From: Actinocatenispora rupis
GTDB lineage: Bacteria; Actinomycetota; Actinomycetes; Mycobacteriales; Micromonosporaceae
Assembly: GCF_016861975.1 (NCBI RefSeq)
Contig: NZ_BOMB01000006.1
Span: 1-61,153 of the forward strand
Direction: 5' to 3'
Length of the DNA stretch: 61,153 bases
Shown: positions 1-61,153 of the stretch, piece by piece
How positions within the stretch are numbered: the first letter of the stretch is position 1
Layout: each line of letters opens with the position of its first letter
Program-made: the position numbers and the translations under genes
The notes under the pieces: model-generated
Told to the model about the DNA's origin: nothing
Database searches by the model: none
Seen by the model: the letters and a program-made list of their open reading frames with translations, nothing else

Positions 1-882
1 GTACAGCACCGGGGCTACCGGCCCGCAGATGGCGTTGCGATCCTCGCCGACCGCGAGCGGTCAGCGCTGGACCCGGCCATCCGTTCGGAGACTTGACGCG
101 GATCGTGTTGCGATCCTCGGCGACCGCGAGCGGTCAGCGCTGGTCCGCGGCATGGACATGATGTCGACGGGTACGACGTTGCGATCCTCGCCGACCGCGA
201 GCGGTCAGCGCTGGCCGTGGCCGCGCGGGCTCGGTGTGGGTGTTCGACCCGCAGTTGCGATCCTCGCCGACCGCGAGCGGTCAGCGCTGGGTCCGCGACC
301 GCCGTAACAAACAGGACACTGCCGGTCCCGGTGTTGCGATCCTCGCCGACCGCGAGCGGTCAGCGCTGGGCGCCCGGAGACGAGCACGCACGGCGTCGGG
401 GATCTCGTTGCGATCCTCGCCGACCGCGAGCGGTCAGCGCTGGGACATCGGACGCGGTCAGCTTGTAACACCACGACACGTTGCGATCCTCGCCGACCGC
501 GAGCGGTCAGCGCTGGGCCCCGGCACTGCGGTCTGTGGGCTGCCCGTCTGTGTTGCGATCCTCGCCGACCGCGAGCGGTCAGCGCTGGGGGCACAACCCG
601 GATCTGCTGGTCGGCGTCGCAGTGTTGCGATCCTCGCCGACCGCGAGCGGTCAGCGCTGGCTGCACGTCGGCGCCCCACCGGCGCGCGATCTCATCGCTG
701 GGTTGCGATCCTCGCCGACCGCGAGCGGTCAGCGCTGGAGGCAGATTGCCGGTACGGGCATGGCCTCGATCCAGTTGCGATCCTCGCCGACCGCGAGCGG
801 TCAGCGCTGGCCGGAGCTAGTCACAATGACTACGCCACCAGGAGGGTTGCGATCCTCGCCGACCGCGAGCGGTCAGCGCTGG
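1..882 (-). CRISPR. Type I-C CRISPR array, left end cut by the window
   Basis: Twelve 37-bp repeats start at 34, 107, 178, 254, 333, 407, 480, 552, 624, 702, 774 and 846. Eleven full spacers of 34-42 bp separate them; bases 1-33 look like part of another spacer. On the plus strand a repeat begins GTTGCGATCC and ends GCGCTGG. Transcription is probably from the minus strand, in line with the cas operon, so each repeat RNA would end GCAAC and carry a GACCGC/GCGGTC stem suited to Cas5 cleavage. Eleven repeats are identical. The repeat at 107-143 has one change (C to G at 120), which fits decay at the leader-distal end. Spacer targets were not searched. Confidence 0.98.
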
Positions 883-1025
883 GGTTCGTGACCTGGGAAG
901 TCTCTCCAGAGAGATGCTACGAAGCTTGAGGACCATGGTCTGTTTGTATCGAGTTGTCAAGTTACGTGGTTAGGGATCGTCTGCGTGTCCCTGGCGAGCT
1001 TGGGGTTCTGAGGTTGAATCGACGG
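883..1025 (-). promoter_or_regulatory. CRISPR leader with candidate pre-crRNA promoter
   Basis: This 143-bp stretch lies between the end of cas2 and the first repeat and is less GC-rich than its surroundings, as expected of a leader. On the minus strand a perfect -35 TTGACA (960 to 955) is followed after 17 bp by CATGGT (937 to 932). That would start transcription about 40-45 bp before the leader-proximal repeat. A small perfect hairpin, TCTCT-CCAG-AGAGA, lies at 901-914 close to the first repeat and could be a leader-anchoring element for Cas1-Cas2. The promoter is inferred from sequence only. Confidence 0.7.
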
Positions 1026-2344
<1,319 letters not shown>

Positions 2345-2351
2345 CGGCTCC

Positions 2352-3002
2352 TCAATCGTTCCATCGGCCCAGCGGGCGGGGCGTGAACAGGTTTGTCGTT
2401 GCGGTGGGCGAGCGGCCGGGCAGCCCGGGCATGCAGTCGTCGCGTAGTGAGCAGCGGCGGCATCGGGTGTCGTTCCGGGCAGCGGGGATGGTGTGGCTGC
2501 GCAGGATGTCGCGCAATGCTTCGGCCGCAGCCACGACGGTGTCGTAGAGGTCGTCGGTGAGCTCGACCGGGTGGCGGCGATGCTCGGCGACCGAGTAGAT
2601 CGCCGCGCGAGGCACGTTGAACCCGGCTTCGTGGAGGCAGAGTGCTTGGGCAGCGACCTGGAGTTGGGCAGCTCCGGCGTCGTGGTAGCGGCCCACTTTG
2701 TATTCGACCGGCATTGCGGTATCGCCGCGGAACTCGACGACGTCGCAGACGCCGTGCAGGCCGTGTTGGGTACTCCAGACGGGGAGTGATCGCACGATGG
2801 TTACGCCGGCGCGGCGGCGTAGTCCGGGCAGATCCACGACGCGATGGCTGACATCGCCGCGCAGCGTGTCGACGCTGTCGGCCCAAGCACGTTCGACATG
2901 GATAAGAGCAGCCTGCCGGTCGCAATATGCGTAGTGTTCCAGCGCGGACAACGGCACCGAGAGGAGCTCGCCGCCCGCGCTGGTGGAGTTAGGGACGCTC
3001 AT
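2352..3002 (-). CDS. cas4: CRISPR-associated exonuclease Cas4
   Basis: This 216-residue RecB-family nuclease carries an Fe-S cluster. An N-terminal Cys (HYAYCDRQ) and a C-terminal trio (CRRCSLRDDC) form the cluster ligands. The nuclease core is seen in DVVEFRGDTAMPVEYKVG and the QLQVAAQALC helix. Cas4 trims prespacers and helps choose PAM-proximal ends. The open frame extends far upstream, but the start at 3002 gives an ATGA overlap with cas7 and a normal size. It reads MSVPNSTSAGG before the conserved domain. Confidence 0.95.
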   Translation of the reverse strand: MSVPNSTSAGGELLSVPLSALEHYAYCDRQAALIHVERAWADSVDTLRGDVSHRVVDLPGLRRRAGVTIVRSLPVWSTQHGLHGVCDVVEFRGDTAMPVEYKVGRYHDAGAAQLQVAAQALCLHEAGFNVPRAAIYSVAEHRRHPVELTDDLYDTVVAAAEALRDILRSHTIPAARNDTRCRRCSLRDDCMPGLPGRSPTATTNLFTPRPLGRWND

Positions 3003-3928
3003 GGTTGGGTCGTTGGCCACTGGTCGGTGAGGTTGGTCAGTTCGATGCCCGCGGGTACTGCGGCGTGGTCGATGGTGCAGGTGTAGTCGGTGAAGGCCCG
3101 CGCGGGTTTCTCCGGGTCGGTCAGCTCCAGCTTGAGGAGGTGGAAGAGTTTGTCGGCGGGCGCGACGCCGAGTTTGGTGGGGTGGCTGAACACGTAGAGG
3201 CCGCGCAGTTTCATCTCGCCGCGGGCGGCCGAGCGGTCGTGGTCGAACATGACCTGCAGCGCGTGCCACAGGGTCTGCAGGTCGGTGCTGGTGATGCCGG
3301 TGTCGTCGGCGCGGGCGGCGGAGTAGAAGCCGTGTGCCCGGTACAGGCCGTACGGGACGGTCCACTTGGTGCCGAACTCGGTGCTCTGCCCGTCGTCGAT
3401 GTCGGTCTGGCGGGTCTGGGTGACGCGCGTGACGGTGTGTTCGGTGGGCTGGATCGGGTCGATGCTGCGGGCGAAGGTGAACTGCATGGGGCCGCGGACC
3501 TTGCCGGCTCCGCCCTGTTCTCCGGTGGAGAGCACGGCGCCGAACATCCGGATGTCGAAGTATCGGTCGCATAGCCACCGCCGCGCCGCGTCCCTGTCTG
3601 TGGCTGTCTTCTTCGCGTCCTTGGCCTTGGCAGGGTTCGGTTTCCCGTCGGGGTCGGAGACCGCTGTTTTCGCCTCGTCGATGCGGGTGTTGAGGGCGTG
3701 TCCGGCTTCCACGAAGATCCCGTAGCGCGGGTCGCCCTCGCGCAGCAGCGGTACGACGTCTCGGATCTTGCGTTTGATGGCCACATCGGTGACGAGTCCG
3801 TGGCCGGTGTCCTCGTCGGTGCGGGGCTGGTTGGCTGCGTCGGGGTCGCCGTTGGGGTTGCCGTCGGTCACGTCGAACAGCAGGACGACGTCGTGGCGGC
3901 GGGTGGGGTCAAGGTGAGTGTCGGTCAT
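2999..3928 (-). CDS. cas7: Cascade backbone protein Cas7 (Csd2, type I-C)
   Basis: This 309-residue protein begins MTDTHLDPTRRHDVVLLFDV and carries the hallmark NPNGDPDAANQPRTD stretch of the Csd2/Cas7c family. It then reads HGLVTDVAIKRKIRD and has a glycine-rich region near QGGAGKVRGPMQ. Several copies coat the crRNA spacer in the type I-C surveillance complex. The start was chosen because the ATG overlaps the cas8c stop (TGATG at 3926-3930); the longer frame upstream is out of family. It is coupled to cas4 downstream by ATGA. Confidence 0.97.
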   Translation of the reverse strand: MTDTHLDPTRRHDVVLLFDVTDGNPNGDPDAANQPRTDEDTGHGLVTDVAIKRKIRDVVPLLREGDPRYGIFVEAGHALNTRIDEAKTAVSDPDGKPNPAKAKDAKKTATDRDAARRWLCDRYFDIRMFGAVLSTGEQGGAGKVRGPMQFTFARSIDPIQPTEHTVTRVTQTRQTDIDDGQSTEFGTKWTVPYGLYRAHGFYSAARADDTGITSTDLQTLWHALQVMFDHDRSAARGEMKLRGLYVFSHPTKLGVAPADKLFHLLKLELTDPEKPARAFTDYTCTIDHAAVPAGIELTNLTDQWPTTQP

Positions 3929-5703
3929 CAGGTGTTCTCCTGGTCGGTGGTGTCGGTGCTGCGGTCTGTGCTGCTGTTGGCGCGAGCTTGTTCGTGGTAG
4001 TAGCCGAGGATGAACTCCCACTGCTGCTTGGGCAGTAGCCGCGTGGGGACCTCTGCCGGGCACTGGTCGATCTGGTGGTACAGCTCGCCGCGGGTCTTTG
4101 CGTAGAAGGTGGCCAGGCCGGGCTTCTTGCGGGCTAGCCGCTTCTGCCAGGCGCTGGCGTACTGCTCGCCACGCCTGAGCGTGATGGTGGGGTTGGTGAG
4201 GGCACGGTTGAAGTAGCGGTCAGCGAAGCTCGTGTTGAGTTTTTCGCCGTGGGCCTTGGCCGCGGCCCATTGCAGGGATGCGAGTTGCGCGAAGACACGA
4301 CCACACAGGTACGCGGGGTCGTGGTGGTCGGGGTTGCGGGCGGGCATGTAGACCTCCGGATTCGAGGTGGTCGGATGCCGGCGCAGCGCGAGTCGGATCA
4401 GCGCGGCGCGGCTGGGATCGAGGTGACCGTCGAGGCGGACCCGGCGTACGAGGTGAGCCACGAAGGCTGGCGGGATCCGGGTACCGAACAGGGCGGCGCG
4501 CAGCAGCGTCGCGTACAGCCCGTTGGGCCGGTCTTCGCCCTTGTCGCCGATCGGGACGTAGCTGGATTTCTGCCGGTCCCACCGTCCACAGCACCGCACC
4601 AACTGGGAGAGTCCGACGGCACGTTCCGGCTGGGCGGGTTGGCCGTCCCAGCCGACGATGGCCAGGTCGTCGAACCAGGCGCGTGCGTGGTCGCGGATGT
4701 CGGGCAGCGGGTGTTCCACCCAGTCGCGGACCATGACGCGGGCGACGTTGCCGCCGATGGTCAGCGCGCAGAAGGTGGCCGTGTCGCCCGGATCGTGGGA
4801 CTGTCCGGTGTGCGGGCTGGACAGCAGGTGCTGCAGCTCGGCGGCTTCGGGCCGATCGAGGGTGCCCACAACGTTGATCTCGTCGGCGCTGTCGGTCCAC
4901 CAGATGATGCGGCTGTGCTGTTTGGCCAGCGCCATGCTGTGCTCGGGGTCGCCTGCCAGGGATGTCAACGCCTGCATGACCATCAGCCCGCAGTCGACGC
5001 AGATCGGGGTGTTGGTCAGCGACGTGACCAGTTCGTAGCCGTGGGTCGGCTCGTTGACGCTGACCAGCGATGCGTTCTGGGTGGCGCCAGGCACCAGCCG
5101 GCGTGGTATCTGGGACGGGATGGTCTTCAGTAGCGTTGCGATGCGGCCGCAGACCAAGCACATCCCGTTCCGGTCGAGTGCCTTGCGGCCCAACGCCACG
5201 CCGCTCCAGACCGCGCGCACCGAAGGGCTCCGGAAGGCCATCGCACCGTCGACCCGGAACGCGACCAGATCCTTGCGGCCCCATCCGTCCGGCGGCTTGC
5301 GGACACACGCAACGTGGCCGTCGCGGTAGAAGCGGGCCACCGCCCGCGCCGCCGGATCGTCGCCGGCCTGCTGCTCCCAGTGCGCGATCAGGTCCCGGAA
5401 CGCGTGATGCTGCTTGGCGACCCACTCGGGTCGGGCATCCTCAGCGACCCAGCCGAACAGGTACTCCGGGTTGTCGACGGCAAGCATCGGTGCCACCCCG
5501 CTGGTGCGGGTGATCGACGGCACCACGAACGGCACCCCGGTGCGCTGGCGTGCACCCGAGGGATCAGCCAAGGGCGTCAGCTCCTCTGCCGGAACGCCGG
5601 CGGCGTCGAGGTCGAGGACGAACCGGACCGGTTTGCGGGCATGGAAGGGCGGCAGCACATCGGCGCTGTCACGGCCGTACTCGGCCAGCCGGTGCAGCAG
5701 CAT
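3928..5703 (-). CDS. cas8c: Cascade large subunit Cas8c (Csd1)
   Basis: This 591-residue protein has the typical length of type I-C Cas8c, which recognises the PAM and recruits Cas3. The N-terminus MLLHRLAEYGRDSADVLPPFH is characteristic of Csd1. Two CxxC pairs in the middle (CLVCGRIATLL and CVDCGLMVMQ) suggest a zinc site, a known feature of many Csd1 proteins. Internal translation of a small subunit (Cas11c) from the 3' part is known in I-C systems and could apply here; I did not identify a decisive internal start. The ATG overlaps the cas5 stop (TGATG). Confidence 0.96.
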   Translation of the reverse strand: MLLHRLAEYGRDSADVLPPFHARKPVRFVLDLDAAGVPAEELTPLADPSGARQRTGVPFVVPSITRTSGVAPMLAVDNPEYLFGWVAEDARPEWVAKQHHAFRDLIAHWEQQAGDDPAARAVARFYRDGHVACVRKPPDGWGRKDLVAFRVDGAMAFRSPSVRAVWSGVALGRKALDRNGMCLVCGRIATLLKTIPSQIPRRLVPGATQNASLVSVNEPTHGYELVTSLTNTPICVDCGLMVMQALTSLAGDPEHSMALAKQHSRIIWWTDSADEINVVGTLDRPEAAELQHLLSSPHTGQSHDPGDTATFCALTIGGNVARVMVRDWVEHPLPDIRDHARAWFDDLAIVGWDGQPAQPERAVGLSQLVRCCGRWDRQKSSYVPIGDKGEDRPNGLYATLLRAALFGTRIPPAFVAHLVRRVRLDGHLDPSRAALIRLALRRHPTTSNPEVYMPARNPDHHDPAYLCGRVFAQLASLQWAAAKAHGEKLNTSFADRYFNRALTNPTITLRRGEQYASAWQKRLARKKPGLATFYAKTRGELYHQIDQCPAEVPTRLLPKQQWEFILGYYHEQARANSSTDRSTDTTDQENT

Positions 5704-6392
5704 CACGCACCCGCCACCGCAGGAAGCCCAGCCGGGATCCCGTGTTCGGGTATCCGCACAACGCCGCGGGTCATCTGCGCGGTGAACCACGTCATCGCCG
5801 GCTCGCGCGAGGCGCTGCGGTCGATGGAGTGCAGCATGATGCCCAGCTGCTCACTGCGGTTGATCGGCGGGGTGTCGTCCGGGTCGCCGAAGTAGGCGGC
5901 GAATTCTCGGGTACCCAGATACGGCCGTTGGAAGCAGGCGCCGCGGGTGACTCTGCGGCGGAACTGGTCGCGGTAGGCGGCGACCGGTTTGCTGGCGTGG
6001 CCCTGCAGGTGGATGTGGGCATGGATGCGGTAGGCCACGTCCCGCAGGCACACTGCGTTGCGCTGATCGCGATGCGCGGCCGTGTCGACGCGGCGGGCGC
6101 CTCGGGCGGCCTCGGCCAGGCTCGGCAGGTCGCTGGTCTCGTTGCGGCGGATGCGGAACTGGCGGATCGGTTTGAGGACCTCGATCGCCACCACCTGGTA
6201 GCGCATCTCCGGCTTCCAGAACACCGACTCCAGGATGCCCACCGCCGCAGTCGGGGTCGGTACCGGATAGGTGACGCGCTCGACCTTCAATTCGGGACGG
6301 GTGAACAGTGCCGCCTCACCCCACACCTGCATCACCACCGGTGGATGCCCGCCAGCGGCCGGTAGCGGCTGCCCGTCAATCAACGTGGTCAC
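5703..6392 (-). CDS. cas5: CRISPR-associated Cas5c, pre-crRNA endonuclease
   Basis: This 229-residue protein is the subtype I-C Cas5, which takes the place of Cas6, cuts the repeat hairpin and caps the crRNA 5' handle. The family signature is clear in VMQVWGEAALFTRPELKVERVTYPVPTPTAA, followed by the RQFRIRRNET region with basic residues. It starts with GTG at 6392, overlapping the cas3 stop as GTGA; the upstream extension of the open frame is ignored for that reason. The downstream end overlaps cas8c. Confidence 0.95.
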   Translation of the reverse strand: MTTLIDGQPLPAAGGHPPVVMQVWGEAALFTRPELKVERVTYPVPTPTAAVGILESVFWKPEMRYQVVAIEVLKPIRQFRIRRNETSDLPSLAEAARGARRVDTAAHRDQRNAVCLRDVAYRIHAHIHLQGHASKPVAAYRDQFRRRVTRGACFQRPYLGTREFAAYFGDPDDTPPINRSEQLGIMLHSIDRSASREPAMTWFTAQMTRGVVRIPEHGIPAGLPAVAGA

Positions 6393-8704
6393 AACACAAA
6401 CTCCTCCACTTTCGTGTCGACAGACATGCCGGTCGACGCGTCGTACGCGCCGACCCATTCGGCCAGGCCGCCCGGGGCCAACTGCCCAAGGACCGGCCTC
6501 AGTAGCGCGGTCACGCCGGCAGCGCGCAGCGCCGAGGGGTGCAGCGTCGTCGTGTACGGATGCAGCAGCCGCAGATCGTCCCGGGTCGGGTGGGCGCGCA
6601 CCCGCACGATCGCCTCGTGCAGACTGGTGCGGGTCGCCTCGTCGACGGCGGCCTGCGGGGTGACCACCGCCAGGCCGTCGTCGTCGATGAGCCGGAACGC
6701 CGCGCTGCGGTCGCGGCGTCCGCCCTGCTGCGGGCCGTCGGTAACGGTCTCGAACTGCCAGCCGCGGCGCGCCCGTTGGATGCGCTGCCCGACGCTGGCA
6801 GCGTCTTCCAGATTCAGGTTGTCGTAGATCTCGTGGTAGTAGCGGATCAGCGCGGCGGGATCATCGGGTGTCACGCGCGAGTCAGGATCGTCGGGTGCTG
6901 TGCTGTCCGGCCCGCAGTGCCGGCGGGTCGCGGCCAGCAGCATCCGGTAGGTGGGCGGCTGTGAGGCGTCGACCGCCGAGAAGATGACCACCTCGCCGCC
7001 GTCGGCAAGCGTGCCCTCTCGGTCGGCGCGGCCCGCCACCTGAACATGCGAGTCGGCCGGCGCGAACGCCCGCCACACCACCGGGAAATCCACATCCACG
7101 CCGGCTTCGATCAACTGGGTGGCCACCAACCGCACCGGCAACCCGCAACTGAGTCGACGGCGCACCTCGACCAGCACCCGCCGCCGATGCTCCGGGCACA
7201 TCCGGGTCGACAGATGCCACACACTGTCGACGCCCGGCATGCCGGACCACGCATCGAACACGGTGCGGGCGTCTGCTGTCGTGTTGACCACGACCAACAC
7301 CGAGCCGCCCGAGGCCGTCTCGGCCGCCACATCCGCCAGCGTCAGATCCCCCTGCGTACGCCACCGAAACCGGGTGCGTTGGCGGCCGGGCGGCAGCGCG
7401 GCCAGGTCCGGCACGACGTCGGTGGCGGGCAACTGACGGAACGGGCTCAAGTGCCAGAAGTCTGGCTGCGTCGCCGAGCACAACAGCACGGTGACCCCGA
7501 AGTGCTGCACCAGAATCCGCAGCACGTCCAGGATCGGCAGCAGCATCGTCGCCGGCAGCGCCTGCACCTCGTCGAGCACAATCACCGACCGTGCCAACCG
7601 ATGCAGCCGCCGCACCACGGACGGCTTGCGCCCCAACAACGACTCGAACAGCCGGACGAACGTGGTCACCACCACCGGCGCATCCCAGTTCTCCGACGCC
7701 AGCCGCGCCTGCCGTCCGGCGGCGTCCAGATCGACCCCGCTGTGATGCTCCAGCACCACCGGGGCCGGTGCCGCGCCGTCCAACAGGCCACGAAGAACCG
7801 CGGCGTTCTGCTCGGTGATCGTCAGGAACGGCACCGCCATGACCACCCGCCGCAGCCCATGCTGGGCGGCGTGCCGCAACGCGAAACCGGCTGCCCCCAA
7901 CGTCTTGGCGTAGCCGGTCGGCACCCCCAGCCGGAAGATGCCTTGCTCGGACAGGGCCGCATCCATGCAGTGCTGGTAGACCGCCTCCCGCGCCGCATCC
8001 ATCCGCGTCGGCGCGCGGGCCGCCAGATACCTCGCCCGAGCAGCCGCGAAGTGGTCGGCCAGCAGGCAGAAGTCGCTGTCAGGACGCACCCGCGGTGCTT
8101 CCTCATCCGCGAAGTGCGCCGCGGTGTCGAGATGGTCGGCGTCGCACAACGCCGAGAACACCATCCGAACGCCGAGCTCACCGACCAGAGGATCCTCAAC
8201 CCACGCCGGCGGGATCGCGCCCGGCGCGGAATCTGCCAACTCCGGCAGCAGCCGGCGAACCGTCGCCTCGGCCGCAGCCTCGTCGGGGTTCTCCCCCAGC
8301 AGCTTCCCTATCAGCCCCCGCACCCGAGACCCGTCAACGAGGCCGCCATGATGCCCCAGCACGACCGCGGCGATCTTGCCGTACCCAGCAGTGCGGACCA
8401 TCTCCGCACCCAACGCCTTGTGGTCGATCCGCACCGCCCCACCGGCCGCCGCCACCCGAGCGAGCTTGTCCTGCCAGCGATCAAACAGCTTCCCGGCATC
8501 GTGCAGCAGCCCAACCCGGTGAGCAATCGCCGCGCCGTCGAACGGCGCTGCAAACGCACCGGCCATCCCCGCCACGTTCCGCGCATGCTCAACCCACGGC
8601 TGCCACCGCCCGGACCTGCTCTGACTGTGCGCCACCCACTCACGCACGACCCCCGGCCACCTCCCAGATGCGCGCCGAGGGCGCAGACCACGCAGGACTG
8701 CCAC
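6389..8704 (-). CDS. cas3: CRISPR-associated helicase-nuclease Cas3 (HD and DExH domains)
   Basis: The N-terminal HD nuclease shows HRVGLLHDAGK (His68-Asp69), DHK (His95), GHHG (118-119) and CDADH. The SF2 helicase follows with motif I at 260-268, DEVQ at 378-381, SAT at 410-412, and motifs V-VI reading TQLIEAGVDVDFP and QVAGRADREG. Cas3 unwinds and degrades target DNA after Cascade binding. Motif I reads GVPTGYAKT: Ala266 replaces the usual Gly before the catalytic Lys267 (codon GCC). The start is uncertain. GTG at 8704 has a moderate GAGGG site, while GTG at 8647 would remove an Arg-rich, non-family stretch of 19 residues. Confidence 0.95.
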   Translation of the reverse strand: MAVLRGLRPRRASGRWPGVVREWVAHSQSRSGRWQPWVEHARNVAGMAGAFAAPFDGAAIAHRVGLLHDAGKLFDRWQDKLARVAAAGGAVRIDHKALGAEMVRTAGYGKIAAVVLGHHGGLVDGSRVRGLIGKLLGENPDEAAAEATVRRLLPELADSAPGAIPPAWVEDPLVGELGVRMVFSALCDADHLDTAAHFADEEAPRVRPDSDFCLLADHFAAARARYLAARAPTRMDAAREAVYQHCMDAALSEQGIFRLGVPTGYAKTLGAAGFALRHAAQHGLRRVVMAVPFLTITEQNAAVLRGLLDGAAPAPVVLEHHSGVDLDAAGRQARLASENWDAPVVVTTFVRLFESLLGRKPSVVRRLHRLARSVIVLDEVQALPATMLLPILDVLRILVQHFGVTVLLCSATQPDFWHLSPFRQLPATDVVPDLAALPPGRQRTRFRWRTQGDLTLADVAAETASGGSVLVVVNTTADARTVFDAWSGMPGVDSVWHLSTRMCPEHRRRVLVEVRRRLSCGLPVRLVATQLIEAGVDVDFPVVWRAFAPADSHVQVAGRADREGTLADGGEVVIFSAVDASQPPTYRMLLAATRRHCGPDSTAPDDPDSRVTPDDPAALIRYYHEIYDNLNLEDAASVGQRIQRARRGWQFETVTDGPQQGGRRDRSAAFRLIDDDGLAVVTPQAAVDEATRTSLHEAIVRVRAHPTRDDLRLLHPYTTTLHPSALRAAGVTALLRPVLGQLAPGGLAEWVGAYDASTGMSVDTKVEEFVL

Positions 8705-8772
8705 AAGCCCTCAGCACAGGCGACTGAGAGTCAAGCACGCATGACCGACAGAAACTCCCAGGATGAGCAGTA

Positions 8773-8792
8773 ACTGTCAGGTTCCAGACAGT
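8773..8792. promoter_or_regulatory. Inverted repeat upstream of the cas operon
   Basis: ACTGTC (8773-8778) and GACAGT (8787-8792) form a perfect dyad with an 8-bp centre. The flanks extend the symmetry to 8-bp arms with one mismatch. It lies about 70 bp upstream of the cas3 start, where a repressor or activator of the operon could bind. No regulator gene is adjacent, so the binder is unknown. Confidence 0.4.
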
Positions 8793-8945
8793 AAAGCCGT
8801 GGTTCCCGCTATGGCGCAGGGACCACGGCAGCGGTGGCTGCTTGCCTTCTGGCGTACGCGAGTGCGAGCGGGAGCGAGTCGTGCCCGTTCCTTCGCCGAT
8901 CCGCTCGACGCCGCCGCGAGGCTCGGCTTCGGCCACTGAGCGTTG

Positions 8946-9101
8946 TCGGTCGCCGACCTGGACGCGGCGTATGCCGACATCACAGCCGCAGGAGGTGTCG
9001 CTGTCTGGCCGCCGGCCGATGCCGTCCAGGCAGGCGCACGGTTCGCCTACGTGAAGGACCCGACGTCGTGCCGCGGTACGACCCGGGTTAAGGGACGGTG
9101 A
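8946..9101 (+). pseudogene. C-terminal remnant of a VOC (glyoxalase/bleomycin-resistance) protein
   Basis: The plus-strand frame here reads VADLDAAYADITAAGG, VAVWPPADAVQAG and RFAYVKDP. This is the common second half of vicinal-oxygen-chelate proteins ending at the strand that normally continues DPDGN. It follows an in-frame TGA at 8937-8939, and the expected C-terminus is replaced by unrelated residues after KDP. There is no N-terminal half and no credible start, so it is a decayed gene. It overlaps the 3' end of the oppositely oriented MDR gene by a few bases. Confidence 0.5.
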
Positions 9102-10107
9102 CAATCATCTTGCCGATGTTCTCGCCGCGAAACAGGCCGCTGATGGCGCCGGGCAGCGCGTCGAGTCCGCGGCGCTCGGTCTCCAGCGGGATCAGCGCGC
9201 CGTCGCGTACCCAGTCGACGAGGTCGTCGAGCGCGGCGGGCAGCGCATCGGGGAACTGGAGCGGCGTGAACCCCTGAAGGGTCAGCCCGTTGCCGTAGAT
9301 GGGCCTGATGTCGATCGTCCAGGCGGTGTCGTGGTCGTAGGTCGAGATCAGGCCGCACACGATCACGCGTGCGGGTCGTCGCATGATGCCCATGACGGTC
9401 TGACTGACCTCGCCGCCCACGGCGTCGAAGTACAGGTCGGGTCCGGCGGGCGCAAACGCCCGCAACTGCTCGGCGAGGTCGGGGGCGCGGTAGTCGAGTG
9501 CCGCGTCGAAACCGAGGCGTTCGGTGAGCAGGGCGCGCTTCTGCTGTGATCCGGCCAGTCCGATGACGCGGGCGCCTCGGATACGGGCGATCTGGCCTGC
9601 CAGCGATCCGACGTTGCCCGCGGCGGCCGAGACGACGACGGTTTCTCCGGCACGGACCTGTCCCGCTTCGATGATGCCGGTGTGTGCGGTGAGCCCGCCG
9701 AGCAGGCCGAAGACGCCCAGAGCGTGCGAGGGCTTGTCGATGCGGGGGTCGAGCGGGGTCGGGTCGAGCCAGGAGTCGCGCGGTGGCCAGACCGAGAGGT
9801 CGGCCCATTCGGCCTGGCTGAGGACCCGGTCTCCTGGCTGGAGGTTCGGGTGGCGGGATTCGACGACCTCGGACACTGCGATGCCAGTGATCGCTTCGCC
9901 TAACGGGATCTGCGGCAGGAAGTAGCCTTCCTGGCCGGTGAGTTGTCCGCGCAGGGTGGCATCGAGCGAGAACACGATCGGGCGAAGCAGGAGCTGTCCG
10001 TTGGTCAGGTTGGGCAGGTTCTTGGTCTGGATGGTGAAGTGGTCAGGCTCGATGCGTCCGGTGGGAATGTGTCGGTTGAGGGAGACGAATCTGGTTGTGT
10101 GGCTCAC
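9088..10107 (-). CDS. Zinc-independent NADP-dependent MDR reductase (prostaglandin-reductase/CurA-like)
   Basis: This 339-residue medium-chain reductase lacks the zinc ligands of alcohol dehydrogenases. The N-terminus (RFVSLNRHIPTGRIEPDHF) and the body (PIVFSLDATLRGQL) match the PTGR/CurA branch. Its nucleotide-binding motif is VVVSAAAGNVGSLAGQIA, followed by YFDAVGGEV. Such enzymes reduce alpha,beta-unsaturated aldehydes and ketones with NADPH, so a detoxification role is likely. It starts with GTG at 10107 preceded by GAGG. The 230-bp upstream gap holds an inverted repeat that shares a motif with the HxlR gene's control region. Confidence 0.9.
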   Translation of the reverse strand: MSHTTRFVSLNRHIPTGRIEPDHFTIQTKNLPNLTNGQLLLRPIVFSLDATLRGQLTGQEGYFLPQIPLGEAITGIAVSEVVESRHPNLQPGDRVLSQAEWADLSVWPPRDSWLDPTPLDPRIDKPSHALGVFGLLGGLTAHTGIIEAGQVRAGETVVVSAAAGNVGSLAGQIARIRGARVIGLAGSQQKRALLTERLGFDAALDYRAPDLAEQLRAFAPAGPDLYFDAVGGEVSQTVMGIMRRPARVIVCGLISTYDHDTAWTIDIRPIYGNGLTLQGFTPLQFPDALPAALDDLVDWVRDGALIPLETERRGLDALPGAISGLFRGENIGKMIVTVP

Positions 10108-10214
10108 GTGTGCCTCGCTGGAAGTCGAATGTTGTTGCGGTGCAAAGGAAAACGGTGACTGATCCGGGTCTCGCGCCGATTCCGACGCTAGATCGGCACT
10201 CTCTTGCTGGGAAG

Positions 10215-10234
10215 TACTGACTATTTAGTAAGTG
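10215..10234. promoter_or_regulatory. Candidate HxlR-type operator upstream of the MDR gene
   Basis: TACT (10215-10218) and AGTA (10227-10230) form an inverted repeat around an AT-rich centre in otherwise GC-rich DNA. GTAAGTG (10228-10234) overlaps it and recurs at the nearby hxlR-like gene. TACT...AGTA boxes are known for DUF24/HxlR regulators of quinone and aldehyde stress, so shared control is plausible. Confidence 0.45.
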
Positions 10235-10336
10235 TGGCCGGTGGCGTGACGCGATGACGGTCGCGACAGTGACTGCCGCCGTTGGTACGCCCCTGTGTGC
10301 CGATCCCTACCCGGGTGGCCGTTGCGCCGGCGAGGG

Positions 10337-11077
10337 TCAAACGGCGCCGCCGTTGGTGAAGATGACCTGGCCGTTGACCCAGCGAGCGGGGCCGGCGAGG
10401 AAGGAGATCACCTCGGCGATGTCGTCGGGCGTACCGAGCCGCTCCAGAGGCGACTGGCCGGCGATCCGCGTCCGTTCGTCTGGGCGGCCGGCCAGGTACT
10501 CGGTGAGCATCTCGGTTTCGGTGGCGCCAGGTGCCACTGCGTTGACGGTGACGTTTCGCCCGCGCAGTTCTCGGGCGAGGAGGAGGGTAAGAGCCTGCAC
10601 GCCGCCCTTGGTGAGCGTGTAGGCGGCGTTACCGGGAGCGGAGAACCGGGTGACGGAGCTGGCAAGGTTGACGATCGCGCCACCGGTTCGTACGCGTCGG
10701 GCGGCCTGCTGGTTGACGACGAAGGTGCCACGAAGGTTGACGCGCACGACACGGTCGAACTCGGCGAGGTCGAACTCGGCCACGGTACCCGAGGGCATGA
10801 CCCCGGCGCTGTGGACGACCACGTCGACACCGCCGAGTTCGTGCTCGGCGGTGTCGAACAAGGTCGCGACGTCATGCATGTCGGCGACGTCGCCACGTAC
10901 CGCGATGGCGGTTCGGCTGTGTGCGCGAAGGTCGTCGACCACGGCGTGTGCGTCGGCCGCGCGGGCGGCGTAGTTGACGACGACGGCGAATCCGTCGGCC
11001 GCCAGACGTTCGGCTGCCGCGCGGCCGATGCCGCGCGATCCGCCGGTGACGATCGCGACGCGCTGGGTGCTGGACAT
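10337..11077 (-). CDS. Short-chain dehydrogenase/reductase (SDR)
   Basis: This 246-residue classical SDR has the Rossmann motif TGGSRGIG near the N-terminus, a VHSAGVM (NNAG-like) strand, Ser in LASSVTRFS, the YTLTK pair (Tyr-x3-Lys) and VNAVAPGATETEM. It probably reduces a carbonyl with NADPH. The start at 11077 (MSSTQRVAIVTGG) is chosen because GGAGGAC lies just upstream. It is divergent from the HxlR regulator gene, the usual arrangement for an oxidoreductase under HxlR control. Confidence 0.93.
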   Translation of the reverse strand: MSSTQRVAIVTGGSRGIGRAAAERLAADGFAVVVNYAARAADAHAVVDDLRAHSRTAIAVRGDVADMHDVATLFDTAEHELGGVDVVVHSAGVMPSGTVAEFDLAEFDRVVRVNLRGTFVVNQQAARRVRTGGAIVNLASSVTRFSAPGNAAYTLTKGGVQALTLLLARELRGRNVTVNAVAPGATETEMLTEYLAGRPDERTRIAGQSPLERLGTPDDIAEVISFLAGPARWVNGQVIFTNGGAV

Positions 11078-11201
11078 CGAACTGTCCTCCAAGGGTCGGC
11101 ACGGTGATGGGGAGGCGTGCGCCTCCGTCCGAACGAATCGACGAACGAGGGGGTCGGTGGCAGCGGCCATCGCTTGCTGGAGTGGCCTGGCAGCAGACCT
11201 A

Positions 11202-11239
11202 CACTTACGTCATGGCTGGTACCAGCGAAGTCGTAAGTG
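11202..11239. promoter_or_regulatory. Inverted repeat spanning the HxlR start codon
   Basis: CACTTACG (11202-11209) and its exact complement CGTAAGTG (11232-11239) lie with centres 30 bp apart, about three helical turns, on either side of the HxlR start codon. The same GTAAGTG core is found upstream of the MDR gene. This is a good candidate autoregulatory operator. Confidence 0.55.
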
Positions 11240-11565
11240 AAGTCGGTCAGGGGCGCCCCGGCTGCTCGATCGACCGTGTGGAGCGGGCCGTCGCCGCGGT
11301 CGAGGGGCGCTGGAAGCTGCTGATCCTGCACCACCTTCTGGTACGCGAGCCGCGTCGCTTCTCCGAGCTGGAGCGTGCTATCCCGAGGGTGACGCAGAAG
11401 ATGCTGATCCAGCAGTTGCGTGCGTTGGAAGCCGACGGCATCGTCCAGCGCATCGTCTATCCGGAGGTACCGCCGCATGTGGAGTACCGGCTCACCGAGG
11501 CAGGGACGGCGTTGGTTCCGGCTCTCAACGCCCTGCACGACTGGGCCGTCGACACCGAGCTGTGA
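11212..11565 (+). CDS. HxlR-family winged-helix transcriptional regulator
   Basis: This 117-residue protein has the HxlR pattern: CSIDRVERAVAAVEGRWKLLILHHL, then RRFSELERAIPRVTQKMLIQQLRALEADGIVQR and the wing with VEYRLTEAG. A conserved N-terminal Cys (GCSID) is the redox-sensing position in this family. It likely represses the divergent SDR, and perhaps the MDR gene, in response to electrophiles. ATG at 11212 is chosen for family length; the longer frame to 11104 is not supported. Confidence 0.93.
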   Translation: MAGTSEVVSEVGQGRPGCSIDRVERAVAAVEGRWKLLILHHLLVREPRRFSELERAIPRVTQKMLIQQLRALEADGIVQRIVYPEVPPHVEYRLTEAGTALVPALNALHDWAVDTEL

Positions 11566-11597
11566 CAGGGTTTCCGGCAGTGTCGCTCTCCGCGTTG

Positions 11598-11930
11598 CTA
11601 TGCAAGTTTCACCTGCCGGTCGAGGACGGCGGAGTGGATGCCGATCGACGTGTCACGCAGGTACGCCTTCCGCAACTCGTGCGCCCGCTGGTACTCGTCT
11701 GTCGCGAGTGCCTCGCGCATGGTCTGTTCGGAGTCGAAGCTGATGCGGACGACGGCGTCGATGGGATCCTCCGCCCCGTCGCTGGCGAGATCCGACAGGT
11801 AGTACTGCACGTACTGGCTCACCTGCGGCAGGCCGGCGTAGATCGGTCCATACTCCGATTCCATGAAGCGTCGGAAGTCCACTGTGGACACTTCTGGCCG
11901 TTTACGGATGACGGTCATGAGCGTGATCAT
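11598..11930 (-). CDS. EthD-family protein
   Basis: This 110-residue protein reads MITLMTVIRKRPEVSTVDFRRF and YGPIYAGLPQVSQYVQYYL, the dimeric alpha/beta-barrel pattern of EthD-like proteins found beside oxidative catabolic genes. Its exact reaction is unknown. The start at 11930 is preceded by GAAGGGG. It is convergent with the HxlR gene and follows the MFS exporter on the same strand after 88 bp, so it may share that transcript. Confidence 0.75.
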   Translation of the reverse strand: MITLMTVIRKRPEVSTVDFRRFMESEYGPIYAGLPQVSQYVQYYLSDLASDGAEDPIDAVVRISFDSEQTMREALATDEYQRAHELRKAYLRDTSIGIHSAVLDRQVKLA

Positions 11931-12018
11931 GCTGTGGCCCCTTCGAAGGTCGGTTCGGGCCGGGTCGAGGTGGACGGTGAGGCGAGTGGAATGTGGGCCG
12001 ACCGCGGTGCGCACGGGA

Positions 12019-13467
12019 TCACGGCCTCGTGGTGTGCGCGAACGGCCGGTCGGCGCCGGAGCCGGCCTCGTCCACCGTTGCCGGGGCGGGCCGGCGGATG
12101 ACGGTGACGGCGACCGCGAGGGCGATGACGGTCAACGCGACGGCGACGAGCATGCCGGCGTTGTAGCCGGTGACCAGTGCCTGTGTACGGCCCTGTCGGG
12201 TTGCCGAGGCGGTGACCGACGCGGCCACGCCCGACAGTACGGCCAGGCCGAGCGCGCCGCCCATCTGTTGCGAGGTGGTGATCAGCCCGCTCGCGAGACC
12301 TGACAAGCGGGCGGGAAGGCTGCCGGTGGCGGCGGCATACATGGGTGCGAAGCTCATGCCGTATCCGGCGGCCATGACCAGCAGCGCCGGCAGGACGGTG
12401 CCGGCGTAGCTGCCGTGGACAGGCAGGAAACACAGCCAGGCCATGCCGGACGCGACCAGTGTCGGGCCGGCGATGAGGAACGGCCGGAAGCCGAAGCGGT
12501 GCACGAGCCCACCCATGCGGGTCGACACGCCGCCGAGCACGACCGGGAACGGCAGGAACGCCAGGCCGGTCTGGACCGCGTCCCAATGTTGGACGCCCTG
12601 CATCCACAGGGTGAGTACGAAGAACATGCCGAGGTTGCCGCCGTAGATGGCCGCCATCATGACGTTGGCCCCGGAGACGTTGCGCCGCCGGACGATCGCC
12701 AGGTCCATCAGCGGCTGGGACTGGCGGGATTCGTACCAAGTGAAGACCGCCAGCAGCAGGACGGCGGCGGCGAGGATGGCCAGTGTTCCCGGGTTCGTCC
12801 AGCCCCACGCTGGCGCCTGGCTGAACCCGAGCACGGCGGCCATCAGTCCGGCGGTGACGAGCACGGCGCCGGGCAGGTCGAGCCGCCGCGGGCGGTCGTC
12901 ATGGCCGTGTACGGGTACCACCCGGGCGATCAGCGCGGCCACGACCAGACCGATCGGCACGTTGATGAAGAAGTTCCACCGCCACCCGGCGTACTGGGTC
13001 AACACGCCGCCGAGCAGCAGCCCGACCGCCGCACCGCCGGTGGACACCATTGACCAGTAGCCCAGCGCCCGGCCTCGCTCGCGGGCCTCGGTGAACGTCA
13101 CGAGCACAATCGACAGCGCCGCCGGTGACATCAGTCCGGCCGAGAAGCCCTGAAGCGCCCGTAGCACGATGAGCACGGTGGGCGAGGAGTTCAGGCCGAT
13201 CAGCAGCGAGAACACGGTGAACGCGAGCATCCCGGCCACGAGCATGCGCCGTCGACCGAACAGGTCCGCCGCCCGCCCGCCCAGCAGCAGGAACCCGCCG
13301 AAGGTCAGGACATAGGCGGTGACGACCCATTGGAGGGAGCTGTCACCGAAGCCGAGGTCGCTCTTCATCACCGGCAGGGCGACATTGATGATGGCGGTGT
13401 CGAGTACCACCATGAACTGGGCGATGGCGACCAGCGTGAACACTGCCCATTTGGTAGATAAGCGCAT
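12019..13467 (-). CDS. DHA2-family (14-TM) MFS drug exporter
   Basis: This 482-residue membrane protein opens with AVFTLVAIAQFMVVLDTAIINVALPVM, the signature of EmrB/QacA exporters (motif D1). It continues with motif A GGRAADLFGRRRM, motif B LRALQGFSAGLM and motif C GWRWNFFINVPIG. It should export cationic or hydrophobic compounds using the proton gradient. The start at 13467 follows a GGGGGACTT ribosome site. The MerR gene lies about 120 bp upstream on the same strand and may control it. Confidence 0.93.
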   Translation of the reverse strand: MRLSTKWAVFTLVAIAQFMVVLDTAIINVALPVMKSDLGFGDSSLQWVVTAYVLTFGGFLLLGGRAADLFGRRRMLVAGMLAFTVFSLLIGLNSSPTVLIVLRALQGFSAGLMSPAALSIVLVTFTEARERGRALGYWSMVSTGGAAVGLLLGGVLTQYAGWRWNFFINVPIGLVVAALIARVVPVHGHDDRPRRLDLPGAVLVTAGLMAAVLGFSQAPAWGWTNPGTLAILAAAVLLLAVFTWYESRQSQPLMDLAIVRRRNVSGANVMMAAIYGGNLGMFFVLTLWMQGVQHWDAVQTGLAFLPFPVVLGGVSTRMGGLVHRFGFRPFLIAGPTLVASGMAWLCFLPVHGSYAGTVLPALLVMAAGYGMSFAPMYAAATGSLPARLSGLASGLITTSQQMGGALGLAVLSGVAASVTASATRQGRTQALVTGYNAGMLVAVALTVIALAVAVTVIRRPAPATVDEAGSGADRPFAHTTRP

Positions 13468-13589
13468 GAAGTCCCCCGTTGTGAGAGCGTGGTCCGGTAC
13501 CGGCGAGACGCCCAACCGGGCGCCGGGCCGGTCCTGTCGGTGTCGGCGGATCGCGAAGCGCGTCGTCGCTCGTGGCGAGGGCGCCGCCG

Positions 13590-14051
13590 TCAGTGCAGCT
13601 GGTCCCCGAGCGTCTGGCCCTCCTCGGTGAGTCGGGTCGCGGACGTGTCGTCGCCGGCCAGCACCGCCTGCCAGTACGCGATGCGGTTGTCGAGGTAGGA
13701 GCGGCGCGTGGTCAGGGCGGCGATCTCGCTGGCCACCGTGTCGCGGTGCGCGGTGAGCAGTTCGAGCTTGGTCTGGATGGTCTCCGGGCGGTGACCGCGC
13801 GAACGCATCAGCGTGCGCATGTCCTCGATCGGCAGCCCGGCCGCCCGCAGGTGCGCCAGCGACTCGATCCGTTCGACGGCCCGCGGGTAGTAGCGACGGT
13901 GGCCGCTGCTGGGGTCACGATCGACCGGATCGATGAGTCCGATCTGTTCGTAGTAGCGCAGCGTCGGCTGACTCAACCCGGTCCGCCGGGCAACCTGCTG
14001 GATGCTCAGGCCCTCGCTGCCGGTGCCGCGTGCAGTGTCGGTGTCATCCAT
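13590..14051 (-). CDS. MerR-family transcriptional regulator
   Basis: This 153-residue protein has an N-terminal winged HTH (LSIQQVARRTGLSQPTLRYYEQIGLIDP) and the RRYYPRAVERIESLAHLRAAGLPIEDMR linker typical of MerR. A coiled coil and a short C-terminus with no clear metal Cys follow, so a drug or redox ligand is more likely than a metal. The start at 14051 sits right after a MerR-type promoter (TTGACC, 19-bp spacer). It could control the exporter downstream or the quinone oxidoreductase upstream. Confidence 0.9.
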   Translation of the reverse strand: MDDTDTARGTGSEGLSIQQVARRTGLSQPTLRYYEQIGLIDPVDRDPSSGHRRYYPRAVERIESLAHLRAAGLPIEDMRTLMRSRGHRPETIQTKLELLTAHRDTVASEIAALTTRRSYLDNRIAYWQAVLAGDDTSATRLTEEGQTLGDQLH

Positions 14052-14058
14052 GCCTTCG

Positions 14059-14089
14059 AGTGTGGAGAACTTCCAGCGCTTGAGGTCAA
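14059..14089 (-). promoter_or_regulatory. MerR-type promoter with 19-bp spacer; leaderless start
   Basis: On the minus strand TTGACC (14089 to 14084) is followed after 19 bp by CACACT (14064 to 14059). A long spacer containing an imperfect dyad (CTCAAG-CGCT-GGAAG) is the hallmark of MerR-activated promoters. Transcription would begin about at the A of the ATG at 14051, so the mRNA is probably leaderless, as is common in actinomycetes. Confidence 0.55.
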
Positions 14090-14151
14090 GTACGGGGCCA
14101 GTGGCCGCGGTCACCGCGGCGCCGGGACGCATGCAGGCGCGGCTGTAGGTG

Positions 14152-15117
14152 TCACGGGAAGAGCAGAAGCTTGCCGGTGGTCGTCCGGGACTCGATGTCA
14201 CGGTGGGCCTGGGCGGCGCCATCAAGGGGATAGCGGCGGCCGATGTCCGGGATCAGGATGTTGCGTCGCACCAGGTCGAAGAGGTCCGCGCTGTGGCGCA
14301 ACAGTGCCTCGCGGGTGGGGATGTGGTCGCGAAAGACCGGGTACGAGACCTTGATGCTGTGGGGCAGTTCGCGCATGTTCACCACGGGGACGGCGCCGAT
14401 GACCGCGCCGTAGTACAGCAGCAGCCCGTGCCGCCGTAGGACCTCCATCGAGGCGCGGAAGGTGGTTTCCCCTCCGCCGTCGAAGACGACGTCCACACCT
14501 TCACCGTCGGTGAGCTCCAGTACGGGGCCGACGAAGGCGTCGCCGGTGGACACCACGGTGTGGTCGGCGCCGCCGTCACGGGCGGTTTCGGCCTTCTGCT
14601 CACTGGACACGATGCCGATGACCTTGCCGCCGCGTGCCTTGACGAGCTGGGTCAGCTTCTGGCCCAGTCCGCCGGCGGCGGCGTGTACCACGGCGACCTG
14701 GCCGGGCCGCACGTCGGCGGCCTCGGTGACGAAGTGGTGGGCAGTGATGCCCTGCATCATCAGGCTTGCGGCGATCTCGTCAGAGATGTCGTCAGGTACC
14801 GGCACCGCGTCGGCCGCCGGCAACACGATCTGTTCCGCGTACGAGCCGTAGGCGTATACCCAGGCGACCCTGTCGCCCACAGTGAACTCGGTGACCCCCT
14901 CGCCCAGCTCACTCACCCTGCCGGCGCCCTCCACACCGGGCACGAAGGGCAGGTCGCCGGTAGCGGCGCCGAGCCGACGCGCGCCAGTGTCCATGAAATT
15001 CACCCCGGCCACGGCGATGTCCACCCGGATCTGGCCTGGTCCGGGCTGGGGGACGGGCCGGTCGGCGATTCGCAGTCGTTCGGGTTCGCCAAGTTCTTCC
15101 ACAAGGATCGCTCGCAT
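14152..15117 (-). CDS. NADPH:quinone oxidoreductase (zeta-crystallin-like MDR)
   Basis: This 321-residue enzyme reads MRAILVEELGEPERLRIADRP, then NFMDTGARR, VPGVEGAGRVSELGEGV and AYGSYAEQIVL. The cofactor motif is VVHAAAGGLGQKLTQL and the C-terminus is RDIESRTTTGKLLL. Zinc ligands are absent, as expected for quinone reductases. It likely makes a one- or two-electron reduction of quinones. ATG 15117 has AAAGG 8 bp upstream; GTG 15126 is a weaker alternative. The gene is divergent from the TetR gene and probably repressed by it. Confidence 0.92.
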   Translation of the reverse strand: MRAILVEELGEPERLRIADRPVPQPGPGQIRVDIAVAGVNFMDTGARRLGAATGDLPFVPGVEGAGRVSELGEGVTEFTVGDRVAWVYAYGSYAEQIVLPAADAVPVPDDISDEIAASLMMQGITAHHFVTEAADVRPGQVAVVHAAAGGLGQKLTQLVKARGGKVIGIVSSEQKAETARDGGADHTVVSTGDAFVGPVLELTDGEGVDVVFDGGGETTFRASMEVLRRHGLLLYYGAVIGAVPVVNMRELPHSIKVSYPVFRDHIPTREALLRHSADLFDLVRRNILIPDIGRRYPLDGAAQAHRDIESRTTTGKLLLFP

Positions 15118-15162
15118 CTCGCGCACCTTTCATGTCGTTCGGCTCCCCGACTGTCCCTCGGC

Positions 15163-15184
15163 TAAAATGGACCAGCAAGTCCAT
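15163..15184. promoter_or_regulatory. TetR operator overlapping a -10 element
   Basis: ATGGAC (15167-15172) and GTCCAT (15179-15184) form a perfect 6-bp dyad with a 6-bp centre, in the gap between the divergent quinone reductase and TetR genes. TAAAAT (15163-15168) just before it makes a good -10 for the TetR gene. Binding would block that promoter and probably the divergent one. Confidence 0.6.
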
Positions 15185-15208
15185 AAACTGTGGCGGAGGC
15201 TCATAGAC

Positions 15209-15829
15209 ATGGCAGCAACGAGAGCGCCACGCCTGACCACGAAGGGCCAGGCCACACGGCGCCGCATCGTGGAGGGCGCGGCCGAGGAGATCCGCGAGCG
15301 GGGCATCGCTGGGACGACACTCGACGACATCCGTGCCCGCACCGCAACCAGCAAGAGCCAGATCTTCCACTACTTTCCCGGCGGGAAAGAGGAGTTGCTC
15401 CTCGCGGTGGCCGCCCGTGAAGCCGAGCGCGTCCTCGAAGACCAGGAACCGCACCTGAGCAACCTGGATACCTGGTCGGCATGGCAGAGCTGGCGAGACG
15501 CGGTCGTGGCGCGATACGAACGGCAGGGCATCAACTGCCCACTCGGCATGCTCATCACCGAGCTGGGCCGCGCCACGCCCGCCGCCCAAGCGCTCACCAG
15601 CCAGCTGATCGGCCAGTGGCAGGCAGCCCTGCGCACCGGCATCCAACGCCTACAGGACACCGGCGAGGTCGATCCGCAACTCGACGCCGACCGCACCGCC
15701 GCCGCTCTCGTCGCCGCAGTCCAGGGCGGCGTGACCATCCTCATGTCCACCGGCCGCCTTAACCACCTAGAGGCCGCCCTCGACACGAGCCTCACATTCC
15801 TGCGCACCGCCGCCCCGAACGTGGGGTGA
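15209..15829 (+). CDS. TetR-family repressor (LmrA/YxaF-like C-terminus)
   Basis: This 206-residue protein has an N-terminal HTH (RRRIVEGAAEEIRERGIAGTTLDDIRA, SKSQIFHYFPGGKEELLLAV). Its ligand domain has the GINCPLGMLITEL motif of the LmrA/YxaF group, which sense flavonoids and drugs. ATG 15209 is chosen because GGCGGAGGC lies 8 bp before it; an upstream ATG at 15167 lies inside the operator. It is divergent from the quinone oxidoreductase gene. Confidence 0.93.
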   Translation: MAATRAPRLTTKGQATRRRIVEGAAEEIRERGIAGTTLDDIRARTATSKSQIFHYFPGGKEELLLAVAAREAERVLEDQEPHLSNLDTWSAWQSWRDAVVARYERQGINCPLGMLITELGRATPAAQALTSQLIGQWQAALRTGIQRLQDTGEVDPQLDADRTAAALVAAVQGGVTILMSTGRLNHLEAALDTSLTFLRTAAPNVG

Positions 15830-15890
15830 CGCACGAGCCGACACCCGCCACCAGCGGAGTCCGCATGAGTGCCGGGTTGACGGTGGGCAG

Positions 15891-15982
15891 GGGTCCATCC
15901 CCGCGCGTGCGGGGAGCAGCTTGACGACCTTCGCCGCGGCGCGCGCCACGGGGGTCCATCTCCACGCGCGCGGGATGGACCC
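15891..15982. CRISPR. Two-repeat relic of a type I-E CRISPR array
   Basis: A repeat-like unit beginning GGGTCCATCCCCGCGC at 15891 contains the CCCCGC-gcgt-GCGGGG hairpin typical of I-E repeats in high-GC actinomycetes. A second, degraded unit with GGGTCCATCTCCACGCGC begins at 15952. Their spacing is 61 bp, exactly the type I-E period (about 29 + 32). No third unit is found 61 bp on either side, and no I-E cas genes are in the window. The 300-bp gap around it (15830-16095) holds nothing else. Confidence 0.55.
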
Positions 15983-16095
15983 GGGAACGGGGCGCCGGCG
16001 GCGTACACCCGTATCGACAGCAGGAGCACGGCGGGTTGCATCAACAATCCTCGCGCGCCCGGTAGCCGAACGCACAAGGCATGGAGTGCCGCCTG

Positions 16096-17148
16096 TCAGT
16101 TGAGGCTCGGCGCCGAACGTTGCGCGCTGCCGAGGGTGAGGTGCCTGGCCTTGTAGAAGCCGATCGGGTCGACCGCGCCGGCAGCGCTGGGATCTTTGTG
16201 GAGGTGGATTTCGAAGTGCAGGTGGGGTCCGTCGGCGTTGCCGGACTGTCCCACGATCCCGATCACCTCACCGGTCTTGACCTTCCGTCCGACGTGAACG
16301 GTCGGGCGGTGCAGCATGTGGCAGTAACGGGTGAGGGTCTGGTCGGGGCTGGTGATGTCGACGTACCACCCGCATCCCGGTGTAGAGGCGCTGCCGGGCT
16401 GGTTGCAGTTGCCGGTGGACGGTTCGCATTCGGCGACGGTGACGGTGCCGGCGTGCGCGGCGCGGATCGGGGTGCCTTGCTTCGCGGCGAGGTCAACGCC
16501 GTTGTGGTCGGGCCGGCCGTCGGTACGGAACCCGGACACGATCGGTGCGATGACCGGGCTGATGAACGTCGCATCGCAGTCCGCCGGCGATGCGACGACG
16601 GTCGGGAGGTGGCCGCGCCGGGCGATCGCCGCCACCAACGTGGTGGCGGGGGTCTCCCATGTGGCGTAAGCATCGGGGAATGCTGACTGTTGCACGGTCT
16701 GCGCCGCTCTGGTGAGAGGCATGGTCTGCCATCCCTTGACCTGCAGCAGCTTGGCGTAGAACGCGTGCGCGGCGTACGCGGGGTCGTGCAGTTGGGTGGG
16801 GGTGCCCCAGCCTTGGCTGGGGCGTTGTTGGAACAGGCCGATCGAGTCGCGGTCGCCGCCGGTGAGGTTGTGCAGGGAGGATTCCTGCATCGCGGTGGCG
16901 ACCGCGATGACCCAGCCGCGGCTGGGGATGTGCATGCGGTTGCCGACCGCGACGATCACGGTGGCGTTCGCGGTCTGCTCAGCAGTCCACCGCCCGGCCG
17001 GCGCGGCGCGGGCGGCGGAGGCGACGGTGGTGCAGTTGCCGGGGTTGGTGGATGGGGTGCCGCCGGGGATGAGGTGTGCGACGGTGCCGACGGCGGCGGT
17101 GACTCCGAAGATCAGGCAGGCGATGGCTGCGCCAGCGATGCGAAGCAT
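16096..17148 (-). CDS. Secreted M23 peptidase with N-terminal transglycosylase-like domain (VirB1-like)
   Basis: This 350-residue protein starts with a membrane anchor or signal (residues 3-27, AGAAIACLIFGVTAAVGTVA). Residues about 55-175 resemble a lytic transglycosylase (TAMQESSLHNL with Glu89, then GLFQQRPSQGWG). A C-terminal M23 metallopeptidase has HNGVDLA (His215, Asp219) and GPHLHFEIH (His309, His311). It should cut peptidoglycan to let the conjugation machinery through. GGAGGAC 7 bp upstream supports ATG 17148. This is the leftmost gene of the conjugative element. Confidence 0.9.
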   Translation of the reverse strand: MLRIAGAAIACLIFGVTAAVGTVAHLIPGGTPSTNPGNCTTVASAARAAPAGRWTAEQTANATVIVAVGNRMHIPSRGWVIAVATAMQESSLHNLTGGDRDSIGLFQQRPSQGWGTPTQLHDPAYAAHAFYAKLLQVKGWQTMPLTRAAQTVQQSAFPDAYATWETPATTLVAAIARRGHLPTVVASPADCDATFISPVIAPIVSGFRTDGRPDHNGVDLAAKQGTPIRAAHAGTVTVAECEPSTGNCNQPGSASTPGCGWYVDITSPDQTLTRYCHMLHRPTVHVGRKVKTGEVIGIVGQSGNADGPHLHFEIHLHKDPSAAGAVDPIGFYKARHLTLGSAQRSAPSLN

Positions 17149-17172
17149 GGCGTTGTCCTCCAACGAGAAACA

Positions 17173-17225
17173 GCCCGCACCCCGCCGACGCAGGGTACGG
17201 ACTGGTGCGGTTTCTGGGTGCGGGC
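17173..17225. repeat. Inverted repeat upstream of the M23 gene
   Basis: GCCCGCACCC (17173-17182) and GGGTGCGGGC (17216-17225) are perfect 10-bp arms 33 bp apart, 25 bp upstream of the M23 start codon. It is one of a series of hairpins placed just before ribosome sites in this element. Confidence 0.5.
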
Positions 17226-17233
17226 ACGAGAAA

Positions 17234-17256
17234 GGCCCGCCGGTGCGCGGCGAGCC
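17234..17256 (-). terminator. Probable intrinsic terminator after the XF1762-like gene
   Basis: On the minus strand GGCTCGCCG-CGCAC-CGGCGGGCC forms a 9-bp stem with one G-U pair, followed by TTTCTC. It lies 16 bp past the stop at 17272 and would separate the cargo genes from the M23 gene. Confidence 0.5.
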
Positions 17257-17271
17257 ATCAGGGGAAGCGGG

Positions 17272-17751
17272 TCAGGTGACGGTGGCGGGTGGGTTGAGGA
17301 CGCGACACCAGCGCACTTTCGGCCCAGCAGGGCCGGGCTGGCGGGTGCGTGAGGGTCTGGTCCAAGCGCCGCCGCGGGTGGTGTGTTCGCGGGTCCAGCC
17401 GGCGGCGCGCAGGCTGGTGCCGGGTTCGGTGTCGAGGGTGTAGGTGTGGATCCGTTCGTAGCCAAGGGCAGTGGCTGCACGGGCGGCGGCTTGCAGGAGC
17501 AGGGAGCAGCAGTTGGCGGTTCCGTCGGTGACCAGGCGGGTCACCTCGATGACCCGATCGGGATCGAGGTGCCGGGCGACGGGTCGGCCGCAGATCACCG
17601 CGCCGCACAGCCGTCCGGAACGGTTGACAGCGCCGATCGAGTACCGGTGCCCGACCACTGGCCGGTGATGGCGATGCAGCCGGGCCACGATTTCGTTGGC
17701 GGCAGCCAGGCGCAACGGGACGACCACCAGTCCGCCGCGGCCCCGGCTCAC
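17272..17751 (-). CDS. XF1762-family protein (GNAT-like, mobile-element associated)
   Basis: This 159-residue protein reads PLRLAAANEIVARLHRHHRP and GHRYSIGAVN, the signature of the XF1762 family common in phages and ICEs. The second half (RLVTDGTANCCSLLLQAAARAATALGYERIHTYTL) resembles the acetyl-CoA-binding part of GNAT proteins. Its function is unknown. It begins with GTG at 17751 overlapping the GP88 gene's stop (GTGA), so the two are translationally coupled. Confidence 0.75.
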   Translation of the reverse strand: MSRGRGGLVVVPLRLAAANEIVARLHRHHRPVVGHRYSIGAVNRSGRLCGAVICGRPVARHLDPDRVIEVTRLVTDGTANCCSLLLQAAARAATALGYERIHTYTLDTEPGTSLRAAGWTREHTTRGGAWTRPSRTRQPGPAGPKVRWCRVLNPPATVT

Positions 17752-18536
17752 GTCGGATCCTCGCCCGGAAGTGATCGCTTCTGGATACAGCGAAAGGACC
17801 GCTGCGCGCGGCGAGGACTGCGAGCGCGGCGCTGCTGGTCCTGCTGCTGCCATTGACGGAACGACCGGCCGGCGAGCAGCCGCTGGTGGCCGGGGATGCG
17901 GTTGGCGGTGATGCCAACGGGGGCCGGGCCGGTGACGGCGAGCAGGTCGGAGCCGGCCTGTGAGTGGTGGCCGGCGGCGGTCAGCGCCTCCGTGTCGGGG
18001 AACACGTCGGCAACCCGGTCTGTCTCCGGGTCGAGGAGGTGGTCCTGGGTGCCGCCGTAGGAGTACACCCAGCGAAAGTTGGGCGGCGGGTCCGGTTCCA
18101 CGAGGCGCCGAAAGCGCCGGATCTCCTTGGTGTAGGCGTAGAACCGGACCTGCGGATGGGTGCGGGCCAGGTGCAGCCAGGCGCGGGTGTACGCGTCGCT
18201 GAGAAAGTCCCCGGCGTCGTGGATGCGTACCCACCGGCCCTGCAGCACGGGCAGGTTGAGGTCGGCGGCCATCGCCTGCTGCCAGCCGGGCAGGTCGTCG
18301 AGAACCATCCGCAGGTTGACTTCGTGGCGGGCGCGGACTGCGGGGATGCGGTAGGTGCCGGCCAGGGCGTAGCAGACGTGCCGGCATATCCCGGCCGACG
18401 GGCAGGTGTTGTAGGTGCGGCCGTCGGACAGCCGGCCGGCCCAGGCGGGCAGGGTCCAGTTCCAGATCCCGAGGGGTTTCAGGCGGGAGTTCTGGGTCAG
18501 TAGCCGCGGGCGACGCGGCGAGTGGTGAGCGGTCAT
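17748..18536 (-). CDS. GP88-family phage/mobile-element protein
   Basis: This 262-residue protein has the GP88 pattern LTQNSRLKPLGIWNWTLPAWAG and RTYNTCPSAGICRHVCYALAGTY, with several conserved Cys that may bind an Fe-S cluster or zinc. RWVRIHDAGDFLSDAYTRAWL and FYAYTKEI follow. Proteins like this are frequent in actinophages and ICEs; the activity is not established. AGGAGAA precedes ATG 18536. It overlaps the XF1762 gene downstream. A 15-bp hairpin lies 50 bp upstream. Confidence 0.75.
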   Translation of the reverse strand: MTAHHSPRRPRLLTQNSRLKPLGIWNWTLPAWAGRLSDGRTYNTCPSAGICRHVCYALAGTYRIPAVRARHEVNLRMVLDDLPGWQQAMAADLNLPVLQGRWVRIHDAGDFLSDAYTRAWLHLARTHPQVRFYAYTKEIRRFRRLVEPDPPPNFRWVYSYGGTQDHLLDPETDRVADVFPDTEALTAAGHHSQAGSDLLAVTGPAPVGITANRIPGHQRLLAGRSFRQWQQQDQQRRARSPRRAQRSFRCIQKRSLPGEDPT

Positions 18537-18585
18537 GCGGGTTCTCCTCTGAGCGTGGTGTGGTGAACAGGCGGGGGCAGAACGG

Positions 18586-18639
18586 GGAGCCGGCCAGCCC
18601 GAGACCCGCATCGACACGCGGGATGGGCTGGCCGGCTCC
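18586..18639. repeat. Very stable intercistronic hairpin
   Basis: GGAGCCGGCCAGCCC (18586-18600) pairs perfectly with 18625-18639. An inner CCCGC/GCGGG stem lies in the loop. It sits 32 bp past the stop of the small gene and 50 bp before the GP88 start. There is no T-run on either side, so RNA processing or attenuation is as likely as termination. Confidence 0.6.
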
Positions 18640-18670
18640 GGATGGGCGAGAGGGCTGGGTGGGACTGGGG

Positions 18671-18772
18671 CTACCAGTCGAAGGTGGGTAGCGCGTCGAC
18701 CGTGTCGGCGTCCTGATCGAAGAACACCCGGTCGCTGGTCGTGTCCTGGCGGGCGGTGGTGTGGTCGCTCAT
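18671..18772 (-). CDS. Small acidic hypothetical protein, 33 residues
   Basis: The reading frame MSDHTTARQDTTSDRVFFDQ then ends DTVDALPTFDW. Its ATG overlaps the stop of the preceding gene (TGATG at 18770-18774), which makes translation by coupling likely. It is acidic and has no recognisable domain. It is the last gene before the strong hairpin at 18586-18639. Confidence 0.5.
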   Translation of the reverse strand: MSDHTTARQDTTSDRVFFDQDADTVDALPTFDW

Positions 18773-19332
18773 CAGTGCGTGGTCCTCTCCGGATGGCAGG
18801 GGGTGGCGCCGGGCAGGCGTCGGATCAGGAAGCAGTCCGGTGCGGTCGGGTCGTCGTGCTGGTAGTCGTCGACCTGTTCGTCCCAGTGCGCTGGCCGCCC
18901 GCAGTGCCCGCACCGGTGCGGGCCGTCGATGGCGGTGCCGGTGGTGTCGTGCGCGGTGTGGTCATGCCCGGGGTTGGCGCAGACGGCCGGGTCGTCGAGG
19001 GCGGTGACCTCGTAGACCAGGCCGAGGTCGTGGGAGCCGCCGTCGCCGGGAGTGTCACCGCGGACCGATCCGGTGCCGTCCCACGCCGCGTCCGGCGCGC
19101 TGATAGCCGCCAGGCCGGCCAGTTCCTGGAGCGTGGTCGAGTAGCAGGTGTCGCCCTCGTCGTCGAGCAGGACGACGGCGTCATCTTCGGCCTGCTGACG
19201 CTGCTCGGCCAGCCACGCCCACGCCTGCTGCGGGGTGTCGAAGACCGGCGGGTCGTCGTCGACAGGCCGGCAGCCCGGCGTGTGGATCGTCGCGAGGAAC
19301 CGCGTCGTCTGCCGATGTGGGTGTGCGGTCAT
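18772..19332 (-). CDS. Hypothetical protein with CxxC zinc-binding motif
   Basis: This 186-residue protein has an N-terminal part with PPVFDTPQQAWAWLAEQRQQAEDDAVVLLDDEG. A C-terminal HRCGHCGRPAHWDEQ knuckle may bind zinc. I do not recognise the family. ATG 19332 overlaps the upstream stop (ATGA), and its own stop overlaps the 33-residue gene, so three genes are coupled in a row. Confidence 0.7.
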   Translation of the reverse strand: MTAHPHRQTTRFLATIHTPGCRPVDDDPPVFDTPQQAWAWLAEQRQQAEDDAVVLLDDEGDTCYSTTLQELAGLAAISAPDAAWDGTGSVRGDTPGDGGSHDLGLVYEVTALDDPAVCANPGHDHTAHDTTGTAIDGPHRCGHCGRPAHWDEQVDDYQHDDPTAPDCFLIRRLPGATPCHPERTTH

Positions 19333-19775
19333 GGTGTCCACCGCCAGCCTTGGTGGATTCGGCTGCCGCCGTGGTGTCGGGTGAGGTGCGGTCGCGGGAT
19401 CACCTGCTCGGTGTCGGCCTCATACAGCTCCCCACGCTGGTAGGAGCCTCTCGGGCCGGTGATCTGCACGATGAGCCGTGCACGCCCGTCGCGGGGATCG
19501 GCGAGCCGCAGGGTCCGGCAGGCGACCAGGCCGTGCGCGGTGGTGAGGTAGGCCAGCTGCCCGATCGTGTGGGCTGATCGTGGGTCGTAGCCGGGCGGCT
19601 GGTAGCCGGACCGGGCGATCAACTCCCGCAGCCGGTCGCGGAGCGCGAGGCTGGTGCGGAAGTCGCGTGGGCGGCCGGTCTGTTCCAGCTCGTGGATCTG
19701 GGCCCACAGCGTGTCGAGGTCCAGCGGCAGCGAGTCGGGAACGTCTCTGAGGATGGTGATGGTGGTGCGGTGCAC
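19329..19775 (-). CDS. Hypothetical protein, 148 residues
   Basis: It reads ITILRDVPDSLPLDLDTLWAQIHELEQTGR with a helical first half and a beta-rich second half (RARLIVQITGPRGSYQRGELYEADTEQVI). The family is not recognised. It starts with GTG at 19775, behind CGGGAGGC, and 22 bp after a 12-bp hairpin. It is coupled to the next gene by ATGA. Confidence 0.7.
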   Translation of the reverse strand: MHRTTITILRDVPDSLPLDLDTLWAQIHELEQTGRPRDFRTSLALRDRLRELIARSGYQPPGYDPRSAHTIGQLAYLTTAHGLVACRTLRLADPRDGRARLIVQITGPRGSYQRGELYEADTEQVIPRPHLTRHHGGSRIHQGWRWTP

Positions 19776-19796
19776 GGGGGCCTCCCGAAACGGGGG

Positions 19797-19834
19797 CTGG
19801 TCCCCTGCTCGCCGACCGGCGGGCAGGGGACCAG
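19797..19834. repeat. Intercistronic hairpin
   Basis: CTGGTCCCCTGC (19797-19808) and GCAGGGGACCAG (19823-19834) form a perfect 12-bp stem with a 14-nt loop, between the stop at 19857 and the start at 19775. Confidence 0.6.
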
Positions 19835-19856
19835 TCGACGAACAAACGCGAGTGCG

Positions 19857-20243
19857 CTACTGCGGTGCGGGTAGGGCGCAGCGGTAGACGCGGAACGGGA
19901 TGGTCGCGTGCACGTCTTTGTGTGCGCGGCGTTGGTCGTGGTGGAAGATCCACACCTCGGCGGCTCGGGTCCGGCCGGTGTCGATCAGGCTGTCGGCGGG
20001 GACCGGCGGGTACAGCGCCCCGGAGAACGACATCCCGTGCCGGCCGAGGTAGAAGCTGCCGCCGCTGCTGGTTTGGGCCTGGTCGGGTTCGCCGTCGGGT
20101 AGCCGCCACAGGTGGCTGATCCGGCGGACGGTGCCGTCGGTGAACTCGACGACGTCGCCGTCGCGTGGCCCGGTGACGGCGGCGAGATGGGCGAGGCGCT
20201 GGGCGATGATCAGTTGGTCGCGCTGGTCCAGGTGCTCGTTCAT
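19857..20243 (-). CDS. Hypothetical protein, 128 residues
   Basis: The protein reads MNEHLDQRDQLIIAQRLAHL, then GDVVEFTDGTVRRISHLWRL and GSFYLGRHGMSFSGALYPPVP. It looks like a small beta-rich protein; the FxxGxxRRISH strand pair suggests an SH3-like barrel, but no family is assigned. ATG 20243 lies 16 bp after the stop of the Cys-motif gene at 20260, so they are probably co-transcribed. Confidence 0.7.
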   Translation of the reverse strand: MNEHLDQRDQLIIAQRLAHLAAVTGPRDGDVVEFTDGTVRRISHLWRLPDGEPDQAQTSSGGSFYLGRHGMSFSGALYPPVPADSLIDTGRTRAAEVWIFHHDQRRAHKDVHATIPFRVYRCALPAPQ

Positions 20244-20259
20244 CGGCGTGGTCTCCGGG

Positions 20260-21063
20260 TCAGTGGGTGTGGTGGGTGAGGTAGGTGGGCGCCCAGTGCC
20301 AGCGCCGCCCGTCGGGCCCGGTGTGGTGGGCGGTGTCCTGGCAGCGTCCGTCCGGGCCGAGGGCCGCGAGGGTGGACGGCCGGTCGGGCACCCAGCGGCC
20401 GGGTCCGGCGTGGGTGTCGAGGCTGGCGAAGCGGCGGCAGTCGCAGCCGCCGCGGCGGCAGGGATGGCCGAGGTCGTCGAGATGGTGGTCGTCGAACCGG
20501 TGCCAACACGTGCACATCCGGGTTTCCGCCGCGGCCCAGTCCTGCGCGGTCTGCCGGCGCCGGCTGCCCGGCCTGGCCAGCTCCTGCAGCAGTTCGACGA
20601 CCTCGTCCCTCCCGGTCGGCGCTGTACCGGGCCGGTAGACCTGCACCTGCATCGCGGCGGCATCCGCTGCGGGGAGCGCGTCGTACCAGGTGCCGGACAG
20701 GTCGGTGGCTATCACGAGCCGGGCACGATCGGCGTAGCCGACGGCCAGCCACCACCCGAGCAGCCGCCCCGACAGCCCGTTCAGGAGCACCTCGCGGGTG
20801 GTGGAGCCGCCAGGGTGCGGCAGCACGGTGTTGAGGATGCGACCGAACCGCGGTGAGCGCTCCAGGAACCACGCACGGTCGGGAACGGGCAGTTGCTCGG
20901 AGACGACCTCGCCGGGCGTCGGCGTGGTCGTTGTTCCGATGCGCGGTACCGCGTCGCAGGGTATCTGCTGGTAGAGGTGCCGCAGCGCGAGCACCATGCA
21001 CCTCTGGTCACCGTCGCTGCCGGACTCGGAGCAGCCGCTGGTGGTGTGATCGCGGTTGGACAT
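20260..21063 (-). CDS. Unknown Cys-motif protein, paralogue B flanking the amidoligase pair
   Basis: This 267-residue protein has the blocks VLALRHLYQQIPCDAVPRIG, RSPRFGRILNTVLP, VIATDLSGTWYDALP, RMCTCWHRF...CRRGGCDCRRF and RRWHWAPTYLTHH. The same blocks occur in the same order in the protein at 23443-24261, so the two are divergent paralogues. The CxCWH and CxxxxCDC elements may bind zinc. The AAAGGAC site supports ATG 21063. It sits directly after the glutamine amidotransferase gene with a hairpin between. The function is unknown. Confidence 0.75.
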   Translation of the reverse strand: MSNRDHTTSGCSESGSDGDQRCMVLALRHLYQQIPCDAVPRIGTTTTPTPGEVVSEQLPVPDRAWFLERSPRFGRILNTVLPHPGGSTTREVLLNGLSGRLLGWWLAVGYADRARLVIATDLSGTWYDALPAADAAAMQVQVYRPGTAPTGRDEVVELLQELARPGSRRRQTAQDWAAAETRMCTCWHRFDDHHLDDLGHPCRRGGCDCRRFASLDTHAGPGRWVPDRPSTLAALGPDGRCQDTAHHTGPDGRRWHWAPTYLTHHTH

Positions 21064-21108
21064 GGATGGTTGTCCTTTCTCGTCGCCCGCGGTCCGCGGG
21101 CCGGGTTG

Positions 21109-21137
21109 TGCCCCAGCCGGCGAGGCCGGCTGGGGCA
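21109..21137. repeat. Intercistronic hairpin with 3-nt loop
   Basis: TGCCCCAGCCGGC (21109-21121) and GCCGGCTGGGGCA (21125-21137) form a perfect 13-bp stem, between the amidotransferase stop (21178) and the start at 21063. Confidence 0.6.
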
Positions 21138-21177
21138 TCACAGGACGATCTGCCGGGCCAGCCCCGGGAGACCGGGG

Positions 21178-21981
21178 TCAGCGCGTGGTGGCGTGGTGGG
21201 GCCGTGGGCAGTCACTGCGCGGCCCTGCCGTGTTCAGGCAGGACGGCCCAGGCGGCGGCGGGGCGGCGGGGCGGTCGTCTTCCCAGCAGCAGCAGGAGTC
21301 CGGGCCGCAGAAGCACTCCAGGCACAGGCCACACTCGCCGCAGATCAGCGTTTCGGCGTCGAGTGGACCGCCGCACACGCACCGCTCGACATCGACGGGG
21401 CCGGTGTCGAGGCAGAACCCGAGGTCGCGGAACCCGTCGTTGGAGTACCAGGCCCCGCCGTGCCACACGCCGGACTGCTCGTTGAGCAGGTAGGCGCGCT
21501 GCGGGTAGCGGGGGTCGACGGTGAGGATCACCATCTTGTTGCCAGGACCCATCCACTTCTCCACGCGACGGCGGGTACCGGCCCGATACAGCGGACCGAG
21601 GCTGGGCAGAAACTCCTCTGCGGCGATGCGGGAGTCGCTGCGCCGGTCCCGGCGGCCGGGTCGCACGGGGGTGGGCAGGATCCCGTTGTGGGCCAGCACG
21701 GTGCGCCGGTCGCCGCCGACCGCAAACGGGTGGCAGTTGGCGCGGCTGATGGTGCCGTGGGTGGCCAGCCGGGAGTGAAACAGCGCCGGCGCGTCCGGGT
21801 GCGCCCGCCGGGCCGCGGCGAACCATTCCACGAGCAGATCGGGGTCGCGGTGACGGTCGAGCAGAATCCGGCCGCGGTCCGCCAAGGCGTAGCCGTGCCC
21901 GTCCGGGTTGAACAAGGCGCCGGCGTGCAGCGCGTCGAGGTCTGGGGCCACACCGGGCGGGAGGAAGGTGATCAGGCACAT
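21178..21981 (-). CDS. Class II glutamine amidotransferase-like protein with Cys-rich tail
   Basis: This 267-residue protein starts MCLITFLPPG. After Met removal Cys2 would be the N-terminal nucleophile of an Ntn hydrolase. The family motifs follow in order: HSRLATHGTISRANCHPF (Arg71), LAHNGIL (Asn99-Gly100) and RSDSR (Asp116). They fit a domain that frees ammonia from glutamine. The last 50 residues carry about 13 Cys (CVCGG, CGECGLCLECFCG, CCC), a zinc ribbon-like tail not usual in the family. ATG 21981 overlaps the amidoligase stop, so the two proteins are made together and probably act together. Confidence 0.8.
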   Translation of the reverse strand: MCLITFLPPGVAPDLDALHAGALFNPDGHGYALADRGRILLDRHRDPDLLVEWFAAARRAHPDAPALFHSRLATHGTISRANCHPFAVGGDRRTVLAHNGILPTPVRPGRRDRRSDSRIAAEEFLPSLGPLYRAGTRRRVEKWMGPGNKMVILTVDPRYPQRAYLLNEQSGVWHGGAWYSNDGFRDLGFCLDTGPVDVERCVCGGPLDAETLICGECGLCLECFCGPDSCCCWEDDRPAAPPPPGPSCLNTAGPRSDCPRPHHATTR

Positions 21982-23189
21982 CACGCGACCCCGATCTCGC
22001 GGGTCAGCGGCGCGTAGGTGTCGTGCTGGGCGACCCAGTCGGCGAAGGCCGACCAGCCCCAGCCGTCGCGGCGGGCGATGTCGGCGACGCTGAGGTGACG
22101 GGTGTATTCCACCGAGGCGTCGGCGAAGCCGAGGACCGCCTGCACGTGCTGCACCTCCAGCGAGGAGGCGAACACCCGCAACTCGAACGTGTCCTCATGG
22201 CAGGTGTTTATCGCCGCGTACTTGCCCGACCATGCCTTGCCCTTGGCCAAGCGGCCGGTGTCACGGCGCGCATCGTCGGTGAACGGGGCGTAGGAGGTGC
22301 TGTCGCGGCGCGCCAGGCCGATGACCTCCGGCCGGTTGCGGTGGATGAGTTTCATCCACCGGTAGATGTGGGCCGGGCCGGCGAACCCTGCGCGGGACAG
22401 GTGCACGTGCAGGCCGGCGCTCGGGCAGTGCCGGTCAGCGCCTTTCTCGGCCAGTGCCGGTAGCAGGTGCCACGGGAATTTGGTGATGGCCCACTGGTAG
22501 GACATCGGGTGGGTGACCAGTTCGAAGCCCTCGACGCTGCCGTCACGTTTCAGCCAGGCCAGCCCGTCCAGGGTCTGGGTGCACAGCCGGGCGCAGTCGT
22601 ACTGCAACTCCTCGGCGATGCCGATCTCCAGTTCCATGCCCAGATACAGCGGACCGTCGCCATGGAAGGCCAGCAGCGGCAGGTAGTCACAGTGGTGGAC
22701 CATGCCGTCCAGCGAGTCGCACGGGCAGTCGTTGCCTTCCAGCCGCCACGTGTTGCAGCCCTCGCACCGCCACGCGCAGTCCGCGCACACCGACAGGTCG
22801 TCGGCGTAGATGACGTTCTGGTCGGCGATCCGGGCATCGCAGCGTTCACAGGTGGGGCAGTCGCAGTCGTTGCTGCTGCGGTTCCAGGTGCAGCAGTCGT
22901 CGCAGTAGCTGCCGCAGTCGCGGCACACGATCACGTCGTCGACTCTGATCTGGTTGTCTGGCGCCATGCGGGTGTTGCAGTCCGCGCATCGGGGGCAGCC
23001 GCAGTCGATGCCGTCGACGTGCCAGGTGTGGCAGTCGTTGCAGAAGCTGGCGCAGTCGGTGCACAGCAGCTCGTCGTCGACCTCGATCTGGTTGCCGTCG
23101 TCGATCGGCGTGCCGCAGCTGTCGCAGTCGCCGGGCGAGGTCGTGGCGTCGAGCTCCACGGTCGGGTGGGTGATGGTGGGGTGGGTCAT
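21981..23189 (-). CDS. Putative amidoligase with three N-terminal Cys-rich repeats
   Basis: This 402-residue protein has a C-terminal half resembling the Amidoligase_2 family of glutamine synthetase-like ligases: LYLGMELEIG (Glu186, Glu188), KRDGSVEGFELVTHP and HCPSAGLHVHLSR (His261, His263). Residues 22-157 contain three ~46-residue repeats, each with about nine Cys spaced CxxC...CxxC...CxxC...CxCxxC, likely zinc ribbons for target binding. Such ligases join amines to carboxylates using ATP, and the coupled amidotransferase could supply ammonia. A GAAAGG site precedes ATG 23189. The true substrate is unknown. Confidence 0.8.
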   Translation of the reverse strand: MTHPTITHPTVELDATTSPGDCDSCGTPIDDGNQIEVDDELLCTDCASFCNDCHTWHVDGIDCGCPRCADCNTRMAPDNQIRVDDVIVCRDCGSYCDDCCTWNRSSNDCDCPTCERCDARIADQNVIYADDLSVCADCAWRCEGCNTWRLEGNDCPCDSLDGMVHHCDYLPLLAFHGDGPLYLGMELEIGIAEELQYDCARLCTQTLDGLAWLKRDGSVEGFELVTHPMSYQWAITKFPWHLLPALAEKGADRHCPSAGLHVHLSRAGFAGPAHIYRWMKLIHRNRPEVIGLARRDSTSYAPFTDDARRDTGRLAKGKAWSGKYAAINTCHEDTFELRVFASSLEVQHVQAVLGFADASVEYTRHLSVADIARRDGWGWSAFADWVAQHDTYAPLTREIGVA

Positions 23190-23442
23190 GGGTGGTGGCA
23201 CCTTTCAGCAGGTGCACCGGTGAGACCCCCTACGCCGGCCCCTCCCCCGGGCTGGCGGTGGGTGCTCACCAGCGCAAGGAGGACAGGACAGGGAAGGTCC
23301 GGTCAGGAACCGGAGGGGAGAATCGTGGCCAGCGACAGGGCCGACGCACTGCGCCCTGCGATACCGCGGTGGCCGGGCCGGGCCGTGGCAGGCGTGCGCG
23401 ACCGGGTGCTATGAGACGGCGGGCGTCAGGCGCCGGCGGGGC

Positions 23443-24261
23443 TCAGACGCGGAACTGGTTGGCGTGGTGGGTAAGAAACTCCGGCGCCCAGTGCCACCGC
23501 ACTCCGCTGGGACCGGTGTGGTGCTCGGCGGTGTCGCAGGTTCCGGCCACGCCCGACACGGCCAGCGACAGCTCGGTGTCGAGGACCCAGCGGCCGGGCA
23601 TCGTGGGGTCCTCGATGCCCCAGAACCCGGCGCAGTCGCACCCGTCGACGCCGCAGCGGTGGGGCTGGTCGAGGCCGTGTTCGACGTAGGGGTGCCAGCA
23701 GCCGCACATCCGGCTGTCGGATGCCGCCAGCGCCGTGGGGGTCCGCGGCGTGAGGCTGTGCGGTGCGCGAAGCTCGGTCAGCACGGCGACGATCGGTTCG
23801 ACGCCGGTCGGGGCGGATGTGGGATGCACGCCCACGACCGGGAACGGGCCGTCGGGGTTGGGCAGGGCGTGGTACCAACGGCCGTCGAGGTCGGTTGCCA
23901 CGACGCGCTTCTGCCCGTCGTCGACGGTGGCGGCGGCCCACCAGGCCAGGACCGGGCCTGCGAGCTGGCGGACGAACAGGTCCCGACAGGTGGCGGTGCC
24001 TGCCACGATCATCGTGTTCAGGTAGACCGCGAAGCGCTGCGGTGACAGGTACTCCCACTCGGCGGCGTTGATCGGCATCGTCTGGCAGTCGACGCCCAGG
24101 ACGTCGTCGGAGTCCTTCTGCAGCGCGACCGCTCCGATCCGCAGCTGCTCGTCGTCCGGGACGGTGCCGTACAGCTGGTGCATCGCCAGCAGGATCAACG
24201 CGACGGCCGGAACGTCTGCGGGGATCGGGTCCTGCTGGGTGTGGCTGTTGTGGAGGGTCAT
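23443..24261 (-). CDS. Unknown Cys-motif protein, paralogue A flanking the amidoligase pair
   Basis: This 272-residue protein reads ILLAMHQLYGTVPDDEQLRIG, LSPQRFAVYLNTM, VVATDLDGRWYHALP, RMCGCWHPYVEHGL...CGVDGCDC and VRWHWAPEFLTHH, each matching a block in the protein at 20260-21063. It lies upstream of the amidoligase, so the pair of enzymes is bracketed by this family. The shared N-terminal region looks like an all-helical domain. AAAGGACTC precedes ATG 24261. The 250-bp gap to the amidoligase (23190-23442) shows no gene. Confidence 0.75.
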   Translation of the reverse strand: MTLHNSHTQQDPIPADVPAVALILLAMHQLYGTVPDDEQLRIGAVALQKDSDDVLGVDCQTMPINAAEWEYLSPQRFAVYLNTMIVAGTATCRDLFVRQLAGPVLAWWAAATVDDGQKRVVATDLDGRWYHALPNPDGPFPVVGVHPTSAPTGVEPIVAVLTELRAPHSLTPRTPTALAASDSRMCGCWHPYVEHGLDQPHRCGVDGCDCAGFWGIEDPTMPGRWVLDTELSLAVSGVAGTCDTAEHHTGPSGVRWHWAPEFLTHHANQFRV

Positions 24262-24449
24262 GGTGGGTTGAGTCCTTTCTGCGCCCGCCGGCGGCGGGCA
24301 GCGGTCATCCGCCGGCCGGGCCGGCCGACGGGCGTGCGATGGGCAGGGACTGCTGTGCGGGGTCGGCGTCGGCGACGTAGGCGGCCTGCGCTGGTCTCGC
24401 CAGCGGTCCGGGTCGCAGACGGCGTGGCGGCAGCCCGACGCGTTGTGGG

Positions 24450-25337
24450 TCAGCCGCCCGACGTGTTTGCGCGTCCGGTCGCGTGGGGGCAGCCGTCGTG
24501 GGGACGCTGGCAGAAGTGCCAGCCGAGCAGCGTGATGCCGCCGTCGAGGTCGGAGGCGGCCACGATCTGGCGGGCCAGGTGGCTGAACCGTGCGGCGGTG
24601 CCCGGCAGGTCAGGGATGGCCAGCAGGTCGCCACGGTTGTGCAGCCACGCCGGGATGCGTCGGGCGGCCTTGGTCTTGCGGCGGGTCGTCCACTCCGCGG
24701 CAGCGTCGGTGAGGGTGGCCAGGCTGACCAGACCGAACAGCAGGTGGAGGACCTGTGGTTGGTCGGCGAGGTGCGGCGGGCGCACCGCACGGACGGCGTG
24801 CGCGTGGTCCAGGATGTGTTCGTTCAGCATCACGCCGGGTTGTGTCGGCGAGTGCGGCACGGTGCGATAGTTGTCGCGGGGAAGGCGGACCGCGTACCAG
24901 GCCGGCGCGGCCTGCCCGGCGCGGGCGGCGACACCGTCCTCGGCACCGCGGCCGTGGCACCAGCAGGACCGGTCGGTGCAGCGGCGCCGGTCGGGGTGTT
25001 TGTGGTGGGTGTCCATCGCCCCGGACACCATCGGGCACGCCGCACGGGTGTAGTCGAAGCAGCCCGGGTGCAGGCCAGGTTCGATGACCCGGCCGGCGCG
25101 GAGGTCAGCGGCCCGGGCCAGGACGATCACCTCCCCGCCGAGGCGCCCACCGCACACCCCACACAGCCCGTCGGCGAGGCAGCGCCGCAGCGGTGGGCCG
25201 TCGACGATCCCGAACGCGGGCCGTCCGGTGCGGTGATGTGGCGAGATGTAGGGGACGACGAGCCCGCTGTGGCGGGGCCGTGCGCCCAACTCCGGCGCCA
25301 TGCTCTGCCCGCCGTGCGGGCAGGTGTGCTCAGACAT
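24450..25337 (-). CDS. Hypothetical Cys/His-rich protein, 295 residues
   Basis: The first half is Cys-rich: HTCPHGGQSM, CGVCGGRLGGEVIVLARAA, GCFDYTRAAC and RRCTDRSCWCHG. This suggests two or more zinc sites. The second half reads NEHILDHAHAVRAVRPPHLADQP and WLHNRGDLLAIPDLPG, mostly helical. The family is not recognised. ATG 25337 follows AAAGGAG and a 15-bp hairpin. Confidence 0.7.
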   Translation of the reverse strand: MSEHTCPHGGQSMAPELGARPRHSGLVVPYISPHHRTGRPAFGIVDGPPLRRCLADGLCGVCGGRLGGEVIVLARAADLRAGRVIEPGLHPGCFDYTRAACPMVSGAMDTHHKHPDRRRCTDRSCWCHGRGAEDGVAARAGQAAPAWYAVRLPRDNYRTVPHSPTQPGVMLNEHILDHAHAVRAVRPPHLADQPQVLHLLFGLVSLATLTDAAAEWTTRRKTKAARRIPAWLHNRGDLLAIPDLPGTAARFSHLARQIVAASDLDGGITLLGWHFCQRPHDGCPHATGRANTSGG

Positions 25338-25362
25338 CGAGGGAATGCTCCTTTGAGACGGT

Positions 25363-25396
25363 GATGGCCGGGGCACCAGTCGGTGTCCCGGCCATC
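25363..25396. repeat. Intercistronic hairpin
   Basis: GATGGCCGGGGCACC (25363-25377) pairs with 25382-25396 with a single mismatch and a 4-nt loop, 26 bp before the start at 25337. Confidence 0.55.
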
Positions 25397-25444
25397 GCGT
25401 GGGGGTGGGTGTCGGAGCCGCTGCGGTTCGCGGCGTCCGGCCGG

Positions 25445-26305
25445 CTACGGCTGCTGCGGGTCGCTGCGCTCGCCGGCGCGTCGCTGCGCCCGGTCGAGTT
25501 CACCGAGTCGCCACGCCCACTCCTCGGCGTTGGCGCAGACCTCGTCGAGGCTCGCGCCGAACGGGTAGCCGTCGCACAACCGCTCGTCCAGGCGGGGGTC
25601 GTCGCGGGTGGCGTTGTCCCAGGCCCGGTCCAGATCCAGCAACACGGTGGCCACCCGGCGCGCGGTCTCCGCCAGGGGGTGCAATGTGGCGGGAACGACC
25701 GGGGGCAGCGGTGTCGTCGCCTCCGGCGCCGGGGACGCCGAGGCGGGCGGTCCTTCGAGCACCGGCCGATCCGGTGTGCCGCCGGCGTTGTCGTAGGCGA
25801 CCGCGGCGGCCACGACCGCGTAGATGGCGGCGAGCCCGTCCTGCACCGCGGCCGCTGCGGCATCGGCGTGCGGCGCGCACTGCACCTCGCAGACGGTGTC
25901 CCACTGGATCGAGCCCTGGGTGACGATCGCGGTCAGCAGCACTCCGCGGTCGTCGAGCATCCCGACCGACGACACCTCGGGCGACTGGATCAGCATCGGC
26001 AGCGACGCGCAGCTCATCGCACAGCCGCAGCCGTCGGTGGTCAGGTTGTTGGTGCCGCCGTGGTGCACCGGGCAGCCGCAGTCACATCGCGGGCGATCCG
26101 GGCGGCGGAAGGCCGGTAACGGCCTGGCGTAGTCCTGGATCAGGTACGGGGCGATGCGCTGCGTGCGGTCGGTTCCGGACAGTCTCACGTGCGCGTACCG
26201 GCGTCCGATCGCGGTGATGGTGCCGGTTCGGTGACCTTCTTTCCACGCGTCGGTGGCGGGACTGAGCCGGACGTACTGGCCGAGGTACATGTGCTGCGAC
26301 TGCAT
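25445..26305 (-). CDS. Hypothetical protein with Cys cluster, 286 residues
   Basis: The N-terminal part (YLGQYVRLSPATDAWKEGHR, TGTITAIGRRYAHVRLSG) looks like a small SH3-like barrel. A Cys cluster CDCGCPVHHGG...DGCGCAMSC follows, then a helical region ending in LDEVCANAEEWAWRLGELDR. The family is not recognised. AGGAG 8 bp upstream supports ATG 26305 over the longer frame. A 24-nt perfect palindrome lies 29 bp upstream. Confidence 0.65.
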   Translation of the reverse strand: MQSQHMYLGQYVRLSPATDAWKEGHRTGTITAIGRRYAHVRLSGTDRTQRIAPYLIQDYARPLPAFRRPDRPRCDCGCPVHHGGTNNLTTDGCGCAMSCASLPMLIQSPEVSSVGMLDDRGVLLTAIVTQGSIQWDTVCEVQCAPHADAAAAAVQDGLAAIYAVVAAAVAYDNAGGTPDRPVLEGPPASASPAPEATTPLPPVVPATLHPLAETARRVATVLLDLDRAWDNATRDDPRLDERLCDGYPFGASLDEVCANAEEWAWRLGELDRAQRRAGERSDPQQP

Positions 26306-26333
26306 GCGTCTACTCCTCACGGGCATGGGCACT

Positions 26334-26357
26334 CCGCCGGATCGATCGATCCGGCGG
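26334..26357. repeat. Perfect 24-nt palindrome
   Basis: CCGCCGGATCGA and TCGATCCGGCGG are exact complements with no loop, between the stop at 26388 and the start at 26305. It could be a hairpin in RNA or a dimer-binding site in DNA. Confidence 0.55.
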
Positions 26358-26387
26358 TGGTGGTACGGCGATCTGCGATGCTGCGGG

Positions 26388-26585
26388 CTATCGACGGGCC
26401 GTGCTGGCCTGGTCGGGCCTGCGTGGTGCTTGCCAGGCGCGGGGTAGGAATCCGCCCCGGGACAGCCACCGGTCGAGCGCCTCGATCCGGTCCAGCAGGG
26501 CACCCACGTCGTCACGGGCCAGGGGTGCGCGGCGGTCGTCGTCGAGCAGTTCACGGATCTCGCGGAGCGTCTGGTCCGGGTCCAC
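26388..26585 (-). CDS. Small helical hypothetical protein, 65 residues
   Basis: It reads MDPDQTLREIRELLDDDRRA then ALLDRIEALDRWLSRGG, two amphipathic helices. GTG 26585 follows AAGGCAGG and lies 12 bp after the stop of the gene at 26598, so they form one unit. The family is not recognised. Confidence 0.6.
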   Translation of the reverse strand: MDPDQTLREIRELLDDDRRAPLARDDVGALLDRIEALDRWLSRGGFLPRAWQAPRRPDQASTARR

Positions 26586-26597
26586 GCTGACCTGCCT

Positions 26598-27260
26598 TCA
26601 GTAGCTGTCGGAGGCGTCGTCGACGGTGATGTCGCGGTCGTCGATGCCCAGGCTGTCGGCGACGACGCCGGCGGCCAGTCGTGACAGGTCGATGGTCAGG
26701 TTGGCCTCGGCGTCGTGTTCGGCCGTGAGGCTGTCGGCGTCGATCAGGTAGCTGCCGTGGAGGGTGAACTCGACCCGGTGGCGCAGGGGCGGCATGCCGT
26801 GGCTGATGAGGAAGTCCTCGATGGCGTCGTGGGTGAGTTCCTCGTTGGTGCGGTAGTGCTCGATGACCGCCTCGCGGATCGATGCGAGGGTCTGCTGGAA
26901 GCGGCTGCGCTCGGTGTCGCGGTCGGCGTCGGCCTGGATCAGTTTGTCGGCGAGCAGCGTGTTGTCGGCGCCGGCGCGCTGCAGCTGCCGGTACAGCTCG
27001 GCGATCACCAAGGCGTCGAACGACAGCCGTTCGGTGCAGACGGTGGTGTCGGCGGGGATCGAGTGCAGCCCGCCGTCGAAGGTGGCGGCCGGCACGATGC
27101 CGTCGTCCGCGGGGCCGACGACGAGGAGTTTCGCCGTGTCGCAGGTGACGACCCATCCCGGCGGGCAGTGGCCGATCTGGACGAATTCCGGGGTCCGCAG
27201 TGCGGTCTGGCTGCCCGAGGCGTCGTCGGCGGGCGGCGGGTTCTGGTCGTTGTCGGTCAT
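26598..27260 (-). CDS. Acidic hypothetical protein, 220 residues
   Basis: The N-terminus is a flexible acidic stretch (MTDNDQNPPPADDASGSQ). A globular part reads FVQIGHCPPGWVVTCDTAKL, then a long helix (FDALVIAELYRQLQRAGADNTLLADKLIQADADRD) and FLISHGMPPLRHRVEFTLHGSYLID. There is no known domain. GAAAGGA precedes ATG 27260. Confidence 0.65.
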   Translation of the reverse strand: MTDNDQNPPPADDASGSQTALRTPEFVQIGHCPPGWVVTCDTAKLLVVGPADDGIVPAATFDGGLHSIPADTTVCTERLSFDALVIAELYRQLQRAGADNTLLADKLIQADADRDTERSRFQQTLASIREAVIEHYRTNEELTHDAIEDFLISHGMPPLRHRVEFTLHGSYLIDADSLTAEHDAEANLTIDLSRLAAGVVADSLGIDDRDITVDDASDSY

Positions 27261-27377
27261 GGTCAGTCCTTTCACAGCAGGCGATTCAGGGGTGGTCTGG
27301 ACGACCGCACGCACGCGGCGCGGTGTCGGTGATGTGTTGGTGTCGCGGCGGGGCCCTCGCCTGCCAGTCGGCGGGCA

Positions 27378-27776
27378 TCAGACCTGCGGGCAGGTGCACA
27401 TCAGGGCGTCGCAGTCGGCTCCCTGCGGCCCGTAGCCGCAGGGCTGGGCGCGCAGGTCGAGCCGGTCTGCCTCCTCGGCCAGGCAGGCGGCCCACAGGGA
27501 AGCGCCGGGCACGGCGGCAGCCCAGCGTCGGGCGCATTCGGCGGCGCGGGCCGGGTTGAACAGCCGGTCGACCAGCCAGCCGATAACGGCGTCGATGTCG
27601 TGGGATGGTGGCGTCGCGGGCGGGCAGCCCACGGCAAGCCCGGCCCACTGTCCGGGCGTGAGCGAGACGAGCCGGCCCAGCCCGTACTCGGCGGCGGCGG
27701 TGTGCAGCTCGACGGCGCGGTCGCCCTCGGCTGTGGGGATCGGGGTGAGTTCGATGCGGTACACGGGCATGGGCAT
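27378..27776 (-). CDS. Hypothetical protein, 132 residues
   Basis: It reads MPMPVYRIELTPIPTAEGDRA, LVSLTPGQWAGLAVG, DIDAVIGWLVDRLF and ends CGYGPQGADCDALMCTCP. The C-terminal Cys group resembles those of neighbouring cargo proteins. GGAGG supports ATG 27776. Function unknown. Confidence 0.65.
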   Translation of the reverse strand: MPMPVYRIELTPIPTAEGDRAVELHTAAAEYGLGRLVSLTPGQWAGLAVGCPPATPPSHDIDAVIGWLVDRLFNPARAAECARRWAAAVPGASLWAACLAEEADRLDLRAQPCGYGPQGADCDALMCTCPQV

Positions 27777-27839
27777 GGTGTTCCTCCGGTGCGAGGGCTG
27801 GGATCGGCGTGTGTGGGCCGCGGGCGGGGTGGCCGAGGG

Positions 27840-28280
27840 TCAGAGGCGATGGGTGCACGGTCGGGGCGGGCCGTCGCCGAGCCGGTAGGTCTCGACGGGC
27901 ACGCCCCGGTGGTGGACCGCGAGGAGGTCGGCCGCGGGTCGGATCTGGACGATGGCCCGGCGCAGCCGCAACAGCTCGTCCACCGTTGCGGTGGTCAGCG
28001 CGGCGGGGCCGAACGCGGCGGCGGTGGCGTATCCGACGCCGGGCACGGCGATCCCACCACCGATCGGCGGGAGGCGGTTCGGCGCAGCGGTCGCGTCGAT
28101 CGCATCCCAACTCGTGTGGCCGAACACCGCGCTCACGAGGCGGTGCGTGTCGCCGGTGTAGGTGTGCTCCCACACCTCGGTCAGGGCGCCGACCAGGTGG
28201 CGGGCGCCGTGGAAGACTTCCACTGCAACGGCGCGGCAGCGGCCATCGGCGGCCGCAAGGGCAATGAAGGCACCCGGCAT
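27840..28280 (-). CDS. Hypothetical protein, 146 residues
   Basis: It reads MPGAFIALAAADGRCRAVAVE, HGARHLVGALTEVWEHTYTGD and VPGVGYATAAAFGPAALTTATVDELLRLRRAIVQIRPAADLL. The family is not recognised. AAAGGAC lies upstream of ATG 28280, 52 bp after a probable terminator, so this may be the first gene of a transcript. Confidence 0.65.
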   Translation of the reverse strand: MPGAFIALAAADGRCRAVAVEVFHGARHLVGALTEVWEHTYTGDTHRLVSAVFGHTSWDAIDATAAPNRLPPIGGGIAVPGVGYATAAAFGPAALTTATVDELLRLRRAIVQIRPAADLLAVHHRGVPVETYRLGDGPPRPCTHRL

Positions 28281-28331
28281 CGTGGTGTCCTTTCTGGACA
28301 GTCCAGTGTGGAGAGAACGGGGCATGAGAAA

Positions 28332-28356
28332 GCCCGCCAGCGGTGTGCTGGCGGGC
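28332..28356 (-). terminator. Probable intrinsic terminator
   Basis: GCCCGCCAGC (28332-28341) and GCTGGCGGGC (28347-28356) form a perfect 10-bp stem with a 5-nt loop. On the minus strand it is followed by TTTCTC. It lies 28 bp past the stop at 28385. Confidence 0.65.
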
Positions 28357-28384
28357 CGTGTGGTGCGAGGTAGGGCTGGCGGGT

Positions 28385-28756
28385 TCAGACGTGCCCGCCG
28401 CGCGTGCAGCGCCTGCACCGACCGCCGACCGGGGCGATCGCGGGAAGTGGTTCCTGACAGTCGATGCAGTGCACGCGGTGCTCGGCGAACTCGGCACTGG
28501 CGAAGCTGCCCACGGCGATGCGGTCGGCCAGCCGACGCAGCGCGCTCTTGCGGCGAGGCGCGGCGGCGACCGCGGCGGCGATGCGACGCCGTTCGTTGAT
28601 TTGCCCGCGGCGCAACCGTTGCAGCCCGGTGGCCAGCAGGTGCAGGGCCAGGCGGACACCGCCACGTTCCAGCGCGGCGATCAGCGGATCGACCGGCCGG
28701 CCGGCGAGGACGGCGTCCAGGAGTTTGTTGAGGTCGACGCCGGGTGTCGTGGCCAT
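28385..28756 (-). CDS. Hypothetical protein with C-terminal zinc ribbon, 123 residues
   Basis: It reads VDLNKLLDAVLAGRPVDPLIAALERGG, a basic middle (RRLRRGQINERRRIAAAV) and a zinc ribbon HCIDCQEPLPAIAPVGGRCRRC (CxxC...CxxC). Its basic charge suggests nucleic-acid binding, which is an inference. ATG 28756 has no strong ribosome site. GGCCCGG/CCGGGCC arms lie 22 bp upstream. Confidence 0.65.
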   Translation of the reverse strand: MATTPGVDLNKLLDAVLAGRPVDPLIAALERGGVRLALHLLATGLQRLRRGQINERRRIAAAVAAAPRRKSALRRLADRIAVGSFASAEFAEHRVHCIDCQEPLPAIAPVGGRCRRCTRGGHV

Positions 28757-28922
28757 GACGAACTCCCCACGGCAAGCGGCCCGGTCCGCCCGTCGGCGGC
28801 CGGGCCGGGCGGATGGTGTCGCGTCCCGTCAGCCCAATGGCCACGGGAGGCTGAGGATGCAGCAGCGGTTCCCGGTCGGACTCACGCGTCGCGTGGAGCG
28901 GACCGGCAACCAGGAGAGCGGA

Positions 28923-29180
28923 TCAGCGGCAGCCGCGAGGGTTACCGGAACGATCGAAGCTGGGTGGCTCGTGTCGGATCCGGGCGCGGTAGTGGTAGGC
29001 GTCGGTGATCTGCTCATCGGTCAGGCCGATCGCCTCGCCGTGCGCCACGGCGGCCGCATAGGCGTGACGGTCGTCGTGGGTGACGGCATCGCCGATGGCC
29101 TGCAAGGCCCGCATCACGGCGGCCAGGGGGTTCCCCCGCAGGGCCGGCGTGTCCTCCGCCCGGTTGGTGTCGGCATCCAT
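28923..29180 (-). CDS. Small hypothetical protein, 85 residues
   Basis: It reads MDADTNRAEDTPALRGNPLA then VMRALQAIGDAVTHDDRHAYAAAVAHGEAIGLTDEQITDAYHY, an acidic helical protein. GGGAGA precedes ATG 29180, 26 bp after the preceding stop. The family is not recognised. Confidence 0.6.
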   Translation of the reverse strand: MDADTNRAEDTPALRGNPLAAVMRALQAIGDAVTHDDRHAYAAAVAHGEAIGLTDEQITDAYHYRARIRHEPPSFDRSGNPRGCR

Positions 29181-29206
29181 GGGTGTCTCCCATCGCTCGC
29201 TCGGGG

Positions 29207-29722
29207 TCAGCAGGAGGCCAGGGCGGCCAGGCACCGGTAGGCGAATCCGCAGGCATCGGCCGTCTCGTCGGGGCCGAGGTCGGTCAGGCGCACCGCCGGC
29301 GGGTCACCGATTCCTGTGGTGATGGCGGCGTATCCGTGCCCGGAGGGCTCGACGGCGAGCGTGACCTGCTGCGGCGGCACCGGGTCCTCGGCGGTTCCGG
29401 CGGTTCCGGCGGTCTGGGTGGCCAGCAGCCACGCTCGGACCGGCTGCGGCCTGACACACGCAGCCACCAGTGCGATCGCGTGTCGACCGGCCGGGTCGGC
29501 CGCCAGGTCCCGCAATTCGGCGAGCACCACGTCCACGCCGAGCGCGTCCAAATCGAGACCGAGCGTCGAGGCGGTGAGTACATCGTTGCTGCCGTGAAGG
29601 ATGCTCAGCTGGGCCGGCTGTCCCCACCCGTCGACGATGCGTGCCGCGGCGATCTCAGCCACCGCACCGCGTACGGCCGCGGCCTCGCAACGGTGGCGGC
29701 GGTGTGATGTGTTCTGGTTCAT
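29207..29722 (-). CDS. Hypothetical protein, 171 residues
   Basis: It starts MNQNTSHRRHRCEAAAVRGA and continues DALGVDVVLAELRDLAADPAGRHAIALVAACVRPQPVRAWLLA. The C-terminal half contains VTLAVEPSGHGYAAITTGIGD. The family is not recognised. AAGGAG 7 bp upstream supports ATG 29722. An imperfect hairpin at 29765-29797 lies just before. Confidence 0.65.
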   Translation of the reverse strand: MNQNTSHRRHRCEAAAVRGAVAEIAAARIVDGWGQPAQLSILHGSNDVLTASTLGLDLDALGVDVVLAELRDLAADPAGRHAIALVAACVRPQPVRAWLLATQTAGTAGTAEDPVPPQQVTLAVEPSGHGYAAITTGIGDPPAVRLTDLGPDETADACGFAYRCLAALASC

Positions 29723-29764
29723 GGGCGACTCCTTCGTCCAGGTTCTGTCCACTGTGGACAGATC

Positions 29765-29797
29765 CGTCGACGCCGCCCCGGTGCGGCGGTGTCGACG
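29765..29797. repeat. Intercistronic hairpin
   Basis: CGTCGACGCCGCC (29765-29777) pairs with GGCGGTGTCGACG (29785-29797) with one mismatch, 43 bp before the start at 29722. Confidence 0.5.
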
Positions 29798-29821
29798 AAA
29801 CCGCGCACGGTGGGAGTGCTG

Positions 29822-30370
29822 TCAGGACTGTGTCGGGCGGTGTGGCCGCAGCGAGCCGATCAGCGCCGCGTAGCGCCAGGCGGCGTAGGAGGCCAACGCT
29901 TCGTGGTAGGTGTGGGCGTTCCACACCTGCTCCTCTAGCTGGCTCGGACCGCCGACCTCAGCACCGGCCGCGGCGTGGCCGGCGTACCAGTCCGCGGCGC
30001 ATGCCGGATGGCGAAACGCCCAGGCTCCGATCGGGCTGTGGTGGCAGATCCGGTTCATGAACCCGGCGACGAACCCGTCGCGCTGGTCCCGGCCGGTGCG
30101 GCCGACCAGGACGGGCGCCCGGGCCGGGGTGTGGGCGGCGGTGTTGGCCTGCTGCAGATGCACACCGACCCTCGGCTCGTAGACCAGGACCAGTGGCTGG
30201 GCCTTCTCGTGATCGACGACCAGGACCCGGTCCTGCATGTCGGTCACGGCGATCGCGCCGACCTCCACGTCGGACAGGCACAGCTGGCCGCGTGCGTGAC
30301 GTGACCCTCCGGCGCGCGTGCGGGTGTGGTGTGCGGTGGCGGGGATCTGGGCGGGCAGGGTGCGGACCAT
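29822..30370 (-). CDS. Hypothetical protein, 182 residues
   Basis: It reads GQLCLSDVEVGAIAVTDMQDRVLVVDHEKAQPLVLVYEPRVG, a beta-rich region, then RDQRDGFVAGFMNRICHHSP and WNAHTYHEALASYAAWRYAAL. The family is not recognised. GGGAG supports ATG 30370. A 26-nt palindrome lies 40 bp upstream. Confidence 0.65.
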   Translation of the reverse strand: MVRTLPAQIPATAHHTRTRAGGSRHARGQLCLSDVEVGAIAVTDMQDRVLVVDHEKAQPLVLVYEPRVGVHLQQANTAAHTPARAPVLVGRTGRDQRDGFVAGFMNRICHHSPIGAWAFRHPACAADWYAGHAAAGAEVGGPSQLEEQVWNAHTYHEALASYAAWRYAALIGSLRPHRPTQS

Positions 30371-30409
30371 GGCGGGCTCCCAACGGGGGTGGTGGGCAGT
30401 GGACGACTG

Positions 30410-30507
30410 CGGCCCGCACCGATCGGTGCGGGCCGTGGAGACAGGGATCCGGAAGCAACCGGCGGGAGAAGGCACGGCGACGGCCGGCCCCTGGCGGGGC
30501 CGGCCGT
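30410..30507. repeat. Two strong hairpins in one gap
   Basis: The first is a perfect 26-nt palindrome at 30410-30435 with half-site CGGCCCGCACCGA. The second has 12-bp arms ACGGCCGGCCCC (30480-30491) and GGGGCCGGCCGT (30496-30507) with a 4-nt loop. They lie between the stop at 30545 and the start at 30370. Confidence 0.55.
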
Positions 30508-30544
30508 GGGTGTGCCGTGCAGGTTGTGGCGGGGTTGGGCTGGA

Positions 30545-31291
30545 TCAGTCAGCGGCGCGGCGCAGCTGAACCATCCAGTCCTTGCCGGCCAGGCGGTCGA
30601 TGTGGCTGTTGGCCTGCTGCAGGTACTCCATCCGGTGATCGAACCGGTCGGAGCGCGGGTACAGGAACGTGCCGTCGAGCGTGATCACCTCGTCGCCCGG
30701 CACCGCTGCCATCACCTGCCACCTCGTGTAGGTGTCGGCGTTGGTCTGCAGCAACGGCAGGTTCTCCTCATCGAGGGTGACCTGTCGTCGCGGGTCGATG
30801 TTGGCCAGTCGCATGGCGACCACCCGGGGCTGCATCTCGTACTCGCGCACCAGCGCGTCCTGCGGCAGGTTCTTGCCGTGACGGCGGTCGCGGATCTGCG
30901 ACAGCGTCAACGCTGTCGGAGTCCCGGCCACCACCTGCTGCCAGTAGGCGTAGTCCCACACCGCCCTGTCTTGGGCAACTGCCCGCATCCGGCTGATCCC
31001 GGCGAGCAGATCGACCTTCCGGCCACCCGCGCACCACGAGGTGCGGGTGGTTGTCCGTACCCGGGCAAGGACCCGGTCCGGGCGGCGCAGGATCCTGGCG
31101 CAGACCCCGCGGGGCGGGACCTGGAACACCGGGCTCCAGCCCGTTGCCCATTCGTGGATTGCCGTGTGCACGGCGCGGTTAAGGCTGGTCCAGGTGGGCC
31201 GGTCGCTGCCGGGCAGCAGCACCGTGACGGTGCGGGCCTGGTAGCTGGGGCCAACTGGGGTGGACGGTGGGCACACCGTCAGGGTGGGCAT
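30545..31291 (-). CDS. Hypothetical protein, 248 residues, first gene of the cargo run
   Basis: It reads RTVTVLLPGSDRPTWTSLNRAVHTAIHEWATGW, LLAGISRMRAVAQDRAVWDYAYWQQVVAGTPTALTLSQIRDRRHG and ITLDGTFLYPRSDRFDHRMEYL. The middle is helical, with conserved-looking Trp and Tyr. The family is not recognised. A strong AAGGAGG site precedes ATG 31291. Confidence 0.65.
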   Translation of the reverse strand: MPTLTVCPPSTPVGPSYQARTVTVLLPGSDRPTWTSLNRAVHTAIHEWATGWSPVFQVPPRGVCARILRRPDRVLARVRTTTRTSWCAGGRKVDLLAGISRMRAVAQDRAVWDYAYWQQVVAGTPTALTLSQIRDRRHGKNLPQDALVREYEMQPRVVAMRLANIDPRRQVTLDEENLPLLQTNADTYTRWQVMAAVPGDEVITLDGTFLYPRSDRFDHRMEYLQQANSHIDRLAGKDWMVQLRRAAD

Positions 31292-32062
31292 CGCTGCCTC
31301 CTTCTGTGCCCCACAGGGGCGGTTCATCGCTGGACCAGGTCCGAGCGGTGACGGGGCTGCCGTCACACCTACGGGCGAAGCGGTGCCGAGACCTCGACGA
31401 GCCACCAAGGGTGGGCGTGGACGGAATCGGGGCCGCATCATGCGGGTGTGGCGGCGGCGTGCCGTCGACGGATGATGCGTTGAAAGGGGAGCGGCACCAT
31501 AGCCGCCGCGACCAACAGCGCAACCCCTCACCAAATATCCGCGCAACGCTGTGACCTGCGGTGTTGGAAACTGTTGGCCGTGTGTGAGTCCGCCGGACCC
31601 GAAAGCGAGGGCAACAGGCGGCGCGGTTATCCGGTAAGCGGCGCCAGGCCCGACCGTCGGTCAGCGCGGTGGGTGGGATGCCCAGGTTCTGGAGTGCGCC
31701 GGGGTAGACGCGTTCGTAGGCGGTGGCGATGGTGACGACACGGTCCGGCGAGAGCGGCTGAACCGTTGTTTCCCTCGGTCGACGATTCCCTGCGCTACGA
31801 GATCGTCCAGGACGCCGTATTCCTGACCCTTGCCCTGGTACTCCGCGCCGCCACCTGCGGCCAGCTCGGCCGCACCGCCGGCCGCACCGCCGAGCCCGCG
31901 CAGGGCCAGGGTGCCGGTACGGCCGAGCCGGCGGTCGGCGCAGCGCCGGGACAGCGCGCTGGTATGCCGTAGGTGGTAGTCGAAGTGGCCGCGCGACAGA
32001 CGCGCCGCCCCGTTCCGGTTCTGCACTGTGGTGCGCGGCAGAGGCGAACGAGGGAGGCGGCG
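31292..32062. other. Intergenic region with one copy of the element-specific TGTTGG motif
   Basis: No convincing gene lies here; open frames are short, lack ribosome sites and have no family resemblance. TGACCTGCGGTGTT at 31552-31565 followed by CTGTTGGCC (31571-31579) is one copy of the repeated motif described in the findings. The region likely holds promoters for the cargo run (minus) and for the membrane-protein/two-component operon (plus). Confidence 0.6.
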
Positions 32063-33007
32063 ATGGGTGTCGAGACGGGTGTTCGGGCCGGCGGTCCGGG
32101 CCGCGGCTGGACGTGGGCGGCGGGCGGGGCGTGTCTCGCGGCGCTGGCGACGGCCGCGCTACGGGCTGCGGCGGGCGCCGGCCCGTCGTACACGGCGGGC
32201 TTCGCGCCGGCGTGGGTCGCGGCCGTGGCGGCGGGGATCGGCGCCGCGGTGGCGGTCCTCGGCGACCGCGTCCGCGGCGGGCGGGTGGTCGCGGCGGTGT
32301 GGTCGGCGGTGGGTTGGTCGACCGTGGCGCTGCTGGTGTGGGCGACGTCCGGGGTGCTGTTCGACGCGTTCCGGGTGGCGGCCGTGCTAGGCGTCCCGGG
32401 GATGCCGCCCGTCGTCGACTGGTCCGGCGCGCTCGCGCGCGCCGCCGCTGGATTGTCCGCCGTGCTGCTCGCTGCCGTTATGGTGAGGCGGCGCCGGGAG
32501 CGGCTCGCCGGGCTCGCTGGTTGCCCGGAATGTGGCCGGAGTGTTCCGGTGCCCGGTCGGCGGCGGTGGCTTGGGCACCTGGCCGCGGCGCTGGCGGTGC
32601 CGTATCCGGCGCTGAAGCTGTACTGGGCGGCGGGTGGGCAGATGGCGGCGTCGAGCATGGGGCGGCCGGAAGGGTTTCCGGTGGGTGAGGTGGTCTGCTT
32701 CGGTGCGGCGGCGGTGCTGGCGCTGGCGCTGGTACAGCGTTGGGGCCGGGTGCTGCCGCGTTGGCTGCTGACTGCCGGTGGCTGTGTGGCGGCGGGTGCG
32801 CTGGTGAGCATGGGCGTGTTGGCCGGTTTCGGTACCGCCGCGCAGGTGCTGGGAGTCGTGTCCGGCCCGGCGCGGTGGTCCCACAACGGATGGCTGGTGG
32901 CGCTGGTGTACGGCTCGTGGCTGGCGCTGGGCGTGTCGCTGGCCGTGCTCACCGCCGGGTACCGGCGGCGGACCGTGCCGACGGGCTGTGCCCGGTGCGC
33001 ACCGTGA
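32063..33007 (+). CDS. Integral membrane protein, 314 residues
   Basis: Eight or so hydrophobic segments are visible (for example AALATAALRAAAGA, WVAAVAAGIGAAVAVLG, WSTVALLVWATSGVLF, ALVYGSWLALGVSLAVLTAGY). A cytoplasmic CPECGRS knuckle lies in the middle. AGGGAGG lies 6 bp before ATG 32063. It is the first gene of a GTGA-coupled trio with the histidine kinase and response regulator, so it may sense or respond with them. The family is not recognised. Confidence 0.8.
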   Translation: MGVETGVRAGGPGRGWTWAAGGACLAALATAALRAAAGAGPSYTAGFAPAWVAAVAAGIGAAVAVLGDRVRGGRVVAAVWSAVGWSTVALLVWATSGVLFDAFRVAAVLGVPGMPPVVDWSGALARAAAGLSAVLLAAVMVRRRRERLAGLAGCPECGRSVPVPGRRRWLGHLAAALAVPYPALKLYWAAGGQMAASSMGRPEGFPVGEVVCFGAAAVLALALVQRWGRVLPRWLLTAGGCVAAGALVSMGVLAGFGTAAQVLGVVSGPARWSHNGWLVALVYGSWLALGVSLAVLTAGYRRRTVPTGCARCAP

Positions 33008-34275
33008 CCACCCCGGGCCGGCTCGACGTGGTGACGGCGGCCGGGCTCGCCGCGGTGCTGGTACCGGTGACGTGCTTCGTGGCGGTGACGGGGCAGGCGC
33101 CGGCGAGCGCGGCGGTGATGGTACTGGGCGCGGTGGCGGCGCACGCGGCGGTGGCGTTCCGTCGGGTGGCGCCGGTCGCGGCGCTGGCGGCCGGGTGCGC
33201 CGGGTGCCTGGTGATGCTGCTCGCCGCGGTACTGGCGCGACCGTCCGGTCCGGTACTGCTGGCACCGTCGCTGGTGGTGTTCCCCGTCGCGCTGTACTCG
33301 TTCATCGCGTGGGTGCCGGCCCGCCGCGCTGTGACCGCGCTGGTGGTCGGCGGCACGGTCGGGCTCGCCGGCGCGACGGTGCTGGCCCTGGCGTGGCGGC
33401 AGCCCGGTCTGCCGGTGGGCTACCGGCTCGTCGCGCTGGTCGCGGTGGTGGCGCTGGCGGCCAGCATCGGCCTGTACCGCCGCACCCAGCTGGCGTACGT
33501 GGCGGCGTTGCGGGACCGCGCCCGCTACGCCGAGGCCGATCGTGAACGGCGGGCCGAGCAGGCGGCCCACGCGGAACGGACCCGCATCGCCCGGGAGATC
33601 CACGACGTGGTGTCCCATTCGCTGGCGGTGATGGTCAGCCAGGCGCAGGGCGGCCAGTTCGCGGTGCGGTCCGACCCGGGACGGGCGGGCGGCATCCTGA
33701 CCACCATCGCCGACACCGGCCGGCAGGCGCTCGGCGACATGCGGGGCCTGCTGGGCGTACTGCGGGCGGACGGGCCGGTCGGGCCCGGCGCGGACCGTCC
33801 CGCTGACCCGCAGTCCGACACTGCACGTACCGCGGACGGCCCGCAGCCGCAGCTGTCCGACCTGCCCGCGCTGCTCGACCGCACGGAGGCGGCCGGCCTG
33901 GCGATCACCCGTACCGTCACCGGCCGGCCCGGAACACTCAGCCCCGCGGGCGAGCTGGCCGCGTACCGGCTGGTGCAGGAGGCGCTGACGAACACCCTCA
34001 AGCACGCCGGGCCCGGCCGGCGGGCCGAGGTACGGCTGGGCTGGGGTCGGCGCGAACTGACCATCGAGGTCCGCGACGACGGCCCCGGCCGCGTGCCGAC
34101 CCGGGCCCCTTCCACGCATGCCCCGACACCGGACGTTGCCGGGCACGGACTGGCCGGGATGCGGGAGCGGATCACCGCGTTCGGTGGCACCGTCATGGCC
34201 GGATCCGCCTCGGACGGCGGATTCCGAGTCGTCGCCAGCCTGCCGTACCACACCGGCGAGGAGTCCGGCCCGTGA
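33004..34275 (+). CDS. NarL-type sensor histidine kinase (HisKA_3)
   Basis: This 423-residue kinase has four to six N-terminal membrane segments, a coiled coil (ADRERRAEQAAHAERTR) and the HisKA_3 phosphoacceptor REIHDVVSHSLAVM. The HATPase domain shows EALTNTLKHAG (N box), DDGPGR (G1) and GHGLAGMRERI (G2). It would autophosphorylate and pass phosphate to the adjacent regulator. GTG 33004 overlaps the upstream stop (GTGA). No large extracytoplasmic sensor domain is present, so the signal is probably sensed in or near the membrane. Confidence 0.93.
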   Translation: MTTPGRLDVVTAAGLAAVLVPVTCFVAVTGQAPASAAVMVLGAVAAHAAVAFRRVAPVAALAAGCAGCLVMLLAAVLARPSGPVLLAPSLVVFPVALYSFIAWVPARRAVTALVVGGTVGLAGATVLALAWRQPGLPVGYRLVALVAVVALAASIGLYRRTQLAYVAALRDRARYAEADRERRAEQAAHAERTRIAREIHDVVSHSLAVMVSQAQGGQFAVRSDPGRAGGILTTIADTGRQALGDMRGLLGVLRADGPVGPGADRPADPQSDTARTADGPQPQLSDLPALLDRTEAAGLAITRTVTGRPGTLSPAGELAAYRLVQEALTNTLKHAGPGRRAEVRLGWGRRELTIEVRDDGPGRVPTRAPSTHAPTPDVAGHGLAGMRERITAFGGTVMAGSASDGGFRVVASLPYHTGEESGP

Positions 34276-34934
34276 CCATCCGGGTGTTCCTCGTCGACGA
34301 CCAGGTCATGGTCCGGGCCGGGTTCGTGATGATGATCGAGGCCCAGCCGGACATGGTGGTCGCCGGCGAGGCCGGCGACGGCATCGAGGCGCTAGACAGG
34401 CTCGCCGGCACCGCCGTCGACGTGGTCCTGATGGACGTGCGGATGCCCCGGCTCAACGGCGTTGACGCCCTGCGCCGGCTGCTCGCACGGCCCGGCACGA
34501 CCCCGAAGGTGGTCGTGCTGACCACCTTCGACCTGGACGAGTACGCGTTCGCCGCGCTGCGCGCCGGTGCCAGCGGGTTCCTGGTCAAGGACGCACCGCC
34601 CGGCGATCTGCTGGCCGCCATCCGTACGGTGCACCGCGGCGACGCCGTCATCGCCCCGTCCACCACCCGCCGGCTGATCGACCACGTGGCCGCCGAACTG
34701 CCCGTCGCGGAGCCCGGACCGAACCCGCTGGCCGAGCTGACCGCACGCGAACGCGAGGTACTGCTCGAAATGGCGCGCGGGGCGTCCAACGCCCAGATCG
34801 CCAGCCGGCTCCTGGTGTCCGAGGGCACCGTGAAGGTCCACGTCGGGCGGATCCTCGCCAAGCTGGGGCTGCGCGACCGGATCCAGGCGGTGATCTTCGC
34901 CTACGAGCACCGGCTGATCCGCCCCGGCTCTTGA
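34272..34934 (+). CDS. NarL/LuxR-type response regulator
   Basis: This 220-residue protein has a receiver domain (FLVDDQVMVRAGF; phospho-Asp in VVLMDVRMPRLNG; Lys in FLVKDAPPG). A LuxR HTH follows (LTAREREVLLEMARGASNAQIASRLLVSEGTVKVHVGRILAKLGL). It begins with GTG overlapping the kinase stop (GTGA). Likely targets are the preceding operon or conjugation genes; neither is shown by the sequence. Confidence 0.95.
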   Translation: MTIRVFLVDDQVMVRAGFVMMIEAQPDMVVAGEAGDGIEALDRLAGTAVDVVLMDVRMPRLNGVDALRRLLARPGTTPKVVVLTTFDLDEYAFAALRAGASGFLVKDAPPGDLLAAIRTVHRGDAVIAPSTTRRLIDHVAAELPVAEPGPNPLAELTAREREVLLEMARGASNAQIASRLLVSEGTVKVHVGRILAKLGLRDRIQAVIFAYEHRLIRPGS

Positions 34935-34936
34935 CC

Positions 34937-35461
34937 TCACCGCGCGCCGGGACGCCTGTGACGCGGTGGGGAGTCCCAGTACACGAGCCCGACGGTGGCG
35001 GCACCGTAGACGGCCCAGCCGATGCGTGCCCCGCCCATCCGGAAGCCCGCCCCGCACCACAGCAGCGCACCGACGGCCAGCCACGCCCACAGCGCTGTGG
35101 CGGGAGAAACGGGAACCGTTGCGGCATACTCGCCGCCGACAGCCGAGCGCAACCCGTCGAGCATCGGGCCGCTGAGGCTCGGCACCTGCGCCCACTGGGC
35201 GCCCTCCCCGACCCAGCGAGCCACCTGCTCGCCCGTCCAGCCGGCGGCCGGCCCCACGATCCACAGCATCGCCGCGCACACCGTCACCGTGCTGGTCGTG
35301 ACAGCCGCGGCCACCAGCCAGCCCGGCGGCCAACCCTGCGCATCCACTGCACGCGCTTGACTCCACAGACGCCACCGCAACGCCCGAAGCACCGCGCGCG
35401 GACCGGCCGGCACAGGCGGTTCTGGTCGTGGCGGCGGAGGTGGCGGCAGAATCGTGGGCAT
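34937..35461 (-). CDS. Membrane protein, 174 residues
   Basis: A proline-rich N-terminus (MPTILPPPPPPRPEPPVP) is followed by three likely membrane segments (WLVAAAVTTSTVTVCAAMLWIVG, ALWAWLAVGALLWCGAGF, WAVYGAATVGLVYW). It is convergent with the response regulator, 2 bp apart. The family is not recognised. It may belong to the conjugation apparatus, judging by position only. Confidence 0.65.
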   Translation of the reverse strand: MPTILPPPPPPRPEPPVPAGPRAVLRALRWRLWSQARAVDAQGWPPGWLVAAAVTTSTVTVCAAMLWIVGPAAGWTGEQVARWVGEGAQWAQVPSLSGPMLDGLRSAVGGEYAATVPVSPATALWAWLAVGALLWCGAGFRMGGARIGWAVYGAATVGLVYWDSPPRHRRPGAR

Positions 35462-35540
35462 CGCGGCACCGTATCGGCTGCCCGCTCGTGCCCCCGCCGC
35501 GCAGCGCTCCCGGGCTTATCGCCGGAGGTGAGGACGGCGT

Positions 35541-35576
35541 GCCCGTCGTGGCCGCGGGTCCGCGGCCACGACGGGC
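35541..35576. repeat. 16-bp perfect hairpin in the 35.5-kb gap
   Basis: GCCCGTCGTGGCCGCG (35541-35556) and its complement at 35561-35576 form a perfect stem with a GGTC loop. With the two DnaA boxes 140 bp further on, it makes this gap a candidate origin or transfer region. Confidence 0.6.
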
Positions 35577-35713
35577 GGGTGCCGTCGGTTCCTGCTGCGT
35601 GCTCTGCCCCACCGCCGCGGAGGCGTGGCCGGCAGAGCGTGGAGTGGATCGCGCCGGCGGCACCTGCCACAGTGCCCGTCTGCCTGGCCCGCCCACAGCC
35701 CCGCCCACCTTCC

Positions 35714-35733
35714 TGTGGATAACTTGTGGATAA
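35714..35733 (-). promoter_or_regulatory. Two perfect DnaA boxes, 11 bp apart
   Basis: TGTGGATAA at 35714-35722 and again at 35725-35733 are, on the minus strand, two tandem TTATCCACA boxes. This is the strict consensus for DnaA binding, and one helical turn apart allows cooperative binding. They lie beside replication/conjugation genes, so they may mark an origin used when the element is excised. Confidence 0.6.
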
Positions 35734-35747
35734 CCGTGTGGTTCTGG

Positions 35748-36500
35748 TCAGTGGTAGTAGACCGCGACCACGCGCAGCGTCGAGTGTTGCCGCAGGTAGC
35801 GGGAGGCGGCGTCGGCGTAGCGGTCGAACGCTGTCGGTGTCTCGCGCGTCGGCGCCAGCAGCGTGCCATCGGCCGCAAGGAGACGGTCGCCGACGAGGGC
35901 GTGCAGAGCGCGTCGGCGGCAAAACAGGTCGCGGCCGTCAGCGAGTTCGGCATGCGCGCTGGCGTAGCTGTCGGGCCGGAACCGTCCGAAGACGGGTGTG
36001 GTGTCCGGCCGGTGGTCGTAGTCGCGGAGGGCGCGGATGGCGGGTTGGGCGGCGAACGCGCGGCGGGCCCAGTCCAGCGGATAGCGCTCAGGGTTCTGGG
36101 TGTGCAGGTTGGTGAACAGGGTCCAGGGCTGTGCGGGTGGGGTGTGCATGGTGACGGCGTCGTAGAGCAACCAGACCCGTAGCGCTGCGGTGTGGGCGTG
36201 GTGGGCGGCGTGGTCGAGGTTGAGGAGGTGGATGGGCCCGCCGGCGCAGCGCATCCCGTCGCGGTGGGTGCGGGCGCCGATCAGGTCGTGGCGGGTCGCG
36301 GTGGGGTGGGCGGTGAATCGGCCGTGGACCAGCGCCCAGCGATGCCCGCCGGGCAGGGCGGGTCGCCGGGCCGCGCGGTTCGGTGTGAACCGGGCTGGGG
36401 CGGCGGTCGGGTGGGTGTGGAGGTGGGTGAGGGCGTGGCTGATCGCGGCGGGCAGCAGCCGGTGGGTGGGCGGTAGGCACAGCAGGAGGACCGGGCGCAT
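35748..36500 (-). CDS. Hypothetical His-rich protein, 250 residues
   Basis: It reads MRPVLLLCLPPTHRLLPAAI, SHALTHLHTHPTAAPARFTPNRAARRP, GGHRWALVHGRFTAHP, GGPIHLLNLDHAAHHAHTAAL and PLDWARRAFAAQPAIRALRDYD. There is a high proportion of His and Arg and no known domain. AAGGGAG precedes ATG 36500. It follows the Replic_Relax gene by 100 bp on the same strand. Confidence 0.65.
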   Translation of the reverse strand: MRPVLLLCLPPTHRLLPAAISHALTHLHTHPTAAPARFTPNRAARRPALPGGHRWALVHGRFTAHPTATRHDLIGARTHRDGMRCAGGPIHLLNLDHAAHHAHTAALRVWLLYDAVTMHTPPAQPWTLFTNLHTQNPERYPLDWARRAFAAQPAIRALRDYDHRPDTTPVFGRFRPDSYASAHAELADGRDLFCRRRALHALVGDRLLAADGTLLAPTRETPTAFDRYADAASRYLRQHSTLRVVAVYYH

Positions 36501-36600
36501 GGTGTCTCCCTTCCGCCGGATCAGGGCTGTGGATGACGAGCGGTGTGGGCGGGCGAGGGATCGACTCGCCCACACCGCGTCGGTGGTCGGCTCGTGGGTG

Positions 36601-37713
36601 TCAGGCCAGGCCGGGGTTGAGGGGGCCGATCAGGTCGGCCGTGTGGGGCAGCTCGCCGATGGGCAGTCGTGCGTCGGGTCCGCCGTGTACCTGCCACATG
36701 GCCTCGGCGGGGTGGTGGGTGGCGGTCGGGCGGTTGCAGTGGCGGTGGGCGGTGGCGACGATGACGTCGCGGCCGATGCTGGTGGTGGCGAGCCGGTCGT
36801 GGAGGTGTTGTTCGCGGGTCGCGTTGGGCAGCCAGAACAGCACCGGCCAGCTGGGTCCGCCGGCGTCGGCGAGACGCTGGTAGCCGTCCAGTTTCGCGAT
36901 CAGCCGGGCGAGGGGGCGTTCGGTGCCGGTGTCGTGTTCGAGGAAGAACCCGACCGGCCCCGCGGGTCCGGTCCAGACGCCGTGTCCGTCGGGGCGGATC
37001 CGTTCGGCGAACGCGCGGCGGGTCCGCGGCTCCGACCACCACCGTGACAGCCGGCCCGTCTCGGGGGTGTGGCGGGCGTGGCCGGTCAGGTCGGCGAAGA
37101 ACTGGTTGACGCCGACCAGATGCGCCAGTCGGGGGCTGGCGGCGAGCCGGTCACGGCGACGCGCCACCGTCGACGGGGCCGGCATATCGCGGTCGTCGGC
37201 GGCGGCGACCAGCCGCGCGCCGAGCACACCGAGGGTCCAGTGGTTGACGCCGCGGGTGCCGGTGGCCGGGTTGTGGGGGCGGAACGCGTCGAGCAGCAGC
37301 AGGGCGCGGAGTCGGGCGAGGCGCTGTTTGGCGGTTGATGGTGAGCCGAACAGCATGGTGGTGATCTGGGCGGTGGTCAGGGTTCCGTGTTCGGACAGCA
37401 GGTTCAGCAGCACCCGGTCCCGGTCGGTGACCGACCCGATCACCCCGAACACGCTCAACGGCCTGGCAGCAGGCTGAACGGTTGCCTGGCCCCCCGGGCG
37501 GTCCCCCGACAGGGGGAGTCGCGTTTGTATTCGGCCGGAAACATGCGCGCTGACCTGCGGTGTTAGCCGTTTGTTGGCGGCCAGGCTGCGACGGGGGGTA
37601 CGGCAGGGGGTAAGGCGGGGGGTCGGGCAGGGGGTGGGGCGGAGGGGGTCTGCAGCCCTCCGATCGGTGCGGGGGTTTCGGGTGAGGGCCTTGAGGCGGT
37701 GGAACGGATTCAT
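36601..37713 (-). CDS. Replic_Relax-family protein (replication-relaxation)
   Basis: This 370-residue protein has a low-complexity Pro/Arg-rich N-terminus (to ~residue 85). A winged HTH follows (DRVLLNLLSEHGTLTTAQITTMLFGSPSTAKQRLARLRAL), then HWTLGVLGARLVAA, HLVGVNQFFADL, and a C-terminal core with GFFLEHDTGTERPLARLIAKLDGYQRL. This matches PF13814 proteins found on Gram-positive mobile elements. It may serve in replication or as part of the relaxosome. ATG 37713 overlaps the VirD4-like stop (ATGA); a later start is possible. Confidence 0.8.
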   Translation of the reverse strand: MNPFHRLKALTRNPRTDRRAADPLRPTPCPTPRLTPCRTPRRSLAANKRLTPQVSAHVSGRIQTRLPLSGDRPGGQATVQPAARPLSVFGVIGSVTDRDRVLLNLLSEHGTLTTAQITTMLFGSPSTAKQRLARLRALLLLDAFRPHNPATGTRGVNHWTLGVLGARLVAAADDRDMPAPSTVARRRDRLAASPRLAHLVGVNQFFADLTGHARHTPETGRLSRWWSEPRTRRAFAERIRPDGHGVWTGPAGPVGFFLEHDTGTERPLARLIAKLDGYQRLADAGGPSWPVLFWLPNATREQHLHDRLATTSIGRDVIVATAHRHCNRPTATHHPAEAMWQVHGGPDARLPIGELPHTADLIGPLNPGLA

Positions 37714-40145
37714 GACGACTCCTTCGGTCGGGGGCAACGGCGCCGGGCGGATGCTCGGGCCAGCCGGCTGATCGCACTGGGCGCCGCGGCGGTCTGCTCG
37801 GCCCGCAGGGAACTGGATCGCCGGATGTCGTCGGCGGCGCCGACAACGGGCTTTGGTGGTGCGGTGTGAAGGCTGAACGCGGCGGTCTGCCGGTTGTCGA
37901 CCATCAGCCGGGCCGCGGCGGTGTAGGCGTCCAGGTGCGACAGGTCGTGCTGGTCGAGTTCCGGGAGGGTGTGCCGGGACAGGATCCGGGCGTCCTCGGG
38001 CGAGCACGCGAAGATGATCTTGTTGCGGGCGTTGGCCGAGATCGCCGACTCCACCTCCGCGGGCAGCTGCGCCAAGTCCTGGTGAGCCAAGGTCAGCGAC
38101 AGGTGGTAGCCGCGGGCCTCGGCCAACATGGAGTCCACGGAGTTGGGCAGGGTGAGGAAGTTCTGACACTCGTCCAGGTAGGCCGAGCAGTCCCGGCGGC
38201 GTTCTTCGGGACGGTCGATGCGGGCGGTGGCCGCCTGCCACGTCTGGGCCAACAGGAAGCTGCCGAGTAGCCGGCAGGTGTCCTCCCCCAGCGTGCCTTT
38301 CGGCAGCCGCGCGAGCACGATCCCGCCATGGTCGAGGACCTTGCGCATGTCGAGGCTGGAGCGTGGCTGGCCGAGCGTGCGGCGCGGGAAGTCCCGCAAC
38401 AGGACGGCGCGCAGGCGGGCCAGGACGGGGCCGATGATCTGGGCGCGGACCGCGTCGCCCATTGACTCGTACCAGGTCCAGAACCCGCCCAGCCCGTCCG
38501 GGTCGTCCAGCTCGGCGGTCAGCTGCGCCCGGAACTGTTTGTCCTGCAGCAGAGGCGGCACCAACGTCAACGTCGCGTTCGCATGCCGCAGCAGCGTCAG
38601 ACACGCCACCCGCAGCACGTCGTCGATCCGCGGGCCCCAGTGCCGTTGGAAGATCTTGCCGAAGATGGAGCAGACGTTGTCGACGACCAGGTCGTGGTCG
38701 TCCCCGTCGAGCGGGTTGATCACCGGGGTGTGGTCCTGCTCCGGATCCACCAGCCACACCCGATCCGCAGTCGAGGCCGGGAGCCGGTCGAGGATGTCGG
38801 TGACCAGATCGCCCTTCGGATCCACGACCACGACGGCGCGGTGGGCGGCGACGTCGTCGAGGATCATGTTGGTCAGCAGGGTCGACTTGCCGGAGCCGGT
38901 GGCGCCGAGCATGTGCACGTGCTGCCGGGCGTCCGCCGCGGTCAACGCGACCGGATGCCCACCGGCCGCCGCGACACCGAGGCGTTTGGTGTTGCGGCCG
39001 CCGGAGACGATCTGCACCGGGGCGGGAGCGGTCTTCGCCCGGGCCCGGTCCAGCCCGGGCACGGCGAGATCGCGTGGCAGTGCGGCGATCGCGGACAGTT
39101 CCTCGGCCGACAGCAGGCTTCCGGCCAGGAGTCGCCGTGAGGCCAGGGCGGCGGCGGGGCGGTGCAGGCGCCGGCGCCGCAGATGATTGCGGGCCGTGTA
39201 GACCGCCGACGCCGCAGCCATCCCTTGCGCGATCGTCCGCAGCCGCGCCCGGACCGCCGGCGATGGCCGGCCCTGGCTGCCGCGGCTGGGGCGGGTGGCC
39301 ACGGCGTAGCGGATCGCGGTCTGCCACTGCGGCTGCGTCGCCTTGTCCATCGCCGCGCGAGCCTCCCGCTCCCGCCACGGATCCGCCTGCGCAGACGCTC
39401 GCTGGTGCGGCTTCGGCGTCGGGCCGGGCGTCGCCAGATCCAGCAGACCCGACACCACGCCACGTGTGCGTCGCCCGGCGCGCAGTGCTGCCGCGTCGCG
39501 GCGCAGCCGGGCGTGTTGGCGCGGCGTGGCCGGCCGGGCCAGGATCTGCACGCAGGCCACATCGGTGCCGCGCAGCCCGGTCGCGGCGGAGATCAACGGC
39601 CGCAACGGATCCGCCGTGTGCGCGGTGTTCAGGGGATACAGCGCGGGCAATGCCGGAGCCAAGGCCCCACCGGTCGCCCACGCCTCGTCCGGAATCGGGG
39701 CGGTGTCCTCGGCCGGGGTGCAGGACGCGCCCGGCCAGGCCGCCATGACCGCGGCCTGCACGGCGCGCACCGGCACCCGGGCCGGGATCCACAAGCCGAT
39801 CGACAGGGCACGGCCATCCCAGCGGTACTCCAGCCCGACGTGCGGGATGCCGAACAGTAGCCGCCGCCACGCCGGCGGGGTCAGGACCCCGGCCAGCGTC
39901 GCCCACAGCTGGCCGACGCCCGCCGGCTCGACCTCCGGGGGTGGCAGGATCTCCAGCCGCTGCCCGCTGCGGCACCAGCGGGCCTGCCGCACCCCACGCA
40001 CGGTAGGACGGGCGACGGTTGCGGCAATGAGTGCGGCGACGGCGACCGCGATCAGCGCGGTGTGGTGGTGTGCGAGAAGCTGACCGAGCTGGGAGAGATG
40101 CGCGTACGGGCCGGGCTGGTGCGCGAAAAGCGGAAGGGCGATCAT
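37710..40145 (-). CDS. VirD4/TraG-type conjugative coupling ATPase
   Basis: This 811-residue protein has an N-terminal membrane segment (TALIAVAVAALIAATVA, residues ~29-45), a long variable domain, Walker A GATGSGKS (414-421), VVVVDPKGDLVTDIL, and the Walker B-like CSAYLDECQNFL. AHQDLAQLP and IIFACSPEDARILS follow, typical of TraG/TraD coupling proteins. It should pump DNA into the type IV channel. It is coupled by ATGA overlaps to the VirB4 gene upstream and the Replic_Relax gene downstream. Confidence 0.92.
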   Translation of the reverse strand: MIALPLFAHQPGPYAHLSQLGQLLAHHHTALIAVAVAALIAATVARPTVRGVRQARWCRSGQRLEILPPPEVEPAGVGQLWATLAGVLTPPAWRRLLFGIPHVGLEYRWDGRALSIGLWIPARVPVRAVQAAVMAAWPGASCTPAEDTAPIPDEAWATGGALAPALPALYPLNTAHTADPLRPLISAATGLRGTDVACVQILARPATPRQHARLRRDAAALRAGRRTRGVVSGLLDLATPGPTPKPHQRASAQADPWREREARAAMDKATQPQWQTAIRYAVATRPSRGSQGRPSPAVRARLRTIAQGMAAASAVYTARNHLRRRRLHRPAAALASRRLLAGSLLSAEELSAIAALPRDLAVPGLDRARAKTAPAPVQIVSGGRNTKRLGVAAAGGHPVALTAADARQHVHMLGATGSGKSTLLTNMILDDVAAHRAVVVVDPKGDLVTDILDRLPASTADRVWLVDPEQDHTPVINPLDGDDHDLVVDNVCSIFGKIFQRHWGPRIDDVLRVACLTLLRHANATLTLVPPLLQDKQFRAQLTAELDDPDGLGGFWTWYESMGDAVRAQIIGPVLARLRAVLLRDFPRRTLGQPRSSLDMRKVLDHGGIVLARLPKGTLGEDTCRLLGSFLLAQTWQAATARIDRPEERRRDCSAYLDECQNFLTLPNSVDSMLAEARGYHLSLTLAHQDLAQLPAEVESAISANARNKIIFACSPEDARILSRHTLPELDQHDLSHLDAYTAAARLMVDNRQTAAFSLHTAPPKPVVGAADDIRRSSSLRAEQTAAAPSAISRLARASARRRCPRPKESS

Positions 40146-41962
40146 GGGGCGTCCTCCTCCCCATCCAGCTGGACGAGCGGGTCCGTGCGGCAGAGGTCGT
40201 GTTCGGTGGGCGACCCGACCGCCCGGAACGCCACCCGCGATGTCCCCGCGACCAGAAGGCCCTCCCCGCGACGGCAGCTCAGCAGCAGCCGTGCTTCGCC
40301 CGCGGTCAGCCCGAACGCGTCGGTGATCTCCTCGATGGCCTGCGGGGCCTGCTTGAGCAGAATCTGCGTGGCGGCGTTGGCCACCACCGCGCGGCCGAGC
40401 TCGGTGGACAGCACGTCGCCGGCGTCCTGGGTGACCACCGTCAGTCCAGCGCCGCGTTTGCGGGACGCTTTGGCCATGCGGAACAGGAAGCGGGCGCCGG
40501 CGTCGTGTTGCAGCAGCGTCCACGCCTCGTCCACCACCACCAGCCGACGCCTTCCACCGGCAGGGGTGGTGTCGATGGCGCGCCAGATCGCATCCAGCGC
40601 CAGCAGCGTCCCGATCGGGCGCTGCTCGTCCGGGAGCTGCCGCAGCGACCACACGACCAGGTGTGAGTCGGGGCGATGGGTGGTGGGTCCGTCGAACAGG
40701 TCGGAGAACGTGCCGGTCACCCACGGCGCCAACCGAGCGGCCAGGGTATGCGCGGCGTCGTCACCATCGGCGGCGAGCTGAGCGGCGACATCCCGCAGCA
40801 GCGGGGCGGGCCGGTTCCAGGTGCGCGCGTCGTGAGTGATCCCCGCCGCGCCGTACGCGGCGGCGACGGCCCGGTCGAGCGCCGCGCGTTCGGCCGGCGG
40901 CGGGTCCTGGCCCAGCAGGACCGCGATGACGGTGTGGCAGAACAGGCACCGGCGGGTCAACGCATCCGGGCGGGTATCCCCGACCGGCAGGTCGAGCGGG
41001 TTCACGCGGACGCCGGCGGCGCCGAGGGCGATGACGGTGCCGCCGATGTGCCCGGCCAGTTGCCGGTATTCGTCGTCGGGGTCGATGATCGCGGCGGTCG
41101 CGCCGTGCTGCAGCCAGCGCAGCGTTTCCAGCTTGATCAGGTACGACTTGCCGGCGCCGGACTGGGCGAGGACGACGGCGTTGTGGTTGTCCTGGGCGAA
41201 CCGGTCCCACCACACAACGCCGGGCGAGTCGGCGTTGACGCCGTAGAGCACGCCGCCCTCCCCCGCCTCGTCGCCGGGCAGCGGTCCGGGCAGATCAGCC
41301 GACGACAACGGGAAGGACGCGGCGAGGGCGTCGGTATCCATCACCCGGGTCATCCGCAGCGCGTCATGCCCCAACGGGAGGGTGGAGGTCCAGCCGTGCA
41401 ACTGCCGCCACGTCGCCGGGGCAACGTCCAACAGCAGCGACGACGCCACCGCCTTCACCTGGGCAACCGCGTCACGCAGCGCGTCCAGAGACTCGGCGTG
41501 AACCGTCAGATAGACGCCGACCCGGAACAGGCGGGTGGCGCCGCGGGCGACTCGGTCGGCCAGACCGGTGGCGTCGTCGGCGGCGGCGTCGGTAACCGGG
41601 TTGGACAGCTTGCCCTTCTCCGCATCCAGCCGCCGGGCCGACTCCAGCCGGGCGCGCTGCTTGCGCAGCTTCATCGCCGCCACGGGCGGGGCGATCGGGT
41701 CAATGTGCACGGCCACGTCCAAGCGGCCAGGCCAGGCCAACAGCGGCTCCAACCAGGCCGGGCCGACCTCGGCCGGATAGCCGGTGACGGCGAGAGTGGT
41801 GGCATAGCCGTCCCCGACCTGCACGTGCCGGCCGGTTACCTCCACGCCGGCCGGTGCCGGCACCGGGCTACCGGAGACTGCGGCGCGGGACGAACGGCTC
41901 GCTGCGCGCGTGGTGCGGCTGGTGTGCGCGCGGGGGCGCAGCGTGTCGAGGAACGTGTTCAC
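40142..41962 (-). CDS. VirB4-type conjugation ATPase
   Basis: This 606-residue protein has Walker A AQSGAGKS (266-273), AAIIDPDDEYRQLAGHIGG and VNPLDLP. Walker B is RRLVVVDEAWTLLQ, followed by MAKASRKRGAGLTVVTQDAGD and NAATQILLKQ. All are standard for VirB4/TraE ATPases that energise type IV secretion. It starts with GTG 41962 overlapping the PrgI gene's stop (GTGA). Confidence 0.93.
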   Translation of the reverse strand: MNTFLDTLRPRAHTSRTTRAASRSSRAAVSGSPVPAPAGVEVTGRHVQVGDGYATTLAVTGYPAEVGPAWLEPLLAWPGRLDVAVHIDPIAPPVAAMKLRKQRARLESARRLDAEKGKLSNPVTDAAADDATGLADRVARGATRLFRVGVYLTVHAESLDALRDAVAQVKAVASSLLLDVAPATWRQLHGWTSTLPLGHDALRMTRVMDTDALAASFPLSSADLPGPLPGDEAGEGGVLYGVNADSPGVVWWDRFAQDNHNAVVLAQSGAGKSYLIKLETLRWLQHGATAAIIDPDDEYRQLAGHIGGTVIALGAAGVRVNPLDLPVGDTRPDALTRRCLFCHTVIAVLLGQDPPPAERAALDRAVAAAYGAAGITHDARTWNRPAPLLRDVAAQLAADGDDAAHTLAARLAPWVTGTFSDLFDGPTTHRPDSHLVVWSLRQLPDEQRPIGTLLALDAIWRAIDTTPAGGRRRLVVVDEAWTLLQHDAGARFLFRMAKASRKRGAGLTVVTQDAGDVLSTELGRAVVANAATQILLKQAPQAIEEITDAFGLTAGEARLLLSCRRGEGLLVAGTSRVAFRAVGSPTEHDLCRTDPLVQLDGEEDAP

Positions 41963-42915
41963 GGTGAGTCCTCCAGGTGGTGATCGACCGCCGCGGGCGG
42001 CCGGGCGCGGACCGGGGTGTCGGCCGCGGCGCGCCGGGTGTCAGCCGGCGGCGTGTAGGGGTCGACCGCGGCGGCCAGGCAGCCCGACACGGTGGGCGCG
42101 TCGAGGACCCGGGCGGCCACGCCCAGCCCGGCCAGGGAGCGGGTGGTGCGCTGTCCGGTGCGGGCGGCGTCGCGGCCGGTGCCGGCCCAGCAGACGATGG
42201 TCGAGGTCCGGCGCAGCGGGTGCCGCTCCTCGGCCAGCTCGGCCAGCCACGCGGCGTGATCCAGCGCGGCGGCCTCCAGCGCCGGGTCCGGCAAGCCAGC
42301 GGCGGTCTCCTGAAGTCGGCGGGCCTTCTGATGCAGGTCGACCGGCTGCGCGGTGGCCACGATCTGCACCGGCTCGGCCAGGGAGTTCAGCCAGCGGCCG
42401 AACGCGTCGATCAGGGCCGCCTGCTCCGCCTCGGTGCGCAGGGAGGCGTTCACGGTGGAGCAGGCGACCAGCGCGACGTGCCGGCCGTCGCCGAGGGCGA
42501 GGGTGCCGTCGGCGGCGATCGCGTCGGCCGGCAGTCGCAGCAGCCCGGGGGTCGGCAGACCGGACGGCACCGGCGGCGCCCAGCCCGGCAGCGTGGCCGG
42601 CTCGGCCGGCTGCGACGCCAGCCGGGACGGGGCGCGGCGGGCGCTGATCGCGGCGAGCAGCCACCGGTCCAGCGGCAGCCCGTCCCGACGGCCCAGCGCC
42701 ACGGCCACGGTCACAGCGGCGAGCGGCACCGCCGCGCACAGCAGCACGATCCCGGGAATCAGGCCAGACAGCAGCCGCCAACCGACCCAGCCGGCCAGGG
42801 CGGCGCCGCCGATGATCGCCAACTGCCGGAACGTCAGCCCGTAGGCGATGGTGTCCGGGGTGTCGATGTCGGCCGGAACCTGCGCGCGCAGGCCGTCCTC
42901 GTCGTGGTTGGTCAT
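41959..42915 (-). CDS. PrgI-family type IV secretion membrane protein
   Basis: This 318-residue protein reads RAQVPADIDTPDTIAYGLTFRQLAIIGGAALAGW and then two membrane segments (LAIIGGAALAGWVGWRLL, IVLLCAAVPLAAVTVAVAL). This is the PrgI signature, followed by a long soluble domain (IVATAQPVDLHQKARRLQE, HPLRRTSTIVCWAGTG). PrgI proteins replace VirB3 in Gram-positive systems, and here the soluble part is unusually long. ATG 42915 overlaps the VirB6-like stop. Confidence 0.85.
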   Translation of the reverse strand: MTNHDEDGLRAQVPADIDTPDTIAYGLTFRQLAIIGGAALAGWVGWRLLSGLIPGIVLLCAAVPLAAVTVAVALGRRDGLPLDRWLLAAISARRAPSRLASQPAEPATLPGWAPPVPSGLPTPGLLRLPADAIAADGTLALGDGRHVALVACSTVNASLRTEAEQAALIDAFGRWLNSLAEPVQIVATAQPVDLHQKARRLQETAAGLPDPALEAAALDHAAWLAELAEERHPLRRTSTIVCWAGTGRDAARTGQRTTRSLAGLGVAARVLDAPTVSGCLAAAVDPYTPPADTRRAAADTPVRARPPAAVDHHLEDSP

Positions 42916-43931
42916 GGCCGCCTCCCCAGCCCGGCCGCCGCCGCGCGGCTGGCCGCGCCGGAGGCCGCTCGGCGAGTCCCGGCAGCACTCGCGGCGCGGC
43001 CGGCCGAGCGGGCGCCGCGGGCGGCGCGGGCCAGGCTGGACACGGCGCCGGTGACGCGCTGCAGGACCACGACGCGCAGCACGGAGGACATGACGCCGCC
43101 ACCGGCGGGGGTGCCGCGGATGACGGTCTTGGACACGATCGACGGGATCTTCACCGTCGCCCACAGCACCGCGATCACCACGAACAGGTTCATCAACGTG
43201 CCCGGCATGCCCAGCCCATGCAGGTTGGCCTTCGGGGAGGTGAGCAGCCGGGTGGCGGTGTAGAGCAGCACGGACTGCAGCACCTGGACTGCCAGGCAGC
43301 CGCCGAGCGACCGGGCCCAGAGTTTCGCGATCGCATCCGTGCGCGGCAGGGCGAGGGTGGCCAGGGCGACCGGGGCCAGGCCGGCCAGCACGACCAGCAG
43401 CCCGAACCGCAGAATCCACACCGCGACCGCCGCGGCGGACAGCACCGCGACCATGACCGCGACGGCCAGGGCCATCAGGCCGGTGATCTGGCCGTTGCCG
43501 CCGTCCAAGGCGCCGTGGATCGTCTCGTGCAACTGCGTCCAGACCGCCCGGCCGGAAAACGACCCCGAGGTCAACGCGCCGACCAGCGCGTTGGTAGCGG
43601 TGATCGCGGCGCGCAGGATCGGCTGAGAGAGAGCCGAGGCGACGAACCCGACGACCAGCCGCGGCGCGAGTTCGGCGGCGCTGTAGCGGGCCTGCAGGGT
43701 GTCGCGGGCCATGCTGATCGCGCCGGCGGCGATGATCGCCAGCACGTAGCTGATCGACACCACCCACGCCGCACGCGAGGCCATGTCCCGCACCGCCGGC
43801 AGCGAGGTGACGTCTGGGGAGGTGAAGGAGGTGGCGGCGAGCAGGTCGAAGGTCTTGTCGATGACCTGCTGGGCGATCCAGGTGGTCACCCAGTCCAGGA
43901 ACTGCAGCAGGAACTTCTGCGTGAGGTCCAT
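42912..43931 (-). CDS. VirB6/TrbL-like polytopic channel protein
   Basis: This 339-residue protein has six or more hydrophobic segments (AAWVVSISYVLAIIAAGAI, MALAVAVMVAVLSAAAVAVWIL, FGLLVVLAGLAPVALATLALP, LMNLFVVIAVLWATV). Its Arg/Ala-rich C-terminal tail (ARAARGARSAGRAASAAG) is typical of TrbL-like subunits. It should form the inner-membrane DNA passage. It starts 11 bp after the pilin-like gene's stop. Confidence 0.85.
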   Translation of the reverse strand: MDLTQKFLLQFLDWVTTWIAQQVIDKTFDLLAATSFTSPDVTSLPAVRDMASRAAWVVSISYVLAIIAAGAISMARDTLQARYSAAELAPRLVVGFVASALSQPILRAAITATNALVGALTSGSFSGRAVWTQLHETIHGALDGGNGQITGLMALAVAVMVAVLSAAAVAVWILRFGLLVVLAGLAPVALATLALPRTDAIAKLWARSLGGCLAVQVLQSVLLYTATRLLTSPKANLHGLGMPGTLMNLFVVIAVLWATVKIPSIVSKTVIRGTPAGGGVMSSVLRVVVLQRVTGAVSSLARAARGARSAGRAASAAGTRRAASGAASRAAAAGLGRRP

Positions 43932-43942
43932 CTGCCGGCCTC

Positions 43943-44371
43943 CTACGGGTGCTCGCCGGTGATGGATTCCAGGACCGTCAGCAGCAGCGGCGCGATCAGC
44001 GCCAGCGCGTAGCCGATCAGCGCCGACTTAAGCGCGGACTTGGCGCGTTCGACCTCGCCCGGGTCGCCGCCGGCGGTCAGATACCGCACCCCACCCAAGA
44101 CCAGGAACAGGGTCGCGATCGAGCCGAGGATGGCCATGATCCACAGCCGGGCGCGGCTGATGATCGCGCTCAACGAGTTCGCTGCGAGGACCGGCACAGC
44201 CAGCGGGTCGGCGTGCACGTGGCCGCTCGATGCGGCCAGCTGAGGCGCCGCCGCGGGGTGGGCGACGACCCCGGTTGCGGCGAGGGTGACGGCCGCGCGG
44301 GCACTGGCGGCGGTGACCTGTAGTGATGGTTCGAGCAGTGGCAGCAGGGTGCCGAGATGGGTGCTGATCAT
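43943..44371 (-). CDS. VirB2/pilin-like small membrane protein
   Basis: This 142-residue protein has a cleavable-looking hydrophobic start and two membrane helices (LWIMAILGSIATLFLVLGGVRYL, LKSALIGYALALIAPLLLTVLESI). They are joined by TAGGDPGEVERAKSA, the arrangement of VirB2/TrbC pilins in Gram-positive ICEs. It is the first gene of the T4SS operon. ATG 44371 is the chosen start; a longer frame upstream lacks family support. Confidence 0.82.
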   Translation of the reverse strand: MISTHLGTLLPLLEPSLQVTAASARAAVTLAATGVVAHPAAAPQLAASSGHVHADPLAVPVLAANSLSAIISRARLWIMAILGSIATLFLVLGGVRYLTAGGDPGEVERAKSALKSALIGYALALIAPLLLTVLESITGEHP

Positions 44372-44813
44372 GACGGGGTGCCTCCACGCCCCGCCACTGT
44401 CGCGGGGTCGACCGGGGATGGGTGGAGCGGCGACCCGGGCCCGGCGGATCCGTGTCGGCGAGGGCCGCGGGAGCAGCGCTCCTTGCCTTCGTGACGGGTG
44501 ATCCGGGAACGGGTGAGGCGACCTGGCCAGCCGGTCAACAACCAGCACGGGCCGGGCCCGGGTACCGCATCGGCACGACCCCTGCCAGCACCGGGTGGGC
44601 TGGTGGAGTGTCCGACACCTACCAAATAGCCTCCGGCCGGCTCACAATTCACAACCCGCGGCTCACAGGCGGCCAACAGTTCCCAACAGATGACCAACAT
44701 GCAGGTCAGACCTGGTGCGAACCGCCGTCCACCACCAACAACAGCGGCTGCCCACAGCCCTCGGAGGGCCGTGTGGGCGGCCGCTGTTGGTCGCGGATAT
44801 CGCCCCGGGGTGG
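44372..44813. other. Promoter region of the T4SS operon with motif copy and long hairpin
   Basis: No gene is seen. On the minus strand 44708 to 44671 carries TGACCTGC, TGTTGGTCATCTGTTGG and AACTGTTGGCC, one of the best copies of the element-wide motif. At 44739-44789 CAACAGCGGC...GCCGCTGTTG flanks further complementary sequence, making an imperfect hairpin of over 20 paired bases that could terminate the upstream gene. Confidence 0.6.
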
Positions 44814-45689
44814 TTAGCCGATGCCGGCCGGGTCGGGATCCGCCTCGCGCAGGAGTCCATCGAGGCGGCCGGAGCGGATCTGCGCCACGAGTTTGGCTTC
44901 GGCACGATGGCGCCGCATGATCGCCGCCTGGGGCTTCACGCCCAACGCGGCGGCACGGGCGGCGATCGGCTCGCCGCCCAGACGGGTCCGGCCGATCAGG
45001 TCCGCCTCCTCGGCGGTGATCACCCCGGCGGCCACGGCGCGGCCCAACACCAGGTCGGGATGTCCATAGGGGCGATGCGGCGCCTGTGACTCCGGGTAGT
45101 CCTCGTGCGCCAGCAGTGGCGGCGCGGTGGCGTGTCGAATCTGACGGCCGGCGCCGGCCGCGGCCCGGCACAGGCGTTGACACAACCGCGGCGCGTCCGG
45201 GTCCACGGCGCGCAGCGCGGTCAGAAATCCGGTGAGCATCTCGGCGTCGATGTCGGCGGCGTCGCCGTGCCAGCGAAACGCGATCCGGCAGGCCGCTCGG
45301 CGCAGGGTCGGCATGGCCATCCCGACCGCGGCGATCACCCATTCGGGCCGGCCGGTCTTGGCCCGCAGGACCAGCCGGCGCCAGATGGCGTCGCGGGCTT
45401 CACGACCGGTGGCGCGCTCCAGCAGCAGCTGCCGCAGCCGGGTCAACGGCACCGGCCCGTCCGGCAGACCGGGCACGTCGGTGGAGTCCAGGCTCAGCGG
45501 GCGCGGCTGCGTGCACAGCAGACCGAAAGCCTTCTCCGCCGTGGCCAGCGGCGAGCGGGTCCACGTCGCCGGTCCGGCCGGGATCGTCGCCGCGGGCACA
45601 GGCGCGGCGGTGGGCTCAGTACCGGCGGAGGCGGCGGCCGGTGCTGCTGGGATGGTGGCGGCGGGTGCCGTGGTGGTGGATGTACTCAT
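44814..45689 (-). CDS. Sigma-70-like DNA-binding regulator
   Basis: This 291-residue protein has a low-complexity Ala/Pro N-terminus, then IWRRLVLRAKTGRPEWVIAAVGMAMPTLRRAACRIAFRWHGDAADIDAEMLTGFLTALRAVDP. This is helical and resembles region 2 of sigma factors. A C-terminal HTH follows (ITAEEADLIGRTRLGGEPIAARAAALGVKPQAAIMRRHRAEAKL), like region 4. It lies upstream of the T4SS operon and may drive it. The match is by pattern only. Confidence 0.6.
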   Translation of the reverse strand: MSTSTTTAPAATIPAAPAAASAGTEPTAAPVPAATIPAGPATWTRSPLATAEKAFGLLCTQPRPLSLDSTDVPGLPDGPVPLTRLRQLLLERATGREARDAIWRRLVLRAKTGRPEWVIAAVGMAMPTLRRAACRIAFRWHGDAADIDAEMLTGFLTALRAVDPDAPRLCQRLCRAAAGAGRQIRHATAPPLLAHEDYPESQAPHRPYGHPDLVLGRAVAAGVITAEEADLIGRTRLGGEPIAARAAALGVKPQAAIMRRHRAEAKLVAQIRSGRLDGLLREADPDPAGIG

Positions 45690-46082
45690 GGCAATTCCCC
45701 CGTGTCGAGGGGCCGCCCGCGGCGGCCCGGTTCGATGCGAACCGGGCCAGTAGGCGCCGCCACTCCCACACGCGGCCAACAGCAGCTCACAGCCGGCCAA
45801 CAACCGCCACGCACACCGGCCGAGCGCCCGCCCCCGAACCGGACACGGTGGCGGCGGCAGGCCGTGTTGGTCGCCTGTGAGCGCCTCCGCGACGGCGCCG
45901 GTCGCCGAGCAAGAGTCGGACAACCAGACGCGATCAGGCACTCGCCGCAACCCGCAGCGGCCGTGTTGGTCGTCTGTTGGAAACTCGCACCAACAGTTCC
46001 TCACAGGGCGGTGATCTGACCCCCGGCCGGGCGGCTATTTATAGATGTGAGGCGCACCTGGCGGCGTGGGAGCCACACCGCC
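45690..46082. other. Divergent control region with repeated TGTTGG/CCAACA elements
   Basis: The gap between the sigma-like gene and the methyltransferase operon holds several CCAACA/TGTTGG elements. GTGTTGGTCGTCTGTTGG at 45963-45980 is followed by GAAACT-like sequence and an inverted CCAACAGTTCCTCACAG (45990-46006). Further half-sites lie near 45770-45810 and 45863. There is no gene. Confidence 0.6.
46016..46046 (+). promoter_or_regulatory. Promoter of the methyltransferase operon
   Basis: CTGACC (46016-46021) and TATAGA (46040-46045) are 18 bp apart. The AT-rich -10 stands out in GC-rich DNA, 37 bp before the first start codon. It lies 10 bp after the inverted TGTTGG motif, so that motif's binder probably controls it. 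Confidence 0.55.
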
Positions 46083-46790
46083 ATGACTCGAACCACCCAC
46101 CACCACGACACCACCTCGGCCACCGCTGCCGAGCGCGGCCCGGCCGTCGCCCTGTGGCGCACCACCCGCACCGCGCAGCGCCCGGACGGGCCAGAGCCGG
46201 CCGAGCTGTCCTACCCGCTCGCCACCCGACTGCTGGCCATCTACACCCGCCGCCGCGACCTGATCCTCGACACCGGCCACGACCCCGTGTTCGCCGCCGC
46301 CGCCGCTGACCTCGGCCGCCGCTACCAGACCCTCCCCGCCACCACCTCCGACCACGAACCCGACCACGACGCCAGCGCTGCAACGCCGCAGGGCCAGATG
46401 GTGATCGTTACCGTGCCCGCCCTGTCCGCCGACGCCGAGACCGCCGGCGAGGCCGTCGTGCGCTGGTGGGCTGAGCTGATCCGGCCCGCCGCGGCGCACC
46501 TCGCCGCCGGCGGCTGCCTGCTGCTGGCCGCGCCCACCCCCCGCACGGGCCGGCGACCCTCGGGAAGGGTCGTGTTCCCCGCCGCCACCCAGGCCGCGGT
46601 CGAAGCCGGGCTGGAACCGCTACACGGCATCCTCGCCGTCCACGACGACACCGACGACCTGCCCGACCGGTTCATCTACTACCCCAGCCACGGCGGCATC
46701 GACACCGTCATCGGCACCGACCTGCCCACCGCCGGCCGGCTCGTCTACGTGCTGATCGCCATGGCCGGCGCCCCGCGGGACGCCGGATGA
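46083..46790 (+). CDS. Degenerate DNA-methyltransferase-like protein
   Basis: This 235-residue protein looks like a methyltransferase fold without its catalytic motifs. RRDLILDTGHDPVFAAAAADLGRRY occupies the place of motif I (normally DPFxGxG), and QMVIVTVPALSADAE that of motif IV (normally DPPY or SPPY). WWAELIRPAAAHLAAGGCLLLAAP matches the following strand. It is coupled by ATGA to an intact methyltransferase, so it may be a regulatory or specificity partner. Confidence 0.6.
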   Translation: MTRTTHHHDTTSATAAERGPAVALWRTTRTAQRPDGPEPAELSYPLATRLLAIYTRRRDLILDTGHDPVFAAAAADLGRRYQTLPATTSDHEPDHDASAATPQGQMVIVTVPALSADAETAGEAVVRWWAELIRPAAAHLAAGGCLLLAAPTPRTGRRPSGRVVFPAATQAAVEAGLEPLHGILAVHDDTDDLPDRFIYYPSHGGIDTVIGTDLPTAGRLVYVLIAMAGAPRDAG

Positions 46791-47707
46791 GCCACACACC
46801 CACCCCCCAGCCGGCGCGGCGCCGCCACCCCCACGGCGCCGCGCCGGCCCCCTACCACCACGACAACGACACCACCCTCTACGTCGGCGACGCCCGCCAG
46901 ATCCTCGCCGCACTCCCCGACGCGCACGTCCAGGCAGTCGTGACCTCACCCCCGTACTGGGGGCTCCGGCACTACCAGGCCGGGCCCGGCGAGTACGGAC
47001 ACGAGCCCACCATCGACGACTACATCCACCAGCTGCGCAGCGTGTTCGCCGAAGCCGCCCGAGTACTCGCGCCCGGCGGAACGTGCTGGCTGAACCTCGG
47101 CGACACCTACGGCGGCTCCTGGGGCAACTACATCGCCCCCGGCCACCACACCCGCCGCAGCCACCAGCCGAGCATCCGGCACCAGAGGTACGGCACCCAC
47201 CGGCCTCCCGGCAGCCGCCACACCTACAAGTCCCTCGCCGGCGTCCCCTGGCGTACGGCGCTCGCCCTCGCCGACGACGGGTGGATCCTGCGCAACGCGA
47301 TCATCTGGCACCGGCCCAACGCCACCCCCACCAGCGCCGCCGACCGGCTCCACAACCGGCACGAAACCCTTTTCCTGCTCACCCGCGACCGCCACTACAC
47401 CTTCGACCGCGACGCGCTACGTACTCTCGCCGGGCCGGAATCGGCTGGCGACGTGTGGCGCATCCCGATCCGGCCCAGCCGCAGCGGGCACCCGGCCGAA
47501 GCCTCCCGCGAGCTGTGCGACCGGATCATCGCCGCCGCCACCCGACCCGGCGAGGTGGTGTGCGACCCGTTCTCCGGCGCCGGCACCACCGGCCACGCCG
47601 CCCTCGCCGCCGGCCGCCGCTACCTCGGCATCGACCTCAACCCCGACTACCACCACCAGTTCCTCACCACCCACCAGCAACACCATCACGACAGGAGCAC
47701 CCCATGA
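46787..47707 (+). CDS. Beta-class DNA methyltransferase (N4-cytosine or N6-adenine)
   Basis: This 306-residue protein has motif IV TSPPYWGLRHY early, a target-recognition region, and motif I DPFSGAGTTGHAALAAGRRYLGIDLN at the C-terminus. That order defines the beta class. The TSPPYW form suits N4-cytosine as well as N6-adenine methylation. No restriction nuclease lies nearby, so it is probably a solitary, protective or regulatory enzyme of the element. The ATG overlaps the upstream stop. Confidence 0.93.
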   Translation: MSHTPTPQPARRRHPHGAAPAPYHHDNDTTLYVGDARQILAALPDAHVQAVVTSPPYWGLRHYQAGPGEYGHEPTIDDYIHQLRSVFAEAARVLAPGGTCWLNLGDTYGGSWGNYIAPGHHTRRSHQPSIRHQRYGTHRPPGSRHTYKSLAGVPWRTALALADDGWILRNAIIWHRPNATPTSAADRLHNRHETLFLLTRDRHYTFDRDALRTLAGPESAGDVWRIPIRPSRSGHPAEASRELCDRIIAAATRPGEVVCDPFSGAGTTGHAALAAGRRYLGIDLNPDYHHQFLTTHQQHHHDRSTP

Positions 47708-48009
47708 CCCGGCGCAAACCGATGACCATCTCCGACATCCTCACAAGCCCCACCGTCGTCGACCTGATCACCGCCGCCCGTGCGCTGGGCATCGGCCGCA
47801 CTGCCGCCTATCGCCTCGCCCAAGACGGCGACTTTCCCTGTCCGGTGATCACCGTGGGCGGCGTCTACCGCGTCCCCACCGCCGGCCTCGCCCGCCTACT
47901 CGGCATCGACCCCGCCGATCTCGCCGCCTCGACGACTCTGCCTCCAGCGCGGCCCTCCGACTCCGATCGAGCACGACGCGCCCGCAGGACAAATCGCCGC
48001 CGGCAGTGA
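47704..48009 (+). CDS. Excisionase-like helix-turn-helix protein
   Basis: This 101-residue protein has the HTH TVVDLITAARALGIGRTAAYRLAQDGDFPCPVITVGGVYRVPTAGL. It is the MerR/Xis-type fold seen in excisionases and small regulators of mobile elements, followed by a basic tail (RARRARRTNRRR). ATG overlaps the methyltransferase stop (ATGA). It may direct excision with the integrase at 59.3 kb, or regulate the TGTTGG sites. Confidence 0.82.
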   Translation: MTRRKPMTISDILTSPTVVDLITAARALGIGRTAAYRLAQDGDFPCPVITVGGVYRVPTAGLARLLGIDPADLAASTTLPPARPSDSDRARRARRTNRRRQ

Positions 48010-49376
48010 CGCAGGTTCGGCCAGAGCCGGTCTACGAGGCGGGCCAAATGTTCCGCCGCACCGGTCACCCGAATCGTCAAGGGGCGCGCCGCAGCCTGCT
48101 TCTGACAGAACCAGCCATCACCCGCTCTTGCACCACCTCAGCTGTCGGCCCGCTGCCTCACCTCGCAGGTCGAACGCTACGGGGTAGCGCACCGGAGGTC
48201 CGATCGGGCAGCCTCCAGACGGGAGGTGGGCGGTAGCGTTGGGAATGTCAGCGATCAGCTCCGCGCGGCGATGGCTAGGCTGCAGCGGGCACTCGACGCG
48301 CTCGCCCGGGCCCGCTTCGCGCTGGAGCGCGCCGCGCATGGCTATGACGGCCGTACTTGGCTCCACCGAGGCGGCCGAACGCGGCCCCATCCGGAGCGAT
48401 GCCAGTCGATGCGTGTGACGGAGATATTGGGCCCCACCAACGGTCTTCCGACGACGGAAGGCATCGAGTGCGATCGAGAGCAGGGCGTCGCCCGGCGGGC
48501 CGGCTGGCATCGCGTTGAACGCCCGTCGACCGGCAGCCGGTGCTCGCGCACGCTCGCAGCACACGGCACGCGGTAGTCGTGGGCGCAGAGCCGGCGCCGC
48601 GCCTGGCACGGGAGCGCGAGCCGGCCCGTTCACGAGTACACACGGCCCATCGACGACGTTCGATACTCAGTGGGTCCCGTTATGGCCGTCCCGCGCCACG
48701 AGCCGGCAGCCCGGGGTGGAGCCACAGATCTTCGTCCTGGTGGGGCCACTCAGTACCGTCATAACCACGCGCAGCACACTGCCGTGGCAACACGCTCCTC
48801 CCGCGACCCGAAACCGCTGTCAACGCTCCTTCAGAACTGACGCCCTGTGGTTCCTCGGGTTCAAGATCTCGTCGCAACACTTCGGGATCATCTCTGGGGT
48901 GTTTGATGGGCAGACGCGGACGCAAGTGCAGACTGGGATCGAGTCGGAGTACTGGCAGCTACTGGCCGCAGGGGGCCGGGCCTGCGACGCGCACGCATTG
49001 ATTGCCGCGGGCAGAGACGCCATCAACGCCTGCATCGACCACCTCAAAGGCCGCGGCCTCGCCGGCGGGCATGGACAATCCGCGCTTGTCCCGCCCGACC
49101 AGCCTTGGATCGGCAGACCGGGATCCCCACCGCCACCTCTATCGATGCCCCTCGTCCCAGCTGCGCGTGAGTGCTCTGCAGCGCCCGATTAAGACCCATG
49201 CACAGTGCGCTGAGGACCTCTGCCAGGGTGCGTACGCGTCGTTCTCGGTCGCCGTTAGCCAGGCTCGGTGCCTGGGCTGGGGTCGATAGCCTCCCGCTGC
49301 CACCGACAGCGCGGTCCGGTGAGCGGACGAGACGGCCGCGTTGGCTCTGACGAGCGGGGACCGGCGCGGTGTCGTC
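48010..49376. other. Gene-poor, apparently decayed region
   Basis: No convincing gene was found over 1.3 kb. A weak frame at 48226-48576 begins with SDQLRAAMARLQRALDALARARFALERA, a plausible coiled coil, but loses coding character after 40 residues. A stretch near 48850-49090 has ordinary-looking codons (FLGFKISSQHFGIISGVFDG) but no start. The last 180 bp belong to the inverted duplication at 49197-49496. Confidence 0.5.
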
Positions 49377-49496
49377 TCACATGGAGGTGCCTACGGTGTT
49401 GAGGTGTTTGAGAACGATGGCGTAGGACCGGACGGGGCCGGTTTCGGTGTAGCTGACGTCGTGTTCAGTGCAGAAGCTGCGTACCAGTGCGCGGGC
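49197..49496. repeat. Inverted duplication, copy 1 (desaturase 3' end and downstream flank)
   Basis: About 300 bp here recur in inverted orientation at 55119-55420 with roughly a dozen differences by eye. This copy includes the last ~40 codons of the intact desaturase and 180 bp downstream of it. Confidence 0.85.
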
Positions 49497-50402
49497 GTGG
49501 TGCAGGTTGGGCCTGGGCATGCTGGGAAACAGGTGGTGCTCGATCTGGTAGTTGAGTCCGCCGAGGGCGAAGTCGACGAAGCGTCCGCCTCGGATGTTGC
49601 GAGAGGTCAGGACCTGGCGGCGCAGGTAGTCACGCTGGTCGGCGCCGGTCGGAACCGGCATCCCCTTGTGGTTGGGCGCGAACGACATGCCCATGTACAG
49701 GCCGAACACCGCCTGGTGCACCACCACGAACACGATGGCGTGGATCGGCGACAGCACGAGGAACACGACGGTGAGATACCCGGCAACATGTGCGAGGAAC
49801 AGCGCCGCCTCCAGCGCCCGTACCCGCCGGGAGCGTACTGTCCGGCCGGTCAGCGCCCGGCCGCTGGACAGGTGCAGGTTGAGCCCTTCCAGCAGCAGCA
49901 TCGGGAAGAACAGGTACGCCTGGATGCGGCTCAACCATCGGCTGACGCCGCGCCGGAGCCGGGCCTGCCCGCTGGTGTACACCAGCGCACCGGCCTTGAT
50001 GTCGGGGTCGGTGTCGAGATCGTTGGGGTGTGCGTGGTGCCGGTTGTGCTTGTCGACCCACCAGCCGTAGCTCAGGCCGATCCCGAGGTTACCCAGCAGC
50101 AGGCCCGCCACATAGGCGGCGCGGCGGGTGCGGAAGATCTGCCGGTGCCCGGCGTCGTGCCCGACGAACGCCACCTGGGTGAACGCCAGCCCAAGGAACG
50201 CGGCGACGAGCATCTGCCACCAGGTGTTTCCCAACAGCAGGAACGCCGCCCATCCGGCGAGCAGCGCGGCAACGGTCGCAGTGACCTTCGCGGTGTAGTA
50301 ACCCGGTCGGCGTGCCATCAGTCCGGCGGAGGCGATCCGGCGTGAGAGCTCGGCGTACGTGCTGCCTGCGGCCGCCGCCTCACCGGGATGTATCGGGATC
50401 AT
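49377..50402 (-). CDS. Membrane fatty acid desaturase
   Basis: This 341-residue enzyme has the three histidine boxes of acyl desaturases: HDAGHRQ, HNRHHAHPN and a C-terminal NYQIEHHLFPSMPR (QxxHH type, as in front-end and actinobacterial acyl-lipid desaturases). Hydrophobic pairs lie between them (VAALLAGWAAFLLLG, MLVAAFLGLAFTQVAFVG, YLTVVFLVLSPIHAIVFVVV). It should insert a double bond in membrane acyl chains. GGAGG 6 bp upstream supports ATG 50402. Its 3' end is duplicated at 55.1 kb. Confidence 0.93.
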   Translation of the reverse strand: MIPIHPGEAAAAGSTYAELSRRIASAGLMARRPGYYTAKVTATVAALLAGWAAFLLLGNTWWQMLVAAFLGLAFTQVAFVGHDAGHRQIFRTRRAAYVAGLLLGNLGIGLSYGWWVDKHNRHHAHPNDLDTDPDIKAGALVYTSGQARLRRGVSRWLSRIQAYLFFPMLLLEGLNLHLSSGRALTGRTVRSRRVRALEAALFLAHVAGYLTVVFLVLSPIHAIVFVVVHQAVFGLYMGMSFAPNHKGMPVPTGADQRDYLRRQVLTSRNIRGGRFVDFALGGLNYQIEHHLFPSMPRPNLHHARALVRSFCTEHDVSYTETGPVRSYAIVLKHLNTVGTSM

Positions 50403-50695
50403 GCCCACCTCCGGATGTTGTCTGCACGCCGGGGTCTTGGGCGTCACCGATGAACTTCGCTTTCCACGGTACCCGCTCGTGAACGAAACTGGCCATTCCC
50501 GCCGTTCACGCCGGAGGCGATCTACGCGGCGTGACAGACTCACGCCGACGGCCAGGGGCCCCGCCGCAGCTGGGCCCACAGCGGCAGCGGACAATCCCCC
50601 AACGGACACGACCAGCTCCCCCGAACCGTCCGGTCGTGTCTCCCTCGCCGATGCCGCCCGGTAGCGGGGTCCGGGCTACGGCGGGGTTGCCGCCA

Positions 50696-51046
50696 CTATG
50701 CTCCCGTGCCGGATGCGACGCAAACGGCGGCGCCCAGCCGATCCAGCCCGGCGTCCCATCCTTGCCGGCGGACCGGGGACGCCGTCCGGTCCCGGTTGTC
50801 GGTGGCGTGCAGGCGAAACGCGTGCTCCTCGTTGTAGACGACGGTTCCTCGCCGGGCCCGGTGGTGGGCGCCATCGGCGTCGTCGACACGTCTGCCAGCT
50901 TGCCGGGCTTGTCGCCGCATCAGGAGCCGGCGAACCTCCGGATCGGGCGGTTCGGGGTTGAACCGCCACCACCATCGGCCACCACCCCGAACCCACGCCG
51001 CCCGCACACCGTCACGGAGGGCCAACAGGCGTAGACTCGAGCACAC
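50696..51046 (-). CDS. Hypothetical protein, 116 residues
   Basis: The frame reads LRLLALRDGVRAAWVRGGGRWWWRFNPEPPDPEVRRLLMRRQARQAGRR then GTVVYNEEHAFRLHATDNRDR. It begins with GTG 51046 preceded by AAGGAG 7 bp upstream, which is the main reason to accept it. Trp-rich start; the family is not recognised. Confidence 0.5.
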   Translation of the reverse strand: MCSSLRLLALRDGVRAAWVRGGGRWWWRFNPEPPDPEVRRLLMRRQARQAGRRVDDADGAHHRARRGTVVYNEEHAFRLHATDNRDRTASPVRRQGWDAGLDRLGAAVCVASGTGA

Positions 51047-51154
51047 CGAGGACTCCTTGAACGTCGACCGCCACGCGAGTGGTGCCATCGCCGGCGTCGC
51101 CCTAGGCGAACCACTCGACCGGCCCCAGGCCAGGGGCCGGGTCAGGGGGCCGAC

Positions 51155-51748
51155 ATGGCTATCACCGCCAGCACCCCGACCAATCCATCGCCGATCGTCT
51201 CCGGTACCACCGATCCCGTCACCCGCGGCGGGCTTCGCCTCCGGATGGACCGCACCAACACCCGGCACGGCATCCTCGACGGCGCCTGGTGGCCGTATAG
51301 CACCGACCTCACCACCGAGCTGCCCGCCCTCATCACCGGACTCGATTCCTGGCTCGACAGCCCGCATCCCGGCCACAGTCAACACATCAGCCGCATCGCC
51401 GTTAGCCTGACCATCTGGGACAGCGTGCCGACCCGCATCATGTTCGCCGGCCGACGCGTCGTCGTCGCCTGGTTCGGCAGCATCGACGCCCACATCATCA
51501 GCGCCTCCTGCCCCAACAGCGACCGCTTCGACCTGCTCGTCATCCCACCGGACACCCCACACGAGTCCGCTCTCGCCGCGATGTCCAAGGCTACGGACGG
51601 CCGCAACACGTTGCGAGGCACCGAGATCCTCGCCGAACTCACACCGCTCCCCGCAACCCGCACCACACCGGACCGCGCCTGGACCCGACCCGACATCCGC
51701 CAACACACCGAATGGGAGACCGACGGCGGAAGCATCCGCATCCCTTAG
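51155..51748 (+). CDS. DUF5994-family protein
   Basis: This 197-residue protein has the DUF5994 pattern: LRLRMDRTNTRHGILDGAWWPYSTDLTTELPALITGLDSWLD, then ISRIAVSLTIWDSVPTRIMF and DLLVIPPDTPHESALAAM. The function is unknown; members are actinobacterial and often sit near ANTAR and STAS genes, as here. ATG 51155 follows AGGGGGCC. Confidence 0.82.
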   Translation: MAITASTPTNPSPIVSGTTDPVTRGGLRLRMDRTNTRHGILDGAWWPYSTDLTTELPALITGLDSWLDSPHPGHSQHISRIAVSLTIWDSVPTRIMFAGRRVVVAWFGSIDAHIISASCPNSDRFDLLVIPPDTPHESALAAMSKATDGRNTLRGTEILAELTPLPATRTTPDRAWTRPDIRQHTEWETDGGSIRIP

Positions 51749-52015
51749 ACGTCGGTGCAGGTCGCTCGATCCTCCGGCATCCACGCTCCGGCAGGGATCC
51801 GCCGCGTCGATGGGGCACAACGGCGGTCCATTGGTGGCGAGCAGTCCCGGGCCGCCGGTACCGGCGCAGTTCGCCCGCCGGTGCGCAGCGCAGGGCGCGC
51901 GAGATTCCGGGCACCGCAGGGCCGTCGGCCACAGGTTGGTGCCACGGCAGCGAGCTAGCCTGGAACCTCTGGCAACCCGCGGCCACCGTGGCGCGGCGGG
52001 GTTTCATGGAGATCC

Positions 52016-52405
52016 TTGTCGGATGACCTCACCCCCCGCCCCTTTTCTGTCGTCGTGAAAGCCTGTGAGGCCGTGACTTTTTCTCTCACCGTGCGCCCCG
52101 GGTCTCCCCAGGCGCGGGTGGCGCTCAGCGGCGCGCTGGACACCGGCGCTGCCGATCACCTGCGGACCGGACTGTTCGGCCACATGCTTGATTGTCCTGT
52201 GCTGGTGGTGGATCTCGCCGACGTGTCGGCACTCGACCGCCGCGCCGCGGGCGTACTAGCGCTCGTCGCGCACGTGGCAGAACGCACCGGACATCAGATC
52301 CGTTGGGCCGCGCCCAGTCCCTCGGTACGGGCCCGGTGGGCCGGGCTGGGCAGCGACACCGGGATGCGCGTGTTCGAGTCTGTCTTCGCGGCCGAGACAG
52401 CCTGA
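52016..52405 (+). CDS. STAS-domain anti-sigma factor antagonist
   Basis: The domain reads FSLTVRPGSPQARVALSGALDTGAADHLRTGLFGHM, then CPVLVVDLADVSALDRRAAGVLALVAHVAE. This is the STAS fold, with Ser in DVSALD at the usual phosphorylation position. It likely acts in a partner-switching stress pathway. TTG 52016 has GGAG upstream with short spacing; GTG 52073 (MTFSLTV) is an equally good start. Confidence 0.78.
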   Translation: MSDDLTPRPFSVVVKACEAVTFSLTVRPGSPQARVALSGALDTGAADHLRTGLFGHMLDCPVLVVDLADVSALDRRAAGVLALVAHVAERTGHQIRWAAPSPSVRARWAGLGSDTGMRVFESVFAAETA

Positions 52406-52832
52406 TGCCGCGCGGCGCGCGGAGCCGCCGCGCTGAGTATTCGCACACCGCTGGCCACCGACGGCGCCTCCGCTCGGCCTTGCCACGGCGCCACGGGTGA
52501 GCTGCCCGCGGGGTGGAGATTGCCGCATCGACCTTCGGCCCCCTCCCGAGCAGGGAACGTCAGCGAAACCTCCTGCCGGCGCGCCCACGACGGGATACCG
52601 CTTGTGCCCAGCCTCCGGGCGGCGCTCGCCGGCGCCGCGCTTCGCCCCGCATCCACCGGCACGAGCCCGAATCCGGGCCGCGGCGCCCGGTCAACCGGGC
52701 CCGGCCAAGAGTAGAGTCTTTGCTACCGAGGGTTTGTTGTGCGTCGACCGCCATGCCTGGGCGCCACCGCCGGCGTCGCCTTGGGCGAACTACCAACCAT
52801 GGCCGACCAGGGCCCAGTCAGGAATACCACAC
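52406..52832. other. Gap without a recognisable gene
   Basis: Open frames are short and GC-driven, with no ribosome sites or family resemblance. It probably holds the promoter of the second DUF5994 gene. Confidence 0.5.
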
Positions 52833-53348
52833 ATGGCCACCCGCTCACCGTCCGCACCGCCCCCGAACCTGTATCGCCGACCTGAGATCGCAGCGCCGCC
52901 AACCGTCGGCGGCTCGCTGCGCCTACGCATGGATCCCTTCCCCGCCGCCCGCGGTGCACCAGCCGGCATCTGGTGGCCCTACACGACCAACCTGACAGCC
53001 GAGCTCCCCGCCCTCGTCGCCGGCCTCACCGCCTGGCTCAACGACACCGGGCACGAGCTCAAGGTGCGTCGGATCACGGTGAACCTGTCGGCCTGGACCC
53101 ACGTCCCCACCCGTACCGAGATCGCCGGCCAACCCGTCCGTATCACCTGGTCCGGAACCCTCGACCCACACATCACCCGCATCGCGTGCGCGCCGGACGA
53201 GCGCACCTTCCTGCTCATCACCCTTCTCGTCCTCCCGCCCGACACGCCCTATGGGCCCGGCCGAGCCGCGATGGCCCGGGGAGGTGGCACATCCGTCCGA
53301 GGCAGCCAGCCCCGAACGCAGACACAAGAAACGCAGGTACCCACATGA
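52833..53348 (+). CDS. DUF5994-family protein (second copy)
   Basis: This 171-residue protein contains LRLRMDPFPAARGAPAGIWWPYTTNLTAELPALVAGLTAWLN, RRITVNLSAWTHVPTRTEI and LLVLPPDTPYGPGRAAM, matching the protein at 51155. AGGAA precedes ATG 52833. Its stop overlaps a 55-residue gene (ATGA), so the pair is co-translated. Confidence 0.82.
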   Translation: MATRSPSAPPPNLYRRPEIAAPPTVGGSLRLRMDPFPAARGAPAGIWWPYTTNLTAELPALVAGLTAWLNDTGHELKVRRITVNLSAWTHVPTRTEIAGQPVRITWSGTLDPHITRIACAPDERTFLLITLLVLPPDTPYGPGRAAMARGGGTSVRGSQPRTQTQETQVPT

Positions 53349-53512
53349 CACGCACCACCGAAGACCGCCACCCCGGCGATGTGACCTGGCGGCTCCTCGA
53401 CGACGGCGACCCCGACGAGAACAACGAGGACACCGCGCCACTCGCACACCGCCCGGCCACCTCAGAAGCGCCAGTTCCCGCAGACGCCAACGCGCGGGCA
53501 GCGCGCCGCTGA
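53345..53512 (+). CDS. Small acidic protein, 55 residues
   Basis: It reads MTRTTEDRHPGDVTWRLLDD then GDPDENNEDTAPLAHRPA. The ATG overlaps the DUF5994 stop by 4 bp, the best evidence that it is real. There is no known domain. Confidence 0.5.
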   Translation: MTRTTEDRHPGDVTWRLLDDGDPDENNEDTAPLAHRPATSEAPVPADANARAARR

Positions 53513-54005
53513 ATCCGCGGGCATACGCCGATCTGGCCTGGCACATGTCCGCTCCGCTGCCCAGCAGCTCCGTGGCACCAGCGACCAGACCGCGCCGGAT
53601 GACGAAGGTTCCGAAGGCGCCGCAGGCCGGGCGGGCTCCGAGCGGAACACTCGACGGTCCAGCCCACCCCTGCAGCGCCTGGGTAGCGGATGCCCGCCAT
53701 CCACGGCAGCGACCACCCTCAACCAGAACCTCATCATTGACGGGCTGCCGAGGTCCGGGGCGAGGGGGTGACGGGTGGTGGAGTCTCACCGTCCGTCCCT
53801 GGCAAAGTCCAGGCGTCTGTTCGACGCCTTTCTCGGACTCAAGCCGCGGGTATCCGGGTAGCGTCAGGGGTGTCCGACCGGCGGAGGACTCATCGGCTGC
53901 CACGATCGGTTCCACGAAGTCGTCACCGATCTCAGGGTTGTCTGTCGCGTGCTGCATCGGCAGTACCGTAAGGCGGACGGCCGATCTTCACAGAGGGGGC
54001 CGCAA
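53513..54005. other. Gap without a recognisable gene
   Basis: No ribosome-site-supported frame or family match was found on either strand in these 490 bp. Confidence 0.5.
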
Positions 54006-54182
54006 ATGCGGCGATTCCCGATCAGCGCCGATGTCCCACGCCTCGACGAGACGTTCGTGGTCCGACGCTTCAGGTGGTGGCTGGCCACGAACGGCCGGCG
54101 GCGGGAATGGGCCCGGCGGCGTACTGTTGCCATTGCCGCCGCCCAAGACGACCTTCGATGGCGAATCGAGCACTGGCGCTGA
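54006..54182 (+). CDS. Small basic hypothetical protein, 58 residues
   Basis: It reads MRRFPISADVPRLDETFVVR then RFRWWLATNGRRREWARRR and TVAIAAAQDDLRWRIEHW. GAGGGGG lies upstream of ATG 54006. The family is not recognised. Confidence 0.4.
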   Translation: MRRFPISADVPRLDETFVVRRFRWWLATNGRRREWARRRTVAIAAAQDDLRWRIEHWR

Positions 54183-54199
54183 CTCGAAAGGACGGGCGC

Positions 54200-54622
54200 C
54201 AAAAGGCTGTCCTGTGATGATCTTGGTGGGTTGTACGGAAGGATCTCGTGGCGGCCCGTGCTACTCAAACGACCATCGTGAGAGTACGCATCAACGCCAC
54301 GCCGGCGGCGGCGCACCAAAGCCTGCTGTGTGCGCCGGCAGTCACGCAGGATCTTCCAGGACTTCACGTGCGCGACAGTGTGCTCGACCCGGGCCCCGAC
54401 TCTGCGGTGGGTGGTGTGGAGGTCCTGTTTCCGCTGCGGCAGCGGCGGTTCGCCCTCACGCGGGTTGCCGTAGAGACATGATCACCGCCGGGTTGCCCTG
54501 GTAGCCGCCATCGGCCATGACCGCCGCGCCCTGGCTGGCGCTGCTGGTCGACACCGGAGTCGGTCAACGCCCGGCAGTCGTTCCAGTTTCCGGGCAACGG
54601 ATCCCCGACAGCAACGGTCAGG
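54200..54622 (-). pseudogene. IS5-type transposase remnant, frameshifted
   Basis: On the minus strand three frames together give DHLTVAVGDPLPGNWNDC, VMADGGYQGNPAVIM (DDE Asp), GEPPLPQRKQDLHTTHRRVG and ARVEHTVAHVKSWKILRDC. These are C-terminal blocks of IS5-family transposases in the correct order. At least two frameshifts separate them, and the N-terminal half is missing. I found no inverted terminal repeats. It signals past insertion in this decayed region. Confidence 0.7.
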
Positions 54623-54840
54623 TGGTCACCGGTTTCTGCCGACGCGGCGAGAGGGTTGCTGAGTGGTGGGGGCGACCGCTTGGCAGCGTTGGGCTCCGGG
54701 AATTGCGCCAGGAGTCGCTCACCCGAACCATACGTTCGTCGGTGCACGGCGGATGGGGACGCGTGGCGCGGATCGTCGCCAGACGATCCAGGTCAACCCG
54801 TTGATGGCTCGCGCACGTGAAGGCGGATTGCGGAGGGCAC

Positions 54841-55239
54841 ATGAGCGTGGCGCGGGAGCAGCGGGTCGCAGCGACGTTCGTCGAGCTTGCCGACACACTC
54901 GTCTACGACTTCGATGTCGTCGACCTGCTGCACACTCTCGCGTGCCGTTCCGTCGAACTGTCGACATGTCGGCGGCGGGGATCCTGCTGGCCGATCCCGA
55001 CGGGGCGCTACAGGTGGCCGCGAGTTCGGCCGAGCCGGTGCGATTGCTGGGGCTGTTCCAGCTGGAAAAGCGGGATGGCCGCTGTCTGGACTGCTACCGG
55101 ACCGGCCGGGCCGTGGTACGACCGCGCACTCGTGCGCAGCTTCTGCGCTGAACACCACCTCAGCTACACCGAACCCGGGCCCGTCCGGTCCTACGCCATC
55201 GTTCTCAAACACCTCAACACCGTAGGCACCTCCATGTGA
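54841..55239 (+). pseudogene. Chimeric pseudogene: GAF fragment fused to a desaturase tail
   Basis: ATG 54841, with GGAGG upstream, opens a GAF-ANTAR-like frame (REQRVAATFVELADTLVYDFDVVDLLHTL) close to the gene at 57017-57796. A one-base loss near 54959 shifts frame; the GAF sequence continues in the next frame (DMSAAGILLADPDGALQVAAS, GRCLDCYRTGRAVV). At about 55120 it switches to the last ~38 codons of the desaturase (RALVRSFCAEHHLSYTEPG...NTVGTSM). The ANTAR domain is lost. The inverted duplication caused the fusion. Confidence 0.75.
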
Positions 55240-55420
55240 GACGACACCGCACCGGTCCCCGCTCGTCAGAGCCAACGCGGCCGTCTCGTCCGCTTCACCG
55301 GACCGCGCTGTCGGTGGCAGCGGGGGCTATCGACCCCAGCCCAGGCACCGAGCCTGGCTGACGGCGACCGAGAACGACGCGTACGCACCCTGGCACAGGT
55401 CCTCAGCGCACGGTGCATGG
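55119..55420. repeat. Inverted duplication, copy 2
   Basis: This is the reverse complement of 49197-49496 with about a dozen differences, including single-base indels in the non-coding part. It has replaced the end of a GAF-ANTAR gene. The remaining gap to 55427 holds nothing else. Confidence 0.85.
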
Positions 55421-55427
55421 TTTCCAG

Positions 55428-55829
55428 TCATCGCCTGCCCTCGGATCTGGCGAGGATCTCGCTCGCACTACGGGGCGCCCACCGCGGGTCGGCCGCCAAC
55501 CCCAGCGCTCGACGCCCAAGCTGTGCATCCGCCTCGCTCGGGATCACCAGAAGGAACACTGCCGTCCCGTGCCGGCAGTGGGCGACCAGCACATTGGCGA
55601 GCATCTGCCTGTTCCACCCGATGGGCACCTCGTTCCAGGTGTGATCCGGGTGAGAGTCCCAGTCGGCCCAGGACAACCGCAGCCATTCGATCAGCCCGAA
55701 GCGGCGTTGCAGCGGCGGGAACAGCTCCCGGAGCCCGCCGTCCAAGTTACGCGACCGCGGCCACCAAGCCCCGTCCACTTCGCCCACACCCCGGAGGGGC
55801 GCAAACGCCAAGCGCAGCAGTGACCCCAC
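55428..55829 (-). CDS. DUF5994-family protein (third copy, short)
   Basis: This 133-residue protein has EVDGAWWPRSRNLDGGLRELFPPLQRRFG, IEWLRLSWADWDSHPDHTW and VFLLVIPSEADAQLGRRAL, the DUF5994 core without the N-terminal arm of the other two. GTG 55829 follows GAGGGGAA with 6-bp spacing. It ends 8 bp from the inverted duplication, which may have altered its downstream region. Confidence 0.75.
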   Translation of the reverse strand: MGSLLRLAFAPLRGVGEVDGAWWPRSRNLDGGLRELFPPLQRRFGLIEWLRLSWADWDSHPDHTWNEVPIGWNRQMLANVLVAHCRHGTAVFLLVIPSEADAQLGRRALGLAADPRWAPRSASEILARSEGRR

Positions 55830-56270
55830 GACATTCCCCTCGCAACGGTGAAACGGCGAGCCTTGTTGCCGGACTGGCTGGGGCCGCGTGTCGTGGTCTG
55901 GGACACTCAGTCTCCACTGAGGCGACCTGCACCGGAAGCCGGGATGCCCAGCTCTCCAGGTACCAACCATAGACCTGGCAGACCTGGTCGGAGCCAGGGC
56001 GAGCCTGTTGGCTTGGCCATGAAGACTGCAATGGACGGCCGGCGCAGAGGCGGTGTGACCGGCGGACGCGGGGCGTGGTGAGGGCTGCGGGCGACGTGCG
56101 ATGCGGTGACGCGGTTCGGACAGTTCCGCATCACCGCCGAGTCAGTCCACCAGAGGAGGGTCCTTGGCCGCTCGTTGTGGAGTGGTAGGGGACGCCATGT
56201 CGGTTGGTGCGGCGCCGCTCATCGCGGCGGCCCCAGGCGTGGGGAACAACGCCGTGATCCCCGCTGCTGA
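55830..56270. other. Gap without a recognisable gene
   Basis: It lies between two minus-strand genes. I saw no supported frame. It should contain the terminator of the GAF-ANTAR operon and the promoter of the third DUF5994 gene. Confidence 0.5.
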
Positions 56271-57020
56271 TCACTCGGCGGAAATGTCGGCAGTACCGTC
56301 AACGACGTCGCGGGCGAGGGCGGTGAGGCTGTGGTGGTGGGCGCGGGCGTACCCGCGCAGTGCGGCGAAGGCGTCGTCCATGGACATAGCGCCGCGCTCG
56401 GCGAGGACGCCCTTGGCTTGCTCGATCACGATGCGGCTGGTGAGCGCGGTCTGGAGTTGATCGGAGACAAGAACGCCGTGATCGATCGTGCGGTGTTGGA
56501 GGATGCCGATCGTGGCCACGTCGGCGAGCGCTTGTCCGAGCTGCGCGGCGTCGGTATCCGCCTTGTCCGGCTCAACGTTGAGGAGGGTCAGGACTCCGAC
56601 GATGTGGTCGCGGAGCCGCATCGGGAGCGCGTGGGCAGCGTGGAACCCGCACTCGTTGGCCGCCGCGGCGAACCGTGGCCAACGTGCGCGCTCGGCATCC
56701 AGGTTCGTGCAGATCACGGGTTCGGCGGTGGTGATGCAGTCGATGCAGGGCCCGTCACCGGTCTGGACCGCGAACTGTTCGAGAAGTCTGGTGTGCCGAT
56801 CGGAGGCCGCGGCAACCTGAAGCTCGCCGCGCTGGTCGCGCAGGATGACGGCGGCTCCGTCGACGTTCAACAGGTCGGTCGCGTGCGCGGTGAGCATGGT
56901 CAGGAAGGTCGCGATGTCGAAGTCGGCCACGAGTGTGTCCGCCAACGCGACGAAGGCGCGGAAGGTCCGGTGTGCACGGTCGAGGGCTGTTTCGTCGGCG
57001 TTGTCTCGCAAGCGTGTCAT
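56271..57020 (-). CDS. GAF-ANTAR regulator (third gene of operon)
   Basis: This 249-residue protein has a GAF domain (FVALADTLVADFDIATFLTMLTAHATDLLNVDGAAVILRD, DGPCIDCITTAEPV). A C-terminal ANTAR domain follows (LQTALTSRIVIEQAKGVLAERGAMSMDDAFAALRGYARAHHHSL). ANTAR proteins bind paired RNA hairpins and stop transcription termination. The ligand of the GAF domain is unknown. ATG 57020 overlaps the stop of the preceding gene (ATGA). Confidence 0.93.
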   Translation of the reverse strand: MTRLRDNADETALDRAHRTFRAFVALADTLVADFDIATFLTMLTAHATDLLNVDGAAVILRDQRGELQVAAASDRHTRLLEQFAVQTGDGPCIDCITTAEPVICTNLDAERARWPRFAAAANECGFHAAHALPMRLRDHIVGVLTLLNVEPDKADTDAAQLGQALADVATIGILQHRTIDHGVLVSDQLQTALTSRIVIEQAKGVLAERGAMSMDDAFAALRGYARAHHHSLTALARDVVDGTADISAE

Positions 57021-57796
57021 CCGCTGGCTTCCTTGCTGGAGGGCGGTTGCCCGCTGCGACTGTTGCCGTGGCGGCCGAACAGTTCGTCAGGGTCGAGGGC
57101 CTGGTTGGCGAGGTCGTGTGCCACATCGGACATTCGCCGTCCGCTGCCACGCGCGTAGCGGCGGAGCAGCGTGTACGCCTCGTGCATGTTGAGGTTGCCG
57201 TGTTCGGCGAGGACGCCCTTGGCCTGCTCGATGACGGTACGGCGGTGCAGGGTCGCCTGGAGTTGCTCCGACACGATCTCCTCGCGGGACACCGCACGCT
57301 GTTGCAGGATCCCGATCGTCGCCACATCGGCCAACGCCTGACCGAGCTCGACGCTGGCCTCGTCGATGTCGCCTGGCTGCGCCCTCAACAGTGTCAGCGC
57401 ACCGATGATGTCGTCGCGTAGCCGCATGGGCACGGCGCTCGCGGAACGGAACCCCGCGTCGACGGCGAGTCCGGCGAACTCCGGCCACCGGCCGGTGTCG
57501 GCGGACAGGTCCGGGCTGGCGATCACCCGGCCGCTGTGTACGCAGTCCAGGCAGGGGCCCTGCCGGGTCTGCGCGGCGAACACCTCCACCAGGCCGGAGT
57601 GCTCGGAGGAGGCGGCTGCCGGGCGCCATCCGCCGCGCTGGTCGGTCAGGATCACCCCGGCGGCGTCCACTTCCAACAGCTCGACCGCGCGCTCGGTGAG
57701 CGTGCCGAGGAAGTCGACAACGTCGAAGTCGGCGACCAGGGTGTCGGCCAACGACACGAACGCGGTCGCTAGGCGTTGGTCCCGGGTCTTACTCAT
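57017..57796 (-). CDS. GAF-ANTAR regulator (second gene of operon)
   Basis: This 259-residue protein is close in sequence to its neighbour: MSKTRDQRLATAFVSLADTLVADFDVVDFLGTL, QGPCLDCVHSGRVI, then ANTAR LQATLHRRTVIEQAKGVLAEHGNLNMHEAYTLLRRYARGSGRRM. ATG 57796 has GGAAAGG 9 bp upstream; ATG 57826 would give an ATGA overlap with the first gene but lacks a ribosome site. It is the closest intact relative of the pseudogene at 54841. Confidence 0.93.
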   Translation of the reverse strand: MSKTRDQRLATAFVSLADTLVADFDVVDFLGTLTERAVELLEVDAAGVILTDQRGGWRPAAASSEHSGLVEVFAAQTRQGPCLDCVHSGRVIASPDLSADTGRWPEFAGLAVDAGFRSASAVPMRLRDDIIGALTLLRAQPGDIDEASVELGQALADVATIGILQQRAVSREEIVSEQLQATLHRRTVIEQAKGVLAEHGNLNMHEAYTLLRRYARGSGRRMSDVAHDLANQALDPDELFGRHGNSRSGQPPSSKEASG

Positions 57797-57822
57797 CGCA
57801 GACGACCTTTCCTCACCGCGCG

Positions 57823-58554
57823 TCATGATGTTTCCGATTCGGGTTGGAAGCGCAGGGTGCGTCGGACCACTCGGCGCGCAACCTCGGTGATGGGCAGGTC
57901 GTGGGTGTAGGCGTATCCCCGCAGCCGCATGAGCGCCACGTCGGTCGTCGAGCCCAACTGCACCTGGATCATGCCCGCCGCCTGGTGTACCTCGGCGTGC
58001 GGATCGGCCAACCAACTCAGATCCGCGATCGCGTGCCCGTCGAGTTCCTGCACGATCTGCTCGGTGGCCAGATCCGTCAGAATCAACGCGTCCGCCAGCT
58101 GCGTGCGGGTCAAAGGCCCAGGCGCGTCCCGGTACAGATCCAGCGACCCCAACCGCACGACCCCGATCTGCAGCGGGAACGAGAACACCGCCGCTGCCCC
58201 GAGAGCGACTGCGGCGGGGGTGAACGCCGGCCACCGCGACTCCGCCGATGCCAGATCGGCCACCAACACCGGCCCGCCGGACTCGAACGTGTCCAGGCAC
58301 GGCCCCTCGCCGACGGTCAGCTGCAGATCCTCCAACGCCGCGCTCGTCTCGTTCGTCGCGTGCACGAGTCCGCGACTCGGATGAGCATCGCCGTCTTCGT
58401 TGTGGACCAGACGGGACAACACAGTCGCGCCGGCCCCCGAGACTGAAACCTCCGACACGCACCGCGCGCACACCAGCCCCACCGCCGAGCCCGACGAAGC
58501 GTCGCGGTCAGCGGCCAAGAGGGACTGCAAGCGTTGGCGCCGCCTGGCCACCAT
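57823..58554 (-). CDS. GAF-ANTAR regulator (first gene of operon)
   Basis: This 243-residue protein is more divergent: VGLVCARCVSEVSVSGAGATVLSR, QLTVGEGPCLDTFESGGPVLVADL, FSFPLQIGVVRLGSLDLYRD. A short ANTAR-like end follows (DPHAEVHQAAGMIQVQLGSTTDVALMRLRGYAYTHDLPITEVARRVV). ATG 58554 is the likely start, behind a GGAGGGCGGGGGG run. With the next two genes it forms a coupled operon of three related RNA-binding regulators. Confidence 0.88.
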   Translation of the reverse strand: MVARRRQRLQSLLAADRDASSGSAVGLVCARCVSEVSVSGAGATVLSRLVHNEDGDAHPSRGLVHATNETSAALEDLQLTVGEGPCLDTFESGGPVLVADLASAESRWPAFTPAAVALGAAAVFSFPLQIGVVRLGSLDLYRDAPGPLTRTQLADALILTDLATEQIVQELDGHAIADLSWLADPHAEVHQAAGMIQVQLGSTTDVALMRLRGYAYTHDLPITEVARRVVRRTLRFQPESETS

Positions 58555-59335
58555 GGAGCCCCCCGCCCTCCGGATTCCCTTCCAGCCTAATCCGATGCGA
58601 CCCAGTGGGAACCCGGCGGTCGGCCATGTTTTGCCGATCTTGGGGTGGATCGGTCTTCGGTGTGGCACGGGCTGCGGCCGACCCCTTGCCTTCGGCTCGC
58701 TCGGCGCCCTGGCAGGCAAGGTAGAAGGCGAGCTCGGTTCCGTCGACACCACCACGACCAAAACGACATGTTGAATACACCCGCTGCCCATCATCCCGGC
58801 GCCGAGGGCGGTGGGCGGCACCGATCGCGCTGCTGTCAGCTCGATGACACTGCGGGTTCGAGCCTGCGTGACTCGACAGCTGCACGTCCGCTGCAGGCGC
58901 AGGCGGGCGAAGCGCCTACGTCGCTGCGCCAAGAGGTAGGGACCGTCGCGTGTTCCGGCTCGCGGTGCCGCGGACGATGCCGCCGCGTCACCTTCCGGTA
59001 GGTGCTGAGTCCGGGGTCCGCCCCAGCTACCACCGCGGGATGTGCCCGTCGCTGTTACCGCGTCCATCGGGTTCTCCACCCCCGGACGATGGTGTCGTGG
59101 CCGGCGCGGGCGGCTCGCCCAGTCGAAGTAGTTCGGTCAGCCGCTCGGAATGATCATGGCCACCTCTTTCAGGGGCGGCTGTCTCACCAATCGTCTCAGC
59201 ACTCGGGCCCGAGACTGGCGGACGTTACTGCGCCGGCGCGAGCATCTGACTGCGCACCGCCCAGCACACGCGCCGGACGCAGACGCTGTCGCTCGCGCTT
59301 GTGCACGCATTCCCTGTCACTGTAAGGAGATCGCC
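58555..59335. other. Gap without a recognisable gene before the integrase
   Basis: No supported coding region was found on either strand in 780 bp. It should hold the promoters of the GAF-ANTAR operon (minus) and of the integrase (plus). A tRNA-like T-loop near 58856 was rejected. Confidence 0.5.
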
Positions 59336-60778
59336 ATGTCTGCACCTGTTGGATCTGTGTACTTCCGGTGCCGTTGCCGTACCGCTGACGGTGAGGCGCT
59401 GGGTAGCTTGTGCCCGAGGCGGAAGAAGGCTGGGCATGGGACCTGGTCGTTTCGCATCGAGCTGCCGAAGGACCGTGCCGGGAAGCGACGACCTCGCCGC
59501 CGGGGCGGCTACCCGGACGAGACTGCGGCGCACACTGACCTGGATCATGTTCGCGCGCTGTTGGCGATGCCGGAGCCGGGTGATGAGGCGACCGCGGCGA
59601 TCGTGGGCGACATTCTGGAGGCGGCGATCGCTGACCGGCAGCCGCTTCCCACCACCGAGGAGGTACGCCGGCGGATCCGGTCCGGGCTCGGCCCGGGTGA
59701 CTATCCGCTGGTTGGCGAGTTCCTCGATCACTGGTTGGCCGACCGGAAACGGCGCGGGAATCTGTCGATGTCGACGTTCCGCACCTACGAGGCTGCGATC
59801 CGGCTCTACCACCGGCCATATCTGGGGCATCTGCGGCTGGATCGGTTGCGGCGCTGGCACATCCTTGACGAGTTGGACGAGATCGACACGTTCAACGCCC
59901 AGCTGTACACGATGCGCGCCAGCAGCGATCCCGCCCTCCGTGCGCTGGTGCGCTACCGGAAGCCGGCCGGGCCGACCACGGTGCGGCACCACATGCGGGT
60001 CCTGCACGCGGCGTTGAACTCGGCCGTGGCCGAGCATCTGATCGCCTCGAACCCGGCCGAGCATCTCGATCTGCCGTCGGGCAGCGACAGCCGCGCGCTG
60101 CTGTGGACGGACGAACGGGTCGAACGCTGGGAAGCCACCGGGCGAGTCCCGGGGCGGGTGATGGTGTGGACGCCCGAGCAGACCGGCCGGTTCCTCGACT
60201 ACGCGATTGCCGACCGGCTGTACGCGCTGTGGTACCTGCTGGCGTTCGTCGGCTTGCGCCGCGGGGAAGCCTGCGGGCTGGAGCGCGGGGATGTCAGCCG
60301 CCGCACCAACACGATCACCATCCGCCAGCAGCTCCTGCTGGACGGGTGGACGCCGGTGCTGTCACAGCCGAAAACGGCTGGCTCGGCTGCCACGGTCCCG
60401 ATCCCGGGCGAGGTGACCGACATCCTCACCGCACACGACATCGCCTGCGGCATGGCCCGCCACGAGGCCGGCACCGGGTGGCACGACAGTGAACTGCTGT
60501 TCACCGAAGCGGACGGCGCCCCGCTGCACCCGCAGAAGTTGTCCCGCCAGTTCTCCCGGATGGCGCGGGAGGCGGGGCTTCCGCCAATCTCCCTGCACGC
60601 CCTGCGGCACGGGGCGGCGACGCTGGCGTTGGAGGCCGGTACCGACATGAAGGTCGTGCAGGCGATGCTGCGCCACACGATGCAGTCGACCACCCTCGAT
60701 CTGTACACGACGGTGTCCGACCAGCTCGGCCGGACCGCAACCAGCAACGCCATCGGCATCGTCCCGCGGAGCACCTGA
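59336..60778 (+). CDS. Tyrosine recombinase (ICE integrase)
   Basis: This 480-residue integrase has an N-terminal arm-binding motif (VYFRCRCRTADGEALGSLCP, HGTWSFRIELP) and a SAM-like core-binding domain (YPLVGEFLDHWLADRKRRGNLSMSTFRTYEAAIRLY). The catalytic residues are all present: Arg308 (VGLRRGEACGL), Lys346 (QPKTAGS), His421-x2-Arg424 (LHALRHGAATLAL), His447 (LRHT) and Tyr457 (LDLYTTV). ATG 59336 follows TAAGGAG. It is likely the enzyme that inserted the element. Confidence 0.95.
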   Translation: MSAPVGSVYFRCRCRTADGEALGSLCPRRKKAGHGTWSFRIELPKDRAGKRRPRRRGGYPDETAAHTDLDHVRALLAMPEPGDEATAAIVGDILEAAIADRQPLPTTEEVRRRIRSGLGPGDYPLVGEFLDHWLADRKRRGNLSMSTFRTYEAAIRLYHRPYLGHLRLDRLRRWHILDELDEIDTFNAQLYTMRASSDPALRALVRYRKPAGPTTVRHHMRVLHAALNSAVAEHLIASNPAEHLDLPSGSDSRALLWTDERVERWEATGRVPGRVMVWTPEQTGRFLDYAIADRLYALWYLLAFVGLRRGEACGLERGDVSRRTNTITIRQQLLLDGWTPVLSQPKTAGSAATVPIPGEVTDILTAHDIACGMARHEAGTGWHDSELLFTEADGAPLHPQKLSRQFSRMAREAGLPPISLHALRHGAATLALEAGTDMKVVQAMLRHTMQSTTLDLYTTVSDQLGRTATSNAIGIVPRST

Positions 60779-61153
60779 CCTCCGCACGCCGTCCCGCACG
60801 GCGCGGCGGTCGTGGCCAACAGACGGCCAACAGTTTCCCACAGGCCACCAACACCGGGTGGTGCTGTGAGCTTCGGCGGCTACGCTGCCCGCTTCCCCCC
60901 GCACCAACGCACCACCATCACGCCGCATCCGCGGCGGGCCCGGCGTCTGACTCGCCACCACCGGCACCCCCGGTAGGTCTGCGAACAGCACCGCCCGCCG
61001 TCGTTGCGGCCCTCGGTACCGGACGCAGCACGCGTCCGGCGCTCGCCCATGCCCATCTCCCCCAGGCCATCGCGCCACACGAGACCGGGCATTGCCCGTC
61101 TGCGACCGGAGCCGCGTGCCCCGGCGATTCCGCCTGCGCTCACGCGCACACCC
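60779..61153. other. Right flank with a copy of the TGTTGG motif; candidate att region
   Basis: On the minus strand 60854 to 60814 reads GTGTTGGTGGCCTGTGGG, AAACTGTTGGCC and GTCTGTTGGCC, closely matching the copy at 44671-44708. Its place next to the integrase suggests arm-type or regulatory sites of the element. No tRNA gene or coding region is visible to the window's end. Confidence 0.5.

Follow-up and report, generated by a model that had tools for sequence, protein, structure and literature searches.

A candidate amidoligase and class II glutamine amidotransferase pair with zinc repeats on an ICE-like element of Actinocatenispora rupis

General features of the locus

An ICE-like element of Actinocatenispora rupis carries two overlapping genes that probably encode the subunits of a glutamine-dependent amidating enzyme, the target of which would be chosen by zinc repeats and in which two neighbouring paralogous proteins would take no part; we hold this reading with moderate confidence. 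The window, i.e. the whole stretch of DNA analysed, comprises 61,153 nucleotides and contains the following features:

21981 to 23201, minus strand: putative COOH-NH2 ligase of the Amidoligase_2 / GS-GCS fold, its N-terminus bearing three LIM-like Cys repeats (translation, profiles of relatives, fold, kept residues)
21178 to 21981, minus strand: putative stand-alone class II glutamine amidotransferase with a Cys-rich tail (translation, profiles, kept residues)
21979 to 21983, minus strand: TGATG stop/start overlap of the ligase and amidotransferase genes (window sequence)
23443 to 24261, minus strand: paralogue 1, genus-restricted, with a C-terminal CxCWH...H...C...CxC motif, judged to be separate cargo (translation, genome searches)
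20260 to 21063, minus strand: paralogue 2, genus-restricted, judged to be separate cargo (translation, genome searches)

The coordinates of these four ORFs, all of which lie on the minus strand, agreed with the preliminary description, as did the features read from the translations, namely three Cys repeats in the ligase N-terminus (approximately residues 26-69, 72-115 and 118-161) and a Met-Cys start and terminal Cys-rich tail of the amidotransferase. The TGATG, in which the ligase stop lies over the amidotransferase start, was seen in the window sequence as well. Also, the flanking proteins are paralogues, as had been claimed (39% identity over 249 amino acids; E = 3e-55). A Pfam scan of 38 window proteins retrieved Replic_Relax-, VirD4-, VirB4/TraG-, PrgI-, TrbL-, T4SS-pilin- and integrase-like genes, and the host element of the pair is, by its gene content, ICE-like. 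None of the four proteins matched PADLOC (2023) at E <= 0.001, and hence the search gave no connection with the defence systems listed there.

Families and active sites of the two proteins

The window ligase is, as judged from sequence and model, a distant Amidoligase_2 / glutamine-synthetase-fold enzyme, because of the profile matches of its relatives, its fold and its kept residues. On its own, it scored 16.7 bits against Amidoligase_2 (PF12224), below the cut-off of 22, whereas 42 of the 43 proteins of the ligase alignment matched this profile at E <= 0.01 (best E, 1.2e-11). A Foldseek search with the predicted structure (pLDDT 84.9) placed YbdK (1tt4; E = 1.4e-5) on top and retrieved 1r8g, Dop, GmaS, PafA and GS as well; ranks 1 to 16 belonged throughout to the GS/GCS/PafA superfamily (E = 1.4e-5 to 2.8e-2), at low TM-scores of about 0.3, with LIM domains coming next. 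The earlier placement in Amidoligase_2 thus withstood the profile check, by way of the relatives and the GS/GCS-type fold. Among 104 ligase-amidotransferase pairs, the ligase residues E190, E192, K218, D220, E227, H231, H265, H267, R299, N332, E340 and R342 were constant wherever aligned (0-2 gaps per position). The constant acid, His and Arg residues are presumably the catalytic ones, an assignment made from the motifs of the fold and not from an alignment to a solved ligase.

Similarly, the amidotransferase was assigned to class II because of the profiles of its relatives and its kept residues. Alone, it scored 22 bits against GATase_4 of Pfam, one below the cut-off of 23, and the amidotransferase profile matched GlmS and PurF chains. 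Cys2, R71, T74, G76 and G100 were present in all 104 pairs, N99 in 103 and D116 in 102 (two gaps); His75 varies and was kept in 93. As Cys2 belonged to the search pattern for the 26 pairs from outside IMG/VR, the independent count for this residue is that of the 78 viral pairs, all of which had a Cys in the Cys2 column (in 71, it is the second residue of the ORF as called). The class II active site of the window amidotransferase is, from these residues, intact.

Gene pairing and correlated distances

The view that the amidoligase and the class II amidotransferase form one unit was borne out by their neighbourhoods. In a family-level sample of 300 genomes, the amidotransferase lay directly downstream of 13 of the 14 amidoligase genes; an order-level sample comprised 397 genomes, the window genome being counted again. 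One scan of viral contigs revealed 496 stretches encoding a ligase relative; the best 80 of these, together with the best 80 of the 264 loci of a second scan, were kept. At the best 80 of the 496 loci, the amidotransferase followed directly on 79 of 81 amidoligase ORFs, as called by a simple codon-usage caller, the starts of which may be off. The same order occurred in phage Marvin and in all three mycobacterial plasmids. The viral exceptions were a ligase at a contig end (L136) and a ligase running in frame into an amidotransferase without its first residues, Cys2 included (L128), which we attribute to a deletion or to faulty assembly rather than to a working fusion. Ligases without an amidotransferase were the second copy in G070 and that of G311 (18 kb read). 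The amidotransferase is spread over two ORFs on contig C15 of G341, so that this copy may be dead. Pair extraction covered 32 ligase rows, with no amidotransferase start found for six of them (the second G070 gene, which accounts for two rows as separate pieces, together with G311, a partial second G558 copy, L236 and L238); BLAST does detect the amidotransferase in L236, as two ORFs, and in L238.

A gene overlap of 13 nt was shared by 19 of the 26 pairs of cellular, plasmid or Marvin origin, which implies that the two genes are probably coupled in translation. The overlap measured 10 nt in two other pairs and 1 nt in two (the window and L046), and gaps of 40-79 nt separated the genes in three. 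In addition, ligase and amidotransferase distances were strongly correlated over the 104 pairs (Mantel r 0.93; best of 999 permutations, 0.12), a value raised artificially by the division of the set into viral and cellular sequences; the fairer value is that of the 26 non-IMG/VR pairs (r 0.79; best of 999 permutations, 0.38).

Zinc repeats and proposed mechanism

The zinc region of the ligase was 29% identical (18% without Cys-Cys matches), versus 52% for the catalytic part, with the boundary placed 25 residues ahead of the ligase motif and the comparison run over the 26 pairs minus L003, L004 and L029_131. On a Nocardia contig with three tandem pairs, zinc regions were 15-20% alike outside the Cys residues and catalytic parts 52-66%. 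The number of CxxC motifs before the ligase was three in L043 and zero in L050, in L029_131 (near the contig start) and in two viral proteins. LIM domains were matched at E = 0.84 (PF00412) and, by profile against LIM chains, at E = 7e-4, perhaps aided by the Cys-rich composition; structural LIM matches of the ligase model were weak (Foldseek, E = 0.03). Since repeat number varies and divergence far exceeds that of the catalytic core, the zinc repeats are a plausible target-choosing module, in line with the preliminary description; zinc loops usually diverge fast, and divergence alone therefore leaves target choice unproven.

Ammonia-dependent amidation by the pair is likely, given the residues and the ligase model. 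The amidotransferase, with its motifs intact, would hydrolyse glutamine at Cys2 and pass the ammonia to the ligase, which may, like its fold relatives, activate a carboxylate with ATP, and would then form the amide. The LIM-like repeats at the ligase N-terminus would choose the target, the zinc-binding tail of the amidotransferase may aid subunit docking, and the stop-start overlap may fix the subunit ratio. The pair is carried as cargo by phages, plasmids and ICEs, and most likely benefits the element by masking acidic groups on some component of the host or of a competitor. A bolder version, which we put forward tentatively and consider rather unlikely, is a retargetable protein-amidation machine with a constant core, diversified zinc readers and tandem copies, with which phages and ICEs would neutralise acidic residues of host or rival proteins; the three pairs in one Nocardia array would then be tandem duplicates covering several targets.

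Alternative targets and the bracketing paralogues

If amidation is granted, our own apportioning gives a protein target slightly under half of the weight, a peptidoglycan stem peptide about a third, and a small molecule or other compound the smallest share. Meso-DAP walls are often found in actinobacterial hosts, and amidation of the D-Glu or meso-DAP carboxylates in cell-wall precursors might alter the surface and so block superinfection or a second conjugation, a sub-case with another target that we regard as possible, albeit on the unlikely side. It would agree with the presence of an M23 peptidase gene at 9 of 21 loci and with a cluster near the pair, transglycosylase-like by its scanned representative, in 74 of 158 viral loci (best 80 of each scan), although genes for lytic enzymes belong to the usual content of ICEs and phages. 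A role in peptidoglycan modification has been proposed for podoviral amidoligase cassettes in the available text of two papers (PMC5498523; PMC10580990, citing Iyer 2009); however, the second ligase, ATP-grasp and GGCT proteins of these cassettes were not found by Pfam among the 38 window proteins, and a cell-wall precursor needs no LIM-like recognition domain. Alternatively, the pair could make an amide metabolite, either a secondary or a nitrogen-metabolism product. This was suggested for Marvin, as cited in the accessible part of PMC10580990, a related phage gene set has been read as nitrogen metabolism (PMC10945688), and the best fold match is YbdK. Variable zinc modules on both subunits better fit a macromolecular target, however, and no biosynthetic genes came to light when 38 window proteins were scanned; we regard a small-molecule enzyme as improbable.

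The preliminary description had joined all four proteins into one system, in which the paralogues would serve the enzyme as target, carrier or partner. The paralogues adjoin the pair in the window, and on contig C84 of G070 three of them follow downstream of it at distances of up to about 9 kb. In these two elements, paralogues and pair were found together; in the rest examined, they were apart. Indeed, contig C6 of G070 (locus L042) holds two paralogues and, by whole-genome search, no amidoligase, and paralogues are missing from 11 of the 13 family-sample genomes that carry an amidoligase, which largely refutes the four-gene unit. The paralogues occurred in the window genome and in one of three other genomes of the genus; no relative of the paralogue P0004 was retrieved from phages or plasmids, nor from viral contigs by pattern scan, and weak matches in G062 and in G366, G486 and G542 (the latter three at E = 4e-4 to 1e-3, about 20 bits) were treated as chance. 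Furthermore, the paralogues of both G070 elements lie near relatives of the window ORFs 17748-18536 and 18772-19341; those on C84 have relatives of 19857-20243 nearby as well. The P0004 model, built from two sequences, reached a pLDDT of 46.1 (best Foldseek E, 0.23). The restriction to the genus, the element with two paralogues but no pair, and the 11 ligase genomes lacking them indicate that the paralogues are probably separate cargo, and a four-protein system is very improbable. Of the two findings named beforehand as speaking against the original proposal, genes that do not travel together were thus encountered, whereas a ligase outside Amidoligase_2 was not.

Relation to known systems and significance

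The nearest described relatives of the two-subunit enzyme are gp105/gp106 of mycobacteriophage Marvin, which belong to the same two families, have Cys motifs on both proteins, and are 34% (ligase, 300 amino acids) and 38% (amidotransferase, 238 amino acids) identical to the window pair. The window pair has the Marvin-type arrangement of both genes, in that order and directly adjacent; in Marvin, however, the pair is phage-borne, its genes are 79 bases apart rather than overlapping, and the zinc stretch is short, with 7 Cys preceding the ligase domain. The podoviral cassette (phiEco32, LUZ24, tf, RIO-1) also combines a PF12224 amidoligase with a class II amidotransferase, according to the available text of PMC3890496 and PMC5498523, but also includes an ATP-grasp enzyme, a GGCT/AIG2 protein and another COOH-NH2 ligase; Pfam detected no counterpart of these three among the 38 window proteins. 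Elsewhere, the accessible parts of PMC3485107 and PMC5513430 describe amidoligases beside AIG2/GGCT genes without an amidotransferase; on the Tn6164 island of Clostridium difficile, the amidoligase lies beside such a gene and the word amidotransferase is absent from the available text (PMC3485107). The structure search ties the window ligase to PafA and Dop, and the profile ties the amidotransferase to GlmS and PurF, class II glutaminases supplying ammonia. PafA and Dop act on protein or Pup carboxylates, are not known to have an amidotransferase partner and use Pup rather than ammonia. Asparagine synthetase B likewise has a class II glutaminase supplying ammonia; in this enzyme, GlmS and PurF, the synthase part is of another fold and usually in the same chain.

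Recurrent neighbour clusters at the 158 viral loci, named from one representative each, were WhiB-like (119 loci), transglycosylase-like (74) and terminase (60), and look like ordinary phage genes. Eight representatives among the 22 largest clusters were scanned; a 72-locus cluster and several smaller ones gave no match. The two scans (best 80 loci each) share some contigs, and hence these loci are not all independent.

The claim that such ICE cargo was undescribed holds in part: the ICE-borne, zinc-repeat form is new; the amidoligase/GAT-II pair itself is already known, being annotated in Marvin-type phages and discussed in the available text of PMC10580990 and PMC5498523. No measured activity for such a pair was found in the literature, as far as its text was available. 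The ligase is frequent in viral DNA, with 496 stretches in one scan, and the conserved overlap, the preservation of both active sites and the rapid divergence of the zinc modules lead to a testable prediction, namely that the pair uses glutamine to amidate a target selected through the N-terminus, for which the ICE and Nocardia versions offer natural sets of readers for comparison. If the target is a protein, mobile elements would here be exerting post-translational control of an unfamiliar kind.

Gene organization and surroundings of the amidoligase pair

The four ORFs of the preliminary description were all present on the reverse strand, the ligase and amidotransferase genes overlapping in TGATG. 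Their surroundings look like an ICE, because of the presence of conjugation-type genes and an integrase gene in the window:

Relevant features of the window
20260-21063 (-), paralogue P0003, a Cys-motif protein
21178-21981 (-), amidotransferase
21981-23201 (-), ligase
23443-24261 (-), paralogue P0004, a Cys-motif protein
36601-37452, Replic_Relax
37710-40145, VirD4-like
40142-41962, VirB4/TraG-like
41959-42915, PrgI
42912-43931, TrbL-like
43943-44371, T4SS pilin
59336-60778, tyrosine integrase

No tRNA gene was found in the 61,153 nt of the window. The left end carried Type I-C-like CRISPR-Cas genes (Cas1, Cas7, Csd1, and Cas3-like; 1316-8647, -), a Type II-like N6/N4 DNA methyltransferase gene (46787-47707, +) adjoined the transfer genes, and two neighbouring GAF-ANTAR proteins were encoded near the integrase end (56271-57796, -).

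Identity of the two enzymes

The proposed assignment of the ligase to Amidoligase_2 was supported by profile searches. The window ligase alone matched PF12224 below the cut-off (E 0.0068) and PHROG 22302 with an E-value of 1.1e-33; in an alignment of 43 ligases (window, Nocardia, and viral sequences), 42 matched PF12224 at E <= 0.01 (best 1.2e-11). The predicted structure (pLDDT 84.9) matched YbdK (1tt4, E 1.4e-5), Dop, gamma-glutamylmethylamide synthetase, PafA, and glutamine synthetase. Residues E190, E192, K218, D220, E227, H231, H265, H267, R299, N332, E340, and R342 were invariant where aligned among 104 pairs. The N-terminus displayed a weak likeness to LIM domains, both by profile and by structure. 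A second Amidoligase_2 domain, dissimilar to the window ligase gene, was located elsewhere in the window genome (contig C43, 7716-7925), within an open frame of 6759 residues.

Similarly, the class II nature of the amidotransferase held up: the window protein matched class II models (GATase_4, E 9e-5, 1 bit below the cut-off), 38 of 41 aligned amidotransferases matched GATase_4 at E <= 0.01, and their profile found GlmS and PurF chains. The active-site residues were conserved in every or almost every one of the 104 pairs; His75 was not strictly conserved (93/104). The search pattern behind the 26 pairs of genomes, plasmids, and the mycobacteriophage Marvin already included Cys2, so that the 78 viral pairs provided the independent test; all 78 possessed Cys in this column. 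The Cys-rich tail (C203, C214, C217, C220, C223, and C232) was kept in 98 to 100 of the 104 pairs, the exceptions being mostly gaps.

Conservation of the pair

Among 300 genomes sampled for the family, 13 (window included) harboured 14 amidoligase genes, 13 of which were directly followed by an amidotransferase gene; the sole unpaired ligase was a second copy in G070, a genome of the same genus. Among 397 genomes sampled for the order, six besides the window genome contained seven complete amidoligase genes and one partial one, and six of the complete genes were accompanied by an amidotransferase, which was broken into two ORFs in one genome (G341, contig C15). In 18 kb of sequence at the G311 ligase, no amidotransferase occurred. 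In 80 viral loci, 79 of 81 amidoligase ORFs preceded an amidotransferase (78 at <= 60 bases); the exceptions were a contig end and an ORF with both proteins joined and the ends at the junction absent. In this ORF (L128, 2446-4026), the ligase frame continues directly into that of an amidotransferase missing its first residues, Cys2 included, which is probably a deletion or an assembly fault. A WhiB-like gene was common in viral loci with the pair (within L074-L232; sequence cluster present in 119 of 158), which points to actinophages. Each of the three mycobacterial plasmids that carry the ligase also encoded the amidotransferase; for the three plasmids of Clostridioides, whose ligase match was weaker, no amidotransferase was matched, as one would expect for more distant amidoligases.

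In 19 of the 26 pairs, the two genes overlapped by 13 bases, the amidotransferase start lying inside the ligase gene, and pairwise distances of both proteins agreed (Mantel r 0.93 for 104 pairs; 0.79 for 26 pairs). Three pairs stood in tandem in Nocardia jiangxiensis NBRC 101359 (L028, 4833-11319), and two on a short contig of Nocardia pseudovaccinii, at the edge of which the first pair lay.

To the preliminary description, ICE cargo of this form looked undescribed. The pair itself is already known from Marvin-type phages and annotated in mycobacterial plasmids, and OM43 phages carry both families according to PMC10580990. The literature searched, as far as its available parts extend, yielded no account of the pair in an ICE, of the conserved overlap of 13 bases, of the variation in the zinc modules, or of the tandem arrays; Iyer 2009 may mention some of these.

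Paralogues and other neighbours

P0003 and P0004 are indeed paralogues (39% identity over 249 amino acids, E 3e-55). The proposed joint travelling of the four genes was not supported by the neighbourhood survey. The family occurred in two of four genomes of the genus: the window genome has two members and G070 has five, of which three lie on the contig of its pair (C84) and two on C6, a contig devoid of amidoligase in the genome-wide search. Apart from these copies, only matches of approximately 20 bits were obtained in 300 family-sample and 298 order-sample genomes; a pattern scan of viral contigs yielded no paralogues, and phage and plasmid records no P0004 relatives. All seven copies shared a CxCWH...H...C...CxC motif. 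The paralogues look like a genus-limited family expanding within this ICE lineage. The zinc-like C-terminal motif of P0003 (residues 177-213) weakly matched phrog_17060, a small phage family (E 0.0071).

Relatives of 24450-25337 and of 30545-31291 each occurred near the pair in 12 of 21 loci (L029 and L041 left out; L042 included, though lacking the pair), more often than the paralogues. The former (-) encodes a Cys/His-rich protein of no recognized family. A GP88-family protein (17748-18536, -; PF17338, E 4.7e-55) was approximately 76% identical to its copies on both G070 elements.

Zinc modules and possible target

Between 0 and 14 CxxC motifs preceded the ligase domain (24 of 26 pairs measurable). 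Over 252 comparisons among 23 sequences, identity was 29% in this zinc region (18% with Cys-Cys matches set aside) and 31% in the amidotransferase tail (21%), versus 52% in the ligase domain and 55% in the amidotransferase. The zinc regions of the three N. jiangxiensis tandem pairs were only 15-20% identical outside Cys. As judged from these sequences, such divergence would fit a variable reader on a constant core; fast loop divergence alone could look alike.

Fold, residues, and partnership are most simply read as an amidating enzyme, consisting of a stand-alone class II glutaminase, which would draw ammonia from glutamine, and an ATP-dependent carboxylate ligase, which would put it onto a carboxylate to give an amide. 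Relatives of the ligase fold act on small molecules as well as proteins. PMC5498523 and PMC10580990, the latter with reference to Iyer 2009 and to the paper on Marvin, read related phage cassettes as peptidoglycan modification against superinfection. Given the smaller gene set here and the variable zinc modules, a protein target of the amidating enzyme is, in our view, at least as likely.
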